The notes below the pieces were generated by a model that was not told the origin of the DNA, did not search any database, and worked only from the letters and a program-made list of their open reading frames with translations. DNA of 64,000 bases from Methanobrevibacter sp. YE315 (GTDB taxonomy: Archaea; Methanobacteriota; Methanobacteria; Methanobacteriales; Methanobacteriaceae). Both the position numbers and the translations under genes were made by a program. How positions within the stretch are numbered: position 1 is the first letter of the stretch; every line of letters begins with the position of its first letter. The stretch lies in the NCBI RefSeq assembly GCF_001548675.1, contig NZ_CP010834.1:1027501-1091500 (forward strand), given 5' to 3'. Shown in pieces: positions 1 through 64,000 of the stretch.

Positions 1-3000
1 GACGGAGGGGCAGTCTATCTGATGTATCGCTATTTCACTCTTAGAGATTCCAATTTCAACAATAACACAGCAAACAACGGTGGAGCGCTATATGTTGACG
101 GCGCCGACATATTCAATATCTATTATAATAAATTCATAAATAACAAGGCCCAAAACACTGCCGGTGCGGTTTACTGTCTTTTAAGCGACATATTCTATGA
201 TTCAATTTATGATTCTCGACTTGGAAACTCATTTTCAAACAATAAGGCGAAATATCAAAACAATGCATATCAGACCGATGATGTTGATTTAAGTATTGGC
301 AGTGGGGATTATACTCTTCTTATCAAAAAATCACCTTCAACTGAGTATATTCCTATAAAATATGATTTAAGAGATTTAAATCAGGTTACAAGCGTTAAAA
401 ATCAGGAAAAAGGTTCAAACTGTTGGGCATTTGCGGCCATCGGTTCATTGGAATCCTGCATCCTCAAGGCTATGAGCAAAAATTATGACTTTTCCGAAAA
501 CAACATGATAAATCTAATGTCAAAATTCTCCGACTATGGATGGAACATGGCTACTAATGACGGTGGATATGATGATATGGGCATAGGATATCTGACCAGC
601 TGGCTGGGTCCTGTTCTTGAAAGCCAGGATGAATATTCTCCGATAAACACAATTTCTCCTGTTTATAATAGTCTAAATCATATTCAAAATGTATTATTCC
701 TAAAACGCAGCGATTATACTGATAACAATGATATCAAGTTGGCAATCAGGAATTGCGGAGGTGTTGCAACAAGCATCTATTGGAGTGGTTCATTCATCCA
801 GAACCAGAAGAATTATTACTATGATGGTGGAAACACTCCAAATCATGCAGTCGTAATTGTCGGATGGGATGACACCTATTCAAAATCAAACTTCAAGTCA
901 ACACCCCCTGGTGATGGGGCATGGATTATCAAGAACAGCTGGGGAACTTCAAGCGGTGAAAATGGTTATTATTATGTATCATATTATGACACTAAATTGG
1001 CACAAGTCAACAAATCCGATGTCACTTATACGTTTATTTTAAACGATACTATCAAATACGATAAGAATTACCAATATGATATACCAGGCAGGACAGATTT
1101 CTTTATAAATTCATCAAATGTAGTATGGTATAAGAACAGGTTTACCGCAACAGACAATGAATACCTTACTGCCGTTTCAACATATTTCCAAAAGGCAACC
1201 GACTGGATCGTATACATATATGTCAATGGCCAAAAGGTTCTCACCCAGTCAGGAAAATCCCCTTCAAGCTATTCTACAATAGAACTTAATAAGTTCATCC
1301 AGATAAATAAGGGTGATGTTTTTGAAGTCGTATTTAAGATAACCGTTGACAATGAAGCGGGCGTTCCGATTTCAGAAGAAGTTTCACTTAACAAACAGCT
1401 CTATAAAGAAGGCATATCCTACATCAGCTATGACGGCAAAACCTGGAAGGACCTATATGATTTGACATGGTCATATTCAACTCACACATATGCATCACAG
1501 GTTGCATGCATCAAGGCGTTCACAATCCTCAATAAGATAGTCCCAAAGATTACATTATCCGTAAATGAGGGAGATACACCATGGCTGATATCAGCAAATG
1601 TGAAAGATTCTTATGGAAATCCGGTCAAAACAGGAAAAGTCACTTTCACGGTTGAAGATGAGACAGTTACCTGCAATGTAGTCGATGGATACTGTGAACT
1701 TGCCCATATATTCACAACCGTAGGCGAAAAGGCGATTACTGCAAAATTCAGCCAGAGCGGCTATACAAGCCCAACTTCAAAAATCAAGGTGAATGTTACT
1801 CAAATTAAGGATGAAATGTTTTTGAATATCAAGACTAATGTCTTGGATGCGAGAATAAATGTCATATTAACCAGAAACGTTGATGGAACAGCATATTTCA
1901 TCATCAATAAACATAACTATCAGTGCGATGTTGTAGACGGCAGGGGAGTTCTGGAGATGAACAACTGCTACTATGGAAAGTACAATGTCATGGCCTATAT
2001 GAATCCGTCTGAATTCAAATGCAGCAATGTGACAGATTCCTTTACAATAGACTATCTGCAGACTTACATCAAAGCAAGCAACATGAAGAAATATTATGGT
2101 AGTTCAAACTCCTATTCAATCACATTGGTCGACAAGGCCAAAAAGCCTATTTCCAATAAGAACGTTGACTTTACAGTAAACGGAATTACAAAAAGGGTCA
2201 AGACCAATGCAAATGGTGTTGCGACAGTTTCATTGGCCAATCTGAACCTTGGAAGCTATAAGATTGACATAAGCTGTCCCGGCGGAGGTAAGTACCTGGA
2301 ATCTGAAGCGTCAAAAACCATCAATGTACTATCAACAATCAGCCCATACGCAGATCAGTATACCTATAACGCCAACTATTTTGTCTATTTCCTGAATTCA
2401 AACGGTGCAAAGCTTTTGAATAAGCAGGTTACAATTACAGTTTCCGGCCAGATATATACATACACTACTGACTCATCAGTCGGAAGGGCAAGCCACAGCA
2501 TCAAACTGGATTCCGGCACTTATCTCTTTATGGTGACAAATACCGTAACCGGAGAAGTCTTGGAACATAACGTCAAAATTGTTCCAAGAATCAGTGAAAA
2601 TGCCGATTTGGAAATGTATTTCGGATCTGGAGACTCCTATACAGTCAGAGTCATGGACAACCTTGGAAATACTGTTTCAAATGCAAAAGTGGAGTTCCAT
2701 GTAAACGGCCAGACCTATTACAGGTACAGCGACAGCTACGGATACGCATCCTTGAAAATCAGTTTGAATCCTGGAAAATACGAAATTTCTGCAGTTTATA
2801 AAGGCTTTACAGTTTCAAATATGGTTACAGTCAACCATATTATCGAAACCAGCGATTTGAATGTGGTGAAGGGAACCAATGCAACATTTTCCATAAAGCT
2901 GGTCAACGCCAAAATCAGGGGTGATGTCTTGAGAAACAAGGATGTCACAATCAAGTTCAACGGCAACACATATGTCGTCAAGACAAACAGTAACGGAATC

Positions 3001-3105
3001 GCAACATTTATAGTGGTGGCAGATGACAGTTTAATCAGAGGCTATCACGATATAATTACCTCTTTTGCAAAGGATTCTGTTACAAATAAAATCAGGGTAA
3101 TATAA
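1..3105 (+). CDS. Secreted C1-family (papain-like) cysteine protease / adhesin-like protein, 5' end outside window
   Basis: The frame is open from base 1, so the N-terminus lies upstream; the first internal ATG is at 22. Numbering from that ATG, residues 1-90 are the tail of an Asn-rich beta-helix of the adhesin-like type. Residues about 110-335 form a papain-type peptidase: QEKGSNCWAF carries the oxyanion-hole Gln and catalytic Cys (codon 421-423), NHAVVIVGWDD the His (844-846) and KNSWG the Asn (934-936), so all catalytic residues are intact. A beta-rich segment next (YKNRFTATDNEYLTAVSTYF onward) resembles the lectin-like domain often fused to such peptidases. The rest is four to five Ig-like repeats of bacterial-adhesin type. 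No C-terminal membrane anchor is seen. The likely role is extracellular proteolysis or adhesion; the substrate is unknown. Confidence 0.85.
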   Translation, partial: DGGAVYLMYRYFTLRDSNFNNNTANNGGALYVDGADIFNIYYNKFINNKAQNTAGAVYCLLSDIFYDSIYDSRLGNSFSNNKAKYQNNAYQTDDVDLSIGSGDYTLLIKKSPSTEYIPIKYDLRDLNQVTSVKNQEKGSNCWAFAAIGSLESCILKAMSKNYDFSENNMINLMSKFSDYGWNMATNDGGYDDMGIGYLTSWLGPVLESQDEYSPINTISPVYNSLNHIQNVLFLKRSDYTDNNDIKLAIRNCGGVATSIYWSGSFIQNQKNYYYDGGNTPNHAVVIVGWDDTYSKSNFKSTPPGDGAWIIKNSWGTSSGENGYYYVSYYDTKLAQVNKSDVTYTFILNDTIKYDKNYQYDIPGRTDFFINSSNVVWYKNRFTATDNEYLTAVSTYFQKATDWIVYIYVNGQKVLTQSGKSPSSYSTIELNKFIQINKGDVFEVVFKITVDNEAGVPISEEVSLNKQLYKEGISYISYDGKTWKDLYDLTWSYSTHTYASQVACIKAFTILNKIVPKITLSVNEGDTPWLISANVKDSYGNPVKTGKVTFTVEDETVTCNVVDGYCELAHIFTTVGEKAITAKFSQSGYTSPTSKIKVNVTQIKDEMFLNIKTNVLDARINVILTRNVDGTAYFIINKHNYQCDVVDGRGVLEMNNCYYGKYNVMAYMNPSEFKCSNVTDSFTIDYLQTYIKASNMKKYYGSSNSYSITLVDKAKKPISNKNVDFTVNGITKRVKTNANGVATVSLANLNLGSYKIDISCPGGGKYLESEASKTINVLSTISPYADQYTYNANYFVYFLNSNGAKLLNKQVTITVSGQIYTYTTDSSVGRASHSIKLDSGTYLFMVTNTVTGEVLEHNVKIVPRISENADLEMYFGSGDSYTVRVMDNLGNTVSNAKVEFHVNGQTYYRYSDSYGYASLKISLNPGKYEISAVYKGFTVSNMVTVNHIIETSDLNVVKGTNATFSIKLVNAKIRGDVLRNKDVTIKFNGNTYVVKTNSNGIATFIVVADDSLIRGYHDIITSFAKDSVTNKIRVI

Positions 3106-3126
3106 TAAGGTTTAAAAAAACCTTAT
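3105..3126. terminator. Bidirectional hairpin terminator between convergent genes
   Basis: A perfect inverted repeat (ATAAGGTTT, loop AAAA, AAACCTTAT) gives a 9-bp stem with A/T runs on both sides. It overlaps the last base of the protease gene's stop codon and the stop codon of the convergent thymidylate synthase, so one hairpin probably ends both transcripts. Confidence 0.6.
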
Positions 3127-3833
3127 TTATTTGCTTTTATTAATTTACGGGCTGCTTTTAAGTCAGTATTATAGATATGTCCGGATGTTGAGTGATAATG
3201 CACTCCACCGAAGTTCAATTTTTCACCGACGATTTCCTTGTTGACTTCCTCTTTCATTTTAAGACCCAAGTAGGCAATGAAAAACATGTTTGAGTAAAAT
3301 GCTCCGAAAATGTCATTGCTTCTGAAAATACAGTGGATTGTCAATTCATTGTCACGCACAAGGCATTGGAGGAATTGAAGGCATGGAATATCTTCTTCTT
3401 CAGCATCTTCGATTGGATTGATTGTAACTGCTACAGCACGGTTTGAACCGGTAGCGGTCAGGATTCTTTTTTTCATGCTTTCAAATTGATTAATGTCAAA
3501 ATGTGCGAAGATACGGTTAGGGTAAGTGTAGACAAATCCTTGGGTGTTGTTTATGATATCAGGGTCTTCTACGGATTGCACATATTGGTATAGCGCATCG
3601 CTTTTGATTGGGCATCCTTCAATGTCGAACTTTCCGGATTTGATGTCGTCAAGCATCATTTCTGTTGTGTAGTTTTGATACTTTGCCCTGAATTTCAAAT
3701 CCATAGGGTCGTCGATTATATAGAAATTCCCTAAACTTTCAACCAAATGGTGATTTGAGTCCTTATAAGTTTCCTTTCCTTCCTTCAAGATTTTTTCCAC
3801 GAAATCTAAGTAACATTGATTAATACTTAACAT
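3123..3833 (-). CDS. thyA: Thymidylate synthase, archaeal type
   Basis: The 236-aa protein is in the length range of archaeal thymidylate synthases, which are shorter than the bacterial enzymes. It would methylate dUMP to dTMP. Cys151 in PCLQFLQ fits the nucleophile, followed by the nucleotide-binding RSND (171-174) and HYHSTSGHIY (212-221), the counterpart of the conserved C-terminal His-x-Tyr region. The Asn of RSNDIFGAF selects uracil over cytosine in the family. Whether this archaeal branch uses folate or a pterin relative cannot be read from sequence. The gene is transcribed alone from a TATA-like box about 45 bp upstream and ends in the hairpin shared with the protease gene. Confidence 0.85.
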   Translation of the reverse strand: MLSINQCYLDFVEKILKEGKETYKDSNHHLVESLGNFYIIDDPMDLKFRAKYQNYTTEMMLDDIKSGKFDIEGCPIKSDALYQYVQSVEDPDIINNTQGFVYTYPNRIFAHFDINQFESMKKRILTATGSNRAVAVTINPIEDAEEEDIPCLQFLQCLVRDNELTIHCIFRSNDIFGAFYSNMFFIAYLGLKMKEEVNKEIVGEKLNFGGVHYHSTSGHIYNTDLKAARKLIKANK

Positions 3834-3876
3834 AATAACAGTCCCTTTAAATTATTCATATCTATGTCTTTAATCT

Positions 3877-3886
3877 AATATAAAGT
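3877..3886 (-). promoter_or_regulatory. TATA-box candidate for thyA
   Basis: Read on the minus strand this is ACTTTATATTAG. It lies 44-53 bp before the thyA ATG, which would put the transcription start about 20 bp before the gene. Confidence 0.4.
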
Positions 3887-3893
3887 ATGACTT

Positions 3894-4466
3894 TTATTCG
3901 TCATCAATTTTTTTAATAAGTTTTGCGGGAATGCCGCCGACAACACTATTGGGGCTGACGTCTTTTGTCACAACGGCTCCTGCAGCTATTACTGCTCCCT
4001 CACCGATTGTAACGCCGGGCAATACTGTAACATTGGAACCTAACCATGCCTTATCCTCAATATGTATGGGTTTAGGGTACATATCAACTCTTTTGCTAGG
4101 TTCAAAAGCATGATTCAATGTCAAAAGACAGGCATTATGGCCGATTAACACGTCATTTCCTATGTAGATTCCACCCTGATCCTGCATCTTGCAGCCTGAA
4201 TTTATGAACACGTTTTCGCCGATATGGATATTCTTGCCGAAATCAGTGTTGAAGGGAGGCATCACTCTCAATGTAGGGTTTATTTGGGTGTTTGTAAGTT
4301 CGGCGAATAGTTCCTGAATCTCTTCAGGAGTGTGATACTCACAGTTGATTTTATGGGTAATGACTAATGCCTCATTAAGCTTTTCAGTCATGAACTCATG
4401 TTCCTTGGAACCGCCAACAATCCTTTTACAGCTTTTAACATAATCCAAATATTCTTCTAGTTTCAT
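3894..4466 (-). CDS. Maltose/galactoside O-acetyltransferase-like hexapeptide transferase
   Basis: The 190-aa protein matches the LacA/NodL/Maa family in length and order. Residues 1-55 are the helical acceptor-binding cap (EEYLDYVKSCKRIVGGSKEHE). After about residue 75 come left-handed beta-helix hexapeptides (IHIGENVFINSGCKM, IYIGNDVLIGHNACLLTLNHAF, LGSNVTVLPGVTIGEGAVIAAGAVVTKDV). The conserved LNHAF segment supplies the family's catalytic His. It would acetylate a sugar or small acceptor with acetyl-CoA; the substrate is unknown. It starts 9 bp after the upstream gene on the same strand, with an AGGTG ribosome-binding site, so the two are probably co-transcribed. Confidence 0.85.
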   Translation of the reverse strand: MKLEEYLDYVKSCKRIVGGSKEHEFMTEKLNEALVITHKINCEYHTPEEIQELFAELTNTQINPTLRVMPPFNTDFGKNIHIGENVFINSGCKMQDQGGIYIGNDVLIGHNACLLTLNHAFEPSKRVDMYPKPIHIEDKAWLGSNVTVLPGVTIGEGAVIAAGAVVTKDVSPNSVVGGIPAKLIKKIDDE

Positions 4467-4475
4467 CTTAACACC

Positions 4476-5165
4476 TCATGTGTATCTAACCATCAGTTCA
4501 AATAGCTTCATTGTCTTGAGAGTCGCCTCAAAGTCAGTTATGTCTTCCGGAATCTCATATACGAATGTAGGATATCCCGCCTGGGCAATAGGCTTTGAGA
4601 CAAGCACTGCTGAAGTTGACTTGTATGTTTCATTTCCTGTCACTGGATAGTATCCGAACTCTCCGGTTTTGTTAATTGTTTTGGCAATCTTTACTGATGC
4701 ATTGTCCATTTCAGGGGTTGCCAGATAGTATCCCTCACCGTATTCCGGGATGTGGGAATGGCTTATTATTACGCAGTCGGCATCTGAAGCTGTAACGTCA
4801 GGGTTTACATAGTCATGAACAAGGCTTTCGCCGTTGGCACGCCCGTTCTGGTAATCTTCAGGATCCTTTGTCACGTTTACTTGATAGTGTATGACCTTAA
4901 CGTCATCATTTCTTTTTACAAACTCTTTTGCGGCCTTGATTTCGGGCTCTATTGACAATGTTTCCCTGGGATGTATTCCTGTAATCAAAGCTATTGTGTG
5001 GTTTGAGCTTTCGTTTCCGTATATGATCTTTTCAACGCTTCCCAAGTCATTTTCATCGCATGATTTGTAGGTGATTTCTATCTGGTTTGTAAATTCATAC
5101 AAAGCAAAACCGCCTATAACCAAAAGCAGTAAAACGACTATAGCTATTTTTGTTTTCTTTTGCAT
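4476..5165 (-). CDS. Membrane-anchored zinc-carboxypeptidase-like (M14/aspartoacylase-like) protein
   Basis: Residues 7-24 form one N-terminal membrane segment followed by an extracellular domain. GIHPRETLSIEPEI looks like the His-x-x-Glu zinc motif of M14 and aspartoacylase-type enzymes, and VIISHSHIPEYGEGYY supplies a later His. At 229 aa it is shorter than full peptidases, so it may be a minimal or inactive member. AGGTGAAAC directly before the ATG is a good ribosome-binding site and fixes the start. It is first of a two-gene unit with the acetyltransferase; a role in cell-wall or glycan processing is conceivable but unproven. Confidence 0.5.
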   Translation of the reverse strand: MQKKTKIAIVVLLLLVIGGFALYEFTNQIEITYKSCDENDLGSVEKIIYGNESSNHTIALITGIHPRETLSIEPEIKAAKEFVKRNDDVKVIHYQVNVTKDPEDYQNGRANGESLVHDYVNPDVTASDADCVIISHSHIPEYGEGYYLATPEMDNASVKIAKTINKTGEFGYYPVTGNETYKSTSAVLVSKPIAQAGYPTFVYEIPEDITDFEATLKTMKLFELMVRYT

Positions 5166-5268
5166 GTTTCACCTGATTGATATTTTGGCCTCATGAATTT
5201 TTAAAGTTATTCATAAAACCTAAAATCTTATTATCCACTTTTATTAAATAATTTATATGAGGTAAACT

Positions 5269-6060
5269 ATGGCATTAAGTCTCAAGGTTAGAAGCTTTTT
5301 ATATACGATTATGGACTTTTTAATTCTTTCAGATCTCATATTGATAGTTATTTCACTGTTTTCCAATGTTTCAATTCATCTGATAAGTTTCATAACCGTA
5401 TTTGACGTATTTGTCTGTATTATTCTGCTTTTCAACATATTTTATAAATTCTACCAGGCAAAAAACAAAAAGCGATTTATCAAAAAACATATCCTTGATT
5501 TTATAGCTTCCGTTCCATTTGAATTGGTTTTGCCGGTTTTCATATTATTAAGGTTTTTATTGCTGACAAGGCTTTTCGACTTATTCAGGTACTCCAAAAC
5601 GTTTGGAAAATACTTCTCCAACTTGAACCTGTTTTTTGAAAATACCAAGATGGATATTCTTTTAAGGTGGATTATCTTTGTAGTAATCATTTTCACATTT
5701 ACATTGTATTTCCTGGATCCTGGCTTGAATATATTCGAAAGCCTATGGTTTGTCCTTTCCACATTGACAACAGTCGGATATGGGGATATCACTCCGAATA
5801 CCCAGTTTTCAAAATTCATTTCCCTTGTGCTTCTTATATTGGGAATCTTCATATTCTCAACATTTACAGGTGCGATTTCATCATATTTCACGGATAAGAT
5901 ATTGAATATCGATTCTGATGTTGAAGACGGCCTTGCAGAATTGTCTGAAAAAGTGGATAAGCTTGAAAATGAGCTTGCAGACATTAACGGACGATTGGAA
6001 CTGGCCAATATCGAAAACCAGAAGCTTCATGAAAAGATTGATGAGCTTCTTAAAAAATGA
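5269..6060 (+). CDS. Voltage-gated-like potassium channel subunit with C-terminal coiled coil
   Basis: The 263-aa protein has several N-terminal hydrophobic helices, an RFLLLTRLFDLFRYSKTF segment with spaced basic residues like an S4 voltage sensor, a pore helix, and the selectivity filter TTVGYGD at about residues 168-174. A final membrane helix is followed by a heptad-rich coiled coil (about 215-262), probably for tetramerisation. It should conduct K+ across the cytoplasmic membrane. GAGGTAAACT precedes the ATG. A paralogue with the same layout lies at 33588-34349. No RCK domain is present. Confidence 0.88.
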   Translation: MALSLKVRSFLYTIMDFLILSDLILIVISLFSNVSIHLISFITVFDVFVCIILLFNIFYKFYQAKNKKRFIKKHILDFIASVPFELVLPVFILLRFLLLTRLFDLFRYSKTFGKYFSNLNLFFENTKMDILLRWIIFVVIIFTFTLYFLDPGLNIFESLWFVLSTLTTVGYGDITPNTQFSKFISLVLLILGIFIFSTFTGAISSYFTDKILNIDSDVEDGLAELSEKVDKLENELADINGRLELANIENQKLHEKIDELLKK

Positions 6061-6164
6061 TTTGTTCCATTTATATAGGATTATTCCTTTTTTGTTTATT
6101 TTTTGATTTGAAATTGGAATTTTGTTTAATTTCAAGATACTTTTAAATATCTTTTTGAATATAG

Positions 6165-6189
6165 TTATATATACTTAAATCTTTTAAGT
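6165..6189 (+). promoter_or_regulatory. TATA box with abutting operator-like palindrome
   Basis: TTATATATA (6165-6173) fits an archaeal TATA box 44-52 bp before the XRE-cupin start. Immediately downstream is a perfect palindrome, ACTTAAA-TCT-TTTAAGT (6173-6189), between TATA box and gene, where a bound protein would block transcription. A weaker dyad, AGATA-N8-TATCT, sits at 6135-6152. Autoregulation by the XRE-cupin protein is an inference from position. Confidence 0.45.
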
Positions 6190-6216
6190 AAAAAAATCCA
6201 AAAATGAGTGAAATAT

Positions 6217-6789
6217 ATGACAAATGAAGACTTTGCAAAAAAAATCAAAGACATTAGAGAAAGACAGAATATTAGCATCGAAGAACTTGCCGAGAGAAGT
6301 GGCGTAAAGCTTGAGGTTTTAAAAGCTATGGAAGCAGGTGAAGTAATTCCATCACTCACACCACTGACAAAAATGGCAAGGGCTCTTGGCGTGCGCTTAG
6401 GCACATTCCTGGATGACACCCCTGAACTCGGGCCTGTCGTTACTAGAGGCGGAAAAACCGAAAACTCCCTTTATTTCTCTGGAAGGGAAGATGTGACAAA
6501 CGCAACAAACCTTGAATTCCACTCCTTAGGAGCAGGAAAAATCGACAGAAACATAGACCCGTTCTTAATTGACATTGAATATGAAGAAGGAGAAAAGGAA
6601 TTATCTTCCCACGAAGGTGAAGAATTCATTTATGTATTAGAAGGGCAAATTGAAGTAATCTATGGAAATGAAACATACACTATTGGAGAAGGCGACACAA
6701 TCTTTTACGATTCAGTAGTACCGCACCACCTTCACGCAACCGGTGAAGACAAGGCAAAGATACTTGCAGTGCTATACACTCCATACTAG
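6217..6789 (+). CDS. XRE-family HTH regulator with C-terminal cupin domain
   Basis: Residues about 1-60 (FAKKIKDIRERQNISIEELAERSGVKLEVLKAMEAGEVIPSL) are a Cro/C1-type helix-turn-helix. Residues about 105-190 are a cupin barrel with SSHEGEEFIYVLEGQIEV and DSVVPHHLHA motifs that can hold a metal or small ligand. Such proteins usually sense a metabolite and regulate neighbouring genes. The ATG at 6217 is preferred; an in-frame GTG at 6208 would add three residues. The gene heads a probable operon with a 51-aa protein and an acyl-CoA synthetase. Confidence 0.87.
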   Translation: MTNEDFAKKIKDIRERQNISIEELAERSGVKLEVLKAMEAGEVIPSLTPLTKMARALGVRLGTFLDDTPELGPVVTRGGKTENSLYFSGREDVTNATNLEFHSLGAGKIDRNIDPFLIDIEYEEGEKELSSHEGEEFIYVLEGQIEVIYGNETYTIGEGDTIFYDSVVPHHLHATGEDKAKILAVLYTPY

Positions 6790-6817
6790 AACAATATGAT
6801 AGAGAGGACTTGATAAA

Positions 6818-6973
6818 ATGTTTGAAAGAGTTATAAAACAACAGGAAAGAAGTAATGATGCGTTTAGATTTTTCACTCTTGGATTGGATTTGCGCGGTTT
6901 GCTGTTGGGTTTGCACAAATGTTTTATTGGTCTTGAAAATGCAGAAACTGAAAAAATGGAGGTTTTCCAATGA
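6818..6973 (+). CDS. 51-aa small protein, translationally coupled to acyl-CoA synthetase
   Basis: A complete small ORF begins with [13 protein letters not shown] and ends MEVFQ. GAGAGG stands about ten bases before its ATG. Its TGA stop overlaps the ATG of the next gene (ATGA), a typical sign of translational coupling. The middle ([21 protein letters not shown]) is hydrophobic with a few charges, more like an amphipathic helix than a clear membrane segment. No family is recognised. It could be a leader that tunes expression of the synthetase or a small partner protein. Confidence 0.5.
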
Positions 6974-8634
6974 GTGAATTATTTACCGAACTCCCATTAG
7001 GGAAGTTCTTTGAAACAGTGGTTGAAAGACAACCTGATCATGAATTTATCGTTTATCCGGACAGAAACTTAAGATTTACCTATAAAGAATTCAACGAAAG
7101 AGTTGACAATCTGGCAAAAGGAATGCTGGCTTTAGGAATCAAAAAAGGAGACCATGTGGGAATATGGGCTAAAAATGTTCCCGAATGGCTCACATACATG
7201 TTTGCAGTTGCAAAAATCGGTGCTGCAATAGTGACAGTCAACACAGCTTACCAGTCACATGAACTGGAATATGTCGTCGGACAGTCTGACATGAAAGCGC
7301 TGGCAATGACTGACGGATTTAGGGACACAAGCTATTTCGACATCATAAACGAGCTTGTGCCAGAACTCAAAACCTGTGCAAGAGGCCATCTTGTAGCTGA
7401 AAAGTTCCCAAATCTAAAATACATCTTCCATGTAGGCCAGGAAAAGCACCGCGGAATGTACAATACCAATGAATTATTATTGCTGGGTATGAGCTATGAC
7501 GAAGAGGAATATCAAAAGATAAAGGACTCAGTCACCCAGAATGATGTCATCAACATGCAGTACACCTCAGGAACAGAAGGTTTCCCTAAAGGGGTAATGC
7601 TCACTTCACGTAACATCGTAAACGACGGATACTACATCGGGGAAAACATGAACTATACAGAAAAGGACAGGCTGCTCCTGCAGGTTCCTCTTTTCCATTG
7701 TTTCGGTACAGTTTTAGGGGTTATGGCAGTCATTACTCACGGTTCAACAATGGTCGTTTTAGAGGAATATGACCCTCTTCTGGCCATTTCATCAATCCAG
7801 AAGGAAAAGTGCACATCCATCTATGGTGTTCCTACAATGTTTATCGGCATGATGAACCATCCTATGTTTGAGATGTTTGACATGAGCTCACTTCGTACCG
7901 GAATCATGGCAGGTTCAACATGTCCTGTCGAAACCATGAAGGATGCAATCGAAAAGATGAACATGAAGGAAATCACAAGCGTATACGGGCTTACCGAAGC
8001 GGGTCCTGGTTTTACACAAACCAATGCCGCCGATTCATTCGAGAAAAAGATCAACACCGTAGGGCGCAAGTTCCCTCATATCGACGTTAAGATCATTGAC
8101 CCTGAAACCGGTGAAGAGGTAGGGCCTGGCGTAACCGGTGAGATAATGTGTAGAGGTTTCAATGTCATGAAAGGATATTACAACATGCCTGAAAAGACCG
8201 CCGAAGCTATTGAGCCTGACGGATGGCTCCACTCAGGAGACCTTGCGACAGTCGATGAGGATGGATACTACTCAATCGTCGGACGTATCAAGGACATGAT
8301 TATCAGAGGCGGTGAAAACATCTATCCTCGTGAGATTGAAGAGTTCCTCTTTACCCACGAATGCGTGCAGGACGTTCAGGTCGGAGGAATACCTGATGAG
8401 AAATACGGTGAAATCGTCGGCGCATTCATAATCAAGGAAGACGGCTTTGATGATGTAACCGAACAGGATATCCGTGACTTCTGCATAGGATCCATTGCAA
8501 GGTATAAGGTGCCTAAATATGTGTTTTTCGTTGATGAGTTCCCGCTTACAACAAGCGGTAAGATTCAAAAATACAAACTGGGCGAATTAGGTCTTAAATT
8601 ATTGGAAGAACGTCGCCAAAGAGGAGAATTATAA
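6970..8634 (+). CDS. AMP-forming acyl-CoA synthetase (FadD-like)
   Basis: The 554-aa protein is of the ANL superfamily. It carries the phosphate-binding loop [11 protein letters not shown] (about 198-208), the YGLTEAGP motif, the [36 protein letters not shown] hinge region and the C-terminal catalytic Lys in [14 protein letters not shown]. It activates a carboxylic acid to acyl-AMP and then acyl-CoA in the cytoplasm. The substrate is not readable; medium-chain or branched fatty acids are typical of this branch. It follows the XRE-cupin regulator, which may respond to an acyl metabolite. A T-rich tract at 8647-8660 may end the transcript. Confidence 0.88.
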
Positions 8635-9481
8635 CTTCTCTTCAACTTATTTTTTTTATTAAATCTTGTATATATTGCCTAATTCAGAACTAAAAAAAAG
8701 TAATATATTTACAACTTCGTTATTTTAGGCATTCAAAAATATTAATTGTTTAAAGCAAGAAGAAGCAATCGTTTTCAATGAAGTTTATTTATGTCGGTTA
8801 AAAATTAGCGTATTACTTTTTGCGATTTTTAGATATTTGAAGAGTGATGTTAAATAATCAGTTTAAGCCGTTTAAATCTAAAATCGAGAATTCTTAAAAC
8901 CTTTTTATTATTCGTATTTCATTAATTTTTAATAGTTTCTTTATCAAATTGAATTATAATATATTATAATGCGACTATTTTTAAAGTGTTGCTATCATGT
9001 ATTATTATATGCATTAAGAGGGGCTGATATCCCTTTTGCCTCAAATTTGAATTTTTTAATTTTCAGTTTATTTTTGTATTGCTGCCTGAAAAACGCTTAA
9101 TTTTCACATTTAATATTATTTAATTTTTTTTAAAAATGTATCTTTTTGTTCAATTTGATTATTATTTTTTTAGACAATATTCGGTATTTATCTTAATTTT
9201 ATATGAATTAATTAATTATTTGGCCTGAATTAAATTGTAAACTTTATATATTATTTTTCTTTAATGTTTTAATGTAAAAGAATTTTTTGTAATTTGGCGT
9301 TTAAAGGAATATAAACACTTTTTTACAAAAACCGAATAATTATAAACATTTTTCATTAAAATGTAATAATTACTTTACATTCTTTTATGATTTAATCAGT
9401 TGATTAAATTGGTATAATAAATTTGATTTATTATATGGGTAAGTAAAAAATTGTGTTCATAATGGAGGAGATAATATCGAA
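8635..9481 (+). other. 847-bp AT-rich intergenic region upstream of the giant adhesin
   Basis: No ORF is supported. The segment is extremely AT-rich. One locally GC-richer spot at 9016-9036 (AAGAGGG-N8-CCCTTTT) can form an imperfect hairpin of unknown role. A possible TATA box (TTTATATATT) is at 9243-9252, and another TATA-like segment at 9411-9422 lies within the palindromes nearer the gene. Confidence 0.6.
9340..9434 (+). promoter_or_regulatory. Series of palindromes in the giant-adhesin promoter
   Basis: Perfect dyads are ACATTTT-TCATT-AAAATGT (starting at about 9347), ATGTAA-N8-TTACAT (9361-9380), ATTTAATCA-GT-TGATTAAAT (9390-9409) and ATAATAAAT-TTG-ATTTATTAT (9414-9434). The last two have 9-bp arms and are four bases apart, ending 47 bp before the ATG. 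They resemble stacked operator sites; the binding protein is unknown. Confidence 0.45.
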
Positions 9482-12400
9482 ATGAAAAAACCAATTCTAT
9501 TTATTTTGATATTATTCTTGTTCGTATCTTTAGTAGGAGTAGTTAATGCATCGCAAGATCCGACAATGAATAATATGACATTGACGACTACGAGTGACGA
9601 CATGTCGGATTCGCTGTCGGGTGAATCTGCGATGGATAAGCTACAAGTTAGTAACGATGATGAGATTTTAGCTGCTAATGTTGATTTCACTGGTTCAACT
9701 CTGAATGACCTTCAAGAATTTTTGAATTCTGGACAAGTTCAAGCTGGAGATACCCTTTATTTGGGTAATAAATCAATTACAACTAATAATTGGGAACCTT
9801 GGAATTATAGAATCAATATTAATATTCCTAATATTGTAATTAGTGGGGGAACTAGCAGTAATCCTGATAGTTTTTCATCTATCATTGCACCGGGGAATAT
9901 ATTCATATTAGAGGCTAGTGGAATTACTATAAAAAACATAAAATTTACAAATACATTTGATAGTCAAGAAGCGAATTGCAAAGCAGTTGATATTCGAAAT
10001 TCCAATTGTAATATTGAAGATTGTACTTTTGAAAATTTTATGGGGCCATATGGTGGAGCTATAAGTGTGAATTCTGCCGCTACAAATACTAATATAGATG
10101 GCTGTAATTTTACTAATAATAGAGGTATATGGAATCCGTATGGCGGTGCAATTTATATTGACGCTTCAGATGTTAAAGTAAATGATTGTAATTTTGAGGG
10201 TAATTCCGCGCAATATGGTGATGCAATTTATTCCAATAATGCAAACAGTCAAATTTCTGACTGTACTTTCAAGGATAAGAACGGTTTTACGGTTACTGAG
10301 GGAGTATTATCCTTAAAATTAACTATTAAATCAGATTATTCTAATGTTATTGGGGGAAATGCTCAGACAAGTAACCTTAAGTTCTGGGACGGTTCATCAT
10401 ATAGGAATAAAGATGATATTCCAACATGGCCTATCGTCCAAGGCTCTAATCAAAACGTTTCAGTTCAAATCAGCGATTCAAGCGGCGTAATTTACGAAGT
10501 CAGTGGAGTGACCGATGAGAATGGAGTATTCATATGTAATTATGGTCATCTTCCTGAAGGAAGCTATACATATAGGGCTACATATTCGAACAATGGCACT
10601 TCAACTGTTATAGATGGCAGCTTTGAAATTACTGCAGTAACAGGTAACAGATTTTCAGATATTCAAACTGCAATCAATAATGCACAGGCTGGAGATGTTA
10701 TTCTTCTAAATGATGTCACTTATACAAATGATATAGGAAATGAGGGTATACGAATCGATAAACCTATTACAATCATCGGTCAAGACGGCACTGTTTTGGA
10801 TGCAGGGGGACTTTCAAGGATATTCGATATTCAGCAGAATATTAATGGCGTTACCCTTGGAAACATCGATTTCAGGAATGGTCGGGTAACTGACGCTAAT
10901 GGTGGTGCTATTCGTGTTGGAAACGGTTGTGGTAACATTATCATTTCCAATTCAAACTTCACAGAAAACCATGTTTTATTCCAAAACAACTATGATCCGG
11001 AACAGTGTAATGGTGGTGCAGTTTACTTTGCAGGAAATTGTCATGATGTTGAAATTACAAACTGTAATTTTGTAAATGGCACATCATATAACGGTGGAGG
11101 CATCTTCATTGATGATGGCTCACATGATTTCCTCATAGATAACTGTAATTTCACAAAAAATCATGTTGACAACAGAACTACAGGTGACCTGTATCAAGGT
11201 GATAAAGATGGTCACGGTGGTGCCATCTACATTAGCCCAAATGCTGACAGAGGTACTATCAGCAATTCAAACTTCATCAACAATACAGCTGATATAAGTG
11301 GTGGAGCAATTGATAACTATTACGGACATGATTGGGTAGTTATCAACTCAACATTTGTTGAAAATACCATTATCAATTTAGTTGATAGGCAGGAGGATAT
11401 CGACTTCGGTGCGGGAGCTATCTGGTGTTGTAACTCAGTAATGAACATCACAAATTCCACATTTGAAAGGAATGTAGGGGGTTATGGTGGTGCATTAAGA
11501 GGAGCATTCAATGTTTATGATTCCACATTTGAAAATAACACTGCTGCCAATGGTAATGGTGGAGCAATGGATGTAGCTGTTGTTAGTGATCTTGCCATGA
11601 AATTAAATCTTAAATTCGTTAATAGTACATTCAATAATAATAATGCTAAAGGAAATCGTGATGAAAATAGGTCCGAAGGTGGAGCGATCCACATCTTTGA
11701 TATATACAGTATCAATATGACCAACTGTACCTGTATCAACAACACCGCCGACAGGGGAGGAGCTGTTGACTTTTATCAATTGGATTATACTAATGTGGAA
11801 AATTGTACTTTCCTCAACAACACTGCTTTCCATGAAGGTGGAGGTCTTGCGATTTTCTGTCATAACAGTACCTTTAAGGACAGTAATATATCCAACAACA
11901 GTGCAGGTACCGATGGTGGTGCTATTTGGATTATAGGAAATGATGCCAAATTCATAAATGTAACATCAGTGAACAACAATGCATCAAGAGGCGGTTCCGC
12001 TTATATTGAAGGTCATGATATCCTTTTACAAGATTCCATCTTCAACAATAACAGTGCTATTAACAACGGCAGTGAAATTTCCGGTCGCGGTGGAGCACTG
12101 GACATTTTAGGTGACAACTGTAGACTTCTCAATGTAACCGCAAATAACAACAATGCATCCCTTGGTGGTGCAGCATTCATTCGTGGTGACAATACATCTG
12201 TGAGAGATTCCACTTTCGACGGTAATAACGCTACATTAAGAGGTGGTGGATTGGACATTGCCGGTAACGGTTGTACATTCGTCAATGTTGATGTATCCAA
12301 CAACAATGCGTTCGACAACAACACTACAGACTCAGGTCTTGGTGGAGGTATCTACGTGGTTGCTGACGGTACAGTATTTACCAACGTCACAGCTGACAAC

Positions 12401-15400
12401 AACACAGCTAAAAACGGTGGTGGAGCTTACATTAGGGGTAACAACATCATTCTTGATAATTGTACATTAAGTAACAATAAAGCAATCAACAACGGTACTG
12501 AAGACAGTGGTATCGGTGGTGGATTAGATATTGTCGGTAACGGATGTAATATGACAAATATTACTTCACTCAATAACTCAGCTTACCGTGGAGGATCAAC
12601 ATTCGTTCGTGGAAATAACACTAAAATAATTGACTGTAAACTTGACGGTAACAATGCTACCCTTAGAGGCGGTGGTTTAAACATTGCCGGTGAAAACTGT
12701 ACAGTTACAAATGTTGAGGTTTCCAACAATTATGCTGGTCTTATGGGTGGTGGTATTTACGTAATTTCCGATGGAATTGTATTTACAAATGTCACTGCTG
12801 ATAACAATACTGCTGAGCGTGGTGGAGGTGCTTTCATCAATGGTACTGGTGTGCATGTTTTAGACAGTGAGTTTAATAAGAATGAGGCTCGTTTCAATGC
12901 AAGCAATCCTAATTCATCTGGTCTTGGTGGTGGTATGGACATTGTTGGTAATGACTGTTACATTAACAATACTCATTCCAACAACAATACCGCTTACCGT
13001 GGTGGATCCACTTTCATTCGTGGTGACAACACTGTTGTTGAGAACTGTAAGCTGGACAATAACAACGCTACTTTGCGTGGTGGTGGTTTGAACATTGCTG
13101 GTGAAAACTGTAATGTTACAAATGTTGAGGTTTCCAACAATTATGCTGGTCTTATGGGTGGTGGTATTTATGTAGTTTCAGATGGAACAACATTTAAGAA
13201 TGTCACTGCTGATAATAACAGTGCTGAGCGTGGTGGAGGTGCTTTCATCAATGGTACTGGTGTGCATGTTTTAGACAGTGAGTTTAATAAGAATGAGGCT
13301 CGTTTCAATGCAAGCAATCCTAATTCATCTGGTCTTGGTGGTGGTATGGACATTGTTGGTAATGACTGTTACATTAACAATACTCATTCCAACAACAATA
13401 CCGCTTACCGTGGAGGTTCCACTTTCATTCGTGGTGACAACACTGTTGTTGAGAACTGTAACCTGACCAATAACAACGCTACTTTGCGTGGTGGTGGTCT
13501 GAACATTGCAGGTGACCATTGTACAGTAAACAACATTAACGTATCCGACAATCATGCAGGACTCATGGGCGGAGGTCTTTACATATTATCCAACGGTACC
13601 ACAATAAATGGTATCACTGCTGATAAAAACAGCGCCGAACGTGGAGGATCCGCATTCATCAACGGTTCAAATGTTAAAGTACTCAATGGTGAGTTGAACA
13701 ACAACAGAGCTAACTTCAATGAAAGCAGAAACGACACTTCTGGTCTTGGTGGCGGATTTGATATTGTAGGTGACAACATCTTGGTAGATAATGTCCACTC
13801 AAACAACAATACCGCTTACCGTGGAGGTTCTACATTTATCAGAGGAAACAACGTTACAGTTTCAAATTGTAACCTGGACAATAACAACGCTACTTTACGT
13901 GGTGGCGGATTGAACATTGGAGGTGACAACTGTACCATTGAAAATGTATCTCTATCCAACTGTCACGCTACCGAACAAGGTGGGGCAGTTTATGTTATTG
14001 GACAGGATAACACATTTAAAAATGTAACTTCTGTAAATAACACAGCTAGAAACGGTGGTTCATCTTATATTGAAGGTGATAACAATACTGTTAGGAATTG
14101 TATCCTGGACAATAATAATGCTACAGTAAATGGTGGTGGATTATTTGTCAATGGTCACAATTGTACTTTTGAAAATGTGGATATATCAAATTGTAACGCT
14201 TTTGAGGGCGGTGCTGCCTACGTTAGTGGTGATAATGCTCATTTTGATAACATTACATCCAAAAACAACACCGCTATAGATGCTGGTGGTTCAACAAGTG
14301 TTCATGGAAACAATGTCACTGTTGAGAATTCCATTTTTACAAACAACAATGTAACTCAGGGTGCAGGTGGTGCAATTTCAGTCAATGGTCATGAATGTGA
14401 TTTTATAAATAACACAATATCTTCTAATGAAGCATCAAGTTTCGGTGGTGGAATTTATGTTATTGGAAATAACTGTACATTTTCAGACAACAGAATATCC
14501 GATAATGATGCTAACTTCGGTGGTGGAGCCAGCGTATTCGGACAAGATACAAATTTCACCAACAACAACTTTACATTTAATGAAGCCCACACAAGTGGTG
14601 GAGCGGCATATGTATCAGGTGAGGATGGAGATGAAATCACTTATTTCACCAACAACAATATTTCATCAAACCATGCTGGATCAAACGGTGGTGGAATATG
14701 CGCTGATTATGAAACCTTGAAATTAGACCAAATCTATGGATATAACAATACCGCTCCAAAAGGCGGTTTTGCAGATGTTATTAATGGTTATGAGGTAACT
14801 GTTGAAAACTCAACATTCATCAGCAATCATGCATTAGGAGATATAGCCGACGGTAACGGTATTGGAGGCGGTTTCCTAATAACCGGTTCAAATAATGTCG
14901 ATGTTCAGGCCGATTTCTACAACAACACTGCAACTAACGGTTCAGCAATTTATGTAGGAGACACAACAGGCTTAAGCATACATGACTCAAGATTCTATGA
15001 TAACCAGGCACATTCCTATTATCTTCTTGCAGCTCCTGAAAATGGTACTGTATATGATGTGGATGATGAAAAAATTGTTAAATTCAGCCATATAGGTGGA
15101 GACAATATTGCAAATGCAATACATAACCGTGATGGTGAAAGTGCTATAACAATAAGAAACATCACATTCCCATTCTATCATAACGGAGTATTGGAGGACA
15201 GGACAACACCTAATGAAGATTTAATACCTGTTTTAGGATATTCAAATTTCAACGGAACCAACATATACATTGATGATTTGGAAGATAATCAGGTTATATA
15301 CTATGAAATATATAATAATGAAACCGGCGCATTTATTAGAAACGGCTCTGCAAGAACTGACATTGATGGAAGTATCTCAATTGACGTTTCTGATTTGGGT

Positions 15401-18400
15401 GTTGGAGTATATCTTATCAAAGCATGGTATAATGAAACAACCTATTATACAGAAATCAGCAATGAAACAATCATAGTCGTCGTTGACAATTATGATCCTA
15501 ACATGACAGTTGGAAAAGATTCATTGAATGGTACTGGAATCTTATATGTAGAAGACATTGTTGCATTCAATATTACTGTATTCAACACAGGTAATCGTGT
15601 CTTAGGAAATGTAACCGTAAACGAGATTTATAACAGTTCCGAATTGGAATACTTTGACCACACGGATAAGGCATTATGGAACAAGTCAGGTGATGTTTTC
15701 ACATATCTAAATGATTTGGGCATTGGTGAAAATGCTACATTTACGATTTGGTTTAGAACATTAACCAACGGTACTTTGATAAATAATGTGACAGCCAAGT
15801 CAAATATTACCAACGAGACCAATTCCAGTGCTAATGTGACTGTCTACAATAAGATAACAATCAATGTTACTAAAATCTGGAATGACAGCAATAATCATGA
15901 TGGCTTCAGACCTCAAAACGTAACCTTTGTGTTATATGCTGACGGTATTGAATATGCCAGAAAGGTATTAAACGGTACCGGTAACGTTTGGACCGGTAAT
16001 TTCACTGATTTACCAACTGTTAACAGTGACGGTACAGAGATTGTTTATACTGTTGATGAATTGCCTGTTGCTAATTATAATAAAACTGTAACTAACAGCA
16101 GTCTTGCTAATTATACTATTACTAACACTCGTGTTGTTAATTATACCAGTGTGAATGTTACTAAAGTTTGGGACGATGACAATGATCATGATGGTTTCAG
16201 ACCTGCTAACGTGACCTTTGTGTTACTTGCTAATGGTAATGAAACTGCTAATGTTACTTTAAGTGGTACTGGTAATGTTTGGAACGCTAGTTTCACTAAT
16301 TTACCTGTTTATGCTAATGGTAGTGCAATTGTTTACACTATTAAAGAGTTAACAGTTGAGTACTATAATTCCACTGTAACTAACGCTAGTTTGTCTAATT
16401 ACACTATTACTAACTCACGTATTGTTGAGTATACAAGTGTGAATGTTACTAAAGTTTGGGACGATGACAATGATCATGATGGTTTCAGACCTGATAATGT
16501 GACTTTCGTGTTACTTGCTAATGGTAATGAAACTGCTAATGTTACTTTAAGTGGAGCTGGTAATGTTTGGACTGCTAGTTTCAATGATTTACCTGTTTAT
16601 GCTAATGGTAGTGCAATTGTTTACACTATTAAAGAGTTAACAGTTGAGTACTATAATTCCACTGTAACTAACGCTAGTTTGTCTAATTACACTATTACTA
16701 ACTCACGTATTGTTGAGTATACAAGTGTGAATGTTACTAAAGTTTGGGACGATGACAATAATCATGATGGTTTCAGACCTCAAAATGTTACCTTTGTGTT
16801 ACTTGCTAATGGTAATGAGACTGCTAATGTTACTTTGAGCGGAACTGGTAATGTTTGGACTGCTAGTTTCAATGATTTACCTGTTTATGCTAATGGTAGT
16901 GCAATTGTTTACACTATTAAAGAGTTAACAGTTGAGTACTATAATTCCACTGTAACCAACAGCAGCTTGTCTAATTACACTATTACCAACACACGTATTG
17001 TTAATTTCACTAGAATTAACGTTACTAAAGTTTGGAATGATAGTGATGATCATGATGGTTTCAGACCTCAAAATGTGACTTTCGTGTTACTTGCTAATGG
17101 TAATGAGACTGCTAATGTTACTTTAAGTGGAGCTGGTAATGTTTGGACTGCTAGTTTCAATGATTTACCTGTTTATGCTAATGGTAGTGCAATTGTTTAC
17201 ACTATTAAAGAGTTAACAGTTGAGTACTATAATTCCACTGTAACCAACAGCAGCTTGTCTAATTACACTATTACCAACACACGTATTGTTAATTTCACTA
17301 GAATTAACGTTACTAAAGTTTGGAATGATAGTGATGATCATGATGGTTTCAGACCTCAAAATGTGACTTTCGTGTTACTTGCTAATGGTAATGAGACTGC
17401 TAATGTTACTTTAAGTGGAGCTGGTAATGTTTGGACTGCTAGTTTCAATGATTTACCTGTTTATGCTAATGGTAGTGCAATTGTTTACACTATTAAAGAG
17501 TTAACAGTTGAGTACTATAATTCCACTGTAACCAATGCTAGTTTGTCTAATTACACTATTACCAACTCACGTATTGTTGAGTTCACAAGTGTGAATGTTA
17601 CTAAAGTTTGGAATGATAGTGATGATCATGATGGTTTCAGACCTGATAATGTGACTTTCGTGTTACTTGCTAATGGTAATGAGACTGCTAATGTTACTTT
17701 GAGCGGAACTGGTAATGTTTGGACTGCTAGTTTCAATGATTTACCTGTTTATGCTAATGGTAGTGCAATTGTTTACACTATTAAAGAGTTAACAGTTGAG
17801 TACTATAATTCCACTGTAACCAACAGCAGCTTGTCTAATTACACTATTACCAACACACGTATTGTTGAGTTCACAAGTGTGAATGTTACTAAAGTTTGGA
17901 ATGATAGTGATGATCATGATGGTTTCAGACCTGATAATGTGACTTTCGTGTTACTTGCTAATGGTAATGAGACTGCTAATGTTACTTTGAGCGGAACTGG
18001 TAATGTTTGGACTGCTAGTTTCAATGATTTACCTGTTTATGCTAATGGTAGTGCAATTGTTTACACTATTAAAGAGTTAACAGTTGAGTACTATAATTCC
18101 ACTGTAACCAACAGCAGCTTGTCTAATTACACTATTACCAACACACGTATTGTTGAGTTCACAAGTGTGAATGTTACTAAAGTTTGGAATGATAGTGATG
18201 ATCATGATGGTTTCAGACCTGATAATGTGACTTTCGTGTTACTTGCTAATGGTAATGAGACTGCTAATGTTACTTTGAGCGGAACTGGTAATGTTTGGAC
18301 TGCTAGTTTCAATGATTTACCTGTTTATGCTAATGGTAGTGCAATTGTTTACACTATTAAAGAGTTAACAGTTGAGTACTATAATTCCACTGTAACCAAC

Positions 18401-21400
18401 AGCAGCTTGTCTAATTACACTATTACCAACACACGTATTGTTGAGTTCACAAGTGTGAATGTTACTAAAGTTTGGAATGATAGTGATGATCATGATGGTT
18501 TCAGACCTGATAATGTGACTTTCGTGTTACTTGCTAATGGTAATGAGACTGCTAATGTTACTTTAAGTGGAGCTGGTAATGTTTGGACTGCTAGTTTCAA
18601 TGATTTACCTGTTTATGCTAATGGTAGTGCAATTGTTTACACTATTAAAGAGTTAACAGTTGAGTACTATAATTCCACTGTAACTAACGCTAGTTTGTCT
18701 AATTACACTATTACTAACTCACGTATTGTTGAGTATACAAGTGTGAATGTTACTAAAGTTTGGGACGATGACAATGATCATGATGGTTTCAGACCTCAAA
18801 ATGTGACTTTCGTGTTACTTGCTAATGGTAATGAGACTGCTAATGTTACTTTAAGCGGAACTGGTAATGTTTGGACTGCTAGTTTCAATGATTTACCTGT
18901 TTATGCTAATGGTAGTGCAATTGTTTACACTATTAAAGAGTTAACAGTTGAGTACTATAATTCCACTGTAACCAACAGCAGCTTGTCTAATTACACTATT
19001 ACCAACACACGTATTGTTAATTTCACTAGAATTAACGTTACTAAAGTTTGGAATGATAGTGATGATCATGATGGTTTCAGACCTCAAAATGTTACCTTTG
19101 TGTTACTTGCTAATGGTAATGAGACTGCTAATGTTACTTTGAGCGGAACTGGTAATGTTTGGACTGCTAGTTTCAATGATTTACCTGTTTATGCTAATGG
19201 TAGTGCAATTGTTTACACTATTAAAGAGTTAACAGTTGAGTACTATAATTCCACTGTAACCAACAGCAGCTTGTCTAATTACACTATTACCAACACACGT
19301 ATTGTTAATTTCACTAGAATTAACGTTACTAAAGTTTGGAATGATAGTGATGATCATGATGGTTTCAGACCTGATAATGTGACTTTCGTGTTACTTGCTA
19401 ATGGTAATGAGACTGCTAATGTTACTTTGAGCGGAACTGGTAATGTTTGGACTGCTAGTTTCAATGATTTACCTGTTTATGCTAATGGTAGTGCAATTGT
19501 TTACACTATTAAAGAGTTAACAGTTGAGTACTATAATTCCACTGTAACCAATGCTAGTTTGTCTAATTACACTATTACCAACTCACGTATTGTTGAGTTC
19601 ACAAGTGTGAATGTTACTAAAGTTTGGAATGATAGTGATGATCATGATGGTTTCAGACCTCAAAATGTGACTTTCGTGTTACTTGCTAATGGTAATGAGA
19701 CTGCTAATGTTACTTTGAGCGGAACTGGTAATGTTTGGACTGCTAGTTTCAATGATTTACCTGTTTATGCTAATGGTAGTGCAATTGTTTACACTATTAA
19801 AGAGTTAACAGTTGAGTACTATAATTCCACTGTAACCAATGCTAGTTTGTCTAATTACACTATTACCAACTCACGTATTGTTGAGTTCACAAGTGTGAAT
19901 GTTACTAAAGTTTGGAATGATAGTGATGATCATGATGGTTTCAGACCTCAAAATGTGACTTTCGTGTTACTTGCTAATGGTAATGAGACTGCTAATGTTA
20001 CTTTGAGCGGAACTGGTAATGTTTGGACTGCTAGTTTCAATGATTTACCTGTTTATGCTAATGGTAGTGCAATTGTTTACACTATTAAAGAGTTAACAGT
20101 TGAGTACTATAATTCCACTGTAACCAACAGCAGCTTGTCTAATTACACTATTACCAACACACGTATTGTTGAGTTCACAAGTGTGAATGTTACTAAAGTT
20201 TGGAATGATAGTGATGATCATGATGGTTTCAGACCTGATAATGTGACTTTCGTGTTACTTGCTAATGGTAATGAGACTGCTAATGTTACTTTGAGCGGAA
20301 CTGGTAATGTTTGGACTGCTAGTTTCAATGATTTACCTGTTTATGCTAATGGTAGTGCAATTGTTTACACTATTAAAGAGTTAACAGTTGAGTACTATAA
20401 TTCCACTGTAACCAATGCTAGTTTGTCTAATTACACTATTACCAACTCACGTATTGTTGAGTTCACAAGTGTGAATGTTACTAAAGTTTGGAATGATAGT
20501 GATGATCATGATGGTTTCAGACCTGATAATGTGACTTTCGTGTTACTTGCTAATGGTAATGAGACTGCTAATGTTACTTTGAGCGGAACTGGTAATGTTT
20601 GGACTGCTAGTTTCAATGATTTACCTGTTTATGCTAATGGTAGTGCAATTGTTTACACTATTAAAGAGTTAACAGTTGAGTACTATAATTCCACTGTAAC
20701 CAACAGCAGCTTGTCTAATTACACTATTACTAACTCACGTATTGTTGAGTTCACAAGTGTGAATGTTACTAAAGTTTGGAATGATAGTGATGATCATGAT
20801 GGTTTCAGACCTGATAATGTGACTTTCGTGTTACTTGCTAATGGTAATGAGACTGCTAATGTTACTTTAAGTGGTACTGGTAATGTTTGGACTGCTAGTT
20901 TCAATGATTTACCTGTTTATGCTAATGGTAGTGCAATTGTTTACACTATTAAAGAGTTAACAGTTGAGTACTATAATTCCACTGTAACCAATGCTAGTTT
21001 GTCTAATTACACTATTACCAACTCACGTATTGTTGAGTTCACAAGTGTGAATGTTACTAAAGTTTGGAATGATAGTGATGATCATGATGGTTTCAGACCT
21101 GATAATGTGACTTTCGTGTTACTTGCTAATGGTAATGAGACTGCTAATGTTACTTTGAGCGGAACTGGTAATGTTTGGACTGCTAGTTTCAATGATTTAC
21201 CTGTTTATGCTAATGGTAGTGCAATTGTTTACACTATTAAAGAGTTAACAGTTGAGTACTATAATTCCACTGTAACCAACAGCAGCTTGTCTAATTACAC
21301 TATTACCAACACACGTATTGTTAATTTCACTAGAATTAACGTTACTAAAGTTTGGAATGATAGTGATGATCATGATGGTTTCAGACCTCAAAATGTGACT

Positions 21401-21598
21401 TTCGTGTTACTTGCTAATGGTAATGAGACTGCTAATGTTACTTTGAGCGGAACTGGTAATGTTTGGACTGCTAGTTTCAATGATTTACCTGTTTATGCTA
21501 ATGGTAGTGCAATTGTTTACACTATTAAAGAGTTAACAGTTGAGTACTATAATTCCACTGTAACCAACAGCAGCTTGTCTAATTACACTATTACCTAA
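9482..21598 (+). CDS. Giant adhesin-like protein, N-terminal part (reading frame up to first disruption)
   Basis: This 4038-aa frame begins after GGAGGAG (9464-9470) with a classical signal peptide (MKKPILFILILFLFVSLVGVVNA). Residues about 50-1880 are a long right-handed parallel beta-helix of pectate-lyase/adhesin type, with recurring NNNATLRGGGLNIAGENC-like rungs. About 2000-2125 is one DUF11-type domain. From residue 2127 tandem Cna_B domains begin. It is extremely rich in Asn and Thr with many N-x-S/T sequons, so heavy N-glycosylation at the archaeal surface is plausible. The stop at 21596-21598 arises at a C/T double base (21595-21596) where repeat copies carry either C or T, so it is probably not a true end. 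The gene very likely continues to 29867. Confidence 0.85.
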   Translation: MKKPILFILILFLFVSLVGVVNASQDPTMNNMTLTTTSDDMSDSLSGESAMDKLQVSNDDEILAANVDFTGSTLNDLQEFLNSGQVQAGDTLYLGNKSITTNNWEPWNYRININIPNIVISGGTSSNPDSFSSIIAPGNIFILEASGITIKNIKFTNTFDSQEANCKAVDIRNSNCNIEDCTFENFMGPYGGAISVNSAATNTNIDGCNFTNNRGIWNPYGGAIYIDASDVKVNDCNFEGNSAQYGDAIYSNNANSQISDCTFKDKNGFTVTEGVLSLKLTIKSDYSNVIGGNAQTSNLKFWDGSSYRNKDDIPTWPIVQGSNQNVSVQISDSSGVIYEVSGVTDENGVFICNYGHLPEGSYTYRATYSNNGTSTVIDGSFEITAVTGNRFSDIQTAINNAQAGDVILLNDVTYTNDIGNEGIRIDKPITIIGQDGTVLDAGGLSRIFDIQQNINGVTLGNIDFRNGRVTDANGGAIRVGNGCGNIIISNSNFTENHVLFQNNYDPEQCNGGAVYFAGNCHDVEITNCNFVNGTSYNGGGIFIDDGSHDFLIDNCNFTKNHVDNRTTGDLYQGDKDGHGGAIYISPNADRGTISNSNFINNTADISGGAIDNYYGHDWVVINSTFVENTIINLVDRQEDIDFGAGAIWCCNSVMNITNSTFERNVGGYGGALRGAFNVYDSTFENNTAANGNGGAMDVAVVSDLAMKLNLKFVNSTFNNNNAKGNRDENRSEGGAIHIFDIYSINMTNCTCINNTADRGGAVDFYQLDYTNVENCTFLNNTAFHEGGGLAIFCHNSTFKDSNISNNSAGTDGGAIWIIGNDAKFINVTSVNNNASRGGSAYIEGHDILLQDSIFNNNSAINNGSEISGRGGALDILGDNCRLLNVTANNNNASLGGAAFIRGDNTSVRDSTFDGNNATLRGGGLDIAGNGCTFVNVDVSNNNAFDNNTTDSGLGGGIYVVADGTVFTNVTADNNTAKNGGGAYIRGNNIILDNCTLSNNKAINNGTEDSGIGGGLDIVGNGCNMTNITSLNNSAYRGGSTFVRGNNTKIIDCKLDGNNATLRGGGLNIAGENCTVTNVEVSNNYAGLMGGGIYVISDGIVFTNVTADNNTAERGGGAFINGTGVHVLDSEFNKNEARFNASNPNSSGLGGGMDIVGNDCYINNTHSNNNTAYRGGSTFIRGDNTVVENCKLDNNNATLRGGGLNIAGENCNVTNVEVSNNYAGLMGGGIYVVSDGTTFKNVTADNNSAERGGGAFINGTGVHVLDSEFNKNEARFNASNPNSSGLGGGMDIVGNDCYINNTHSNNNTAYRGGSTFIRGDNTVVENCNLTNNNATLRGGGLNIAGDHCTVNNINVSDNHAGLMGGGLYILSNGTTINGITADKNSAERGGSAFINGSNVKVLNGELNNNRANFNESRNDTSGLGGGFDIVGDNILVDNVHSNNNTAYRGGSTFIRGNNVTVSNCNLDNNNATLRGGGLNIGGDNCTIENVSLSNCHATEQGGAVYVIGQDNTFKNVTSVNNTARNGGSSYIEGDNNTVRNCILDNNNATVNGGGLFVNGHNCTFENVDISNCNAFEGGAAYVSGDNAHFDNITSKNNTAIDAGGSTSVHGNNVTVENSIFTNNNVTQGAGGAISVNGHECDFINNTISSNEASSFGGGIYVIGNNCTFSDNRISDNDANFGGGASVFGQDTNFTNNNFTFNEAHTSGGAAYVSGEDGDEITYFTNNNISSNHAGSNGGGICADYETLKLDQIYGYNNTAPKGGFADVINGYEVTVENSTFISNHALGDIADGNGIGGGFLITGSNNVDVQADFYNNTATNGSAIYVGDTTGLSIHDSRFYDNQAHSYYLLAAPENGTVYDVDDEKIVKFSHIGGDNIANAIHNRDGESAITIRNITFPFYHNGVLEDRTTPNEDLIPVLGYSNFNGTNIYIDDLEDNQVIYYEIYNNETGAFIRNGSARTDIDGSISIDVSDLGVGVYLIKAWYNETTYYTEISNETIIVVVDNYDPNMTVGKDSLNGTGILYVEDIVAFNITVFNTGNRVLGNVTVNEIYNSSELEYFDHTDKALWNKSGDVFTYLNDLGIGENATFTIWFRTLTNGTLINNVTAKSNITNETNSSANVTVYNKITINVTKIWNDSNNHDGFRPQNVTFVLYADGIEYARKVLNGTGNVWTGNFTDLPTVNSDGTEIVYTVDELPVANYNKTVTNSSLANYTITNTRVVNYTSVNVTKVWDDDNDHDGFRPANVTFVLLANGNETANVTLSGTGNVWNASFTNLPVYANGSAIVYTIKELTVEYYNSTVTNASLSNYTITNSRIVEYTSVNVTKVWDDDNDHDGFRPDNVTFVLLANGNETANVTLSGAGNVWTASFNDLPVYANGSAIVYTIKELTVEYYNSTVTNASLSNYTITNSRIVEYTSVNVTKVWDDDNNHDGFRPQNVTFVLLANGNETANVTLSGTGNVWTASFNDLPVYANGSAIVYTIKELTVEYYNSTVTNSSLSNYTITNTRIVNFTRINVTKVWNDSDDHDGFRPQNVTFVLLANGNETANVTLSGAGNVWTASFNDLPVYANGSAIVYTIKELTVEYYNSTVTNSSLSNYTITNTRIVNFTRINVTKVWNDSDDHDGFRPQNVTFVLLANGNETANVTLSGAGNVWTASFNDLPVYANGSAIVYTIKELTVEYYNSTVTNASLSNYTITNSRIVEFTSVNVTKVWNDSDDHDGFRPDNVTFVLLANGNETANVTLSGTGNVWTASFNDLPVYANGSAIVYTIKELTVEYYNSTVTNSSLSNYTITNTRIVEFTSVNVTKVWNDSDDHDGFRPDNVTFVLLANGNETANVTLSGTGNVWTASFNDLPVYANGSAIVYTIKELTVEYYNSTVTNSSLSNYTITNTRIVEFTSVNVTKVWNDSDDHDGFRPDNVTFVLLANGNETANVTLSGTGNVWTASFNDLPVYANGSAIVYTIKELTVEYYNSTVTNSSLSNYTITNTRIVEFTSVNVTKVWNDSDDHDGFRPDNVTFVLLANGNETANVTLSGAGNVWTASFNDLPVYANGSAIVYTIKELTVEYYNSTVTNASLSNYTITNSRIVEYTSVNVTKVWDDDNDHDGFRPQNVTFVLLANGNETANVTLSGTGNVWTASFNDLPVYANGSAIVYTIKELTVEYYNSTVTNSSLSNYTITNTRIVNFTRINVTKVWNDSDDHDGFRPQNVTFVLLANGNETANVTLSGTGNVWTASFNDLPVYANGSAIVYTIKELTVEYYNSTVTNSSLSNYTITNTRIVNFTRINVTKVWNDSDDHDGFRPDNVTFVLLANGNETANVTLSGTGNVWTASFNDLPVYANGSAIVYTIKELTVEYYNSTVTNASLSNYTITNSRIVEFTSVNVTKVWNDSDDHDGFRPQNVTFVLLANGNETANVTLSGTGNVWTASFNDLPVYANGSAIVYTIKELTVEYYNSTVTNASLSNYTITNSRIVEFTSVNVTKVWNDSDDHDGFRPQNVTFVLLANGNETANVTLSGTGNVWTASFNDLPVYANGSAIVYTIKELTVEYYNSTVTNSSLSNYTITNTRIVEFTSVNVTKVWNDSDDHDGFRPDNVTFVLLANGNETANVTLSGTGNVWTASFNDLPVYANGSAIVYTIKELTVEYYNSTVTNASLSNYTITNSRIVEFTSVNVTKVWNDSDDHDGFRPDNVTFVLLANGNETANVTLSGTGNVWTASFNDLPVYANGSAIVYTIKELTVEYYNSTVTNSSLSNYTITNSRIVEFTSVNVTKVWNDSDDHDGFRPDNVTFVLLANGNETANVTLSGTGNVWTASFNDLPVYANGSAIVYTIKELTVEYYNSTVTNASLSNYTITNSRIVEFTSVNVTKVWNDSDDHDGFRPDNVTFVLLANGNETANVTLSGTGNVWTASFNDLPVYANGSAIVYTIKELTVEYYNSTVTNSSLSNYTITNTRIVNFTRINVTKVWNDSDDHDGFRPQNVTFVLLANGNETANVTLSGTGNVWTASFNDLPVYANGSAIVYTIKELTVEYYNSTVTNSSLSNYTIT
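12710..13499 (+). repeat. Near-identical 411-bp direct duplication in the beta-helix region
   Basis: The segment 12710-13120 is repeated from 13121 to about 13499 with an offset of exactly 411 bp (137 codons) and only scattered substitutions. The unit includes GVHVLDSEFNKNEARFNAS and HSNNNTAYRGGSTFIRG rungs. It is a recent in-frame tandem duplication that lengthens the beta-helix by a few turns. Confidence 0.85.
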
Positions 21599-21640
21599 CT
21601 CACGTATTGTTGAGTTCACAAGTGTGAATGTTACTAAAGT

Positions 21641-22153
21641 TTGGACGATGATAGTGATGATCATGATGGTTTCAGACCTGATAATGTGACTTTCGTGTTA
21701 CTTGCTAATGGTAATGAGACTGCTAATGTTACTTTAAGTGGTACTGGTAATGTTTGGACTGCTAGTTTCAATGATTTACCTGTTTATGCTAATGGTAGTG
21801 CAATTGTTTACACTATTAAAGAGTTAACAGTTGAGTACTATAATTCCACTGTAACCAATGCTAGTTTGTCTAATTACACTATTACCAACTCACGTATTGT
21901 TGAGTTCACAAGTGTGAATGTTACTAAAGTTTGGAATGATAGTGATGATCATGATGGTTTCAGACCTGATAATGTGACTTTCGTGTTACTTGCTAATGGT
22001 AATGAGACTGCTAATGTTACTTTGAGCGGAACTGGTAATGTTTGGACTGCTAGTTTCAATGATTTACCTGTTTATGCTAATGGTAGTGCAATTGTTTACA
22101 CTATTAAAGAGTTAACAGTTGAGTACTATAATTCCACTGTAACCAACAGCTAG
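21641..22153 (+). pseudogene. Internal adhesin fragment between false stops
   Basis: This stretch of nearly two Cna_B repeats is back in the frame of the N-terminal part, after +1 at 21595-21596 and +2 at about 21644-21652. It ends at a TAG produced by the hybrid AACAGCTAGTTTG (22147-22159), which mixes AACAGCAGCTTG and AATGCTAGTTTG from two repeat versions. It is not an independent gene; the ATG at its start lies inside a repeat. Confidence 0.75.
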
Positions 22154-22204
22154 TTTGTCTAATTACACTATTACCAACACACGTATTGTTAATTTCACTA
22201 GAAT

Positions 22205-22528
22205 GTGAACGTTACTAAAGTTTGGAATGATAGTGATGATCATGATGGTTTCAGACCTCAAAATGTGACTTTCGTGTTACTTGCTAATGGTAATGAGACT
22301 GCTAATGTTACTTTGAGCGGAACTGGTAATGTTTGGACTGCTAGTTTCAATGATTTACCTGTTTATGCTAATGGTAGTGCAATTGTTTACACTATTAAAG
22401 AGTTAACAGTTGAGTACTATAATTCCACTGTAACCAACAGCAGCTTGTCTAATTACACTATTACCAACACACGTATTGTTGAGTTCACAAGTGTGAATGT
22501 TACTAAAGTTTGGGACGATGACAGATGA
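22205..22528 (+). pseudogene. Second internal adhesin fragment
   Basis: One Cna_B repeat is again in the original frame, after a +2 hybrid at 22202-22209 (ACTAGAATGTGAACG, combining ACTAGAATTAACG with AGTGTGAATG). It loses frame at 22521-22525, where GACGATGACAGATGATC combines GACGATGACAATGATC with GATAGTGATGATC (+1). The downstream frame begins there. Confidence 0.75.
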
Positions 22529-25500
22529 TCATGATGGTTTCAGACCTGATAATGTGACTTTCGTGTTACTTGCTAATGGTAATGAGACTGCTAATGTTAC
22601 TTTAAGTGGAGCTGGTAATGTTTGGACTGCTAGTTTCAATGATTTACCTGTTTATGCTAATGGTAGTGCAATTGTTTACACTATTAAAGAGTTAACAGTT
22701 GAGTACTATAATTCCACTGTAACTAACAGCAGCTTGTCTAATTACACTATTACTAACTCACGTATTGTTGAGTTCACAAGTGTGAATGTTACTAAAGTTT
22801 GGAATGATAGTGATGATCATGATGGTTTCAGACCTCAAAATGTGACTTTCGTGTTACTTGCTAATGGTAATGAGACTGCTAATGTTACTTTAAGTGGTAC
22901 TGGTAATGTTTGGACTGCTAGTTTCAATGATTTACCTGTTTATGCTAATGGTAGTGCAATTGTTTACACTATTAAAGAGTTAACAGTTGAGTACTATAAT
23001 TCCACTGTAACCAATGCTAGTTTGTCTAATTACACTATTACTAACTCACGTATTGTTGAGTTCACAAGTGTGAATGTTACTAAAGTTTGGAATGATAGTG
23101 ATGATCATGATGGTTTCAGACCTGATAATGTGACTTTCGTGTTACTTGCTAATGGTAATGAGACTGCTAATGTTACTTTGAGCGGAACTGGTAATGTTTG
23201 GACTGCTAGTTTCAATGATTTACCTGTTTATGCTAATGGTAGTGCAATTGTTTACACTATTAAAGAGTTAACAGTTGAGTACTATAATTCCACTGTAACC
23301 AATGCTAGTTTGTCTAATTACACTATTACTAACTCACGTATTGTTGAGTTCACAAGTGTGAATGTTACTAAAGTTTGGAATGATAGTGATGATCATGATG
23401 GTTTCAGACCTCAAAATGTTACCTTTGTGTTACTTGCTAATGGTAATGAGACTGCTAATGTTACTTTGAGCGGTACTGGTAATGTTTGGACTGCTAGTTT
23501 CAATGATTTACCTGTTTATGCTAATGGTAGTGCAATTGTTTACACTATTAAAGAGTTAACAGTTGAGTACTATAATTCCACTGTAACCAATGCTAGTTTG
23601 TCTAATTACACTATTACTAACTCACGTATTGTTGAGTTCACAAGTGTGAATGTTACTAAAGTTTGGAATGATAGTGATGATCATGATGGTTTCAGACCTC
23701 AAAATGTTACCTTTGTGTTACTTGCTAATGGTAATGAGACTGCTAATGTTACTTTAAGTGGAGCTGGTAATGTTTGGACTGCTAGTTTCAATGATTTACC
23801 TGTTTATGCTAATGGTAGTGCAATTGTTTACACTATTAAAGAGTTAACAGTTGAGTACTATAATTCCACTGTAACTAACAGCAGCTTGTCTAATTACACT
23901 ATTACTAACTCACGTATTGTTGAGTTCACAAGTGTGAATGTTACTAAAGTTTGGAATGATAGTGATGATCATGATGGTTTCAGACCTCAAAATGTGACTT
24001 TCGTGTTACTTGCTAATGGTAATGAGACTGCTAATGTTACTTTAAGTGGTACTGGTAATGTTTGGACTGCTAGTTTCAATGATTTACCTGTTTATGCTAA
24101 TGGTAGTGCAATTGTTTACACTATTAAAGAGTTAACAGTTGAGTACTATAATTCCACTGTAACCAATGCTAGTTTGTCTAATTACACTATTACTAACTCA
24201 CGTATTGTTGAGTTCACAAGTGTGAATGTTACTAAAGTTTGGAATGATAGTGATGATCATGATGGTTTCAGACCTGATAATGTGACTTTCGTGTTACTTG
24301 CTAATGGTAATGAGACTGCTAATGTTACTTTGAGCGGAACTGGTAATGTTTGGACTGCTAGTTTCAATGATTTACCTGTTTATGCTAATGGTAGTGCAAT
24401 TGTTTACACTATTAAAGAGTTAACAGTTGAGTACTATAATTCCACTGTAACCAATGCTAGTTTGTCTAATTACACTATTACTAACTCACGTATTGTTGAG
24501 TTCACAAGTGTGAATGTTACTAAAGTTTGGAATGATAGTGATGATCATGATGGTTTCAGACCTCAAAATGTTACCTTTGTGTTACTTGCTAATGGTAATG
24601 AGACTGCTAATGTTACTTTGAGCGGTACTGGTAATGTTTGGACTGCTAGTTTCAATGATTTACCTGTTTATGCTAATGGTAGTGCAATTGTTTACACTAT
24701 TAAAGAGTTAACAGTTGAGTACTATAATTCCACTGTAACCAATGCTAGTTTGTCTAATTACACTATTACTAACTCACGTATTGTTGAGTTCACAAGTGTG
24801 AATGTTACTAAAGTTTGGAATGATAGTGATGATCATGATGGTTTCAGACCTCAAAATGTTACCTTTGTGTTACTTGCTAATGGTAATGAGACTGCTAATG
24901 TTACTTTGAGCGGTACTGGTAATGTTTGGACTGCTAGTTTCAATGATTTACCTGTTTATGCTAATGGTAGTGCAATTGTTTACACTATTAAAGAGTTAAC
25001 AGTTGAGTACTATAATTCCACTGTAACCAATGCTAGTTTGTCTAATTACACTATTACTAACTCACGTATTGTTGAGTTCACAAGTGTGAATGTTACTAAA
25101 GTTTGGAATGATAGTGATGATCATGATGGTTTCAGACCTCAAAATGTTACCTTTGTGTTACTTGCTAATGGTAATGAGACTGCTAATGTTACTTTGAGCG
25201 GTACTGGTAATGTTTGGACTGCTAGTTTCAATGATTTACCTGTTTATGCTAATGGTAGTGCAATTGTTTACACTATTAAAGAGTTAACAGTTGAGTACTA
25301 TAATTCCACTGTAACCAATGCTAGTTTGTCTAATTACACTATTACTAACTCACGTATTGTTGAGTTCACAAGTGTGAATGTTACTAAAGTTTGGAATGAT
25401 AGTGATGATCATGATGGTTTCAGACCTCAAAATGTTACCTTTGTGTTACTTGCTAATGGTAATGAGACTGCTAATGTTACTTTAAGTGGTACTGGTAATG

Positions 25501-28500
25501 TTTGGACTGCTAGTTTCAATGATTTACCTGTTTATGCTAATGGTAGTGCAATTGTTTACACTATTAAAGAGTTAACAGTTGAGTACTATAATTCCACTGT
25601 AACCAATGCTAGTTTGTCTAATTACACTATTACTAACTCACGTATTGTTGAGTTCACAAGTGTGAATGTTACTAAAGTTTGGAATGATAGTGATGATCAT
25701 GATGGTTTCAGACCTCAAAATGTGACTTTCGTGTTACTTGCTAATGGTAATGAGACTGCTAATGTTACTTTGAGCGGAACTGGTAATGTTTGGACTGCTA
25801 GTTTCAATGATTTACCTGTTTATGCTAATGGTAGTGCAATTGTTTACACTATTAAAGAGTTAACAGTTGAGTACTATAATTCCACTGTAACCAATGCTAG
25901 TTTGTCTAATTACACTATTACTAACTCACGTATTGTTGAGTTCACAAGTGTGAATGTTACTAAAGTTTGGAATGATAGTGATGATCATGATGGTTTCAGA
26001 CCTCAAAATGTGACTTTCGTGTTACTTGCTAATGGTAATGAGACTGCTAATGTTACTTTGAGCGGAACTGGTAATGTTTGGACTGCTAGTTTCAATGATT
26101 TACCTGTTTATGCTAATGGTAGTGCAATTGTTTACACTATTAAAGAGTTAACAGTTGAGTACTATAATTCCACTGTAACTAACGCTAGTTTGTCTAATTA
26201 CACTATTACCAACACACGTATTGTTGAGTACACAAGTGTTAACGTTACTAAAGTCTGGAATGACAGTGATGATAAGGATAAATTGAGACCTAATGAAATT
26301 ACTGTCGAGTTATATAATGGTGTTGAACTTATCGATAGTGTTGTTTTAAATCAGGCCAACAACTGGAAAGGCAATTTCACAGACCTTCCTGTCTACAAAG
26401 ACGGCAAAAAGATTGTCTACACTGTTGCTGAAATAGAAGTTGATAAATATAATTCAACTGTAACCAACAGCACTCTCGGAAATTATACCATTACAAACAC
26501 TCACGTTCCTTACAAACCTAATATGACTGTTGAGAAAATCACTCTTGACAAAGTCGTATTCGTTAATGATACTGTCAAATTCTTAATTGTTGTTACTAAT
26601 ACTGGAGATTGTGATTTAACTGATGTCACTGTTTATGAAATATTTAAATCTGGCGAATTAGATTATAATGATTATATTGATCCTACTGGAAAATGGTCTA
26701 TGACCGGTAATTATGTTTACGTTTACAACGGCACTTTAACAGCTGGTGAGAGCGCCAACTTCACTGTGGTATTCACCGCTTTGACCAACGGCACTTTCCT
26801 AAACGCTGTCAATGCCTCTTCAAACAAAACAGATAACAAGACAGGAAACAATACTACTACAGTCTACAGGCCTAATATGACTGTCCAAAAAATCACATTG
26901 GATAATGTCGTATTCGTCAATGATACTGTAAGGTTCCTTATTGTCGTAACCAATACCGGCGACTGTGATTTAACTGACGTTAAAGTCACAGAGATCTTCA
27001 AACCAAAAGAGTTAAAATATAATTCTTACATTGATTCTACAGGCAAATGGTCTAAAGAATCTGATTACGTTTTCGTTTACGATGGCAATATGACTGCCGG
27101 CGGTAGCGCCAACTTCACTGTGGTATTCACCGCTTTGACCAACGGCACTATCTTAAACACTGTCAATGCCTCATCAAACGAAACAGATAATAAGACAGGT
27201 AACAATACTACTGAAGTTAAACCTATTTGTGATTTGGAAATTACAAAATCAGTTAACCCTGCTAAAGTTTATGTAAACGATACTGTAGTTTGGACTATCG
27301 AGGTTGTAAACCACGGTCCAAGCAAAGCAGAAAACGTTGTTGTATATGATACCATTCCGGATGGCCTCGAATTCAGCGTCCCTCAAGGATGCACATTCGA
27401 CGGCAAGTATCTTATCTGGAATGTAGGTGATTTGGATGTAAATAAAAGGGCTGCTTTAGAATTAATCACTAAAGTAACCCGTGAAGGAAACATAACTAAC
27501 ATTGTTGTAGTGAACAGCTCTACTCCTGATTCAAACGAATCCAACAATGAAGCAAACAATACTACAGTTGTTGAGCCTATTTGCGATTTGGTTATCACCA
27601 AATTGGTAAACGCTTCAAGTGTTAACGTCAATGAAACTGTTGAATGGAATGTAACTGTCGTTAACAAAGGCCCATCACTTGCTATGGATGTTGTTGTAAG
27701 AGAGATTTTACAGGATGGTTTAGCGATCATCAGTGCAGCGCCATCAGCGGGAAGTTTTGATGAAAAATCCAGGATCTGGGAGATAGGCGAATTAGATATC
27801 GATTCTCCAGTTTCTCTTATTTTGGTAACCAAAGTCTTGACTAATGGTACTTTGACTAACGTAGTTGTCGTAAATTCAACAACTCCGGATTCCAATGAAT
27901 CCAACAATAAGGCAAATAACACTACCGTTGCAAATCCAATCTGTGATCTTGAAATCGTCAAATTAGTCAATGCATCTGAAGTAAATGTAAGCGACATTGT
28001 TGAATGGACTATTACTGTCAAAAACAACGGCCCAAGCGCCGCATGCGATGTAGTTGCAAAAGACACATTGCCTGACGGTGTTAAATTGGTTGAAGTTCCT
28101 GAAAATTGCAGGCTTGAAGGAAATACTGTAATTTGGACTATTGGAATTTTACCAGCATATGATAGAATTTCATTAACATTATTGACTCAAGTCCTAACCG
28201 AAGGAAACAAGACCAATATTGTTATTGTAAACAGTACTACTCCGGATTCAAACGAATCAAACAACAGGGCTAACAATACAACCGATGTTTATCCTGTATG
28301 TGACCTGGAAATCACCAAGCTCGTAAATGCAACCGAAGTTTATGTAAATGATGTTGTCGAGTGGACTGTTGTCGTTAAAAACAACGGCCCAAGTACTGCA
28401 AAAGATGTTGTTGTAAAAGAGCTCCTGCCGGAAGGCATTGAACTACTTGATGTCGTCCCATCAGTCGGAGACTATGAAAACGGCATCTGGACAGTCGGCG

Positions 28501-29867
28501 ATATGGAAATGGATGCATCTGCAACTCTTAAATTAATTACAAAAGTTTTAACAGAAGGCATCAAAACCAACGTCGTTTCCGCAAACAGTACAACTCCGGA
28601 TTCAAACAAATCCAACAACAAAGCAAACAATACAACTAATGTTAACCCGATTTGTGATTTAGAGATTACTAAAATGGTTAATGCAACAGAAGTCAATGTA
28701 ACCGATTTTGTTGAATGGACCATAACCGTAGTGAACAATGGCCCAAGCATCGCACGCGATGTCGTTGCAGTCGACACATTGCCTGACGGTGTTAAACTGG
28801 TTGAAGTTCCTAAAAATTGCAGACTCGACGGAAATAACGTGATTTGGACAATTGGCGATTTGAACGCCGGCAATCCTGTTTCAATTACCTTATTGACCCA
28901 AGTCCTAAGCGAAGGAATCAAAACCAATATAGTCGTTGTCAACTCTACAACACCTGATTCAAATAAAACCAACAACAAGGCAAACAACACTACTGAAGTG
29001 AAACCTGTTTGTGATTTGGAAATCATCAAACTCGTAAGCTCCAAAAAGGCCTATGTTGGTGAAGAATTAACATGGACTATCATAGTAATTAATCACGGTC
29101 CTAGTGCAGCATTGGACGTTGAAGTATTAGAGGACATTCCAAGCTCCCTGAAACTCACCGGATACACTGCAACTGAAGGCACATACGATAAGACTACTAA
29201 CATATGGACAATCGGCAAACTTGATGGTGATGCAAGTGCAACCCTCACAATAGTAACCGAGGTATTGAGCGTTGGAAACATTACAAACCCTGTTGAAGCT
29301 AAAACTTCAACTCCTGATTCAAATAAAACCAACAACAAAGCTAACAATACCACTGAAGCTTCCGAAATCTGTGATTTAGAACTCAAAAAATCATCAGACA
29401 AAAAAGCCTACTACGTGGGAGATCAAATGCACTGGATTATTGAGGTTGTTAACCATGGACCAAGCCCAGCAAGAGATGTTGTGGCTTATGACGTACTGTC
29501 ATCTTCCGTAAGGTTCATAAGTTACTCAGCTTCCAAAGGTTCCTACGATGCATCAACTGGCAGATGGGACATCGGCGAATTGGCAAAAGGCGAATCAGTC
29601 ACTTTGGATATACTCTGTGAAGTATTGACCGAAGGAATGATTACCAACTATGCTAATGTAACCACAAGCGTTAATGAAACCAATTTGGATAACAATTACG
29701 ATAACGCTACCGTAGAGGTTACCAACAAAACCGAACCTGTACCAGAACCAGAACCTACTCCTGAACCTCCAGTGACCCTCAAGGAAACTGGTAATCCGAT
29801 AGCATATCTTTTAGCTGCCGTTTTAACTATATTTGGTAGTTGCTGGTTAAGGAAAAAACAAGAATAA
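22497..29867 (+). CDS. Giant adhesin-like protein, C-terminal part
   Basis: True coding in this frame starts at about 22523; the first nine codons from the ATG at 22497 are the out-of-frame end of the preceding repeat. It holds the last 14 Cna_B units, then nine DUF11 domains (about 26515-29700; each begins PNMTVEK- or CDLEITK-like and contains a VVNHGPS-type motif). It ends with a Pro/Glu linker (PEPEPTPEPP), a hydrophobic segment (PIAYLLAAVLTIFGSCWL) and RKKQE. That tail anchors the stalk in the membrane with the domains outside. Joined with the N-terminal part after removing seven extra bases, the product is 6792 aa. It is probably a long surface fibre for attachment to cells or gut substrate. 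Confidence 0.85.
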   Translation: MLLKFGTMTDDHDGFRPDNVTFVLLANGNETANVTLSGAGNVWTASFNDLPVYANGSAIVYTIKELTVEYYNSTVTNSSLSNYTITNSRIVEFTSVNVTKVWNDSDDHDGFRPQNVTFVLLANGNETANVTLSGTGNVWTASFNDLPVYANGSAIVYTIKELTVEYYNSTVTNASLSNYTITNSRIVEFTSVNVTKVWNDSDDHDGFRPDNVTFVLLANGNETANVTLSGTGNVWTASFNDLPVYANGSAIVYTIKELTVEYYNSTVTNASLSNYTITNSRIVEFTSVNVTKVWNDSDDHDGFRPQNVTFVLLANGNETANVTLSGTGNVWTASFNDLPVYANGSAIVYTIKELTVEYYNSTVTNASLSNYTITNSRIVEFTSVNVTKVWNDSDDHDGFRPQNVTFVLLANGNETANVTLSGAGNVWTASFNDLPVYANGSAIVYTIKELTVEYYNSTVTNSSLSNYTITNSRIVEFTSVNVTKVWNDSDDHDGFRPQNVTFVLLANGNETANVTLSGTGNVWTASFNDLPVYANGSAIVYTIKELTVEYYNSTVTNASLSNYTITNSRIVEFTSVNVTKVWNDSDDHDGFRPDNVTFVLLANGNETANVTLSGTGNVWTASFNDLPVYANGSAIVYTIKELTVEYYNSTVTNASLSNYTITNSRIVEFTSVNVTKVWNDSDDHDGFRPQNVTFVLLANGNETANVTLSGTGNVWTASFNDLPVYANGSAIVYTIKELTVEYYNSTVTNASLSNYTITNSRIVEFTSVNVTKVWNDSDDHDGFRPQNVTFVLLANGNETANVTLSGTGNVWTASFNDLPVYANGSAIVYTIKELTVEYYNSTVTNASLSNYTITNSRIVEFTSVNVTKVWNDSDDHDGFRPQNVTFVLLANGNETANVTLSGTGNVWTASFNDLPVYANGSAIVYTIKELTVEYYNSTVTNASLSNYTITNSRIVEFTSVNVTKVWNDSDDHDGFRPQNVTFVLLANGNETANVTLSGTGNVWTASFNDLPVYANGSAIVYTIKELTVEYYNSTVTNASLSNYTITNSRIVEFTSVNVTKVWNDSDDHDGFRPQNVTFVLLANGNETANVTLSGTGNVWTASFNDLPVYANGSAIVYTIKELTVEYYNSTVTNASLSNYTITNSRIVEFTSVNVTKVWNDSDDHDGFRPQNVTFVLLANGNETANVTLSGTGNVWTASFNDLPVYANGSAIVYTIKELTVEYYNSTVTNASLSNYTITNTRIVEYTSVNVTKVWNDSDDKDKLRPNEITVELYNGVELIDSVVLNQANNWKGNFTDLPVYKDGKKIVYTVAEIEVDKYNSTVTNSTLGNYTITNTHVPYKPNMTVEKITLDKVVFVNDTVKFLIVVTNTGDCDLTDVTVYEIFKSGELDYNDYIDPTGKWSMTGNYVYVYNGTLTAGESANFTVVFTALTNGTFLNAVNASSNKTDNKTGNNTTTVYRPNMTVQKITLDNVVFVNDTVRFLIVVTNTGDCDLTDVKVTEIFKPKELKYNSYIDSTGKWSKESDYVFVYDGNMTAGGSANFTVVFTALTNGTILNTVNASSNETDNKTGNNTTEVKPICDLEITKSVNPAKVYVNDTVVWTIEVVNHGPSKAENVVVYDTIPDGLEFSVPQGCTFDGKYLIWNVGDLDVNKRAALELITKVTREGNITNIVVVNSSTPDSNESNNEANNTTVVEPICDLVITKLVNASSVNVNETVEWNVTVVNKGPSLAMDVVVREILQDGLAIISAAPSAGSFDEKSRIWEIGELDIDSPVSLILVTKVLTNGTLTNVVVVNSTTPDSNESNNKANNTTVANPICDLEIVKLVNASEVNVSDIVEWTITVKNNGPSAACDVVAKDTLPDGVKLVEVPENCRLEGNTVIWTIGILPAYDRISLTLLTQVLTEGNKTNIVIVNSTTPDSNESNNRANNTTDVYPVCDLEITKLVNATEVYVNDVVEWTVVVKNNGPSTAKDVVVKELLPEGIELLDVVPSVGDYENGIWTVGDMEMDASATLKLITKVLTEGIKTNVVSANSTTPDSNKSNNKANNTTNVNPICDLEITKMVNATEVNVTDFVEWTITVVNNGPSIARDVVAVDTLPDGVKLVEVPKNCRLDGNNVIWTIGDLNAGNPVSITLLTQVLSEGIKTNIVVVNSTTPDSNKTNNKANNTTEVKPVCDLEIIKLVSSKKAYVGEELTWTIIVINHGPSAALDVEVLEDIPSSLKLTGYTATEGTYDKTTNIWTIGKLDGDASATLTIVTEVLSVGNITNPVEAKTSTPDSNKTNNKANNTTEASEICDLELKKSSDKKAYYVGDQMHWIIEVVNHGPSPARDVVAYDVLSSSVRFISYSASKGSYDASTGRWDIGELAKGESVTLDILCEVLTEGMITNYANVTTSVNETNLDNNYDNATVEVTNKTEPVPEPEPTPEPPVTLKETGNPIAYLLAAVLTIFGSCWLRKKQE

Positions 29868-29887
29868 TGATGAAAATTAAAACACGT

Positions 29888-29927
29888 AACTAGATTTCAA
29901 AATCTAGTTATCTTTTTTATTTTTTTT
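29888..29927 (+). terminator. Terminator of the giant adhesin gene
   Basis: AACTAGATTT-CA-AAATCTAGTT (29888-29909) is a perfect inverted repeat followed by ATCTTTTTTATTTTTTTT. It lies 20 bp after the stop codon. Confidence 0.7.
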
Positions 29928-30139
29928 AAAAGTCAAGCAATTTTTTACGCATATATAATCAAATGTATTTTCTTATTTTAAAATAATTTTTTTTAGATGG
30001 AGATACTTTTCCCGTTTAAAAGTACTGTTTTTATTATAGGATATTTTTTTTTAGTAAGCTTTAGAACCGATTTCACAATGTGAAAGCGTTCCCATAGCAT
30101 CAAAACCTATTTATCTTATCACATTTTAATATATTAACA

Positions 30140-31090
30140 ATGATTCCGCAAGAAGTAAATGTAGAAAGAAATGGAAGTAGAGTAAGATTTGAAATCGAGG
30201 GAGTCTCTACGGATTGGATGGATGAAAGCGACAGGTTCAAAGAAAGAATAGATGAATCCAATCTCAACAAGGCATTTTTAAGCAGGCATATCCTAAAGGA
30301 AATCGAAATCAGAAACATTCTCGATGAGGGCACAGGATTTCTTGAAGGTGAAGAATACAAAAAGGCGATAGAATGTTTTGATGAGGTTCTCTTTTATGAT
30401 GATGAATACGGCGAGGCACTGATTGGCAAGTCCCGTGCGCTTTTCTGCCAGAAGCATTTTGTCAAATCATTGAGGTATTACCTGCGTGCAGTTGTTGTGT
30501 CTTCGGATTTCGAGGATGAAAAATACAATAAAACCCTTTTGGAGAAGTCCAAAGAGGAAATTGATGCATTTCCGAAATTGAAGAAGAACATTTATGCTGC
30601 CGATGAGTATTTTTCCGAGGGCGAATACCAAAAGGCATTAAAGAATTACAAAAAAGCACTGCTTATCCCATCTATAGGTAAGGAAAAAATTCTTTTTAAA
30701 CTGTACAATAAAATTGCTACAACACACCTTAAATTAAATGAGTTTGAAGATGCACTCATGTATTTTAATGCATCGGCAAAAGCATTAAACAATGACTATG
30801 CATACTACGGCAAGGGCCTGTGTGAATATGAGTTCCAACTTGACGTTGCAGCCGAAAGCCTGAAGCGTGCGGTGAAACTTGAAAAGGGTCAGCTTCTTGA
30901 AAAGGGACTGATATTGAATGAGCTTGAATGCTACCATGATGCCCTTGAAACATTCGACTTTCTGCTTGAAAACCATTTCACCGTCGACAAGATGTATATT
31001 ACCGCCCTCAACGGCAAGATGTATGCAATGAGAAAACTGGAAATGGATCTGAGTGAAATGGAAAAGGTAATGGATGAGCTGGCAGAGTAG
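30140..31090 (+). CDS. Tetratricopeptide-repeat (TPR) protein
   Basis: The 316-aa soluble protein has helical repeats with TPR spacing: FLEGEEYKKAIECFDEVLFYDDEYGEALIGK (about 67-97), FCQKHFVKSLRYYLRAVV (about 102-120), YFSEGEYQKALKNYKKALLI, HLKLNEFEDALMYFNASAKA and LNELECYHDALETFDFLLEN. The N-terminal 60 residues are charged and have no recognised fold. TPR proteins mediate protein-protein contacts; the partner is unknown. A TATA-like TTTATC stands about 30 bp upstream, so the gene may be nearly leaderless. No operon partner is evident. Confidence 0.8.
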   Translation: MIPQEVNVERNGSRVRFEIEGVSTDWMDESDRFKERIDESNLNKAFLSRHILKEIEIRNILDEGTGFLEGEEYKKAIECFDEVLFYDDEYGEALIGKSRALFCQKHFVKSLRYYLRAVVVSSDFEDEKYNKTLLEKSKEEIDAFPKLKKNIYAADEYFSEGEYQKALKNYKKALLIPSIGKEKILFKLYNKIATTHLKLNEFEDALMYFNASAKALNNDYAYYGKGLCEYEFQLDVAAESLKRAVKLEKGQLLEKGLILNELECYHDALETFDFLLENHFTVDKMYITALNGKMYAMRKLEMDLSEMEKVMDELAE

Positions 31091-31561
31091 TTACTTTGCA
31101 TTTTGTATTTGTGTTTCGTTTAGTCCTGTCAGTTTTGTTATTTCTTTCATTGGCATTCCTCTGTTTAATAGTTTTATTGCAATTTCCAGTTTTCCTTCTT
31201 TTATTCCTTCCAGTTTTCCTTCTTTTATTCCTTGGTTTTTGTAGTATTCGTCTCTTGGATTTATTAACATCTTGGTTTTCTCCATCAGTCTGTTTTTTTC
31301 ATTATTATCAAGCATGTTTGCGCTTAATATGTCTAAAACGTATGTTATTGCAATTTTTTCATTAGAATCGGCTTATGTCATCGTCTGTTGGGAGTTTTTT
31401 TGACATTCCATTATCAGTCATGGTATGATGTTTTGGATTTTATAGGGTATATTCAAAAATTTCAAAACGCCATTGGCATACTTCTGAACCGTCTTTTTAA
31501 AAACGTAATCTGTATATTGGGGATATTCATAGTCATCCTGACTATTTTTTAGATTACTCAT
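31091..31561 (-). pseudogene. Decayed Rpn/PDDEXK-family transposase-like nuclease
   Basis: The 3' portion (31091-31315, 74 aa from an internal ATG) has the typical tail of recombination-promoting nuclease proteins: two GIKEGKLE repeats followed by IAIKLLNRGMPMKEITKLTGLNETQI. Upstream on the same strand an ATG at 31559-31561 starts MSNLKNSQDDYEYPQYTDYV and FKKTVQKYANGVLKFLNIPYKI, the usual N-terminus, which soon reaches a stop. The central catalytic domain is missing and frames are disrupted, so this is a remnant. The family is common in Methanobrevibacter-type genomes. Confidence 0.65.
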
Positions 31562-31708
31562 AATACCTAATCTGTCCATTGAAGTATTTAAATTTATTCA
31601 ATCAGTGAATTGGGATTAATGATATCTTTTGAAGTAATTTAATAAGTTTTAATCAATTATTGCTTTCAGATTGAAAAATTTATATTGAATGAAAATATAG
31701 TTATAACC

Positions 31709-32083
31709 ATGAAATTTTCAGGATTCATGAACGTCTACCAGCTGGATGACATGAGCTGGGAATACCAGTTCGGGGAAAAGTCCCTGAAGGCGAATACCTT
31801 AAGGGAGCTTGAGGTATTGGTAAGCCTTTACGGATTGAAATGGAGGGTTCTGGATAAGGACCTCGCCGAAAAGTCACTTGATGCGGACAGGAACAATCAG
31901 ACAGGCTTTCTCAACGTATATAAAAGCGGCGATTACTGGCATTATCGCGGGTCCGGCTTGAAATCCCACAGCCTTGAGGTCCTAAAAAAGAAGGCCTTAA
32001 ACGAGAATCTTGAATGGCGCGAAACCGATAAGGATCTTGCATATAAGAACCTGAAGCTTGATTCAAGGAAATTCAGACAGTAG
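31709..32083 (+). CDS. Small protein with two tandem about 57-residue repeats
   Basis: The product is about 124 aa from the ATG at 31709 (MKFSGFMNVY); an in-frame ATG 24 bp upstream is possible. The two halves are related: GFMNVYQLDDMSWEYQF..LRELEVLVSLYGLKWRVLDKDLA and GFLNVYKSGDYWHYRGS..LEVLKKKALNENLEWRETDKDLA. Each has an aromatic beta part and then a helix, somewhat like small three-strand-plus-helix DNA-binding modules. No named family is recognised. It is probably cytoplasmic, with no signal or membrane segment. Confidence 0.6.
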   Translation: MKFSGFMNVYQLDDMSWEYQFGEKSLKANTLRELEVLVSLYGLKWRVLDKDLAEKSLDADRNNQTGFLNVYKSGDYWHYRGSGLKSHSLEVLKKKALNENLEWRETDKDLAYKNLKLDSRKFRQ

Positions 32084-32141
32084 CCTGCGCTTTTTTTACA
32101 ACTCTTTTTTTTGGATCGATATTAAAATTTATATAATACTT

Positions 32142-32429
32142 GTGCATATAGTAGTATTAGGATGTGTTATTATTAATGATGAAACATTAAAAAAATATGC
32201 TTATATAAATATATCCTCCTATAGGGCAAAGGCGGTCAAGTCACTTCAAAACGATGTGAAGATGCCGACACAGATTGCATCAGAAACCGGAATCAGGAGA
32301 AACCACATCTCCAAGGTTTTGCGCGAGCTTAAGGAATCAGGCGTTGCGGAATGCATAAATGAAGAGGCAAAACGCGGAAGGCTTTACCGCTTGACAGACC
32401 TTGGGGAAGATATTGCGGAAAATTTATGA
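32142..32429 (+). CDS. Winged-helix transcriptional regulator
   Basis: The core KKYAYINISSYRAKAVKSLQNDVKMPTQIASETGIRRNHISKVLRELKESGVAECINEEAKRGRLYRLTDLG is a MarR/ArsR-like winged helix with a recognition helix (GIRRNHISKVLREL) and a wing (KRGRLYRLT). Proteins of this form are common regulators in methanogens. The start is uncertain: the in-frame GTG at 32142 lies only a few bases after a TATA box (TTTATATAAT, 32128-32137) and would precede the expected transcription start. No standard start codon follows in frame before the conserved region. Confidence 0.65.
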   Translation: MHIVVLGCVIINDETLKKYAYINISSYRAKAVKSLQNDVKMPTQIASETGIRRNHISKVLRELKESGVAECINEEAKRGRLYRLTDLGEDIAENL

Positions 32430-32706
32430 GACTGTTTAGTTCAGATGGGATTTCAAGGCAGTTTTAATAATTCAAATTATTTTAACTAACCAGTCAAAAG
32501 ATAATATGGCAGGTAGACATGCCAGTAATCCTTAAAATGATTAATTTATTTTTAAATCATATAATTTTAGAAAATAACTATTTAATGAAGCAAATTCTTA
32601 TTTAAATTCATATTTATATTATTTAAAGAAAAAATTGTCTCGATTTACAAAATTGAAGTCAAAAATAACTGCCTACTTTATAAATATCAAAGTCTAATCT
32701 AGGATC

Positions 32707-32925
32707 ATGATTTCAAATTCAACATTTAAAAAACTTATTAATCTTGGGAATCATTTCCCAAAACTCGGTGATAAAGGAGCATTATTGATTCCGACAAGTT
32801 TAAAACTGAATGATTTGGAATTTACGAAATATCGTCATCTATCAGTTAATTGGGAAATTTTGCTGATGAAATATATAAATAATACAAGATTCAATATTAA
32901 ATTGACAAAGAGGCCATTAAAATGA
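32707..32925 (+). CDS. Hypothetical 72-aa protein, first of three overlapping small ORFs
   Basis: This basic 72-aa protein (MISNSTFKKLINLGNHFPKL... to LTKRPLK) has no recognised domain. A TATA-like CTTTATAAAT (about 32677-32686) sits 20-30 bp before the ATG, so the transcript is nearly leaderless. The TGA stop overlaps the next ATG (ATGA at 32922). The basic protein followed by an acidic partner in a coupled pair resembles a toxin-antitoxin arrangement, but neither protein matches a known family by eye. Confidence 0.45.
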   Translation: MISNSTFKKLINLGNHFPKLGDKGALLIPTSLKLNDLEFTKYRHLSVNWEILLMKYINNTRFNIKLTKRPLK

Positions 32926-33095
32926 ATGAAATACCAATAATCAGAACAACATTCCCGTATTTAACTGTTAATGAAATGGAATTCATGCAAAATCTTGAAA
33001 AGGAATTGAAAGAAAAAAATATGACTCATGAAGATATGGTTAAAGAAATCTTTTCTGAAATTGGAGTTAAAATTGATTTAAATGATATGTCATAA
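32922..33095 (+). CDS. Hypothetical 57-aa acidic small protein
   Basis: The ORF starts in ATGA overlap with the previous stop and reads MNEIPIIRTTFPYLTVNEME, then FMQNLEKELKEKNMTHEDMV, to IDLNDMS. A helical segment rich in Glu and Lys suggests an alpha-helical partner protein. It overlaps the next ORF by 14 bp. No family is recognised; coupling and length are the main support. Confidence 0.45.
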   Translation: MNEIPIIRTTFPYLTVNEMEFMQNLEKELKEKNMTHEDMVKEIFSEIGVKIDLNDMS

Positions 33096-33417
33096 AATCG
33101 AATTAAGAAGGAAGTACGTATTCCACCTGCCATTGTACAGATATGAAAACGACAATCTGATTGCCCTAAAAATAGATGATTTACTCGATGATTTGACAGA
33201 TGAATTCATCAAAAGCGGCTTTGAAAACTTCTATATCACAGAGGCAAAGGCCCATTATAGGAAAAGGTCCTTTGATGAGCTGCTGATAACCTTGTTTGCA
33301 GATTCCGCATCACCCGAAATGATATTTAAGGAATGGTTCCGGGAAAACAATGATATTCTGGGCCAGGAGGCATTTGCCTGGCAATGCGGCAACAGCCTTT
33401 TTATTGAAGAGCTTTAA
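33082..33417 (+). CDS. Hypothetical 111-aa protein
   Basis: The 111-aa product begins MICHKIELRRKYVFHLPLYR and ends CGNSLFIEEL. It looks like a compact alpha/beta domain: a beta strand, an acidic helix (IDDLLDDLTDEFIKSGF), FYITEAKAHYRKRSFDELLITLF, then a helix with Trp (MIFKEWFRENNDILGQEAFAW). No signal, membrane helix or metal motif is seen. Its start overlaps the preceding small ORF by 14 bp, so the three are probably one transcript. Function unknown. Confidence 0.55.
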   Translation: MICHKIELRRKYVFHLPLYRYENDNLIALKIDDLLDDLTDEFIKSGFENFYITEAKAHYRKRSFDELLITLFADSASPEMIFKEWFRENNDILGQEAFAWQCGNSLFIEEL

Positions 33418-33587
33418 TTTTAACTGTTTTTAAAAAAAGAGATTTTCATCTTATAAAGCTAATAACCACTGATATTGTAAAAGCTGAAATTTGCAGATGA
33501 TGATGCTTTCCAATCATATATGAAGGAGGGCAGTGATTAGTTACTTTTATTAAAATCAACATCCAAAGTAACTGTATAGGTGAAATC

Positions 33588-34349
33588 TTGAAGCTTTTTG
33601 GAAACGAAGTAAACAAGCGCTATGCAATATGGATTGCCATACAGGCCATTACAATACTGGACATTGTACTGATTTCAATAGAAATGATATTTTCCCTTCC
33701 ATCAGAAATCGCAGTGTTCATCACAAGATTCGATTTTATCGTCTGTATCATTCTTCTCGCCCAATGGTTCTATATACTCTACCTTTCAAGGCCGAAATCT
33801 ATTTTTCTAAAAAGTGCAAGCAACTGGATAGACCTGATTGCATCAATACCGTTCGACACCCTTCTTCCGATCATAATACCGCAGGCAGGGATTTTGAGAT
33901 ACCTGAGAGTCCTTAGATTCCTCAGGATATTCGCGCTCTTCAAGAGATTTTCAAATTCACTTCAAAGATTCTTTGAAAAAACATACCTCGACAAGATTAT
34001 TGCAACAATCGTCCTGATAATTGCAGTTTTCACAATACTCCTTTATCTCTACGGGCCAAGTTATGGTGCTTTTGACGACTTCTACTTTGTAATCGTAACA
34101 CTTACGACAGTCGGATACGGTGACGTGACACCGCAGACATTCTCCGAAAAGATAATCGCAATAGTCCTGCTTTTCGTTGGAGTGTTCGTATTTTCAACTA
34201 TTACTGCAGCCATCTCATCATTTTTGACTGACCGCCTTTTGAACAAGGACGAGTACATTAAAGGCGAGATTGAAAACTTACACAAGGAAAATGAGGAGCT
34301 CAAAGAAGAGATTCATGAATTGAAGGAACTGATAAAAGAGATTAAATGA
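33588..34349 (+). CDS. Voltage-gated-like potassium channel subunit (second copy)
   Basis: The 253-aa protein has the same layout as the channel at 5269-6060: N-terminal membrane helices, RYLRVLRFLRIFALFKRF as an S4-like segment with Arg every third residue, the filter TTVGYGDVTP at about 169-178, a last membrane helix, and a Glu/Lys-rich coiled-coil tail. The regular Arg spacing makes voltage sensing more credible here than in the first copy. The start is TTG at 33588, chosen because AGGTGA lies four bases before it and no ATG is nearby. Confidence 0.88.
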   Translation: MKLFGNEVNKRYAIWIAIQAITILDIVLISIEMIFSLPSEIAVFITRFDFIVCIILLAQWFYILYLSRPKSIFLKSASNWIDLIASIPFDTLLPIIIPQAGILRYLRVLRFLRIFALFKRFSNSLQRFFEKTYLDKIIATIVLIIAVFTILLYLYGPSYGAFDDFYFVIVTLTTVGYGDVTPQTFSEKIIAIVLLFVGVFVFSTITAAISSFLTDRLLNKDEYIKGEIENLHKENEELKEEIHELKELIKEIK

Positions 34350-34416
34350 AATCTCCTTTTAGGTCATTTTCACCTTTCAATTAAAATATATTAGTAACAT
34401 TATTTATAGTATTTAT

Positions 34417-35109
34417 ATGAAAATCGTAACCTGGAACTGCAATGGTAAATTTCATAAATTGTTTAATGAAATTATGAAAGAAAAAGCAGATATCTACGTT
34501 ATACAAGAGTGTGGAAATCCATTAGAATCAAAAAATGAAGAATATAAGGAATTCGCTTCCAATCATTTTTGGGTTGGAGTAGATAAAAGCAAAGGTTTGG
34601 GGATTTTTGCTCGTGATAATGTAGATATGGAGTTAGTTGACTTGGAGGATAATGGACTTAGATACTTCATCCCAGTTAGGGTTAACAATTCCTTTAATCT
34701 TTTGGGAATCTGGACAAATCCAAATAAAAAGAACAAAACTCCTGAATATCCCAAAGAAATTACCAGATATTATGAGCTTCATAAAGATTCCGGATTTTTT
34801 AATGAAGACATGATTATCTGCGGGGACTTTAATTGTGATGCAAGGTTAAAGCATGTTCATGCTCGCAACGTTTTTGAAATGAAAGAAAAATTAGGGGAAA
34901 TGGGGCTTGTGGATACATATCATTATTTAAGTAATGAAGAACAAGGTGAAGAATCCCAAGCAACATTCTACATGTATAGGCATTTAGATAAACCATTCCA
35001 CTTGGACCATGTATACGCAGCACCAGATAGAATCAAAGAATTGGAAATCGGTGAGGAAGAGAAATGGCTCCAATTTAGTGACCATTTACCAATGATTTTT
35101 GAAATTTAA
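34417..35109 (+). CDS. Endonuclease/exonuclease/phosphatase (EEP) family protein
   Basis: The 230-aa protein shows the ordered EEP motifs: WNCNGKFHK at the N-terminus, VIQECGNP (metal-binding Glu), IICGDFNCDAR (Asp/Asn), LDHVYA and FSDHLPMIFEI (catalytic Asp-His at the C-terminus). The family cleaves phosphodiester or phosphate-ester bonds in a Mg-dependent way; ExoIII-like DNA repair enzymes and small-molecule phosphatases both belong. Substrate cannot be told. It is cytoplasmic, monocistronic, and converges on the next gene. Confidence 0.82.
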   Translation: MKIVTWNCNGKFHKLFNEIMKEKADIYVIQECGNPLESKNEEYKEFASNHFWVGVDKSKGLGIFARDNVDMELVDLEDNGLRYFIPVRVNNSFNLLGIWTNPNKKNKTPEYPKEITRYYELHKDSGFFNEDMIICGDFNCDARLKHVHARNVFEMKEKLGEMGLVDTYHYLSNEEQGEESQATFYMYRHLDKPFHLDHVYAAPDRIKELEIGEEEKWLQFSDHLPMIFEI

Positions 35110-35164
35110 TCTCTAAATTGATAAAGTTTAATTAAAAAATTTATAAAGAAGATAAGTCAAATTA

Positions 35165-35204
35165 TTTTATTTTTAAAAATAAAAAAATAGTGTCGCAATG
35201 ACAC
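35165..35204. terminator. Stacked hairpins between convergent genes
   Basis: TTTTATTTTT/AAAAATAAAA is a perfect 20-bp palindrome at 35165-35184. GTGTC-GCAAT-GACAC follows at 35190-35204. Both lie between two convergent stop codons and probably end both transcripts. Confidence 0.4.
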
Positions 35205-35209
35205 AAAAA

Positions 35210-35854
35210 TTAAGGATTGCAACGTTTACAAGGAGTATATCCGCTGCTTATTGCCTCATCACGACTTGAGAAATAAACCTTGTTTGACGGTTTCATTTTA
35301 TCAACGCTGCCGCATCCGGGTGCGTGGAATTTTCCGGTATTGCTGTTTCCAACATAGGTGTCTGATGTTCCGCTGTGGTATGAGTTGGTGCTGCCGCCGC
35401 CTGAAGACCCACCAGTTCCGCTGGATGATGAGCTTGAATAGTCAGTATATGATCCGAATGTCTGCAGTCCGCTTGTAGGGGATAAATCCACATCCTGGCT
35501 GTCTAGCAGATGTTCATTCTTGTCATATAATTTGATTTTGGCATGGTCAGGGAAATATTTATATGCGTCTGCACTTGAAACTTCGACATAGCCGTTTGAA
35601 TTGACGGTTACGGGAACCATGTTTCCGTTGTTAAGCGCTGAACCGTCACGGGAGTAGAAAATCTGTATAATAACATCCTTTCCTGCATTTTCTGCTCCGA
35701 CATTGATGGATGCATATGTTTTGTCTTCAAGACCTCCGTCGGTTGAAAAGCTTCCTCCTTCAATTGACATGGATGCTGAAACTGCACTGATTGTTGTAAG
35801 CAGCAGAATCATCAAAAGAATTGTAACAGAAGCCTTTTTCATGCTGATTTTCAT
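35210..35854 (-). CDS. Secreted protein with C-terminal Ada-type metal-binding-like domain
   Basis: Residues 1-27 are a signal peptide (KKASVTILLMILLLTTISAVSA). About 28-130 is a beta-rich domain. About 135-165 is a Ser/Gly-rich linker. The final 47 residues (VGNSNTGKFHAPGCGSVDKM.. to ..GYTPCKRCNP) resemble the small Cys-rich Ada-type zinc-binding fold found at the end of many secreted nucleases and surface proteins: one Cys in HAPGCGSV and the CKRC pair. No nuclease domain is present, so this is probably a surface binding protein. Function unknown. Confidence 0.65.
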   Translation of the reverse strand: MKISMKKASVTILLMILLLTTISAVSASMSIEGGSFSTDGGLEDKTYASINVGAENAGKDVIIQIFYSRDGSALNNGNMVPVTVNSNGYVEVSSADAYKYFPDHAKIKLYDKNEHLLDSQDVDLSPTSGLQTFGSYTDYSSSSSSGTGGSSGGGSTNSYHSGTSDTYVGNSNTGKFHAPGCGSVDKMKPSNKVYFSSRDEAISSGYTPCKRCNP

Positions 35855-35975
35855 AATAATCTTTTCCTAGAATTCATTGTTAATATATTGGTTTTATAAC
35901 TATTTAAGAATTATTTTAACTTTGGCAAAAATTAAATATCATGTGTAATAAATGTGTATATAATCAGAACTGGAT

Positions 35976-36395
35976 GTGGTTTTAGTGGATTTTGTTAAAA
36001 AAGGAGTAGTGAGTGCAAAATATTTAGCTGATGGTTGTGAATTCAAAAAGCAAAATGAGGATTACAAGTTAGTTTCCACTCAAAACCCTAAATTTCAGCC
36101 GTTTGTAGGCAAGGTCTTTTCGCAATCAGTATGGGACTTAATATCACAGTCAGACATCACATCCGGGGAAAAATGGAATAAAATGTCCGTACTTCTGATT
36201 GACCATTTTAAGTCAGGTCAGACAATTTTCAGCGCAAGCACAAATCTCCTGCTTAAAAAGGACGAAAGGATAATATATCTCAGTCCAGGCAATATCATTT
36301 TAAAGGAGCCGAAAACAATCAGGGTTACAAATTCCTCTCATGCAGGCACTGCCGAGTACTTGGACTGTGATAATTCACTATTTAAACTGAAATAA
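35976..36395 (+). CDS. Hypothetical 139-aa protein
   Basis: The start is GTG at 35976, or GTG at 35985 three codons later; TATATAAT lies 15-20 bp upstream, so the transcript may be leaderless. The protein mixes predicted strands and helices (VSAKYLADGCEFKKQNEDYK, KMSVLLIDHFKSGQTIFSAS, ERIIYLSPGNIILKEPKTIR) without signal or membrane segment. I recognise no family. It stands alone between divergent or convergent neighbours. Confidence 0.5.
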   Translation: MVLVDFVKKGVVSAKYLADGCEFKKQNEDYKLVSTQNPKFQPFVGKVFSQSVWDLISQSDITSGEKWNKMSVLLIDHFKSGQTIFSASTNLLLKKDERIIYLSPGNIILKEPKTIRVTNSSHAGTAEYLDCDNSLFKLK

Positions 36396-36655
36396 CATTA
36401 ACACTCACCATCAGCTATTGAAAAACCACATCCAGAAACCATTGCAATACTCCACTTCAAAAACTAAAACCAAAAGCAAAACGCCAACCGTTAATGTCAA
36501 AACCATTCCATTAAATTAAAAGTAAAAAAATTAGGATTAAATATATTGGGTGTAATATTCATTATTCTATAGGCAACACAAGTAGGACTTTTCAAAGTTT
36601 GAGAATTTTGTAAACACAGTCTTTCTAATAAGGTTATATTAACAATAGGAGAAAA

Positions 36656-37240
36656 TTAGAATAAATTATGTAAATCTATTGTATCTTCTACTTCAACATT
36701 ATTATTCATTTTCTCAGCGGAATTATATCCGTCATACATTGCATAACCCCAAGCAATGAGATATATTAAATAACCAATAGCTATTGACATTAAAAAGCCA
36801 CCAATTATTGCTAAAACGAATAATATTATTCCTTTTTTCATTAACCCCAAGTAAGCTTGTCCTAATCCTGGGAGTAAAAATGATAATATTGCTGCAAGTA
36901 GGGGATTTTTATTTGATTTAACAATACTTTGAGTTTGACCATAGTTTGGTTTTTCTGTTGGTGATATTCCGCAGTTTGGACAATATTTCGCATCACTGCT
37001 CAATTCGGTGCCACAATTAGAACAGAATGTAGTTTTGTTAATGTCATCCTGGTCTGGGATTATTTTAGTGCCGCAGTTTTCACAGAATTTCATTCCTGTG
37101 CCTACTTCATGACCACAATTAGGGCATGTGTTTTGAGAATTTTTATTGTTTGTTTCATCTGGATTGATTTCAGATCCGCAATTATTACAGAATTTAGCAT
37201 TATCTATTACTTCACTGCCGCAGTTTGGACATGTTTTCAT
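36656..37240 (-). CDS. Membrane protein with three N-terminal zinc ribbons
   Basis: The product has 194 aa from the ATG preceded by GGAGG at the right distance (start 37240); an ATG five codons upstream lacks such a site. Three CPNCG/CxxCG double-knuckle zinc ribbons are present (CPNCGSEVID..CNNCG, CPNCGHEVGT..CENCG, CSNCGTELSS..CPNCG). A C-terminal domain follows with LLAAILSFLLPGLGQAYLGLMKKGIILFVLAIIGGF and another membrane helix, a TM2-like small membrane module. Paralogous to the next gene on the same strand. Role unknown. Confidence 0.75.
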   Translation of the reverse strand: MKTCPNCGSEVIDNAKFCNNCGSEINPDETNNKNSQNTCPNCGHEVGTGMKFCENCGTKIIPDQDDINKTTFCSNCGTELSSDAKYCPNCGISPTEKPNYGQTQSIVKSNKNPLLAAILSFLLPGLGQAYLGLMKKGIILFVLAIIGGFLMSIAIGYLIYLIAWGYAMYDGYNSAEKMNNNVEVEDTIDLHNLF

Positions 37241-37324
37241 GATTCTTTCCTCCATTTAATAATAATGGGAAAATATAGTTATGCATATTTTAAATTATAA
37301 TTGTAATTTTCAACCACGCATTGG

Positions 37325-37987
37325 TTAAAATCCTAAAAGTTTGTCTTCAGTAGGTTCTCCTCTATCAATGGCTTTGGCAGACATGAATGCATCATAAATT
37401 GCATATACCCATATTATAAGCATGAAAATAAATCCGATTCCTATAAAAATAAGTATTAGAGAAATTACATTAGCTATGATAAGAATTATCCCTTTATGAT
37501 TTTGATTATTGTAAAGCTGACCTAATCCTGGAAAAATAAATGATAGCGCAGCTGCAAGGATAGGTACTTTTTGGATAATGTTATATCCGCAGTTTGGACA
37601 AATTTTAGCTGCTGAGTTGATTACAGTTCCACAGTTAACACATCTTTTGACTCTTACATTAATTTTGGTTCCACAGTGGCTGCAGAAATTTTCATTTTCA
37701 ACTTTTTCCCCGCACATAGGACATATTTTTGCTTTATCCTTGTTATTAGCATTCCCGGTTGTTCTACTGCCAGTATTAATGTCTTCATTGATAAATGCTT
37801 CTGAATACTCCTTTTCTTCTTTAATGAAATCATCGAAAGGTGATTTTTCGTTTGCACTGTAATTATTTTCATCTGTAATGTTTATATTTTCGTTAGTTTC
37901 ACTAGAAAGTAAAGCTCCACAGTTTTTACAGAACTTAAATTTTTCATCCTGTTCTGTTCCGCAACGTGGACATATTTTATTTGCCAT
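37325..37987 (-). CDS. Membrane protein with zinc ribbons (paralogue)
   Basis: The 220-aa protein has a zinc ribbon at the N-terminus (CPRCGTEQ..CKNCG), an acidic linker (about 27-85), two more ribbons (CPMCGEKVEN..CSHCG, CVNCGTVINS..CPNCG), then the same membrane module as its neighbour: ILAAALSFIFPGLGQLYNNQNHKGIILIIANVISL. It lies 84 bp upstream of its paralogue on the same strand, consistent with tandem duplication. It is divergent from the Ycf46-like cluster, whose last gene also carries zinc ribbons. Confidence 0.75.
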   Translation of the reverse strand: MANKICPRCGTEQDEKFKFCKNCGALLSSETNENINITDENNYSANEKSPFDDFIKEEKEYSEAFINEDINTGSRTTGNANNKDKAKICPMCGEKVENENFCSHCGTKINVRVKRCVNCGTVINSAAKICPNCGYNIIQKVPILAAALSFIFPGLGQLYNNQNHKGIILIIANVISLILIFIGIGFIFMLIIWVYAIYDAFMSAKAIDRGEPTEDKLLGF

Positions 37988-38329
37988 TTAATCAATTCCT
38001 AATTTTAATAGAGAAAATTATAGGTTATAATTTAAAAATGATGTACATGTAAAGTATTCACAATACTGATATTTACCATTTTGTAAATAGTTCTAACAAG
38101 AATATATTAGTAGTTATTATTATGTTTCTATATCATATAAAAGTATCTAATATATGTTTATCATGGTATTAACCGAAACGATGATACATTTTTATTCATG
38201 CCAGAATTAACGCAAAAATATGCGTTTAATGGGTAAAATCTTTAGTAATATCCATTTATTGAGTTTAGAATAAATATATTAATTAATAATTATAAAAAGT
38301 AATAATAATAAAAATTAAAGGGCGATAAC
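37988..38329. promoter_or_regulatory. 342-bp divergent promoter region with palindromes
   Basis: No ORF is supported. Two adjacent dyads are seen: AGTATT-CAC-AATACT (38053-38067) and TATTTAC-CATTTT-GTAAATA (38070-38089). A TATA-like AATTATAAAAAG lies near 38286-38298, about 35 bp before the ATPase gene. The core ATTTAC-N6-GTAAAT recurs after the cluster at 42246-42263. Confidence 0.45.
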
Positions 38330-39937
38330 GTGGATTTTCAAATAGAATTATCTAATTTGTTAAGAGCAAGGTTTCCATACCTTTATATTTCAACTTATGA
38401 GGAAGATCGTGTTTTGGAAGATATAGAAAGCATAGTCAGTGATATTAATTTAATTAAAACTAGTCGTGAAGTTTTCACTTGGAAAATAACCGAAGGCATT
38501 TGCAATATTGAAAATAACAAAGTCATTGATAATACTTCCAATCCAATAAATGCATTAGATTTTATTAAGACATATTCTAACCCATCCGTTTTTATTTTTA
38601 TGGATTTTCATATTTATTTTAAAGATTCTCATAATCAAAATAATGCTCCAATCATAAGAAAACTCAGAGATTTAGCTAATGACCTGGAAGAAGGCCAGAT
38701 AGCTAAAAATATAATATTTCTATCTCCAACACTTGTCTTACCTACAGAACTGGAAAAATTAATCACAGTGGTTGATTATGATCTGCCGACATATGAAGAA
38801 ATAGAAGAAGTTTTGGATAGTATGCTGGAACTTAATACAAGTTCAGGAATTTCCTTAGATTTGGTTGGCGATGATAAGGAGAAAATGGTTAAGGCAGCTA
38901 TGGGGTTAACTTTACAGGAAGCTGAAAATGCATTTGCATTAGCTATTGTCAATAACAATTCTTTAACTGCAGATGATATTCCTATAGTGCTGTCTGAGAA
39001 AAAACAGCTAATCCAAAAAGGAGGATTGCTTGAATTTATTGATGATGTAGTGAGTATCGATAAAGTTGGAGGACTTGAAAACGTTAAAAATTGGCTTGCC
39101 AAGCGTGACGGCTCTTGGTTGGATTCAGCTAAAGAATATAATCTCCCTGCACCTAAAGGAGTTTTACTAACTGGTGTTCCCGGTTGTGGAAAAAGTTTAA
39201 TAGCCAAATCAATCAGTTCAATGTGGGGTCTTCCGTTAATCAGAATGGATATTTCCCGAATGTTTAATGGAATTGTCGGAAGCAGTGAGCAGAATATGAG
39301 AATGGCAATTCAAACAGCAGAATCCGTTGCTCCTTCAATACTTTGGATTGATGAGATAGAAAAAGGATTCAGCGGAGTCAGTGCAGGCAATGACGGCGGA
39401 GTTTCAAGTCATATTTTCGGAATATTCTTATCTTGGATGCAGGAGAGGAAAAAACCTGTATTCATTGTAGCTACTGCAAACAATATAAATGTTTTGCCTC
39501 CTGAATTCTTAAGGAAAGGACGTTTCGATGAAATTTTCTTTGTTGATTTACCAACATTTAAAGAACGTAAAAAGATTTTTGAAGTTCACTTAAATAGCCG
39601 TTTAACTTCAGATAAGGTTAAAGGTGACTTAGTTATTGATGATAATTTATTATCCCATTTGGCAGAAATTAGTGATGGATTCAGCGGTTCTGAGATAGAA
39701 CAAGCTGTAATTTCTGCTTTGTTTGAAAGTTTCTATGAAAATAGGGCGGTTACTGTAGCTGACTTTGACTATGCCATAAAAAATACTGTACCGCTGTCAG
39801 TTACTCAGGAAGAGCAAATACTTGCCTTAAGGGAATGGTCTAAGATGAGAGCGGTTACTGCCACTATACAGGAAGATAGGGATTCTCATTCTGCTGGTGA
39901 TGAGACATCTTCCGGAGGAAGACTTTTAGATTTCTAA
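38330..39937 (+). CDS. Ycf46-like AAA+ ATPase
   Basis: The 535-aa protein begins with LLRARFPYLYISTYEEDRVL, the usual Ycf46 opening. An N-terminal degenerate ATPase-like region (20-230) precedes the active AAA module: Walker A GVPGCGKS (about 282-289), Walker B ILWIDEIEKG (about 337-346), ATANNINVLPPEFLRKGRFDEIFFVDLP with sensor and Arg-finger residues, and a C-terminal lid (DGFSGSEIEQAVISALFE). Ycf46 proteins in cyanobacteria and plastids sit beside Ycf35 and DUF2997 proteins, as here. The tail ends GRLLDF. The start is GTG at 38330 after GGGCGATAAC. It heads a five-gene rightward cluster and probably remodels a client protein by ATP hydrolysis. Confidence 0.87.
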   Translation: MDFQIELSNLLRARFPYLYISTYEEDRVLEDIESIVSDINLIKTSREVFTWKITEGICNIENNKVIDNTSNPINALDFIKTYSNPSVFIFMDFHIYFKDSHNQNNAPIIRKLRDLANDLEEGQIAKNIIFLSPTLVLPTELEKLITVVDYDLPTYEEIEEVLDSMLELNTSSGISLDLVGDDKEKMVKAAMGLTLQEAENAFALAIVNNNSLTADDIPIVLSEKKQLIQKGGLLEFIDDVVSIDKVGGLENVKNWLAKRDGSWLDSAKEYNLPAPKGVLLTGVPGCGKSLIAKSISSMWGLPLIRMDISRMFNGIVGSSEQNMRMAIQTAESVAPSILWIDEIEKGFSGVSAGNDGGVSSHIFGIFLSWMQERKKPVFIVATANNINVLPPEFLRKGRFDEIFFVDLPTFKERKKIFEVHLNSRLTSDKVKGDLVIDDNLLSHLAEISDGFSGSEIEQAVISALFESFYENRAVTVADFDYAIKNTVPLSVTQEEQILALREWSKMRAVTATIQEDRDSHSAGDETSSGGRLLDF

Positions 39938-39956
39938 TTTGAATGGAGGGGTTATT

Positions 39957-40442
39957 GTGAGTTTGATTATAACATTGGTGGCTCTACCATTAGTTCCAGT
40001 ATACGTGGGTGCTGATTTATTTGCTAGGCATGTTCTGAATGATGATTCATTACATGTGTATGATGAATTAGTTATTCCAACAGGAATGAAAAATAAAGAA
40101 TTATTGGATGAAGCAATTAAAAAATATGAAAAAACATTGCCTGATAATGAAAAAAACTTATTTAACAATGTAATGCTTCCGGGTAAAGGTCAAATGAATG
40201 AGAAAATAAAATTCCGTTTTAATAAGGAGGAAAATTGTTTTGAAGCCGTTGCATGTAGAGTTACTGGAAGTAAGAGATCTATAGAACATGTTGAAAATAT
40301 ATTTAATATATATACTGGTCTTGTTCAGCAAAAGGTATATGAAAGAGTAAAGACTAAATTGGAAGAAACAAACGAAATGACTTTGGATAATGAAGAAGTT
40401 CTGGAAGATGAATCCATTGTTTTGACCGTAGGCGTAAATTAG
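39957..40442 (+). CDS. Ycf35/DUF1257-like protein with N-terminal hydrophobic segment
   Basis: The product has 161 aa from GTG 39957, chosen because GGAGG stands just before it. Residues 1-22 (MSLIITLVALPLVPVYVGAD) are hydrophobic. The C-terminal two thirds follow the DUF1257 pattern: KIKFRFNKEENCFEAVACRV, then IEHVENIFNIYTGLVQQKVY and ..ETNEMTLDNEEVLEDESIVLTVGV, comparable to Ycf35 IERFL..I...YA..........DGSIRLVV. The assignment rests partly on position between a Ycf46-like ATPase and a DUF2997 protein. It may be the client or adaptor of the ATPase. Confidence 0.6.
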   Translation: MSLIITLVALPLVPVYVGADLFARHVLNDDSLHVYDELVIPTGMKNKELLDEAIKKYEKTLPDNEKNLFNNVMLPGKGQMNEKIKFRFNKEENCFEAVACRVTGSKRSIEHVENIFNIYTGLVQQKVYERVKTKLEETNEMTLDNEEVLEDESIVLTVGVN

Positions 40443-40450
40443 GTGGAAGT

Positions 40451-40681
40451 ATGGCTAAACAATATAAAATAAAGATTTCTCCTGATGGAAAAATAACTGC
40501 TGAATCTATAGGATTTAAAGGAAAAGAATGTATGAAACATCTTGAGACCTTAGAAGATTTATTGGGCGCAACCATTATCGATTCAGAGTTTTTGGACGAT
40601 TATTTTGTAACAGAAACTTTGGAAACTGAAGAAACTTCGAGTGAAGAAGAAACTGAAAACGTTTATTTGAATAATGGCTGA
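40451..40681 (+). CDS. DUF2997-family protein
   Basis: Residues 1-45 (KIKISPDGKITAESIGFKGKECMKHLETLEDLLGA) match the DUF2997 pattern of a short beta hairpin, a conserved GxKGxxC with Cys, and a helix ending in LG. The tail is acidic and probably disordered (TLETEETSSEEETENVY). The family is small, of unknown function, and typically encoded beside Ycf35 and Ycf46. It starts eight bases after the previous stop with a GGTGGAAG site, so the genes are co-translated. Confidence 0.7.
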   Translation: MAKQYKIKISPDGKITAESIGFKGKECMKHLETLEDLLGATIIDSEFLDDYFVTETLETEETSSEEETENVYLNNG

Positions 40682-40707
40682 ATCATTTCAAAATCAAGTG
40701 TTAAATT

Positions 40708-41286
40708 ATGATTAATGTATATGAGTTCATTGAAAATACAAGAGTTGAAGGTCCTGGCTTAAGATATTGCATTTACCTTCAAGGATGTTCAATCAGATGC
40801 AGGGGGTGCAATGTTCCTGAAACCTGGAACTCAAATAATCAATTGTACACTGTTGAAGAGATATCATCTAAAGTTTTATCAAATCTAAAAATTGAAGGTG
40901 TGACATTTTCCGGTGGCGAACCATTTGATCAGGCAAAGGAACTAAGCGCCTTGGCGGCTATTCTTAAAGGCCATGGTTTGTCGATTACAGTATTTACTGG
41001 ATACACTTTAGATTACTTAAAAAACTCAAATAATCAGGATTATCTTAATCTGTTAAATCATGTTGATTTGCTGATAGACGGTCCTTTTGATTTGTCTAAA
41101 AAAACTTTAAAAAAACCATTGGTTGGTTCTTCAAACCAAGATTATCATTTCTTAACGGACAGATATTCTATAGATGATATAAATAAAGAAAATAAATTGG
41201 AATTTCATCTAAAAAATGATGGGAAAGTAATGGTTTTGGGAATTTATGATAAGGAAAAACTGGATTTGTTACTTGATGACATATGA
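40708..41286 (+). CDS. Radical-SAM 4Fe-4S activase-like protein (NrdG/PflA-type)
   Basis: The 192-aa protein has the cluster motif CSIRCRGC (Cys-x3-Cys-x2-Cys) in YLQGCSIRCRGCNVPETWN, followed by VTFSGGEPFDQAKELSAL, the SAM-contacting GGE region. Its size matches glycyl-radical activases such as NrdG. Such enzymes cleave S-adenosylmethionine to make a 5'-deoxyadenosyl radical. No glycyl-radical enzyme is visible in the window. Its place inside the Ycf46/DUF1257/DUF2997 cluster suggests it acts on, or is handled by, those proteins. It follows the DUF2997 gene by 26 bp. Confidence 0.85.
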   Translation: MINVYEFIENTRVEGPGLRYCIYLQGCSIRCRGCNVPETWNSNNQLYTVEEISSKVLSNLKIEGVTFSGGEPFDQAKELSALAAILKGHGLSITVFTGYTLDYLKNSNNQDYLNLLNHVDLLIDGPFDLSKKTLKKPLVGSSNQDYHFLTDRYSIDDINKENKLEFHLKNDGKVMVLGIYDKEKLDLLLDDI

Positions 41287-41327
41287 TGATAATGTGAATT
41301 GTTAAAATTATTCGTGAGGATTATAGT

Positions 41328-42218
41328 ATGAGCACTGTAAACATTAATAAAGATTCTGAGGAAATGATATCTCAATTGCCGGGCTTTGATTTAGATATGG
41401 CTAGAAAAGTAGTTGAAGCCAGAGAGAAAGGTATCGTTTTTTCATCAATTGACGAGTTAGCTACTTTTTTACAATTAAAACCTCATATTATTCATAAATT
41501 GGAAGGTTTAGTCTCCTTTGAGCATGAAAATGTCATTAATTCTCCAAATATTAATAATGTAAAAAAAAGATCTCATAAAGCTCGTGTATTGGATTTTAAT
41601 GTAAATTCTAATAATGAACAATCAAATGAAAATACAGATAATTTAGAATCTGCTGAGAATCAGGATAATGTACAGTCAGATGTTAATGGGGATACTTTTG
41701 AATCTGCTGAGAATCAGGATAATGTACAGTCAAATGAAAACACAGTTATTATGACCTCAAATAGCAGTATTAATATTGTGCAGTCAACAAATGGAAATAC
41801 GGAGATTATAAGGTCTAATGGAATTCATACGTTTAGAATCTGTCCAAACTGTAAAGAAGAAAATGAGTTAGGAAATAAATTTTGCATATCCTGCGGTGCT
41901 AACTTACAGAATGTAAATTTAAATGAAAATCATAAATTTAAAATCTGTCCAAACTGTAAAGAAGAAAATGAGTTAGGAAATAAATTTTGCATATCCTGCG
42001 GTGCTAACTTGCAGAATGTAGGTTTAAATGAAAATCATAAATTTAAAATCTGTCCAAACTGTAAAGAAGAAAATGAGTTGGATCATAAATTTTGCGTATA
42101 TTGTGGAGTTAAATTCACTGAATCAAACTCAAATGGAAATGTTAATGATTTAAATAAACCAGATTCATCTGCATCTGGTATAAATAATAATCATAAATCA
42201 CGTAAACTTGATTTTTAA
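41328..42218 (+). CDS. Helix-hairpin-helix protein with three tandem zinc ribbons
   Basis: Residues 1-65 (NINKDSEEMISQLPGFDLDMARKVVEAREKGIVFSSIDELATFLQLKPHIIHKLEGLVSF) are a ComEA-type helix-hairpin-helix, often DNA-binding. A disordered Asn/Glu-rich linker holds two 18-residue repeats. Three 35-residue zinc-ribbon repeats follow (ICPNCKEENELGNKFCISCGANLQN). The extreme C-terminus is SRKLDF, and ARVLDF occurs inside the linker, both like the tail GRLLDF of the Ycf46-like ATPase. GTGAGGATT precedes the ATG. It is the last gene of the cluster and may bridge nucleic acid and the ATPase complex. Confidence 0.8.
   Translation: MSTVNINKDSEEMISQLPGFDLDMARKVVEAREKGIVFSSIDELATFLQLKPHIIHKLEGLVSFEHENVINSPNINNVKKRSHKARVLDFNVNSNNEQSNENTDNLESAENQDNVQSDVNGDTFESAENQDNVQSNENTVIMTSNSSINIVQSTNGNTEIIRSNGIHTFRICPNCKEENELGNKFCISCGANLQNVNLNENHKFKICPNCKEENELGNKFCISCGANLQNVGLNENHKFKICPNCKEENELDHKFCVYCGVKFTESNSNGNVNDLNKPDSSASGINNNHKSRKLDF
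41835..42125 (+). repeat. Three 105-bp zinc-ribbon-coding tandem repeats
   Basis: Units begin at about 41835, 41940 and 42045, a spacing of exactly 105 bp. The first two are almost identical at DNA level; the third diverges in its second half. A 54-bp pair starting at 41646 and 41700 lies just upstream in the same gene. Confidence 0.85.
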
Positions 42219-42245
42219 TTTGAAATACTTATTCTATTTAATAAA

Positions 42246-42263
42246 ATTTACATTGTTGTAAAT
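42246..42263 (+). promoter_or_regulatory. ATTTAC-N6-GTAAAT palindrome after the Ycf46-like cluster
   Basis: The inverted repeat ATTTAC-ATTGTT-GTAAAT lies 28 bp after the stop of the zinc-ribbon gene and is followed by ATTTTATTAT. It may be a weak terminator or a protein-binding site; the same core is found at 38071-38088. Confidence 0.35.
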
Positions 42264-42363
42264 ATTTTATTATATGGCCAAATGATAAAAATAATAAAAG
42301 GTTATATTAATTATTATATACAGGTTGTAATAGCTGGCCAATATAAATAATACCTCATCCTAC

Positions 42364-42531
42364 ATGGATGAAGCTAAAAAGCAGATTATCAAAAAGTCCA
42401 ATTATACCTATAGCGATGCTCTTGAAGTTTCAGCTTATCTTATTGAAGTTGGTAAGTTCGAAAGATTCTACAAGGAAATGCAAATCCACGATTTTCAAAA
42501 GGAACTTGATGAAATGGATGACGATGAATAA
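42364..42531 (+). CDS. 55-aa small acidic helical protein
   Basis: The ORF starts at the ATG at 42364 and reads MDEAKKQIIKKSNYTYSDAL, then EVSAYLIEVGKFERFYKEMQ, to KELDEMDDDE. It is strongly helical with an acidic tail. Upstream codons without a stop (from about 42337, ANINNTSSY) suggest the real start could be a non-ATG codon earlier. A TATA-like TTATATAC is near 42316-42323. No family is assigned; codon pattern and composition look like real coding sequence. Confidence 0.5.
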   Translation: MDEAKKQIIKKSNYTYSDALEVSAYLIEVGKFERFYKEMQIHDFQKELDEMDDDE

Positions 42532-42910
42532 CTTCAAAAAATATATCTCTCGTATATAACTCTTCAAAAAAACTATTTGATTGTAAATTGGATTAATAAA
42601 ATTCATTATTTCTTTTATATTTTTTATATAATTTGATAATATTTCATAATCATATATTATGTTATTAGAAAAATCAAACCTGTAAAATTTTACATACTCT
42701 TTTTTTTACATTAATGTTACCTTTTTCCTTTCTAAATTCACATTTGAAAAGGTTTTCATATAGCTATCGGTATTTTAAATACTCTTTTATTTTAAAAAAC
42801 ATAGCCTTAATGAAAAATCCACATCATTTAAATCAATCAAATTTATTATAATAAAAAGTAAATATTGTTAAATAGATAAAATATTGTGTAAAAATTAAAA
42901 GGTCACTTTT
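42532..42910. other. 379-bp AT-rich intergenic region
   Basis: No ORF or RNA gene is supported. A 12-bp perfect palindrome (GTAAAATTTTAC) occurs near 42681-42692, followed by a T-run that may end the transcript of the small protein upstream. It marks the border to the defence-rich part of the window. Confidence 0.5.
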
Positions 42911-43225
42911 ATGGAAGAATTATATAATGAAATAATTAAATTTCAAAAAGAAAGAGATTGGAAAAAATTCCACACTCCAGAAAACCTAGCCAAATCAATC
43001 TCAATTGAAGCAGCTGAACTTCTAGAACATTTCCAGTGGGGAAAAGAATATGAAATTAGTGAAGTTTCAGAAGAACTTGCAGATGTTTTGATTTATTGTA
43101 TATATATGGCAGATAGCTTAGATTTGGATATTAAAGAAATCATTCTAAATAAAATGGAGAAAAATGCCATAAAGTATCCTGTTGATAAGTCAAAAGGCAA
43201 TGCAACAAAGTATACGGAGTTTTAA
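42911..43225 (+). CDS. MazG-like nucleotide pyrophosphohydrolase
   Basis: The 104-aa all-helical protein has the MazG/iMazG signature: KFHTPENLAKSISIEAAELLEHFQW (EExxE-type metal motif) and ELADVLIYCIYMADSLDLDI (ExxD motif), so both Mg-binding halves are present. It should hydrolyse NTPs or dNTPs to monophosphates. One base separates its stop from the next ATG, so it is co-translated with the DUF2075 nuclease-helicase. Such enzymes pair with defence genes, where they may deplete or sanitise nucleotides. Confidence 0.85.
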   Translation: MEELYNEIIKFQKERDWKKFHTPENLAKSISIEAAELLEHFQWGKEYEISEVSEELADVLIYCIYMADSLDLDIKEIILNKMEKNAIKYPVDKSKGNATKYTEF

Positions 43226-43226
43226 C

Positions 43227-45092
43227 ATGATTGTTTATGAAGCTACAAAAGCAGAATTTGTCGATTCGGTCTTTTCAGGTTCAATAACTGATGAGATTTA
43301 TGAAATGTATCAACAAAAGATTGGCAAGTCCGGAAAATCACAGATTATGTCCTGGGAAAACTCAATGCAGTATATGTATAGGGTTTTAGAAGATAAAGAA
43401 ATTCCCGATGACTGTGGTGTAGCTATTGAGTTTACGATTCCAACAACATCGAAAAGAATAGATTTTATAATAACTGGATTGAATCAATTTCAAGATGATT
43501 CTGTTGTAATAATTGAGCTCAAGCAATGGTCTGAAGCATATAAAGTCGATGGAAAGGATGGTGTCGTTAAAACCATTTTAGGAGGGGGTTTAAGGGAAAC
43601 TACACATCCGTCTTATCAAGTTTGGTCTTATGCCTCTTTAATAAAAAACTTTAACCAAACAGTTGATGAGGATGAAATCGGCCTTTATCCATGCGCATAT
43701 CTGCACAATTATGACTTCAGTGATGATGATCCGTTAACCGATGAAATCTATAAGCCTTATTTTGATGAAGCGCCATTGTACGGTAAAAGGGATGCTTTGA
43801 AATTAAGGAATTTCATTAAGAAATATATCAAATATGGTGACAATTCGGACATTTTGGTTCGAATCGACAATGGGAAAATCCGGCCATCAAAAAAGTTGCA
43901 GGATACCCTTTCAAGCATGCTTGACGGAAATAAGGAATTCATCATGATTGATGAGCAAAAAATTGCTTATGAATTAGCTGTTAAAATGGCTCGTGAGTCT
44001 TATATTGATGATAAAAAGAGGGTATTGATTGTTGAAGGAGGTCCTGGAACGGGCAAGTCTGTTGTTGCTATCAATTTGCTTGTTGATTTGATGGCTGACG
44101 ACATGATATCATTGTATGTCACTAAGAATTCCGCTCCGAGAAACGTGTTTTTTGAAAAATTGAAAGGCGGGAAAAGATCCTTAAGCTATTTGAAAAATCT
44201 GTTTAAGGGTTCAGGTTCATTTACAACTTCTGAAGCTAATGAGTTTGATGCAATAATTGTTGATGAGGCTCATCGTCTGAATGAAAAATCCGGTTTGTTT
44301 TCCAATATGGGTGAAAATCAGGTTAAAGAGATTATTAATGCTTCTAAATTTAGTGTGTTTTTCATTGACAGGCATCAAAAGATATCTCTGAAGGATTATG
44401 GCAGTGTTGAAGCTATTTATGAGTTTGCTTCATATTTTGATGCTGAAGTTGAGCATATTAAACTGGAATCACAATTCAGATGCAATGGATCTGAAGGTTA
44501 TTTGTCATGGTTGAATGATGTGTTGGAGATTGAAGAGACTGCAAACTTTGACGGCTTTGACTTTGACTATGATTTTAGGGTTATGGATTCACCTTCAGAA
44601 TTGAGAGATTTGATTTTTGAAAAAAATACTGATAATAATGCCAGACTGCTGGCCGGTTACTGCTGGAACTGGATAAAGGAAGGTAAAAACAATACTGATG
44701 TTCATGATATTGTAATCGATGACTTTTCAATGAGCTGGAATCTGGGAAATTCCGATACCTGGGCTATTGATGAGGATTCAGTAAATGAAATAGGGTGTAT
44801 CCATACATCACAAGGGTTGGAGTTTGACTACGTTGGTGTTATAATTGGGGAAGATATGAGATTTGATGGTGAACATATTGTAACAGATTTCAATGAGCGT
44901 GCCGGAACTGACAAGTCACTTTTTGGGATTAAAAAGATGTATCGGGAGAATCCTGAAGAAGCTTTAGAAGTTGCAGATGAGATAATAAAGAATACCTATC
45001 GTACATTAATGACTCGCGGAATGAAGGGGTGTTATGTTTATTGTGAGGATATGTTGCTTCAGGCTTATTTTAAGGAAAGATTTAATAAGTAA
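43227..45092 (+). CDS. DUF2075 helicase with N-terminal PD-(D/E)XK-like nuclease domain
   Basis: The product has 621 aa from the ATG at 43227, which follows the MazG stop and begins MIVYEATKAEFVDSV as usual for the family; an upstream in-frame ATG lies inside mazG. Residues 70-101 (RIDFIITG..SVVIIELKQW; Asp79, Glu97, Lys99) fit a PD-(D/E)XK active site. The helicase part has Walker A GGPGTGKS (about 271-278), DEAH (about 346-349), SQFRCNGSEGY and IGCIHTSQGLEFDYVGVIIG, ending with TYRTLMTRGMKGCYVYC. A role in invader nucleic-acid degradation is likely but unproven. Confidence 0.83.
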   Translation: MIVYEATKAEFVDSVFSGSITDEIYEMYQQKIGKSGKSQIMSWENSMQYMYRVLEDKEIPDDCGVAIEFTIPTTSKRIDFIITGLNQFQDDSVVIIELKQWSEAYKVDGKDGVVKTILGGGLRETTHPSYQVWSYASLIKNFNQTVDEDEIGLYPCAYLHNYDFSDDDPLTDEIYKPYFDEAPLYGKRDALKLRNFIKKYIKYGDNSDILVRIDNGKIRPSKKLQDTLSSMLDGNKEFIMIDEQKIAYELAVKMARESYIDDKKRVLIVEGGPGTGKSVVAINLLVDLMADDMISLYVTKNSAPRNVFFEKLKGGKRSLSYLKNLFKGSGSFTTSEANEFDAIIVDEAHRLNEKSGLFSNMGENQVKEIINASKFSVFFIDRHQKISLKDYGSVEAIYEFASYFDAEVEHIKLESQFRCNGSEGYLSWLNDVLEIEETANFDGFDFDYDFRVMDSPSELRDLIFEKNTDNNARLLAGYCWNWIKEGKNNTDVHDIVIDDFSMSWNLGNSDTWAIDEDSVNEIGCIHTSQGLEFDYVGVIIGEDMRFDGEHIVTDFNERAGTDKSLFGIKKMYRENPEEALEVADEIIKNTYRTLMTRGMKGCYVYCEDMLLQAYFKERFNK

Positions 45093-45480
45093 ATATTTTT
45101 TAGATTTAATATATTTTATCATACCAAAATCATTGAATTTTTTTTTACCAAAGATTACATCAAGCGGATTCAATTTAATCAATTTTTCCTTCAAGAATTT
45201 AATCTATCATTATGCTCGTGGATAGGTTGTATTTGGATTTTTTGGGAGAGGTTATTATTTTTCTTTTAGCATTGGCCATTCAGGGTATAATTGCTCTTCA
45301 AGAGATACAGAATCGATTTATTATTCTAATTTTAAAGATCAATACTTTTCATTGGAGAAATTGCTTTTTTATTTTTCTTAAGTTTAATTTTTAAAGAAAA
45401 TTTATTATATTTGACACATATTAAAGTCAATACTCAAATTTATTTATAATTTAATAGTTTTATTATTAAAGAGAAAAAAT
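45093..45480. other. 388-bp AT-rich gap between convergent units
   Basis: It lies between the rightward DUF2075 gene and the leftward operon. Short open frames occur but lack ribosome-binding sites and coding-like composition. Nothing further is seen. Confidence 0.5.
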
Positions 45481-46499
45481 TTATAATTCATTTGATTGAC
45501 AAATCTTTAATTGATAATTCTTATTATCTTTATTTTTAATCTCCTCTAGGGATTGCATAGCTATTCTATTTTCAACATACCATTTCGGATGTTTGACTTT
45601 AATCTGATTTATTTCAGATAATTCATCAATTAGTACTCTAAATATATTATATATTTCCAATACAATTTTATTTTGCTTTTGAAGATATTTTATATGAAAT
45701 TCGTTATCTCTAATGTTATGGGAAGGTTTAGATCTTTCGCTTCTTACTTTATTAATAACCTTTATGGTTTTTTTGATGGTGTCTTGAGATACTCCAATTT
45801 CACCCAACCATTCTTTAAATAGAGATATGGTTCCTTTTTCTTTCTTTTTTGTTCCATCTTCATTAGTAAATTCAATTAAATCTAATTTCCCTTCAAAAAA
45901 ATTTTTTGTTGAGGTTATCTGAAAGCATTATGTCAAATATTTTAATAAAATTTCCGTATTCTTTTCGAGTAGATAACACTAAAATATTAAATTCAATTGG
46001 TGGTTTTTTATTATAATCTGATTTAAATAATGTAACGTCATTATCTAAGCATAATTTGTTAATTAGTTCTATTTGATATAATATTGCACTAAAAACAGAG
46101 GGGGTCTGGCCATTCCCCATCATTCATAGATTTTATATATGATGGATTAATATATGTTTTCTTTTTAACTTCGTAAACACTGAATCTTTCTTGCATTTCA
46201 GGATGTAAATCATATAGTTCTTTTAAAAGTACTGCAAAAATTCTTTCATTGTTTTCATCAAATCCGAGACCCACATTATCCAAAATAAATTTAAATTTTT
46301 CATCAAGTGTTTCTGTATTGTCATACTCTTCTGTAATATTTATATTATATTTAAAAGAATTGTTGCTGATAACATATCGCGGGTCATCAATAATATTTCT
46401 TAATAAATCAGCTTCAAAGTAAACAAGCTTATAGGGACATTTTCCATTTAATTTTTGAGTGTAATGCCCTTCAATCATTGTTTCTCTCCTTGGTTCCAT
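45481..46499 (-). pseudogene. HEPN-like putative defence protein, broken by two homopolymer frameshifts
   Basis: Three leftward frames join into one 338-aa protein if one base is removed at each of two runs. The first is a C5 run on the coding strand near 46103-46107, where SMNDGEWPD becomes PSVFSAILYQ. The second is a T7 run at 45895-45901, where NKKFF becomes EGKLDLIEF. Near the C-terminus, KVRSERSKPSHNIRDNEF contains an R-x4-H motif in a helical setting, as in HEPN RNases of abortive-infection systems. The N-terminal half (MIEGHYTQKLNGKCPYKLVY...) is not recognised. It is last in a four-gene leftward unit. The shifts may be inactivation, phase variation or sequencing error. Confidence 0.6.
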
Positions 46500-46555
46500 A
46501 TTATGCGATATAAATAATTTTATTTCGTTATCTTATTTTTATTAATAATAACTTC

Positions 46556-47125
46556 TTATTTATTAAGTTTTTTTAAGTACTTATTTGTATCTTTTAGTTC
46601 ATCTTTAATTTTAGTTAAAGACATTTCTACAGAATCTGATTCTGATGTAAGATAAGAAACACTTTTTATATAACTCAAATCACTGATATATTCTCTTTTT
46701 ATTATATCATTATAAATGTTTGTGAAAGAAATAATGAATTTATATTTAACTGGTTTATCTTCTTTTTTTAAGTAATCAAACCCCATATCAAAGAAAGCTT
46801 TAATTTGGTAATTTGGTGGTAAAAATGAAATTTCCTTTAAATGTTCGTAATCTTTATCATGCGAATCTTTTAATTCAGGTTCAACTTCAATAGATATGTC
46901 TTTAGCAACTGTATTCCCTATGTTTTCAACAATTAAATACATTCTATTATTTTCCACATTAAAATACATTATTACTTCAGCAGAATTAGCTTCAACACGT
47001 GTTTTCTTCATTTCTTCAACAGATTCATTTGTTGACTGAGCCATTTTATATGTTGCAACAGCCATAAACCCAGTAACAATTGTCAGAATAATATCTATAA
47101 TAATTGAAATTATATTTAAATCCAT
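46556..47125 (-). CDS. Membrane protein, single N-terminal helix, unknown function
   Basis: The 189-aa protein has one membrane helix (IISIIIDIILTIVTGFMAVATY, residues 5-26) followed by a short helical stretch and a beta-rich cytoplasmic or external domain (VIMYFNVENNRMYLIVENIG, AKDISIEVEPELK, YKFIISFTNIYND), then a C-terminal coiled coil. This helix-plus-beta-sandwich layout is frequent in small defence-associated membrane proteins. It lies 9 bp after the PD-(D/E)XK gene on the same strand. I assign no family. Confidence 0.6.
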   Translation of the reverse strand: MDLNIISIIIDIILTIVTGFMAVATYKMAQSTNESVEEMKKTRVEANSAEVIMYFNVENNRMYLIVENIGNTVAKDISIEVEPELKDSHDKDYEHLKEISFLPPNYQIKAFFDMGFDYLKKEDKPVKYKFIISFTNIYNDIIKREYISDLSYIKSVSYLTSESDSVEMSLTKIKDELKDTNKYLKKLNK

Positions 47126-47134
47126 TTTTTCACC

Positions 47135-48283
47135 TTAAGTATCAGCAGGCATATGAAATATTAAAACTGCAAGTTTTATTTTGCGACTTTTATCCCCGTT
47201 TAGATGGAATGTGTAATTGAACCATGATTCTCCAGAGGATTCATGTTCTTTAAGGTAGTTATTGTGTTTTTTTGTCTTTATTTTTATTTGTTTGAGGACA
47301 GGATCAATCTTTTTGTTATCGACAAATATTACTAATGCAGTTTTTGTATCTCTCCATGTTAAATAACTTAATAATTGATTAATTGCGGCACAATAGGATT
47401 TAATTCCCCTCCAAAATTTACATTCTGCAATAAAAATATTAGTATTTTCATGCCTTATTAAAATGTCTGTTTTACCTTTTTTATTATATGTTTCTCCAGT
47501 AACTGATTCATTAAGAATGGGGGTTAGTGTTGATATAAATTCATCTCTTAATTCTTCTTCATTTTTGCCAGTATATGTTGAAGGTAATCTTTCTAATGAT
47601 TTGCCATAATTATAAATTATTTTTAATATTTCATTATAATCTTCTGGAGTGATTATAGGTTCTAATTCATTTTCGTTTGGTTTGTGTTTAAAAGGTAACG
47701 GTTTATTTTTTTTAAAGATTGGCACGGCATAAGTTTGTGATTCATTTTTGTTTCTTAATGGAATTCCGAGAGATTTTAAATCATTCCTATGTTTAATTAT
47801 TTCAGTTTTGTATTCTTTAAAAATGTTGGATATTCTAATTGGTAATGAAGAATTATATTCATTTATCTCTTTCTCTAAGTTTTTATATTGGTTTTTAATT
47901 TTCCTTTCTTGTTGATCTTTATAATTTCTAATCATTTCAGCATCGGTGTATGGAATATTAAAACAAACACAATTTTCATTAATGAATACTGTGACTGTGA
48001 ATGAATAATGGTTGGGTCTAAATTTTAATATTTCTTTGTTTCCTCCGAAAGGTAGGTAATATGTTAGGATATTGTTAGTTGAGTCTATGCTTCCTTTGTC
48101 AAAATAAAACGTTATTAAATCGGATTCATATTTTTCCAATAAATAATCAAAATATTTAGTTTCATCAACATTAAGAATATAATCTTCTGGCTGGTTTCTT
48201 ATTTCATTATAAAGTTGCTCATATTTATTTCTTGCATAATCACTAAAGTAATTTTCTGTGTTAAATATATCAAATTCATACAT
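47135..48283 (-). CDS. PD-(D/E)XK nuclease-like protein
   Basis: In this 382-aa protein the C-terminal domain contains TGETYNKKGKTDILI..NIFIAECKFWRG (Asp273, Glu287, Lys289), a clear PD-(D/E)XK nuclease core, followed by INQLLSYLTWRDTKTALVIF. The N-terminal 200 residues contain a beta domain and a coiled coil (about 125-185) that may sense or bind the target. It starts one base after the AbrB-like gene, so the two are translationally linked. No methyltransferase is fused; it is likely a defence nuclease. Confidence 0.68.
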   Translation of the reverse strand: MYEFDIFNTENYFSDYARNKYEQLYNEIRNQPEDYILNVDETKYFDYLLEKYESDLITFYFDKGSIDSTNNILTYYLPFGGNKEILKFRPNHYSFTVTVFINENCVCFNIPYTDAEMIRNYKDQQERKIKNQYKNLEKEINEYNSSLPIRISNIFKEYKTEIIKHRNDLKSLGIPLRNKNESQTYAVPIFKKNKPLPFKHKPNENELEPIITPEDYNEILKIIYNYGKSLERLPSTYTGKNEEELRDEFISTLTPILNESVTGETYNKKGKTDILIRHENTNIFIAECKFWRGIKSYCAAINQLLSYLTWRDTKTALVIFVDNKKIDPVLKQIKIKTKKHNNYLKEHESSGESWFNYTFHLNGDKSRKIKLAVLIFHMPADT

Positions 48284-48284
48284 A

Positions 48285-48467
48285 TTATCTCTTTATTATT
48301 TTTAATTCCAATTGTTCTGTTTCAGTATCTAATATCCACTCTAATGTATCACCGGATTCAATGTTCAATGCTTTTACATATGTTTTAGGTATTGTTGTAA
48401 TGAGTGAAATCTCACCTTGATTTCTTACTTTTGTTTCTTCATTAATTTTCATAATATTAATTTTCAT
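48285..48467 (-). CDS. AbrB/MazE-type DNA-binding protein
   Basis: The 60-aa protein matches a SpoVT-AbrB swapped-hairpin domain: TKVRNQGEISLITTIPKTYVKALNIESGDTLEWIL. Such proteins are antitoxins or transcription factors that bind their own promoter. An alternative start five codons later (MKINEETK) is possible; the first twelve bases are repeated around it. It is first gene of the leftward unit and faces the methyltransferase gene across a 124-bp region with palindromes that it may bind. Confidence 0.75.
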   Translation of the reverse strand: MKINIMKINEETKVRNQGEISLITTIPKTYVKALNIESGDTLEWILDTETEQLELKIIKR

Positions 48468-48521
48468 TTTATATTAAATAACACTTTTGATTTATTTTAG
48501 TAGTTAAAAAAGTAACACTTA

Positions 48522-48560
48522 AATATCATTGGGTAGATATTATATACTATGTAATACATA
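48522..48560. promoter_or_regulatory. Divergent promoter with two dyads and a TATA box
   Basis: AATATC-N8-GATATT (48522-48541) and TATGTA-A-TACATA (48548-48560) flank a TATA-like ATTATATACTA (48539-48549), about 45 bp before the methyltransferase ATG. They are candidate sites for the AbrB-like protein or for control of the methyltransferase. Confidence 0.45.
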
Positions 48561-48591
48561 ATATAATTTGTATTTGTATGGATGTGATAAT

Positions 48592-49590
48592 ATGAAAGTA
48601 ATAGAATTATGTGCAGGTGCAGGTGGATTGGCACTTGGATTTGAAAAAGCAGGTCTAGAGCATGAATTACTTGTTGAAATAGACAAAGATTGTATTGCAA
48701 CATTACATAAAAATAGACCTGACTGGAATGTACTTCATGCAGATATAAAAGAAGTTGACTTTACTAAATATCATCCAGATATAGTTGTGGCAGGACTACC
48801 TTGCCAGCCATTTTCTTACGCAGGTAAAAAATTAGGCTTTGACGATACTAGAGGAACATTATTCTTTGATTATGCAAGATGTCTAAAAGAAACTAATCCA
48901 AAAATGTGCATAATTGAAAATGTAGAAGGATTAGTCAGACATGACAAAGGACGAACCATGGAAACAATAGTAAATGTATTGGAAAATGAATTAGGTTATG
49001 ATGTCCAATATAAAGTGCTAAATGCCGTAGATTATGGTGTAGCTCAAAAAAGAAAAAGAATGTTTCTTGTAGGAACAAAAAAAGGCGTAATCTTTAACTA
49101 TCCAAAAAAAGTCAAAGGAAATCCTGTCCTCAGGGATGCTCTTAAAGATGTTCCAGAATCTGAAGGAACCGAATACTCCGATAAGAAAAAAGAGGTTCTT
49201 GAATTAGTTCCTCCTGGTGGTTGTTGGGTTGATCTTCCAGAAGATGTTCAAAAAGAATATATGGGTAAAAGCTTTTATTCTGGTGGTGGAAAACGTGGAA
49301 TGGCAAGAAGAATCTCATGGGACGAACCATGTTTAACATTAACAACTTCTCCATGTCAAAAACAGACAGAAAGATGTCATCCGGAGGAAGTAAGGCCATT
49401 TACTGTAAGAGAATATGCAAGGATACAATCATTTCCAGATGATTGGGAGTTTGAAGGGGGAATAACATCTAAATATAAACAAATTGGAAATGCGGTGCCA
49501 GTTAAAGTTGCTGAAGCAGTTGGTCTTGAAGTGATTAAAGCATTAAACGGTGAAAATAAAAGAAAAGAAGGTCAAACAACTTTAGTTTAA
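48592..49590 (+). CDS. DNA (cytosine-5)-methyltransferase
   Basis: The product has 332 aa from the ATG at 48592 (MKVIELCAGAGGLALGFEKAG, motif I); an upstream ATG would add eight residues but lies on the promoter side. Catalytic Pro-Cys-Gln is at 70-72, ENVEG at 109-113, QKRKR at 152-156, and VREYARIQSFPDDW and QIGNAVP near the C-terminus. The target-recognition region between about 210 and 265 is short, typical of enzymes for 4-5-bp sites. It methylates cytosine C5 in DNA. It overlaps the convergent restriction gene by 4 bp and stands near a DISARM-like operon, whose class-2 form uses a 5mC methylase. Confidence 0.9.
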   Translation: MKVIELCAGAGGLALGFEKAGLEHELLVEIDKDCIATLHKNRPDWNVLHADIKEVDFTKYHPDIVVAGLPCQPFSYAGKKLGFDDTRGTLFFDYARCLKETNPKMCIIENVEGLVRHDKGRTMETIVNVLENELGYDVQYKVLNAVDYGVAQKRKRMFLVGTKKGVIFNYPKKVKGNPVLRDALKDVPESEGTEYSDKKKEVLELVPPGGCWVDLPEDVQKEYMGKSFYSGGGKRGMARRISWDEPCLTLTTSPCQKQTERCHPEEVRPFTVREYARIQSFPDDWEFEGGITSKYKQIGNAVPVKVAEAVGLEVIKALNGENKRKEGQTTLV

Positions 49591-50315
49591 TCTTTAAATA
49601 TTAGTTGTTTGTATTTTTCAAATACTATTTGGTCTTTTGGGGTTAAAATGTGTTTGTTCTTTTTAATATCATTTATTGCTTTTGGAAGGGCATCAAATAA
49701 TTGTTCAAAAGCAGTTTCATCTCCAGTAACTAATGTATAAACATCTTTTCCAGCAATATTTCTAATATTGTCATTTACTTCATGTACAACATTTTCTTTA
49801 TTGTCTCTATACACCCAAGTTTTATCAAATGATTCATAATTTTGTGAAACTATATAAGCCCAATATATTTTAGCATTTGGATATTTTTCAGCTAGTTCTT
49901 CACATTTAAATCGAGTATCTCTTAAAGAACTTGAATTCATTGTATTATATTTATTTTTTAATTCAATCCATATAGTGTTATCTTCTTTTTTCAAGTCCAT
50001 TCCTGACGGGTCTCCCCTTCCAAGATTTACCCATCCATCAACACGTCCTAAAAGATTTTGGTGGAAATCACCAACACGATTACTTGCAGTTTTATCATGT
50101 TGTCTAGGTATTTCAAAATTAATCCAATCACTTAAACTGAATCTATTGGAGTAAATATCAAATAATGTTTTAAATTGGTCGATGGTTTCTCTACTATTAC
50201 TTAAAACTTCCCAAGGGTGTTTTGATAAATCTTCATCAGTTGCATAGGCATCTACAACTTTTTTTACTTCTTCTAGAAATATTTCATCTGAAACAAAAGT
50301 TACATATTTGTTCAT
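49587..50315 (-). CDS. Eco47II-family type II restriction endonuclease
   Basis: The 242-aa protein matches this family in order: NRVGDFHQNLLGRVDGW, then GDPSGMDLKKEDNTIWIELK with Asp107, Glu118, Lys120, then NKYNTMNSSS and a helix with ELAEKYPNAKIYWAYIV. The KNK(Y/H)NTMNSSS block is distinctive for Eco47II-like enzymes, which recognise GGNCC. It is convergent with, and overlaps by 4 bp, the C5-methyltransferase, so they form a type II R-M pair; the exact site is inferred. It cuts unmethylated incoming DNA. Confidence 0.82.
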   Translation of the reverse strand: MNKYVTFVSDEIFLEEVKKVVDAYATDEDLSKHPWEVLSNSRETIDQFKTLFDIYSNRFSLSDWINFEIPRQHDKTASNRVGDFHQNLLGRVDGWVNLGRGDPSGMDLKKEDNTIWIELKNKYNTMNSSSLRDTRFKCEELAEKYPNAKIYWAYIVSQNYESFDKTWVYRDNKENVVHEVNDNIRNIAGKDVYTLVTGDETAFEQLFDALPKAINDIKKNKHILTPKDQIVFEKYKQLIFKD

Positions 50316-50529
50316 TTTATCACTTCAAAGTAAATATTGCTAATGGTTTATTTTATTTTGGTTTTGCTTTAAATAGTTTTATAAAATTTATTTTTTCTTA
50401 TTTTCTAAAAAGTCCCAATATAATTTGAAATAGTAAGTATACTTTATTTATCAAAGTATTTTTTATAAAAAGTTATATTCAATGAAAAATATACATCTAT
50501 ATAAACATAGGTTATATGTTGTGAATATT

Positions 50530-52173
50530 ATGGATTTTGAATTAGTTGATTATGACGAGTATTTTCCTCGATTAAGAAAATATTTTTCTTGTTATTTACG
50601 AGGTAGAATGGATTATCAACATTTACATCCTAAAACTAAGCAACCAATTTTTAATTCACAAATTCATTTTTACAATTTAGATGTTGGCCATTCAATTTAT
50701 TTTTTCAATAATGAAGGTTTTACTTATTTTGGTTTAGGTAGAGAAATAGAGGATTTTGCTAGTTTTAATGCCATTAAATTAACTACACATTTAAATTATC
50801 AAATTAAAGTTAAAGATGCAATACATTTTGCAAAAGATGAATTGAACAAAATATTTTTAATAATGCCAATTAACTATGATTTATTGTCAGATAAGGAAAT
50901 ATTTTCTCTAAAAGATAAAAATGAAATAATTTTAATTGATAATGTGGAATATATTAATTTTGGTGAATTAAAAAGAGGCATACATATATTAAGAAATATC
51001 CGTAATTTCATGGAACATATTACTGTTAATCCACAATATACTTCTTTTTTAAAAATAGTTAAAGTTAAAATTTTATATAAATTTTCAAAAGATCCTAACT
51101 TTTGCCCTTCCTGTGATAATCTGATAGCTAAAAGCTATGAAAACAATGAAATAATAAAAAATCTTGTTGGTGATAATCCTAAAATTTGTGCCGATTGTTA
51201 TTCAATGAAATTAATGGATTATTTCTTGTCTAAAGCAACAGATATTTTTTTAAACAGATATTATCTTGAAATATTAGCAGAGAATACTTTGGATATAAAA
51301 TTTTATTTGAATCTTTTTGATAAATATGGAATGTTTGATGAAAATGGTTTTTTAGAGAAAACTTCAACCCAAAGTTCTTTTGTTCCACCAAAATATCAAT
51401 TAAATACTCTTTTTTTAGAAACAATGCAATCATATATTGACTTAATTAATGAAAGGACTATGATTTGTGAGGGAGATAAATTATCTGATTTTGAGTCTAC
51501 TCTTTTAAAAAATAATTTATCTTATGCTGAAGGATTTGAAATAAAAAATCAAGTTGAATATAAGGTTCTATCAGGTAAACTTAAATTAGGTGGAGGTAAA
51601 TACAATAAACGGATTAATAAAGAAATTAAAAAGAAGATTAATGAAAAATCTAATTCTAAAAAAAATGCAGTAAATGTTTTTGAGATAATAGAAATATTAA
51701 ATAGAAAAACATTGAATTCTAAAGGTGAATTGAATGACGATTTTAGAAATAATATAACTTCTTTTGATTTAGATGAATCTGTTTGTTGGAAAATAAGGGA
51801 TGAATTGATAGATGGAATCAATAACAGAACTATTGAAAAAAATCATTTTCCAAAAGTATTTAATAAGGCATGTAATGAAGTTATTCAAGAGGAATTAAAT
51901 AAGATATTTACAAAAAAAGAGTGTTATTGTGTTGATAATTCAGTATATTTAAAAACAGTATTAAATCAAAAAGAAATGGGGGATTTTGTTAAAAATTTAA
52001 ATTCAATTAATGATGCATTGGAAATAAATAATTTTAATCTTTTTAATTTGAATAATAATTTTTTTAAGATTATTTTAGACTTTAAGATTATTAAAATAGA
52101 TGTTTTAACTGATTTTCTAGATAATTTTGGATTTGATAAAACAGTATTATATTGTGATAATGGAGAGGGTTAA
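50530..52173 (+). CDS. Unrecognised protein with a zinc-finger-like motif, first gene of the DISARM-like operon
   Basis: The product has about 547 aa from the ATG at 50530 (MDFELVDYDEYFPRLRKYF); an in-frame ATG at 50482 is also possible but lies near a TATA-like TTTATAAAA (50461). A Cys cluster (CPSCDNLIAKSYENNE..ICADC) at about 195-235 probably binds zinc. The N-terminal 180 residues look alpha/beta, the remainder helical and Lys-rich. No known family is recognised. Its end overlaps the next gene by 14 bp, and that gene abuts drmA, so it is very likely a component of the same system. Confidence 0.6.
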   Translation: MDFELVDYDEYFPRLRKYFSCYLRGRMDYQHLHPKTKQPIFNSQIHFYNLDVGHSIYFFNNEGFTYFGLGREIEDFASFNAIKLTTHLNYQIKVKDAIHFAKDELNKIFLIMPINYDLLSDKEIFSLKDKNEIILIDNVEYINFGELKRGIHILRNIRNFMEHITVNPQYTSFLKIVKVKILYKFSKDPNFCPSCDNLIAKSYENNEIIKNLVGDNPKICADCYSMKLMDYFLSKATDIFLNRYYLEILAENTLDIKFYLNLFDKYGMFDENGFLEKTSTQSSFVPPKYQLNTLFLETMQSYIDLINERTMICEGDKLSDFESTLLKNNLSYAEGFEIKNQVEYKVLSGKLKLGGGKYNKRINKEIKKKINEKSNSKKNAVNVFEIIEILNRKTLNSKGELNDDFRNNITSFDLDESVCWKIRDELIDGINNRTIEKNHFPKVFNKACNEVIQEELNKIFTKKECYCVDNSVYLKTVLNQKEMGDFVKNLNSINDALEINNFNLFNLNNNFFKIILDFKIIKIDVLTDFLDNFGFDKTVLYCDNGEG

Positions 52174-52447
52174 GATTACAACACAGGATAAAATTTTTTA
52201 TAAAATAGATTCTAAAGAGTCATGTAAAGTTATTTTAGAATCTAATCTGGATAAAAAAGATTTATTTTTGGATATTATTGAGTTATTAGATGATTACTCA
52301 AAATTTATTTCTAAAATTATTATTCATAAATCTTTAGATGAACATTTTGAATCACAAATTCAGATTACAGTTTCGAAATCTAAAATGGAACCATTAGTGA
52401 AAAACATTCGAAATTTAAATTATAAAGAATTGAGTGAGGTTAATTAG
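52160..52447 (+). CDS. Unrecognised 95-aa protein directly before drmA
   Basis: The ATG at 52160 (MERVKITTQDKIFYKIDSKE) overlaps the upstream gene by 14 bp, and the TAG stop is followed immediately by the drmA ATG at 52448. The predicted secondary structure alternates strand and helix (FLDIIELLDDYSKFISKIII, SQIQITVSKSKMEPLVKNIR). No family is known to me. The tight spacing suggests stoichiometric expression with its neighbours. Confidence 0.6.
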   Translation: MERVKITTQDKIFYKIDSKESCKVILESNLDKKDLFLDIIELLDDYSKFISKIIIHKSLDEHFESQIQITVSKSKMEPLVKNIRNLNYKELSEVN

Positions 52448-55400
52448 ATGTCTGACCGTGAATTAAGAAAAGAAATGATAATGGGAGTTATTGATGAGAT
52501 GCGGGGGCCTCGTTTTAACATTAATGAGGTTGTAAAATATAATCCTGCAACTGAATATCTTGTCGGTACTGTGATTCCAATGAATTGGAAACCTCCAATT
52601 AAAGATAAAAGAACTATGGATGACTTAGGTTCCGAAAATATTAATGATATTGATTATGTTGGATCTGATGATTCAAATTCTGGAATAGATAATGTTTTGG
52701 GAAATAATTCTCCAATTTTAAACCCTAATTCTCAAATTAGGTCTTTTGGTCTTTCGTTTATGGTAAATTCTCAAGAAGATATATCATTGGATATTTGTGT
52801 TACTTGGGGAAGATATTTTAAGGACAATGATTCGGAAGAAGGATTTTCATTAAATGGTGTTTTGAGTAAAAGACAATCTGACGATATACTGTGGAAAAGA
52901 GAATCGTTCGGTGAAGTACGTAAGGTTAATGTAGATGATTCATTTAAAAATGGTAAAAAAATACCAGTGTATGAATCTGATGATGGGTCAATTAATTTAT
53001 TTATTAAACGTCAGGAATTAAATGAAAATAAATCCCATATTTCAATTTATTTAATAAACAACTTGATTGTAACAACTAACAAGAAAAAATCTCGTCCTGA
53101 AACACAAGATTGTTTGTTCCAACCCTCAATTAGAGTAAATTTAAAAGATTCAAAAAAACTCGTTGGCATGGATACTTTTGCAGAGTCTAGTGATGAATTA
53201 GATTTTTTATATAGAAATAAACAAGTTTTGGCTACTGGACATTTATGTTCTGTGATTTGGAAGGATATTGATTATTATGATGAATTTAAGAATCTTAAAA
53301 ATTTAATTTGGCCAGATGAATCTGCAATTGATAATTCTCAAGATTTCACTGAACCAACTATAAGGACGGAATTTTTACCATTATATCCTATTAACTTGCC
53401 TGAGTTTGATATAAAAGAGAACAATTTAGAATTACGAGCTAATAAATTAGCATATCTGACACAAAATGAATTATATGATAATTTATTAAAGTTATACAGT
53501 TCTTATTCAGATTGGATAAATAAAAATGTTTCTAAACGGAAATCATTACAAGATAAGTATCTTAAAATTTCTAAAGATATAATTGATAATGAAAAAGAAG
53601 CATTATCTCGTATTAAGGAAGGTATTGAATTAATTAAGTCAGAAGAATTGGTTTATTTGGCTTTTTGTTTTGCAAATAAAACTATTAATCTCCAAGATGA
53701 ATGGAAACGAGGAATCAACACTGGGGTGAATGTTTATTTAAGTGATGAATGTGATGAAGATGCTTTTAAATGGAGAGCATTCCAATTAGCTTTTATTCTA
53801 ATTAATCTAGAATCAATATGGAATAAAGATTCAAAAAACAAATCCGTTCTTGACTTGTTATGGATTCCAACTGGAGGCGGTAAGACCGAAGCATATTTAG
53901 GTATAATGGCATTTACTATGGCATTAAGAAGGTTAAAAGCTAAACATGGTTTAAATAAAGAAAAAACTGGTGCTGGCGTTTCAATAATATCTAGATATAC
54001 CTTAAGGTTACTCACCGTTCAACAATTTAGAAGAACTCTAAGAATGGTTACTGCTGCAGAATATTTGAGAGTTTATAAGTCTTATGGTAAAATTGGTTGG
54101 AGAAATTCAAATACGATTTCAGAAGATTGTATTTATGGTTCTGTAAGATTTTCTGTTGGTATGTGGGTAGGAGGCTCTGTTACTCCTTTACATTTAAATA
54201 AAAAGGACATTGGGGCTATTGACATATTGAAATCTGAAGGCTCTGAAGGTTATGGAAATCCTGCTCAAGTTATGAAGTGTCCTGTTTGTGGATCGTGGTT
54301 AGCTATTCCTGAGGAAGGATTAACTGATATTAAAAATCATGTCCATATTGTTGTTTACAGTAAGGATTATAGTAAAGATGAGATTCAGAAGAATATGGAC
54401 GAAATTCGAGAAAATTTTATTGGAAAGATTAAAGTCACTGACAAAACTAATAAAAAGGGTTATTTTACTATTTCAATATGTTTTAATCGTAAAGTTCAAC
54501 ATGATGAGTATGAAGATTTGATTGACTATATTTATGATTGTTATGAACCCGTTTCATTAAATAAAATGTCTCCGGGTTATATTAAAAGTCAAGGAAAAGT
54601 TGGTGGACGTCAAAGACCTGAAACTGATTATGAAATATGGTGTACAAATCCTAAATGTTCATTAAATCATGATTGGAAAGAAGGAGTTCCATTATCAAGT
54701 AATGATGTAGAATTTCCTGATGGTAATTATTTAAGAATATTGGAAAGTCCTTTTAAAAATAATTCTAAAATACCTATTCCCGCTTATTTGATTGATGAAC
54801 ATGTTTATTATAGATGTCCTACAGTAATTGTTAGTACTGCCGATAAAATAGCTAGATTTGCATTTGAACCAAGAGCGGGATCAATATTTGGTGTAGTTAA
54901 TAAATATCATAAATATTATGGTTATTATCGTAATGAGCTATTGCCTGAAAATCATTCTGGACGTGTTAAAGATGATTTTGTTGAAATTAAATCATTGCTT
55001 CCGCCAGATTTAATTATTCAAGATGAACTGCATTTGATGAATGGTCCATTGGGCAGTCTTTTTGGACTTTATGAAAATATGGTTAATGCAATTATTGAAA
55101 AGCAAGGAGGTAATCCAAAATATATTGCTTCTACTGCAACAATTAATAATGCTGAAAAACAAGTAAAATTGTTATTTTCCAAAAAAGTATCCCAATTCCC
55201 ACCCTATGGATTAGATATTTCAGATAGCTTTTTTGTTAAAGATTTTTCTAATGAATATGGCAATATGTGGGATGAAAACAATCGTGGTAGAGTTTATATG
55301 GGTATTTATTCCTCAGGATTTGGACATTTTACTCATCAAATTAGATTGTACTCTAGATTGCTAAGTGTTGCTAATGATAATTTGGAAAATGATAAACTCA

Positions 55401-56323
55401 AGTATTATTGGACTATCGTAGGCTATTATAATGCAATTAAAGAGTTAGGTAGTGGTGTTGCATTATATAAAGATGATATTTTATCAAGACTTAAAAATAT
55501 TTCTTATGATCCATTTACTAGGAAATTAAAACCTGAAGATGATAATTTAGAGTTGTCAAGCCGTATTGATTCAACTAATTTACCAATTATTTTAGATGAA
55601 TTAGAACGGGATGGGGATAATAAACCTCCAAATTATAATGCTATTTTCACTACTTCTATGTTTGGTACAGGTGTAGATATTTCTCATTTATCAATTATGA
55701 TTATGAATGCACAACCTAAAACAACTGGTGATTATATACAAGCTACAGGACGTATTGGTCGTAATCATGGGGGTTTAATTATAGACTTATTAAGATCAGG
55801 TCGTCCGAGAGATTTAAATCATTATGAATTATTTTCTTCATACCATTCTAGAATAAATCGGGAAGTAGAACCAATATCCGTTTCTCCATTTTCAGAGGGG
55901 TGTTTGTTGAGAGGTTTAGGACCTTCTTTAGTATCATTTTTAAGGAATGTTGGGGGTACTGAATTTAATTTAGATGACAAACCTGAAAATATTAGTTCAA
56001 ATTGTTCTAATGAGTATATTGAATTATTTAAAGAAAGTACTGCGGAAAGATTAAGTAATATGAAATTTTCTGATAAAGAAATTCAGAATATTTTAACAAA
56101 AATTGATGAAGGTGTGTCTAATTGGAAAAACCTAGTTACGAAAATGAATAATGGCGGTAACATTTTGGAATATTATGAAAAATTTAGCAACTTCCATCCT
56201 CCTTCAAAAAATGTTGTTTTAGGTGACCCAGCACATGATAAAATTGATGAATTAGAAGTTGTATATAAAAATGCTCCAATGTCTCTTAGAGATATTGAAG
56301 ACACATTGGAATTCTGGGTGTAA
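52448..56323 (+). CDS. drmA: DrmA-like SF2 helicase (DISARM core)
   Basis: The 1291-aa length is typical of DrmA. Walker A PTGGGKTE is at about 474-481, with a long insert containing CPVCGSWL, then IIQDELHLMNGPLG (Walker B DELH, about 857-870), IASTATINNAEKQ (motif III) and TTGDYIQATGRIGRNHGG (motif VI, about 1093-1108). The N-terminal 380 residues are the DrmA-specific region. It is an ATP-dependent helicase or translocase acting on invading DNA together with DrmB. GTGAGG lies before the ATG, and the stop is two bases before drmB, as in known DISARM loci. Confidence 0.8.
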   Translation: MSDRELRKEMIMGVIDEMRGPRFNINEVVKYNPATEYLVGTVIPMNWKPPIKDKRTMDDLGSENINDIDYVGSDDSNSGIDNVLGNNSPILNPNSQIRSFGLSFMVNSQEDISLDICVTWGRYFKDNDSEEGFSLNGVLSKRQSDDILWKRESFGEVRKVNVDDSFKNGKKIPVYESDDGSINLFIKRQELNENKSHISIYLINNLIVTTNKKKSRPETQDCLFQPSIRVNLKDSKKLVGMDTFAESSDELDFLYRNKQVLATGHLCSVIWKDIDYYDEFKNLKNLIWPDESAIDNSQDFTEPTIRTEFLPLYPINLPEFDIKENNLELRANKLAYLTQNELYDNLLKLYSSYSDWINKNVSKRKSLQDKYLKISKDIIDNEKEALSRIKEGIELIKSEELVYLAFCFANKTINLQDEWKRGINTGVNVYLSDECDEDAFKWRAFQLAFILINLESIWNKDSKNKSVLDLLWIPTGGGKTEAYLGIMAFTMALRRLKAKHGLNKEKTGAGVSIISRYTLRLLTVQQFRRTLRMVTAAEYLRVYKSYGKIGWRNSNTISEDCIYGSVRFSVGMWVGGSVTPLHLNKKDIGAIDILKSEGSEGYGNPAQVMKCPVCGSWLAIPEEGLTDIKNHVHIVVYSKDYSKDEIQKNMDEIRENFIGKIKVTDKTNKKGYFTISICFNRKVQHDEYEDLIDYIYDCYEPVSLNKMSPGYIKSQGKVGGRQRPETDYEIWCTNPKCSLNHDWKEGVPLSSNDVEFPDGNYLRILESPFKNNSKIPIPAYLIDEHVYYRCPTVIVSTADKIARFAFEPRAGSIFGVVNKYHKYYGYYRNELLPENHSGRVKDDFVEIKSLLPPDLIIQDELHLMNGPLGSLFGLYENMVNAIIEKQGGNPKYIASTATINNAEKQVKLLFSKKVSQFPPYGLDISDSFFVKDFSNEYGNMWDENNRGRVYMGIYSSGFGHFTHQIRLYSRLLSVANDNLENDKLKYYWTIVGYYNAIKELGSGVALYKDDILSRLKNISYDPFTRKLKPEDDNLELSSRIDSTNLPIILDELERDGDNKPPNYNAIFTTSMFGTGVDISHLSIMIMNAQPKTTGDYIQATGRIGRNHGGLIIDLLRSGRPRDLNHYELFSSYHSRINREVEPISVSPFSEGCLLRGLGPSLVSFLRNVGGTEFNLDDKPENISSNCSNEYIELFKESTAERLSNMKFSDKEIQNILTKIDEGVSNWKNLVTKMNNGGNILEYYEKFSNFHPPSKNVVLGDPAHDKIDELEVVYKNAPMSLRDIEDTLEFWV

Positions 56324-56325
56324 AT

Positions 56326-58179
56326 ATGGTTAGAGATATACAAGAAATTAGGGAATCACAATTTGTTTTAATGTATGGTCCAGGAGCTCTTATAGAAAGT
56401 AAAAATGGAACTAGATTAATTCCACAAATTAATCATTGTCTTGGTTCAGAAAGATATAATGATGATTTTTTAAGAAAAAATGAATTTGACAATGAAATTA
56501 GGTTGAGTAGTGTTATTAAGAGCATAACTGATGAGAGCAAAATTCATTTATTTTCAATGCCGTCTAATTCCAGTCAAAACTCTGAAAAAGGGAATGGGAG
56601 TTATAAAACATATGTTTTTCCTACATGGAAGATTTGTAATGATAAACATGATGGTATTGGAACTATATTATATAATTCTGTATTTTCAAAAAATAATCGG
56701 TGCCCAATATGTGGAGAAGACCCTTCTACCAATGTACGTTTTGTTTTAGCATGTTGTGATGGACATTTGGATGATATTCCATGGGATTATGCTGTCCATG
56801 GTTCTAATAATTCTTGTCGTCCAAAATATTATGAATGGATTGATAAGGGAGGTAGTTTTTCAGATATTGTGATTAAATGTCCAGTTTGTCATACAACCAA
56901 AACAATGGATGAAATTTATCTTAATGTTCCATTTAAATGCACAGGTAGATATCCAGAAAAACAAGGTCCTCTTGATAAACGTAAGGGAGTTAAGGTGAGT
57001 TTTGCTGATTTTACTGATGATTCTAAGAAAAGCGATTGTAATCATTATATGAAAATTGTTCAAAAACAATCAACATCCTTGAGAGTGCCTAATACTATTA
57101 CGTTATTAAAAATGCCAAAATATGATGATCCAATTGTTAGATTATTTAATAATCCTGGTTTTAAGTTATTAAAGTCATTCATTTCCCAATCAAAAGATTT
57201 TGTTTCACTTTTAAATCTTTTACAGGATTTAGAAAAAGAAGATTTAAATACATTAACAGATTATCTTCTTGAAAAAAAATTTATCATAAAAAATAATGGT
57301 AAATATGTGAATAGTGATGATGAAAATATTAATCAACGTTTTCAAGAGTTTAAAAAATTAATTTTAGACATTATAAATGGTGTTGATTTTAAAGGAGCGT
57401 TAAACGAAGAGTTATATACATTAAACATGGATGAGATTTCTGAATCAAGCATGGTTAAACATTCTTTCATTAATTATGATTTAAAATGGTTGGATAATAA
57501 ATTCCCTATTAAAATTTCCCCAATTTCCAAATTAAAAACAGTAACTGCACAGCTGTCTTACCGTAGAGAACCTTGGCTCGATTCTGATGATGATGAGCCG
57601 GGAAATATTAAAAATGAATATGTCTCTTCAGGTCATAAAAATGAGGATGGAGTTTGGTATCCTGCTTATGAAGGAGTGGGTGAAGGAATTTTCATTACTT
57701 CAGAGTATAATCCACTAAAATATCTGGATTTGGATAAAAATTTAATTGAGAAATGGGAAAATGTTATTGGACATATTGATGCAGGAGATAGGGAAGAAAT
57801 TAAGGTTCCTTTATTTGTTTGGTGGCATACATTATCACATGCATTGATTAATAGTCTTTCGTTATCCTGTGGTTATAATTCAACTTCTTTAAAAGAAAGA
57901 ATTTATATAAATGGCGATAATGCGGGTATTTTGATTTATAATACTTCTCCTGGAGAAGATAGTGGAATGGGAGGTTTAGTCGAAACAGTAAAATCTTTTG
58001 ACATTGTTTTAAAAAATGCTATGAATGCATTATTGTTTTGTTCTAATGATCCATTATGCTATAATGAAGAAATAGGTAAAAATAAAGTTAATGGTGCAGC
58101 TTGTCATAATTGTTTACTTATTTCTGAGACTTCTTGTGAGCATAGAAATACATTATTGGATAGGCATTTATTTATTTAA
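56326..58179 (+). CDS. drmB: DrmB-like DUF1998 protein (DISARM core)
   Basis: The 617-aa protein begins with IRESQFVLMYGPGALIESKNG, a frequent DrmB opening. A zinc knuckle CPICG (about 126) is followed by a CxxC at about 186. The DUF1998 block is near 495-560 (FVWWHTLSHALINSLSLSCG, SPGEDSGMGGLVETVKSF) and ends with Cys-rich GAACHNCLLISETSCEH. DrmB partners DrmA in binding DNA ends or ssDNA in DISARM. The downstream gene follows after 15 bp with an AGGTG site. Confidence 0.83.
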   Translation: MVRDIQEIRESQFVLMYGPGALIESKNGTRLIPQINHCLGSERYNDDFLRKNEFDNEIRLSSVIKSITDESKIHLFSMPSNSSQNSEKGNGSYKTYVFPTWKICNDKHDGIGTILYNSVFSKNNRCPICGEDPSTNVRFVLACCDGHLDDIPWDYAVHGSNNSCRPKYYEWIDKGGSFSDIVIKCPVCHTTKTMDEIYLNVPFKCTGRYPEKQGPLDKRKGVKVSFADFTDDSKKSDCNHYMKIVQKQSTSLRVPNTITLLKMPKYDDPIVRLFNNPGFKLLKSFISQSKDFVSLLNLLQDLEKEDLNTLTDYLLEKKFIIKNNGKYVNSDDENINQRFQEFKKLILDIINGVDFKGALNEELYTLNMDEISESSMVKHSFINYDLKWLDNKFPIKISPISKLKTVTAQLSYRREPWLDSDDDEPGNIKNEYVSSGHKNEDGVWYPAYEGVGEGIFITSEYNPLKYLDLDKNLIEKWENVIGHIDAGDREEIKVPLFVWWHTLSHALINSLSLSCGYNSTSLKERIYINGDNAGILIYNTSPGEDSGMGGLVETVKSFDIVLKNAMNALLFCSNDPLCYNEEIGKNKVNGAACHNCLLISETSCEHRNTLLDRHLFI

Positions 58180-58194
58180 GTTGTAGGTGTTTAA

Positions 58195-60804
58195 ATGAGG
58201 AAATATTTTACTAATATTCAGTTTTGTCCAAATTGTTTTGATGTTGTTGATAATAGTCACTTAAAACATTTGGATATTAATGAAAATATTCTTAAATGTG
58301 ACTCTTGTGGTTGTTATTTTAGAAATAAGATTTTAATTAATGATTCTAAAGGTAATTTTTTATTTCCTCAGTTTAGTGAGATTAAATTAAATAAAATTGA
58401 AAAATCATATGTTAATTGGGTATTGAATGATTTTGATGGTAAATATATTATTACCTGGCCTTGGAAGTCTGTAAAATTCATTCCAATTTTATTATCTCAA
58501 TTTTTATTCAAAAATCCTGGTAGTAAAATAGTTATATTTACAAATCCAATTTATTTTCAAAACGATGAATTTAGCGATTCTAGTCTCCCAAATATATTAA
58601 ATTCATTATATTCAATAAATAATCCTAAAGATAATAACAATGTTCCAATAATTGATGTAGATGATGTTTTTATCAAATCAAATCTCAATAACGCAAATTT
58701 AAATAAAAATTTTGTTGATTCAATTGATTTATGTTTTAATAATAAATTTGATTTAATTCCTTGCTTTTTTGATGTTGATTATTGTTTTATTCATTCAATT
58801 GATGATATTAATAAAGATATGGTGGATAATCAATTATTCTTTATTAATGAATCCATATTATCTTCGCATATTATTGATTTGATTGATGTAATATCTCCTG
58901 AGTTAATAATTGCTACAGATATTGATGCACTTTATGGGAAGAATAGATTTGGTAAGGGAAACAAAATATATGACTTATTTAAAATGGATTCTGACCTTTT
59001 GTTATTTTCTGTTGATTTAAATCAAAGAAATACTCATAATATTGGTCAAGAAAATTATTTTCTTAAAAATTGGAATATCGTTCCACATACTTGGGATTAC
59101 TCTATAGTTCTTAATAAAATAAAAGATTTGAGCATGGATGAACATTCTTTTTGTTCATCATGTTTTTCAGATATTCAAAAAATCATACCTATATTTGATA
59201 TTGAGTTTATTGAATGTGAAGTCTTATTAGATATTGAATCTACATTTGAAATATTTTATGAAATTTTTCCTCATGATAAAAAAATTATGGATTCTTTAAA
59301 AGATTTAATGAAGACTCCATTATATATAAAAGGTGCGCATAATGATTATAGGGTCTTGAATAGGAATGTTACTTTTGAATATCTTTTTAATTTAATTTAT
59401 AATATTGATTTGGATAAGTGGGAATCATTAATGGGTATTTTTGATGAGGTATATGATTTCCATGGAACTGGAAAGAATCCAATTGCTGAATCATTGGTTG
59501 AATTAATAAAAAATAAAAATATTTCTCAGGATGAATTGGTTGTTATTGTTCATAAATATGATATTAAGGGAACAGAACGTATTTTAGAAGATTATTTGGG
59601 TGAGAATGATATTTTGGTCAGTAGTTGGTCAGATTTGGATGATGATATTAAAGATACTACAATTACTTATGCTATTTCTACTATATTTCCACAACCAAAA
59701 TATAATGCTTTTTCTTCACAAATTGAAAAATTGGATATTATTTGCAGTCCAAATAACCATAAACGTTTTGAAGTATATAAAAAAAATAGATTTACTGCAA
59801 ATGGTTTAAAACCTGTTTATTTATTATCTGAAGATGAAAAAGCTCCTTATTTACTTGAATATTGTTTGAGAGATGTTGAAGTTCCTCAAGAGTACTATGA
59901 TGAATTAAATAAGATTCATGAGCTTGATTTTATTTATAATAGTTATAGTTTAATGTTTAAAAGGTTCAATTATTCAAAATTACGTAAGAATGATAACGCT
60001 ATTTTAATTTTGAATAGTTATGGTCAAAGTATGTTTCTTAAGTTCAATACAATAATTTATATTCTTGATGAAGGGGGCAAACCTGTTGATTTTGAAATTG
60101 AATATAAAAATTATGGGGATTTAGTTAATAATAAAATTATGATTAATGAAGGGGGATATCATTCTATTGGCCATATTTTTTTCAAATTTGTCATTGAAAA
60201 CGGGCAAGACATAATTTTGCATGAAGGTAAGTTTAAATGGCATGGATTTAAGAATCTAGTAGAAAATATGTTTGAATGGGTTGAAATTTTAAATAATATT
60301 GCTCATGATGAATTTAAACGGAGTTCAAAAGATCTTGATTCAATTAAACTAGATTTAGCAAAAGAATTAAGTGGTTTAGGGCTTACGGCTGAAAGAGAAA
60401 AGTATATAATGGATGTTTGGTTAGATGAACCACAACCTTTAGAAACAACTGAAGGTGTTATTAATATTTATGAAGCAGAACGTCCACACGGTAAAGATGA
60501 TATTCCAAAAATCTATAAATGGGTTTCAAGTACATATTCTCAATTTGCACTTACTAATTTGGGAGCTAGTAAATGTTTTACTGCATCTAAATTGTTAAAG
60601 CGTATAAGAAAAAATTTTTTAAAAACTGAATCTTCAAAACTCGGTAAAGATCTTGATGATTTAAATTTAGAGTTTAAACAATTTTTAAATGAAGAAAAAG
60701 AATTATTTAATAAGTTTCAAATTGATTCAGTTGAAAAAGTTAAAATTAAACATGATGCTCCATCATTTGAGATAATTAATAATCCAGAGGATTATATTAA
60801 ATAA
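58195..60804 (+). CDS. 869-aa protein with N-terminal zinc ribbon and degenerate-helicase-like region
   Basis: The N-terminus has two CxxC pairs (CPNCFDVV, CDSCGCYF; residues 12-42) forming a zinc ribbon. Residues 75-125 (YIITWPWKSVKFIPILLSQF..KIVIFTNP) resemble a helicase motif I/Ia region without a canonical Lys-Ser/Thr loop. About 440-490 (LVVIVHKYDIKGTERILEDY) looks like a second RecA-type lobe. The C-terminal third is mixed. It occupies the position of accessory subunits in DISARM and could be a divergent DrmE- or DrmD-like protein; I cannot confirm that by eye. The gene ends in a convergent gap of 30 bp before the AspBHI-like gene. Confidence 0.6.
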   Translation: MRKYFTNIQFCPNCFDVVDNSHLKHLDINENILKCDSCGCYFRNKILINDSKGNFLFPQFSEIKLNKIEKSYVNWVLNDFDGKYIITWPWKSVKFIPILLSQFLFKNPGSKIVIFTNPIYFQNDEFSDSSLPNILNSLYSINNPKDNNNVPIIDVDDVFIKSNLNNANLNKNFVDSIDLCFNNKFDLIPCFFDVDYCFIHSIDDINKDMVDNQLFFINESILSSHIIDLIDVISPELIIATDIDALYGKNRFGKGNKIYDLFKMDSDLLLFSVDLNQRNTHNIGQENYFLKNWNIVPHTWDYSIVLNKIKDLSMDEHSFCSSCFSDIQKIIPIFDIEFIECEVLLDIESTFEIFYEIFPHDKKIMDSLKDLMKTPLYIKGAHNDYRVLNRNVTFEYLFNLIYNIDLDKWESLMGIFDEVYDFHGTGKNPIAESLVELIKNKNISQDELVVIVHKYDIKGTERILEDYLGENDILVSSWSDLDDDIKDTTITYAISTIFPQPKYNAFSSQIEKLDIICSPNNHKRFEVYKKNRFTANGLKPVYLLSEDEKAPYLLEYCLRDVEVPQEYYDELNKIHELDFIYNSYSLMFKRFNYSKLRKNDNAILILNSYGQSMFLKFNTIIYILDEGGKPVDFEIEYKNYGDLVNNKIMINEGGYHSIGHIFFKFVIENGQDIILHEGKFKWHGFKNLVENMFEWVEILNNIAHDEFKRSSKDLDSIKLDLAKELSGLGLTAEREKYIMDVWLDEPQPLETTEGVINIYEAERPHGKDDIPKIYKWVSSTYSQFALTNLGASKCFTASKLLKRIRKNFLKTESSKLGKDLDDLNLEFKQFLNEEKELFNKFQIDSVEKVKIKHDAPSFEIINNPEDYIK

Positions 60805-60834
60805 ACTTATTAAATAAGCATATAATGACTTAAA

Positions 60835-62040
60835 TCATCTTTCATCATTTTGATCAATATTTCTTAGCCAAGTTTCAATATTATCGCTAGTAATGGAATT
60901 TATTCTAAGAATGGCTGCAATATCTGAAGCAGTAACAATCAAAATTGGATGTCCGTCTTCAATAACTTCACTATAAGCTTGGCTATTCACATAACTTGTA
61001 GTAACAAGTATTCCAAATTGACGATACTTTATTCTAGAAATCAATCTTGACATATTTCTTACATTAACACCAGTATTCGATGAATAACATTTCGCTTCAA
61101 GTGAACAATCAATAATTAGCGGATAATTGGCTTTTCCTCCAGTAAAAATTTGATATTTTCCGTAAGCATCTCTACCACCATCTCGCCAAGGGCGGGTTAG
61201 TTCAAAATTAATAAAATTTGAATCCATTTTACTTATTAAATCGCATGCACAAGCTTCAAAACCTTGAGGATTATCTTTGTAATGGTTTCTAATAATTTCT
61301 AGACATTTTTCTCCTTCACTATCACATTCTAATTGTTTTTGTTTTGAAGGTATATCTTGAATTCGTGGTGATTTAAGAGCGTGAATTCCATCTCTTCCTT
61401 TTTTAATATATTCTCTCCAGACATCAGGAGCATATTTTAAATTATTTTCATGGTTTTCTATTAAACTAACTAACCATTCTTGAGTTATTGGTTTTTCACC
61501 GGTGTCTAATATTGTAAAATAAGCTTCATAGTTTTGGAATCTTTTTCCATCCATTGTTCTCCAAAAAGCTACTAAATCACGATCGGGGGAGATGTTTTGG
61601 TTACCTGGTGCTGCTAAACCTAAAAATTGGACGTTTCTACCAGTTCCAGTTTTTTTAAAAACGAAAAATGGAGGAATGTCTTCTAAATTTTCTTTTGAAT
61701 TTAATGTCTCAAATATACTTTCTAATAATTCATTTCCTTTTAGTTTTGTGTTGGTGATTTCTCTTCCAGGTTTTCTATTATCTCCAAAATATCTAAAGAT
61801 TCCTGTTTCTTCATCAAGATAATCTGGCCATTCTAATTCAGACATTGTTGTGTATAATATTACATATGCTGGTTTGCTTCTGTCATCATCACGGTGTACT
61901 TTTCTAAATCCTCCCATATTTCCACATTTTGGAAATATTTTAGATAATGGATCATCAGCGAGATTCTTTTGATTTCCACCTTCATATATACAATCAATGA
62001 TTAAATCGGCACCGTCCAATTCATTAAAGTTTATTTTCAT
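60835..62040 (-). CDS. AspBHI-like modification-dependent restriction endonuclease
   Basis: The N-terminal domain (LDGADLIIDCIYEGGNQKNL, DDPLSKIFPKCGNMGGFRKV, DNRKPGREITNTKLKGNELL, AFWRTMDGKRFQNYEAYFTILD) matches the base-flipping N-terminal domain of AspBHI-type enzymes, which read 5-methylcytosine. The C-terminal Mrr-like catalytic domain has RPWRDGGRDAYGKYQIF and LIIDCSLEAKCYSS (Asp291, Glu315, Lys317). At 401 aa the length fits the family. It would cleave DNA near modified cytosines. It converges on the DISARM-like operon and diverges from the UvrD gene. Its target context must differ from that of the nearby C5-methyltransferase. Confidence 0.8.
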   Translation of the reverse strand: MKINFNELDGADLIIDCIYEGGNQKNLADDPLSKIFPKCGNMGGFRKVHRDDDRSKPAYVILYTTMSELEWPDYLDEETGIFRYFGDNRKPGREITNTKLKGNELLESIFETLNSKENLEDIPPFFVFKKTGTGRNVQFLGLAAPGNQNISPDRDLVAFWRTMDGKRFQNYEAYFTILDTGEKPITQEWLVSLIENHENNLKYAPDVWREYIKKGRDGIHALKSPRIQDIPSKQKQLECDSEGEKCLEIIRNHYKDNPQGFEACACDLISKMDSNFINFELTRPWRDGGRDAYGKYQIFTGGKANYPLIIDCSLEAKCYSSNTGVNVRNMSRLISRIKYRQFGILVTTSYVNSQAYSEVIEDGHPILIVTASDIAAILRINSITSDNIETWLRNIDQNDER

Positions 62041-62405
62041 AGTAATCTTACCTTATTAGAATATAATATTATAATAAAATTTATTGTAAATACCATAAAT
62101 ATTTTCTCAAAGCAATTTTACAAGGTCAGAGCAATTTTTGATATGAAATCAATTTAAAAGATATTCATAAAAATATTGAAATAAGCCATCAATTTCAAAT
62201 TATCTTTAACAATATTACTTATGGCTTATCTCTATTCTAAACTTTATTTTAGAATAATAAAAAAATATCATTAATCATTCTTTTTTTCATCTGTTAATGT
62301 CGACTGTAAATGTTAGGTCAATTATGTTAAACTTTCAAAAAAGTAGCTATGATTAAATAATATATAAATAATTTTAACACAATATTGTTGTATAGAGGTA
62401 TCATA
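62041..62405. promoter_or_regulatory. 365-bp divergent region with two inverted repeats
   Basis: No ORF is supported. ATAAGCCAT and its complement ATGGCTTAT lie at 62181-62189 and 62221-62229 (31-bp spacer). TATTCTAAA-CTTTAT-TTTAGAATA follows at 62233-62256, then an A-rich run. A TATA-like AATATATAAATA (62359-62370) precedes the UvrD gene, with GAGGT about ten bases before its ATG. Confidence 0.45.
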
Positions 62406-64000
62406 ATGGAATTCAACAAAAATCAGGAAGATGTAATCAATTTTGGAAAAGGAACTCTTTTAGTAGAAGCCGGCCCAGGCTCAGGCAAAACTACAGTCAT
62501 TGTAAGCAGAATCATTCATCTAATCGAAAGCGGCGTCAACCCAGAGGAATTTCTAGTAATCACATTTACAAGAAAAGCCGCCGAAAACCTAAAAAACAAA
62601 CTCAAAACCTCTCTTTCAGACGAAACCATTTCAAAAATGCAAATCTCCACTATCCATTCATTCTGCCTGGAATACCTCAAGACCAAAAACCAATTTTTAA
62701 ATCTAATTGACGATGACTCCTCAGAAAAGAAGGCATTGTTCATTCAAAAATTCAAAGACAAATTAGGATTTACAAAGGAATACACTCTACTAGATTACCA
62801 AATCTCTTCAGTAATTAACAAATTTGGGGAGTACACATGTTTTAATGTCAACTCAAAAGAGCTAACAGATTACATTAAAGACACAAGACCAATTTCACAA
62901 AACTACATAGATTTCATCAGCTCCTTAAATCACTTTTCCAAAAAGAGAGTCGAAGATGAAGATTTAAAGGATGACTGGTATAATGCAAGATACCTGCAGA
63001 TTGCAAAATCATACCCAATTTACCTCAAGCTTCTGGATGAATTTGACTATGTCGACTATGACACATTACAGCTTAAAACTCTAAAAGAACTCAAAAAGGA
63101 TCCGGAAACTCCATACAACTGCATTCTAATTGACGAGTTTCAGGACACTGATCCATTGCAATTTAAAATCTTCGAAATATTAAGAAAAAACTCAGACTAT
63201 TTCACTGCAGTCGGTGACGTTGACCAGCACATCTACGCCTTTAGAAGCTCCTACAGCGATTATTTTAAGGAATTATGTGAAAATGCACCTCATGAACTAA
63301 TCAGTCTTAACACCAATTACCGTTCAACTGAAGATATAGTCGAATTGACTGAAGAGTTCATTGAAGAGTACAGAAAGGACTATTCCCAGAAGCACATGGT
63401 CAGCTACAATCTAGGATATACCAATCCTTCATTATTCATAAAAGTCGAATCACCGCAAGATGAGGCAAATCAGATTTTCAACACAATCCAGTACCTAAAA
63501 CATAACAAAGATGTAAATTATGAAGACATTGCAGTACTTTACAGAAAGCATTACAACAAAACAATTCCGGAATTAATCAGACTGCTGGATGAAAACAGCA
63601 TCAATTTCACCATACGCGGCCAGGCAGACTTGAAAGATCAGGTTGAAGTCAAATCTGTCATTCTTTTGCTGTGGTATATTACTAGAAGAACAGATAACTT
63701 GTATGTTTCTTCACAGGATGAATTAAAAGAGCTGAACCTTAAAGGATTCTGCACAGATGATGAGGAGGATACAATCTGGTCACTTGCAGATGAAACTAAA
63801 CAGTACCTGACTGAGCTTCAGGATTCATACCATGATGAGCTTTTAAGAATTGAAAATCAAATCCGCCAAAAAGAAGGAAGAAACAAAGTTAGAGCAGTTC
63901 ACAACATCAGAAAAAACGAAGACCAGGATACATTATATGAAATCTTCAATCAAGTTGAAAAGCCAGTAGTGGATTTATCCAAAATCAGCAATGATAAAGA
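62406..64000 (+). CDS. UvrD/PcrA-type superfamily 1 helicase, 3' end outside window
   Basis: The frame is open from the ATG at 62406 to the edge of the window (531 codons seen). Walker A EAGPGSGKTT is at about residues 22-30, then ITFTRKAAENLKNKL (motif Ia), STIHSFCLEYL, CILIDEFQDTDPLQFKIFEI (motif II), GDVDQHIYAFRSS (motif III) and SLNTNYRSTEDIVELTEEFI (motif IV). It is a 3'-5' DNA helicase of DNA repair or defence. GAGGTATCATA precedes the ATG. Codon choice here is more chromosomal-like (less extreme AT) than in the DISARM-like operon upstream, so the island may end at about 62.3 kb. Confidence 0.88.
   Translation, partial: MEFNKNQEDVINFGKGTLLVEAGPGSGKTTVIVSRIIHLIESGVNPEEFLVITFTRKAAENLKNKLKTSLSDETISKMQISTIHSFCLEYLKTKNQFLNLIDDDSSEKKALFIQKFKDKLGFTKEYTLLDYQISSVINKFGEYTCFNVNSKELTDYIKDTRPISQNYIDFISSLNHFSKKRVEDEDLKDDWYNARYLQIAKSYPIYLKLLDEFDYVDYDTLQLKTLKELKKDPETPYNCILIDEFQDTDPLQFKIFEILRKNSDYFTAVGDVDQHIYAFRSSYSDYFKELCENAPHELISLNTNYRSTEDIVELTEEFIEEYRKDYSQKHMVSYNLGYTNPSLFIKVESPQDEANQIFNTIQYLKHNKDVNYEDIAVLYRKHYNKTIPELIRLLDENSINFTIRGQADLKDQVEVKSVILLLWYITRRTDNLYVSSQDELKELNLKGFCTDDEEDTIWSLADETKQYLTELQDSYHDELLRIENQIRQKEGRNKVRAVHNIRKNEDQDTLYEIFNQVEKPVVDLSKISNDK

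Follow-up and report, generated by a model that had tools for sequence, protein, structure and literature searches.

A probable archaeal sub-lineage DISARM operon next to an Eco47II-type restriction–modification pair in Methanobrevibacter sp. YE315

Class 2 DISARM systems consist of drmE, drmA, drmB, drmC and drmMII, and type II restriction–modification (R-M) systems of the Eco47II/Sau96I type recognise GGNCC. The published DISARM core of Serratia, DrmAB, is autoinhibited and is activated by DNA with a 5' overhang; its ATPase is lowered by 5mC, its discrimination is achieved mainly by DNA structure, and DrmC is dispensable in the DISARM tested (PMC9142583). A survey of the YprA family mentions, without detail in its main text, many uncharacterised DISARM-like classes (PMC12458937). 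Here we describe a DISARM locus of a gut-type methanogenic archaeon, in a window of 64,000 nucleotides (G000:C1:1027501-1091500) taken from one 2.27-Mb contig. The features of the locus and its neighbours, in window positions, are:

48285-48467, minus strand: AbrB-like ORF of 60 aa at the left end of the R-M cassette, a possible regulator (tblastn; resemblance to AbrB judged by eye)
48592-49590, plus strand: C5-cytosine methyltransferase M (PF00145; a TTG start is possible at 48568)
49587-50315, minus strand: Eco47II-family restriction endonuclease R (PF09553 over the whole domain)
50482-52173, plus strand: P5, 563 aa (547 aa from the ATG at 50530), first gene of the operon, with a CxxC...CxxC knuckle and no recognised family
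52157-52447 (start approximate), plus strand: P6, about 96 aa, no recognised family; overlaps the end of P5, and its stop lies directly before the drmA ATG
52448-56323, plus strand: DrmA, long form (DrmAL), SF2/YprA-family helicase (PADLOC; NCBIfam DISARM_DrmAL above cut-off)
56326-58179, plus strand: DrmB, DUF1998/MZB protein (PADLOC; NCBIfam DrmB_fam above cut-off; PF09369)
58195-60804, plus strand: P9, 869 aa, putative N-terminal zinc ribbon and degenerate SF2-helicase-like region, a third core gene conserved in archaeal DrmAL operons (homologues by drmB/drmC; AlphaFold2 model)
60835-62040, minus strand: AspBHI-like modification-dependent restriction enzyme (PF18062 and PF04471; PADLOC mREase_II)

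DrmA matches the PADLOC DrmA model with E = 0 (1432 bits) and NCBIfam DISARM_DrmAL with 1369 bits (cut-off 999), and its helicase motifs PTGGGKTE, QDELHL, STATI and QATGRIGR are all intact. DrmB matches its PADLOC model (2.9e-161) and NCBIfam DrmB_fam (430 bits), and contains the MZB/DUF1998 domain. The locus has thus the two marks of DISARM membership, a DrmA of the DISARM clade and, beside it, a separate DUF1998/MZB DrmB. The operon comprises five genes in the order P5-P6-drmA-drmB-P9, in which the P5 and P6 frames overlap, the gaps at P6-drmA and drmA-drmB are 0-2 bp (2 bp for the latter), and 15 bp separate drmB from P9.

Compared with class 2 DISARM, the window shares DrmA and DrmB in order, a C5 methylase nearby, and a degenerate-helicase protein of ~870 aa in a DrmE-like place, but it differs in having no DrmC, a methylase that belongs to an R-M pair and not to the DrmMII family, a P9 that is not recognised as DrmE, and the additional P5 and P6. 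Between 48.0 and 62.4 kb there is neither a PLD match in Pfam or PADLOC nor a genuine motif of a PLD nuclease DrmC, as the two H-x-K-x4-D strings present in the six frames are chance matches, each in a stop-interrupted frame. No dedicated DrmMII lies in the operon, and no protein at the locus matches DrmE in PADLOC or Pfam, profile similarity being limited to the RecA1 part of P9. The class 1 parts (the SNF2 helicase DrmD and a DrmMI/PglX-type methylase) are likewise absent among the ten proteins encoded at 43.2-62.0 kb. The first-pass annotation had read DrmA at 52448, DrmB at 56326, the missing PLD-type DrmC, a C5 methyltransferase and Eco47II-type enzyme in a 4-bp convergent overlap, and an AspBHI-like modification-dependent enzyme; the family matches, motifs and coordinates confirm all of these, and the genes that it overlooked are P5, P6, P9 and the AbrB-like ORF.

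We consider it fairly probable that the locus is a DISARM-family operon of an archaeal sub-lineage, in which a DrmAB core with a P9 adaptor has gained P5 and P6, has lost DrmMII, glycosylase and DrmC, and has an autonomous R-M pair as its neighbour. By analogy with the Serratia DrmAB structures, DrmA and DrmB would form a helicase core that loads onto incoming DNA wherever a single-stranded end is exposed, moves along it and blocks it. P9, helicase-like in its predicted fold, may take the place of DrmE and serve the core as scaffold or adaptor, and P5 and P6, presumably acquired, would probably tune recognition or effector function. DrmC, which tested DISARMs can do without, would have been lost in the window lineage, as would the ancestral dedicated DrmMII and the mismatch glycosylase. 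The Eco47II-type pair would be an autonomous mobile cassette that either landed beside the operon or travels with it, and if DrmAB still reads a self-marking methylation at all, the adjacent M would most likely provide it.

M is matched by PF00145 (5.3e-89) and by PADLOC MTase_II (4.5e-127, versus 1.6e-66 for the best DrmMII model) and has the motifs PCQ, ENV, QKRKR and GNAV, and R is matched by PF09553 RE_Eco47II (2.9e-49) and carries the nuclease-like motif DLKKEDNTIWIELKNK. The genes converge with an overlap at 49587-49590, and the RE_Eco47II domain with its partner C5 methylase assigns the pair to the Eco47II-type systems; like those of the Eco47II/Sau96I type it is complete, convergent and motif-intact in both genes, and it differs from them by adjoining a DISARM operon. 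Eco47II-family genes are found in 11 of the 152 genomes of the phylum, 9 of which carry the M/R pair without drmAB, and the pair adjoins drmAB only in the window and in M. thaueri SIG19. The nucleotide homology among cassettes breaks off at ~48.29 kb on one side and ~50.36 kb on the other, short of the start of the DISARM operon; one genome (G041) has the pair and the genes to its left at 87-90% nucleotide identity, with drmAB absent, and another (G044) carries both the pair and drmAB, about 750 kb apart. Since the pair is free-standing in nine genomes, its boundaries exclude the operon, and G041 has no drmAB, the evidence goes against its defining a DISARM type: judged from these sequence comparisons, it is an autonomous mobile cassette and not what defines the DISARM variant. 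The AbrB-like ORF recurs upstream of M, with 89-97% identity, in six other Methanobrevibacter cassettes (tblastn).

Across Methanobrevibacter, M is 94-98% identical and R falls into lineages that are 44-50% alike (L093, L094, L092, L047 and L097 compared with 48592-50315), and in G044 and G090 two different R genes stand in tandem behind one M. Over window positions 1-64000, GATC (98 sites, ~192 expected) and GGNCC (35 sites, ~59 expected under a first-order model) are under-represented, and CCWGG and GGCC are not. The depletion of GATC and GGNCC fits the two R-M types of the genome, and for a GGNCC specificity of the Eco47II-type pair it is suggestive only.

The mobility of the cassette is one argument for chance adjacency in a defence hotspot, where the DISARM-like operon and the R-M pair work separately and DrmAB senses 5'-ssDNA ends only, a reading that we judge nearly evenly balanced. 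The surroundings agree with it, as the G+C content is 24-31% over nearly 20 kb from ~42 kb onward (31-41% ahead of ~42 kb) and defence-type genes are concentrated in this low-GC stretch (a Schlafen-type helicase, PDC-S54 and AspBHI, from Pfam and PADLOC). In addition, no C5 methylase was seen near the DISARM loci of two sister Methanobrevibacter (G044 and G040). The discrimination by Serratia DrmAB mainly of DNA structure points the same way, whereas the reduction of its ATPase by 5mC does not (PMC9142583). Chance is also harder to reconcile with a block common to two species and with R-M pairs that adjoin DISARM in two separate Methanobrevibacter lineages. The PDC-S54 candidate (47135-48283, minus strand; PADLOC E 4e-115) is absent between its flanking genes in G041, which points to an insertion or loss event of its own.

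What truly sets the locus apart from known DISARM is P9 together with P5 and P6. A scan of GTDB genomes with a DrmA profile gave 32 loci, and in archaea and one Desulfuromonas drmA-drmB is followed by a P9 homologue of ~1000 aa (869 aa in the window), often with a short PLD DrmC between. In the DrmA tree (a quick tree with midpoint root) the window and these loci form a clade of 19 members (SH-aLRT 100). The gene after drmB is visible in 17 of the 19, and P9 follows drmB or drmC in 15 of these (14 besides the window), the two exceptions being Methanobrevibacter G044/L034 and G040/L035 (L048 in the scan). No scanned DrmA locus outside the clade has P9, and of the 152 genomes of the phylum four carry it: three have an intact copy, in each case behind drmAB, and the fourth a broken remnant. 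Given this distribution within the clade, outside it and in the phylum, the association of P9 with DISARM goes well beyond chance.

The usual operon of the clade is DrmMII, HhH glycosylase, DrmA, DrmB, DrmC, P9. The archaeal DrmAL operons (Methanosarcina, Methanolobus, f3 genomes of the same order, Thermoplasmata, Bathyarchaeota and Methanophagales) share with the window the DrmA clade and the order of drmB then P9, but they keep a DrmMII and mostly an HhH-GPD glycosylase upstream of drmA, and most also keep a short PLD DrmC; the window lineage lacks all three, and none of these operons has P5 or P6. The DISARM-like classes mentioned in the YprA-family survey resemble the window in having a YprA-family helicase with a separate DUF1998 protein, and the main text of the survey describes no gene like P9 or P5/P6 (PMC12458937). 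We found no description of P9 or of the P5-P6-drmA-drmB-P9 set in the texts consulted, and P9 may already have been noticed by others. Because a protein conserved across several archaeal groups was missed by the family libraries tried, archaeal DISARM is likely annotated incompletely.

P9 has no family match in Pfam, PADLOC or NCBIfam, and as a single-sequence query it gave no match in genome contigs or in viral contigs; a DrmE query of the viral contigs also gave none. An AlphaFold2 model of medium confidence, built from 11 sequences (pLDDT 69.5, pTM 0.48), had 101 PDB matches at E < 0.001, the best 50 of which are nearly all SF2 helicases or ATPases, with low whole-chain TM-scores of about 0.2. 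At the Walker A position the P9 homologues have an invariant T-W-P, followed by W in all but one, and in every homologue examined a P-loop is absent there, from which P9 would be catalytically dead. The N terminus carries cysteine pairs suggestive of a zinc ribbon. In all, P9 looks like an ATPase-dead, SF2 helicase-like protein with a zinc ribbon, distantly similar to DrmE.

P9 could be simply a divergent DrmE, which would make the locus a normal class 2 system in which one subunit evolves fast, a possibility that we take seriously but place somewhat below even. The two proteins have equal size and the same degenerate SF2 layout, and the position of P9 after drmB resembles the DrmE loci of Methanobrevibacter G103, G071 and G104. 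Against the DrmE profile of these three genomes the RecA1 part of P9 scores 29.7 over a single 43-column stretch, exceeding all 60 column shuffles (maximum 19.7), whereas against DrmA it scores 14.7, at shuffle level. The RecA2 region, however, does no better than shuffles against DrmE, no P9 tested matches Pfam DrmE_N/DrmE_C or PADLOC DrmE, and the probable zinc ribbon at the P9 N terminus also argues against a simple equivalence. P9 is plausibly a very divergent DrmE, of which the second half gives no signal.

For P5, no search of Pfam, PADLOC, NCBIfam, PDB sequences, phages, plasmids or viral contigs rose above noise; the protein shows no useful signal against DrmE profiles, and its fold predicted from two sequences (pLDDT 37.5) is unusable. 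Its sole homologue found is in the M. thaueri locus (G105/L047; 74% identity), where a P6 homologue (75%) holds the equivalent position; a PHROG match of P6 to an HNH family (E = 0.0025) was too weak to trust. The P5-P6 form occurs in these two species only, and the G105 contig stops inside drmB, before any P9 position. On the favoured reading of a DISARM sub-lineage, P5 and P6 were probably gained in the window lineage and would tune recognition or effector function.

The genome of the window encodes only two C5 methylases. One is the M next to the operon; the other, at 155 kb and 0.9 Mb from the locus, faces a MutH-domain enzyme. Any sensing of cytosine methylation would have to draw on a methylase of an R-M pair, in the simplest case the adjacent M; DrmAB may also need no cytosine methylase at all. 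The closest DISARM relative is in a MAG of Methanobrevibacter thaueri, of the same genus (G105/L047), in which the R-M pair and P5-P6-drmA-drmB are collinear with the window over 8.48 kb at 88% nucleotide identity, and the left flanks differ. Between the two, M and drmA are ~93% identical, slightly more than the aEF-2 region (89%), which served as the yardstick of genome divergence as rpoB is missing from G105; P5 is 84% identical, and R 68% over part. In another Methanobrevibacter (G104/L039), a DISARM of the DrmE type adjoins a Sau3AI/MutH-type R-M pair. The M of this pair is encoded 130 bp before drmA in the same orientation, and the pair is closely related to the one at 155 kb in the genome of the window (M 84%, R 69%). 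Because this DISARM adjoins a different R-M pair, methylase borrowing may recur, and borrowed methylation is a live hypothesis with two possible instances.

The first-pass annotation had proposed a new DISARM variant with a shared methylase, to be supported by repeated co-occurrence of the pair with drmAB and refuted by relatives consistently lacking it. A variant it is, but the Eco47II pair is not its defining feature, and sharing is a possibility: the pair recurs with drmAB in M. thaueri and stands alone in the other nine carriers, and the related archaeal drmAB come with a DrmMII of their own and lack an Eco47II gene, against which stands the block found in two species. Under this model of sharing, the two would be integrated: M would protect DNA from both R.Eco47II and DrmAB, the R-M pair having replaced DrmMII. 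The lack of a dedicated DrmMII anywhere in the genome, the collinear block with its other left flank, the high identity of drmA and M, and the pair next to the G104 DISARM are all in its favour, but we regard it as rather doubtful, as the cassette mostly occurs alone and its boundaries leave the operon out, M is on its own transcription unit, separated from the operon by the opposite-strand R, the two systems of G044 are far apart, and the single shared block could be one event. Unlikely, in our view, is the broader proposal of a hitherto undescribed archaeal DISARM class, with the pseudo-helicase P9 as its defining third core subunit, whose Methanobrevibacter form shed its methylase and depends for self-recognition on whichever mobile R-M pair adjoins it, with P5-P6 as a new sensing or effector module, within which the Sau3AI-type pair of G104 would be a parallel case. 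If true, borrowing from a neighbouring R-M pair would account for methylation-sensitive systems being able to change or lose the methylase they encode, and would open the part played by methylation in DISARM to a direct test.

The AspBHI-like protein is a full-length member of its family, with the AspBHI N-terminal domain (PF18062, 9.2e-58) and the Mrr catalytic domain (PF04471, Mrr_cat; PADLOC mREase_II 3.5e-134), and differs from other AspBHI/Mrr-type enzymes in nothing beyond its position. It was rejected as a DISARM component, the other copy in the phylum (G029) being in a genome with no DrmA match; an AspBHI gene also lies within ~3 kb of drmB in a Planctomycetota DISARM locus (L061), which may reflect island clustering.

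Other DISARM loci of the scan showed further gene contents. In G044/L034 (3582-8001) and G040/L035 (1-3134) a TPR-cold-shock protein is encoded 3' of drmB, where G044 also has a Csx1-like CARF-HEPN protein and the contig of G040 breaks off inside the TPR gene, a content that hints at a possible tie of DISARM to cyclic-oligonucleotide signalling. In many DISARM operons of archaea, and in some of Chloroflexota, a gene for an HhH-GPD mismatch-glycosylase-like protein separates the C5 methylase from drmA (L050, L055, L057, L069, L074-L078 and others), presumably for repair of 5mC deamination. Directly before drmA, the bacterial DrmAL loci L061, L063, L068, L070 and L071 have a GHKL-ATPase protein of 720-770 aa with weak matches to type II restriction models, relatives of which follow DrmMII in Methanolobus (L049, L054). 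Elsewhere in the window, two giant ORFs (9482-21598 and 22497-29867) encode proteins of 4038 and 2456 aa that are probably adhesin-like surface proteins.
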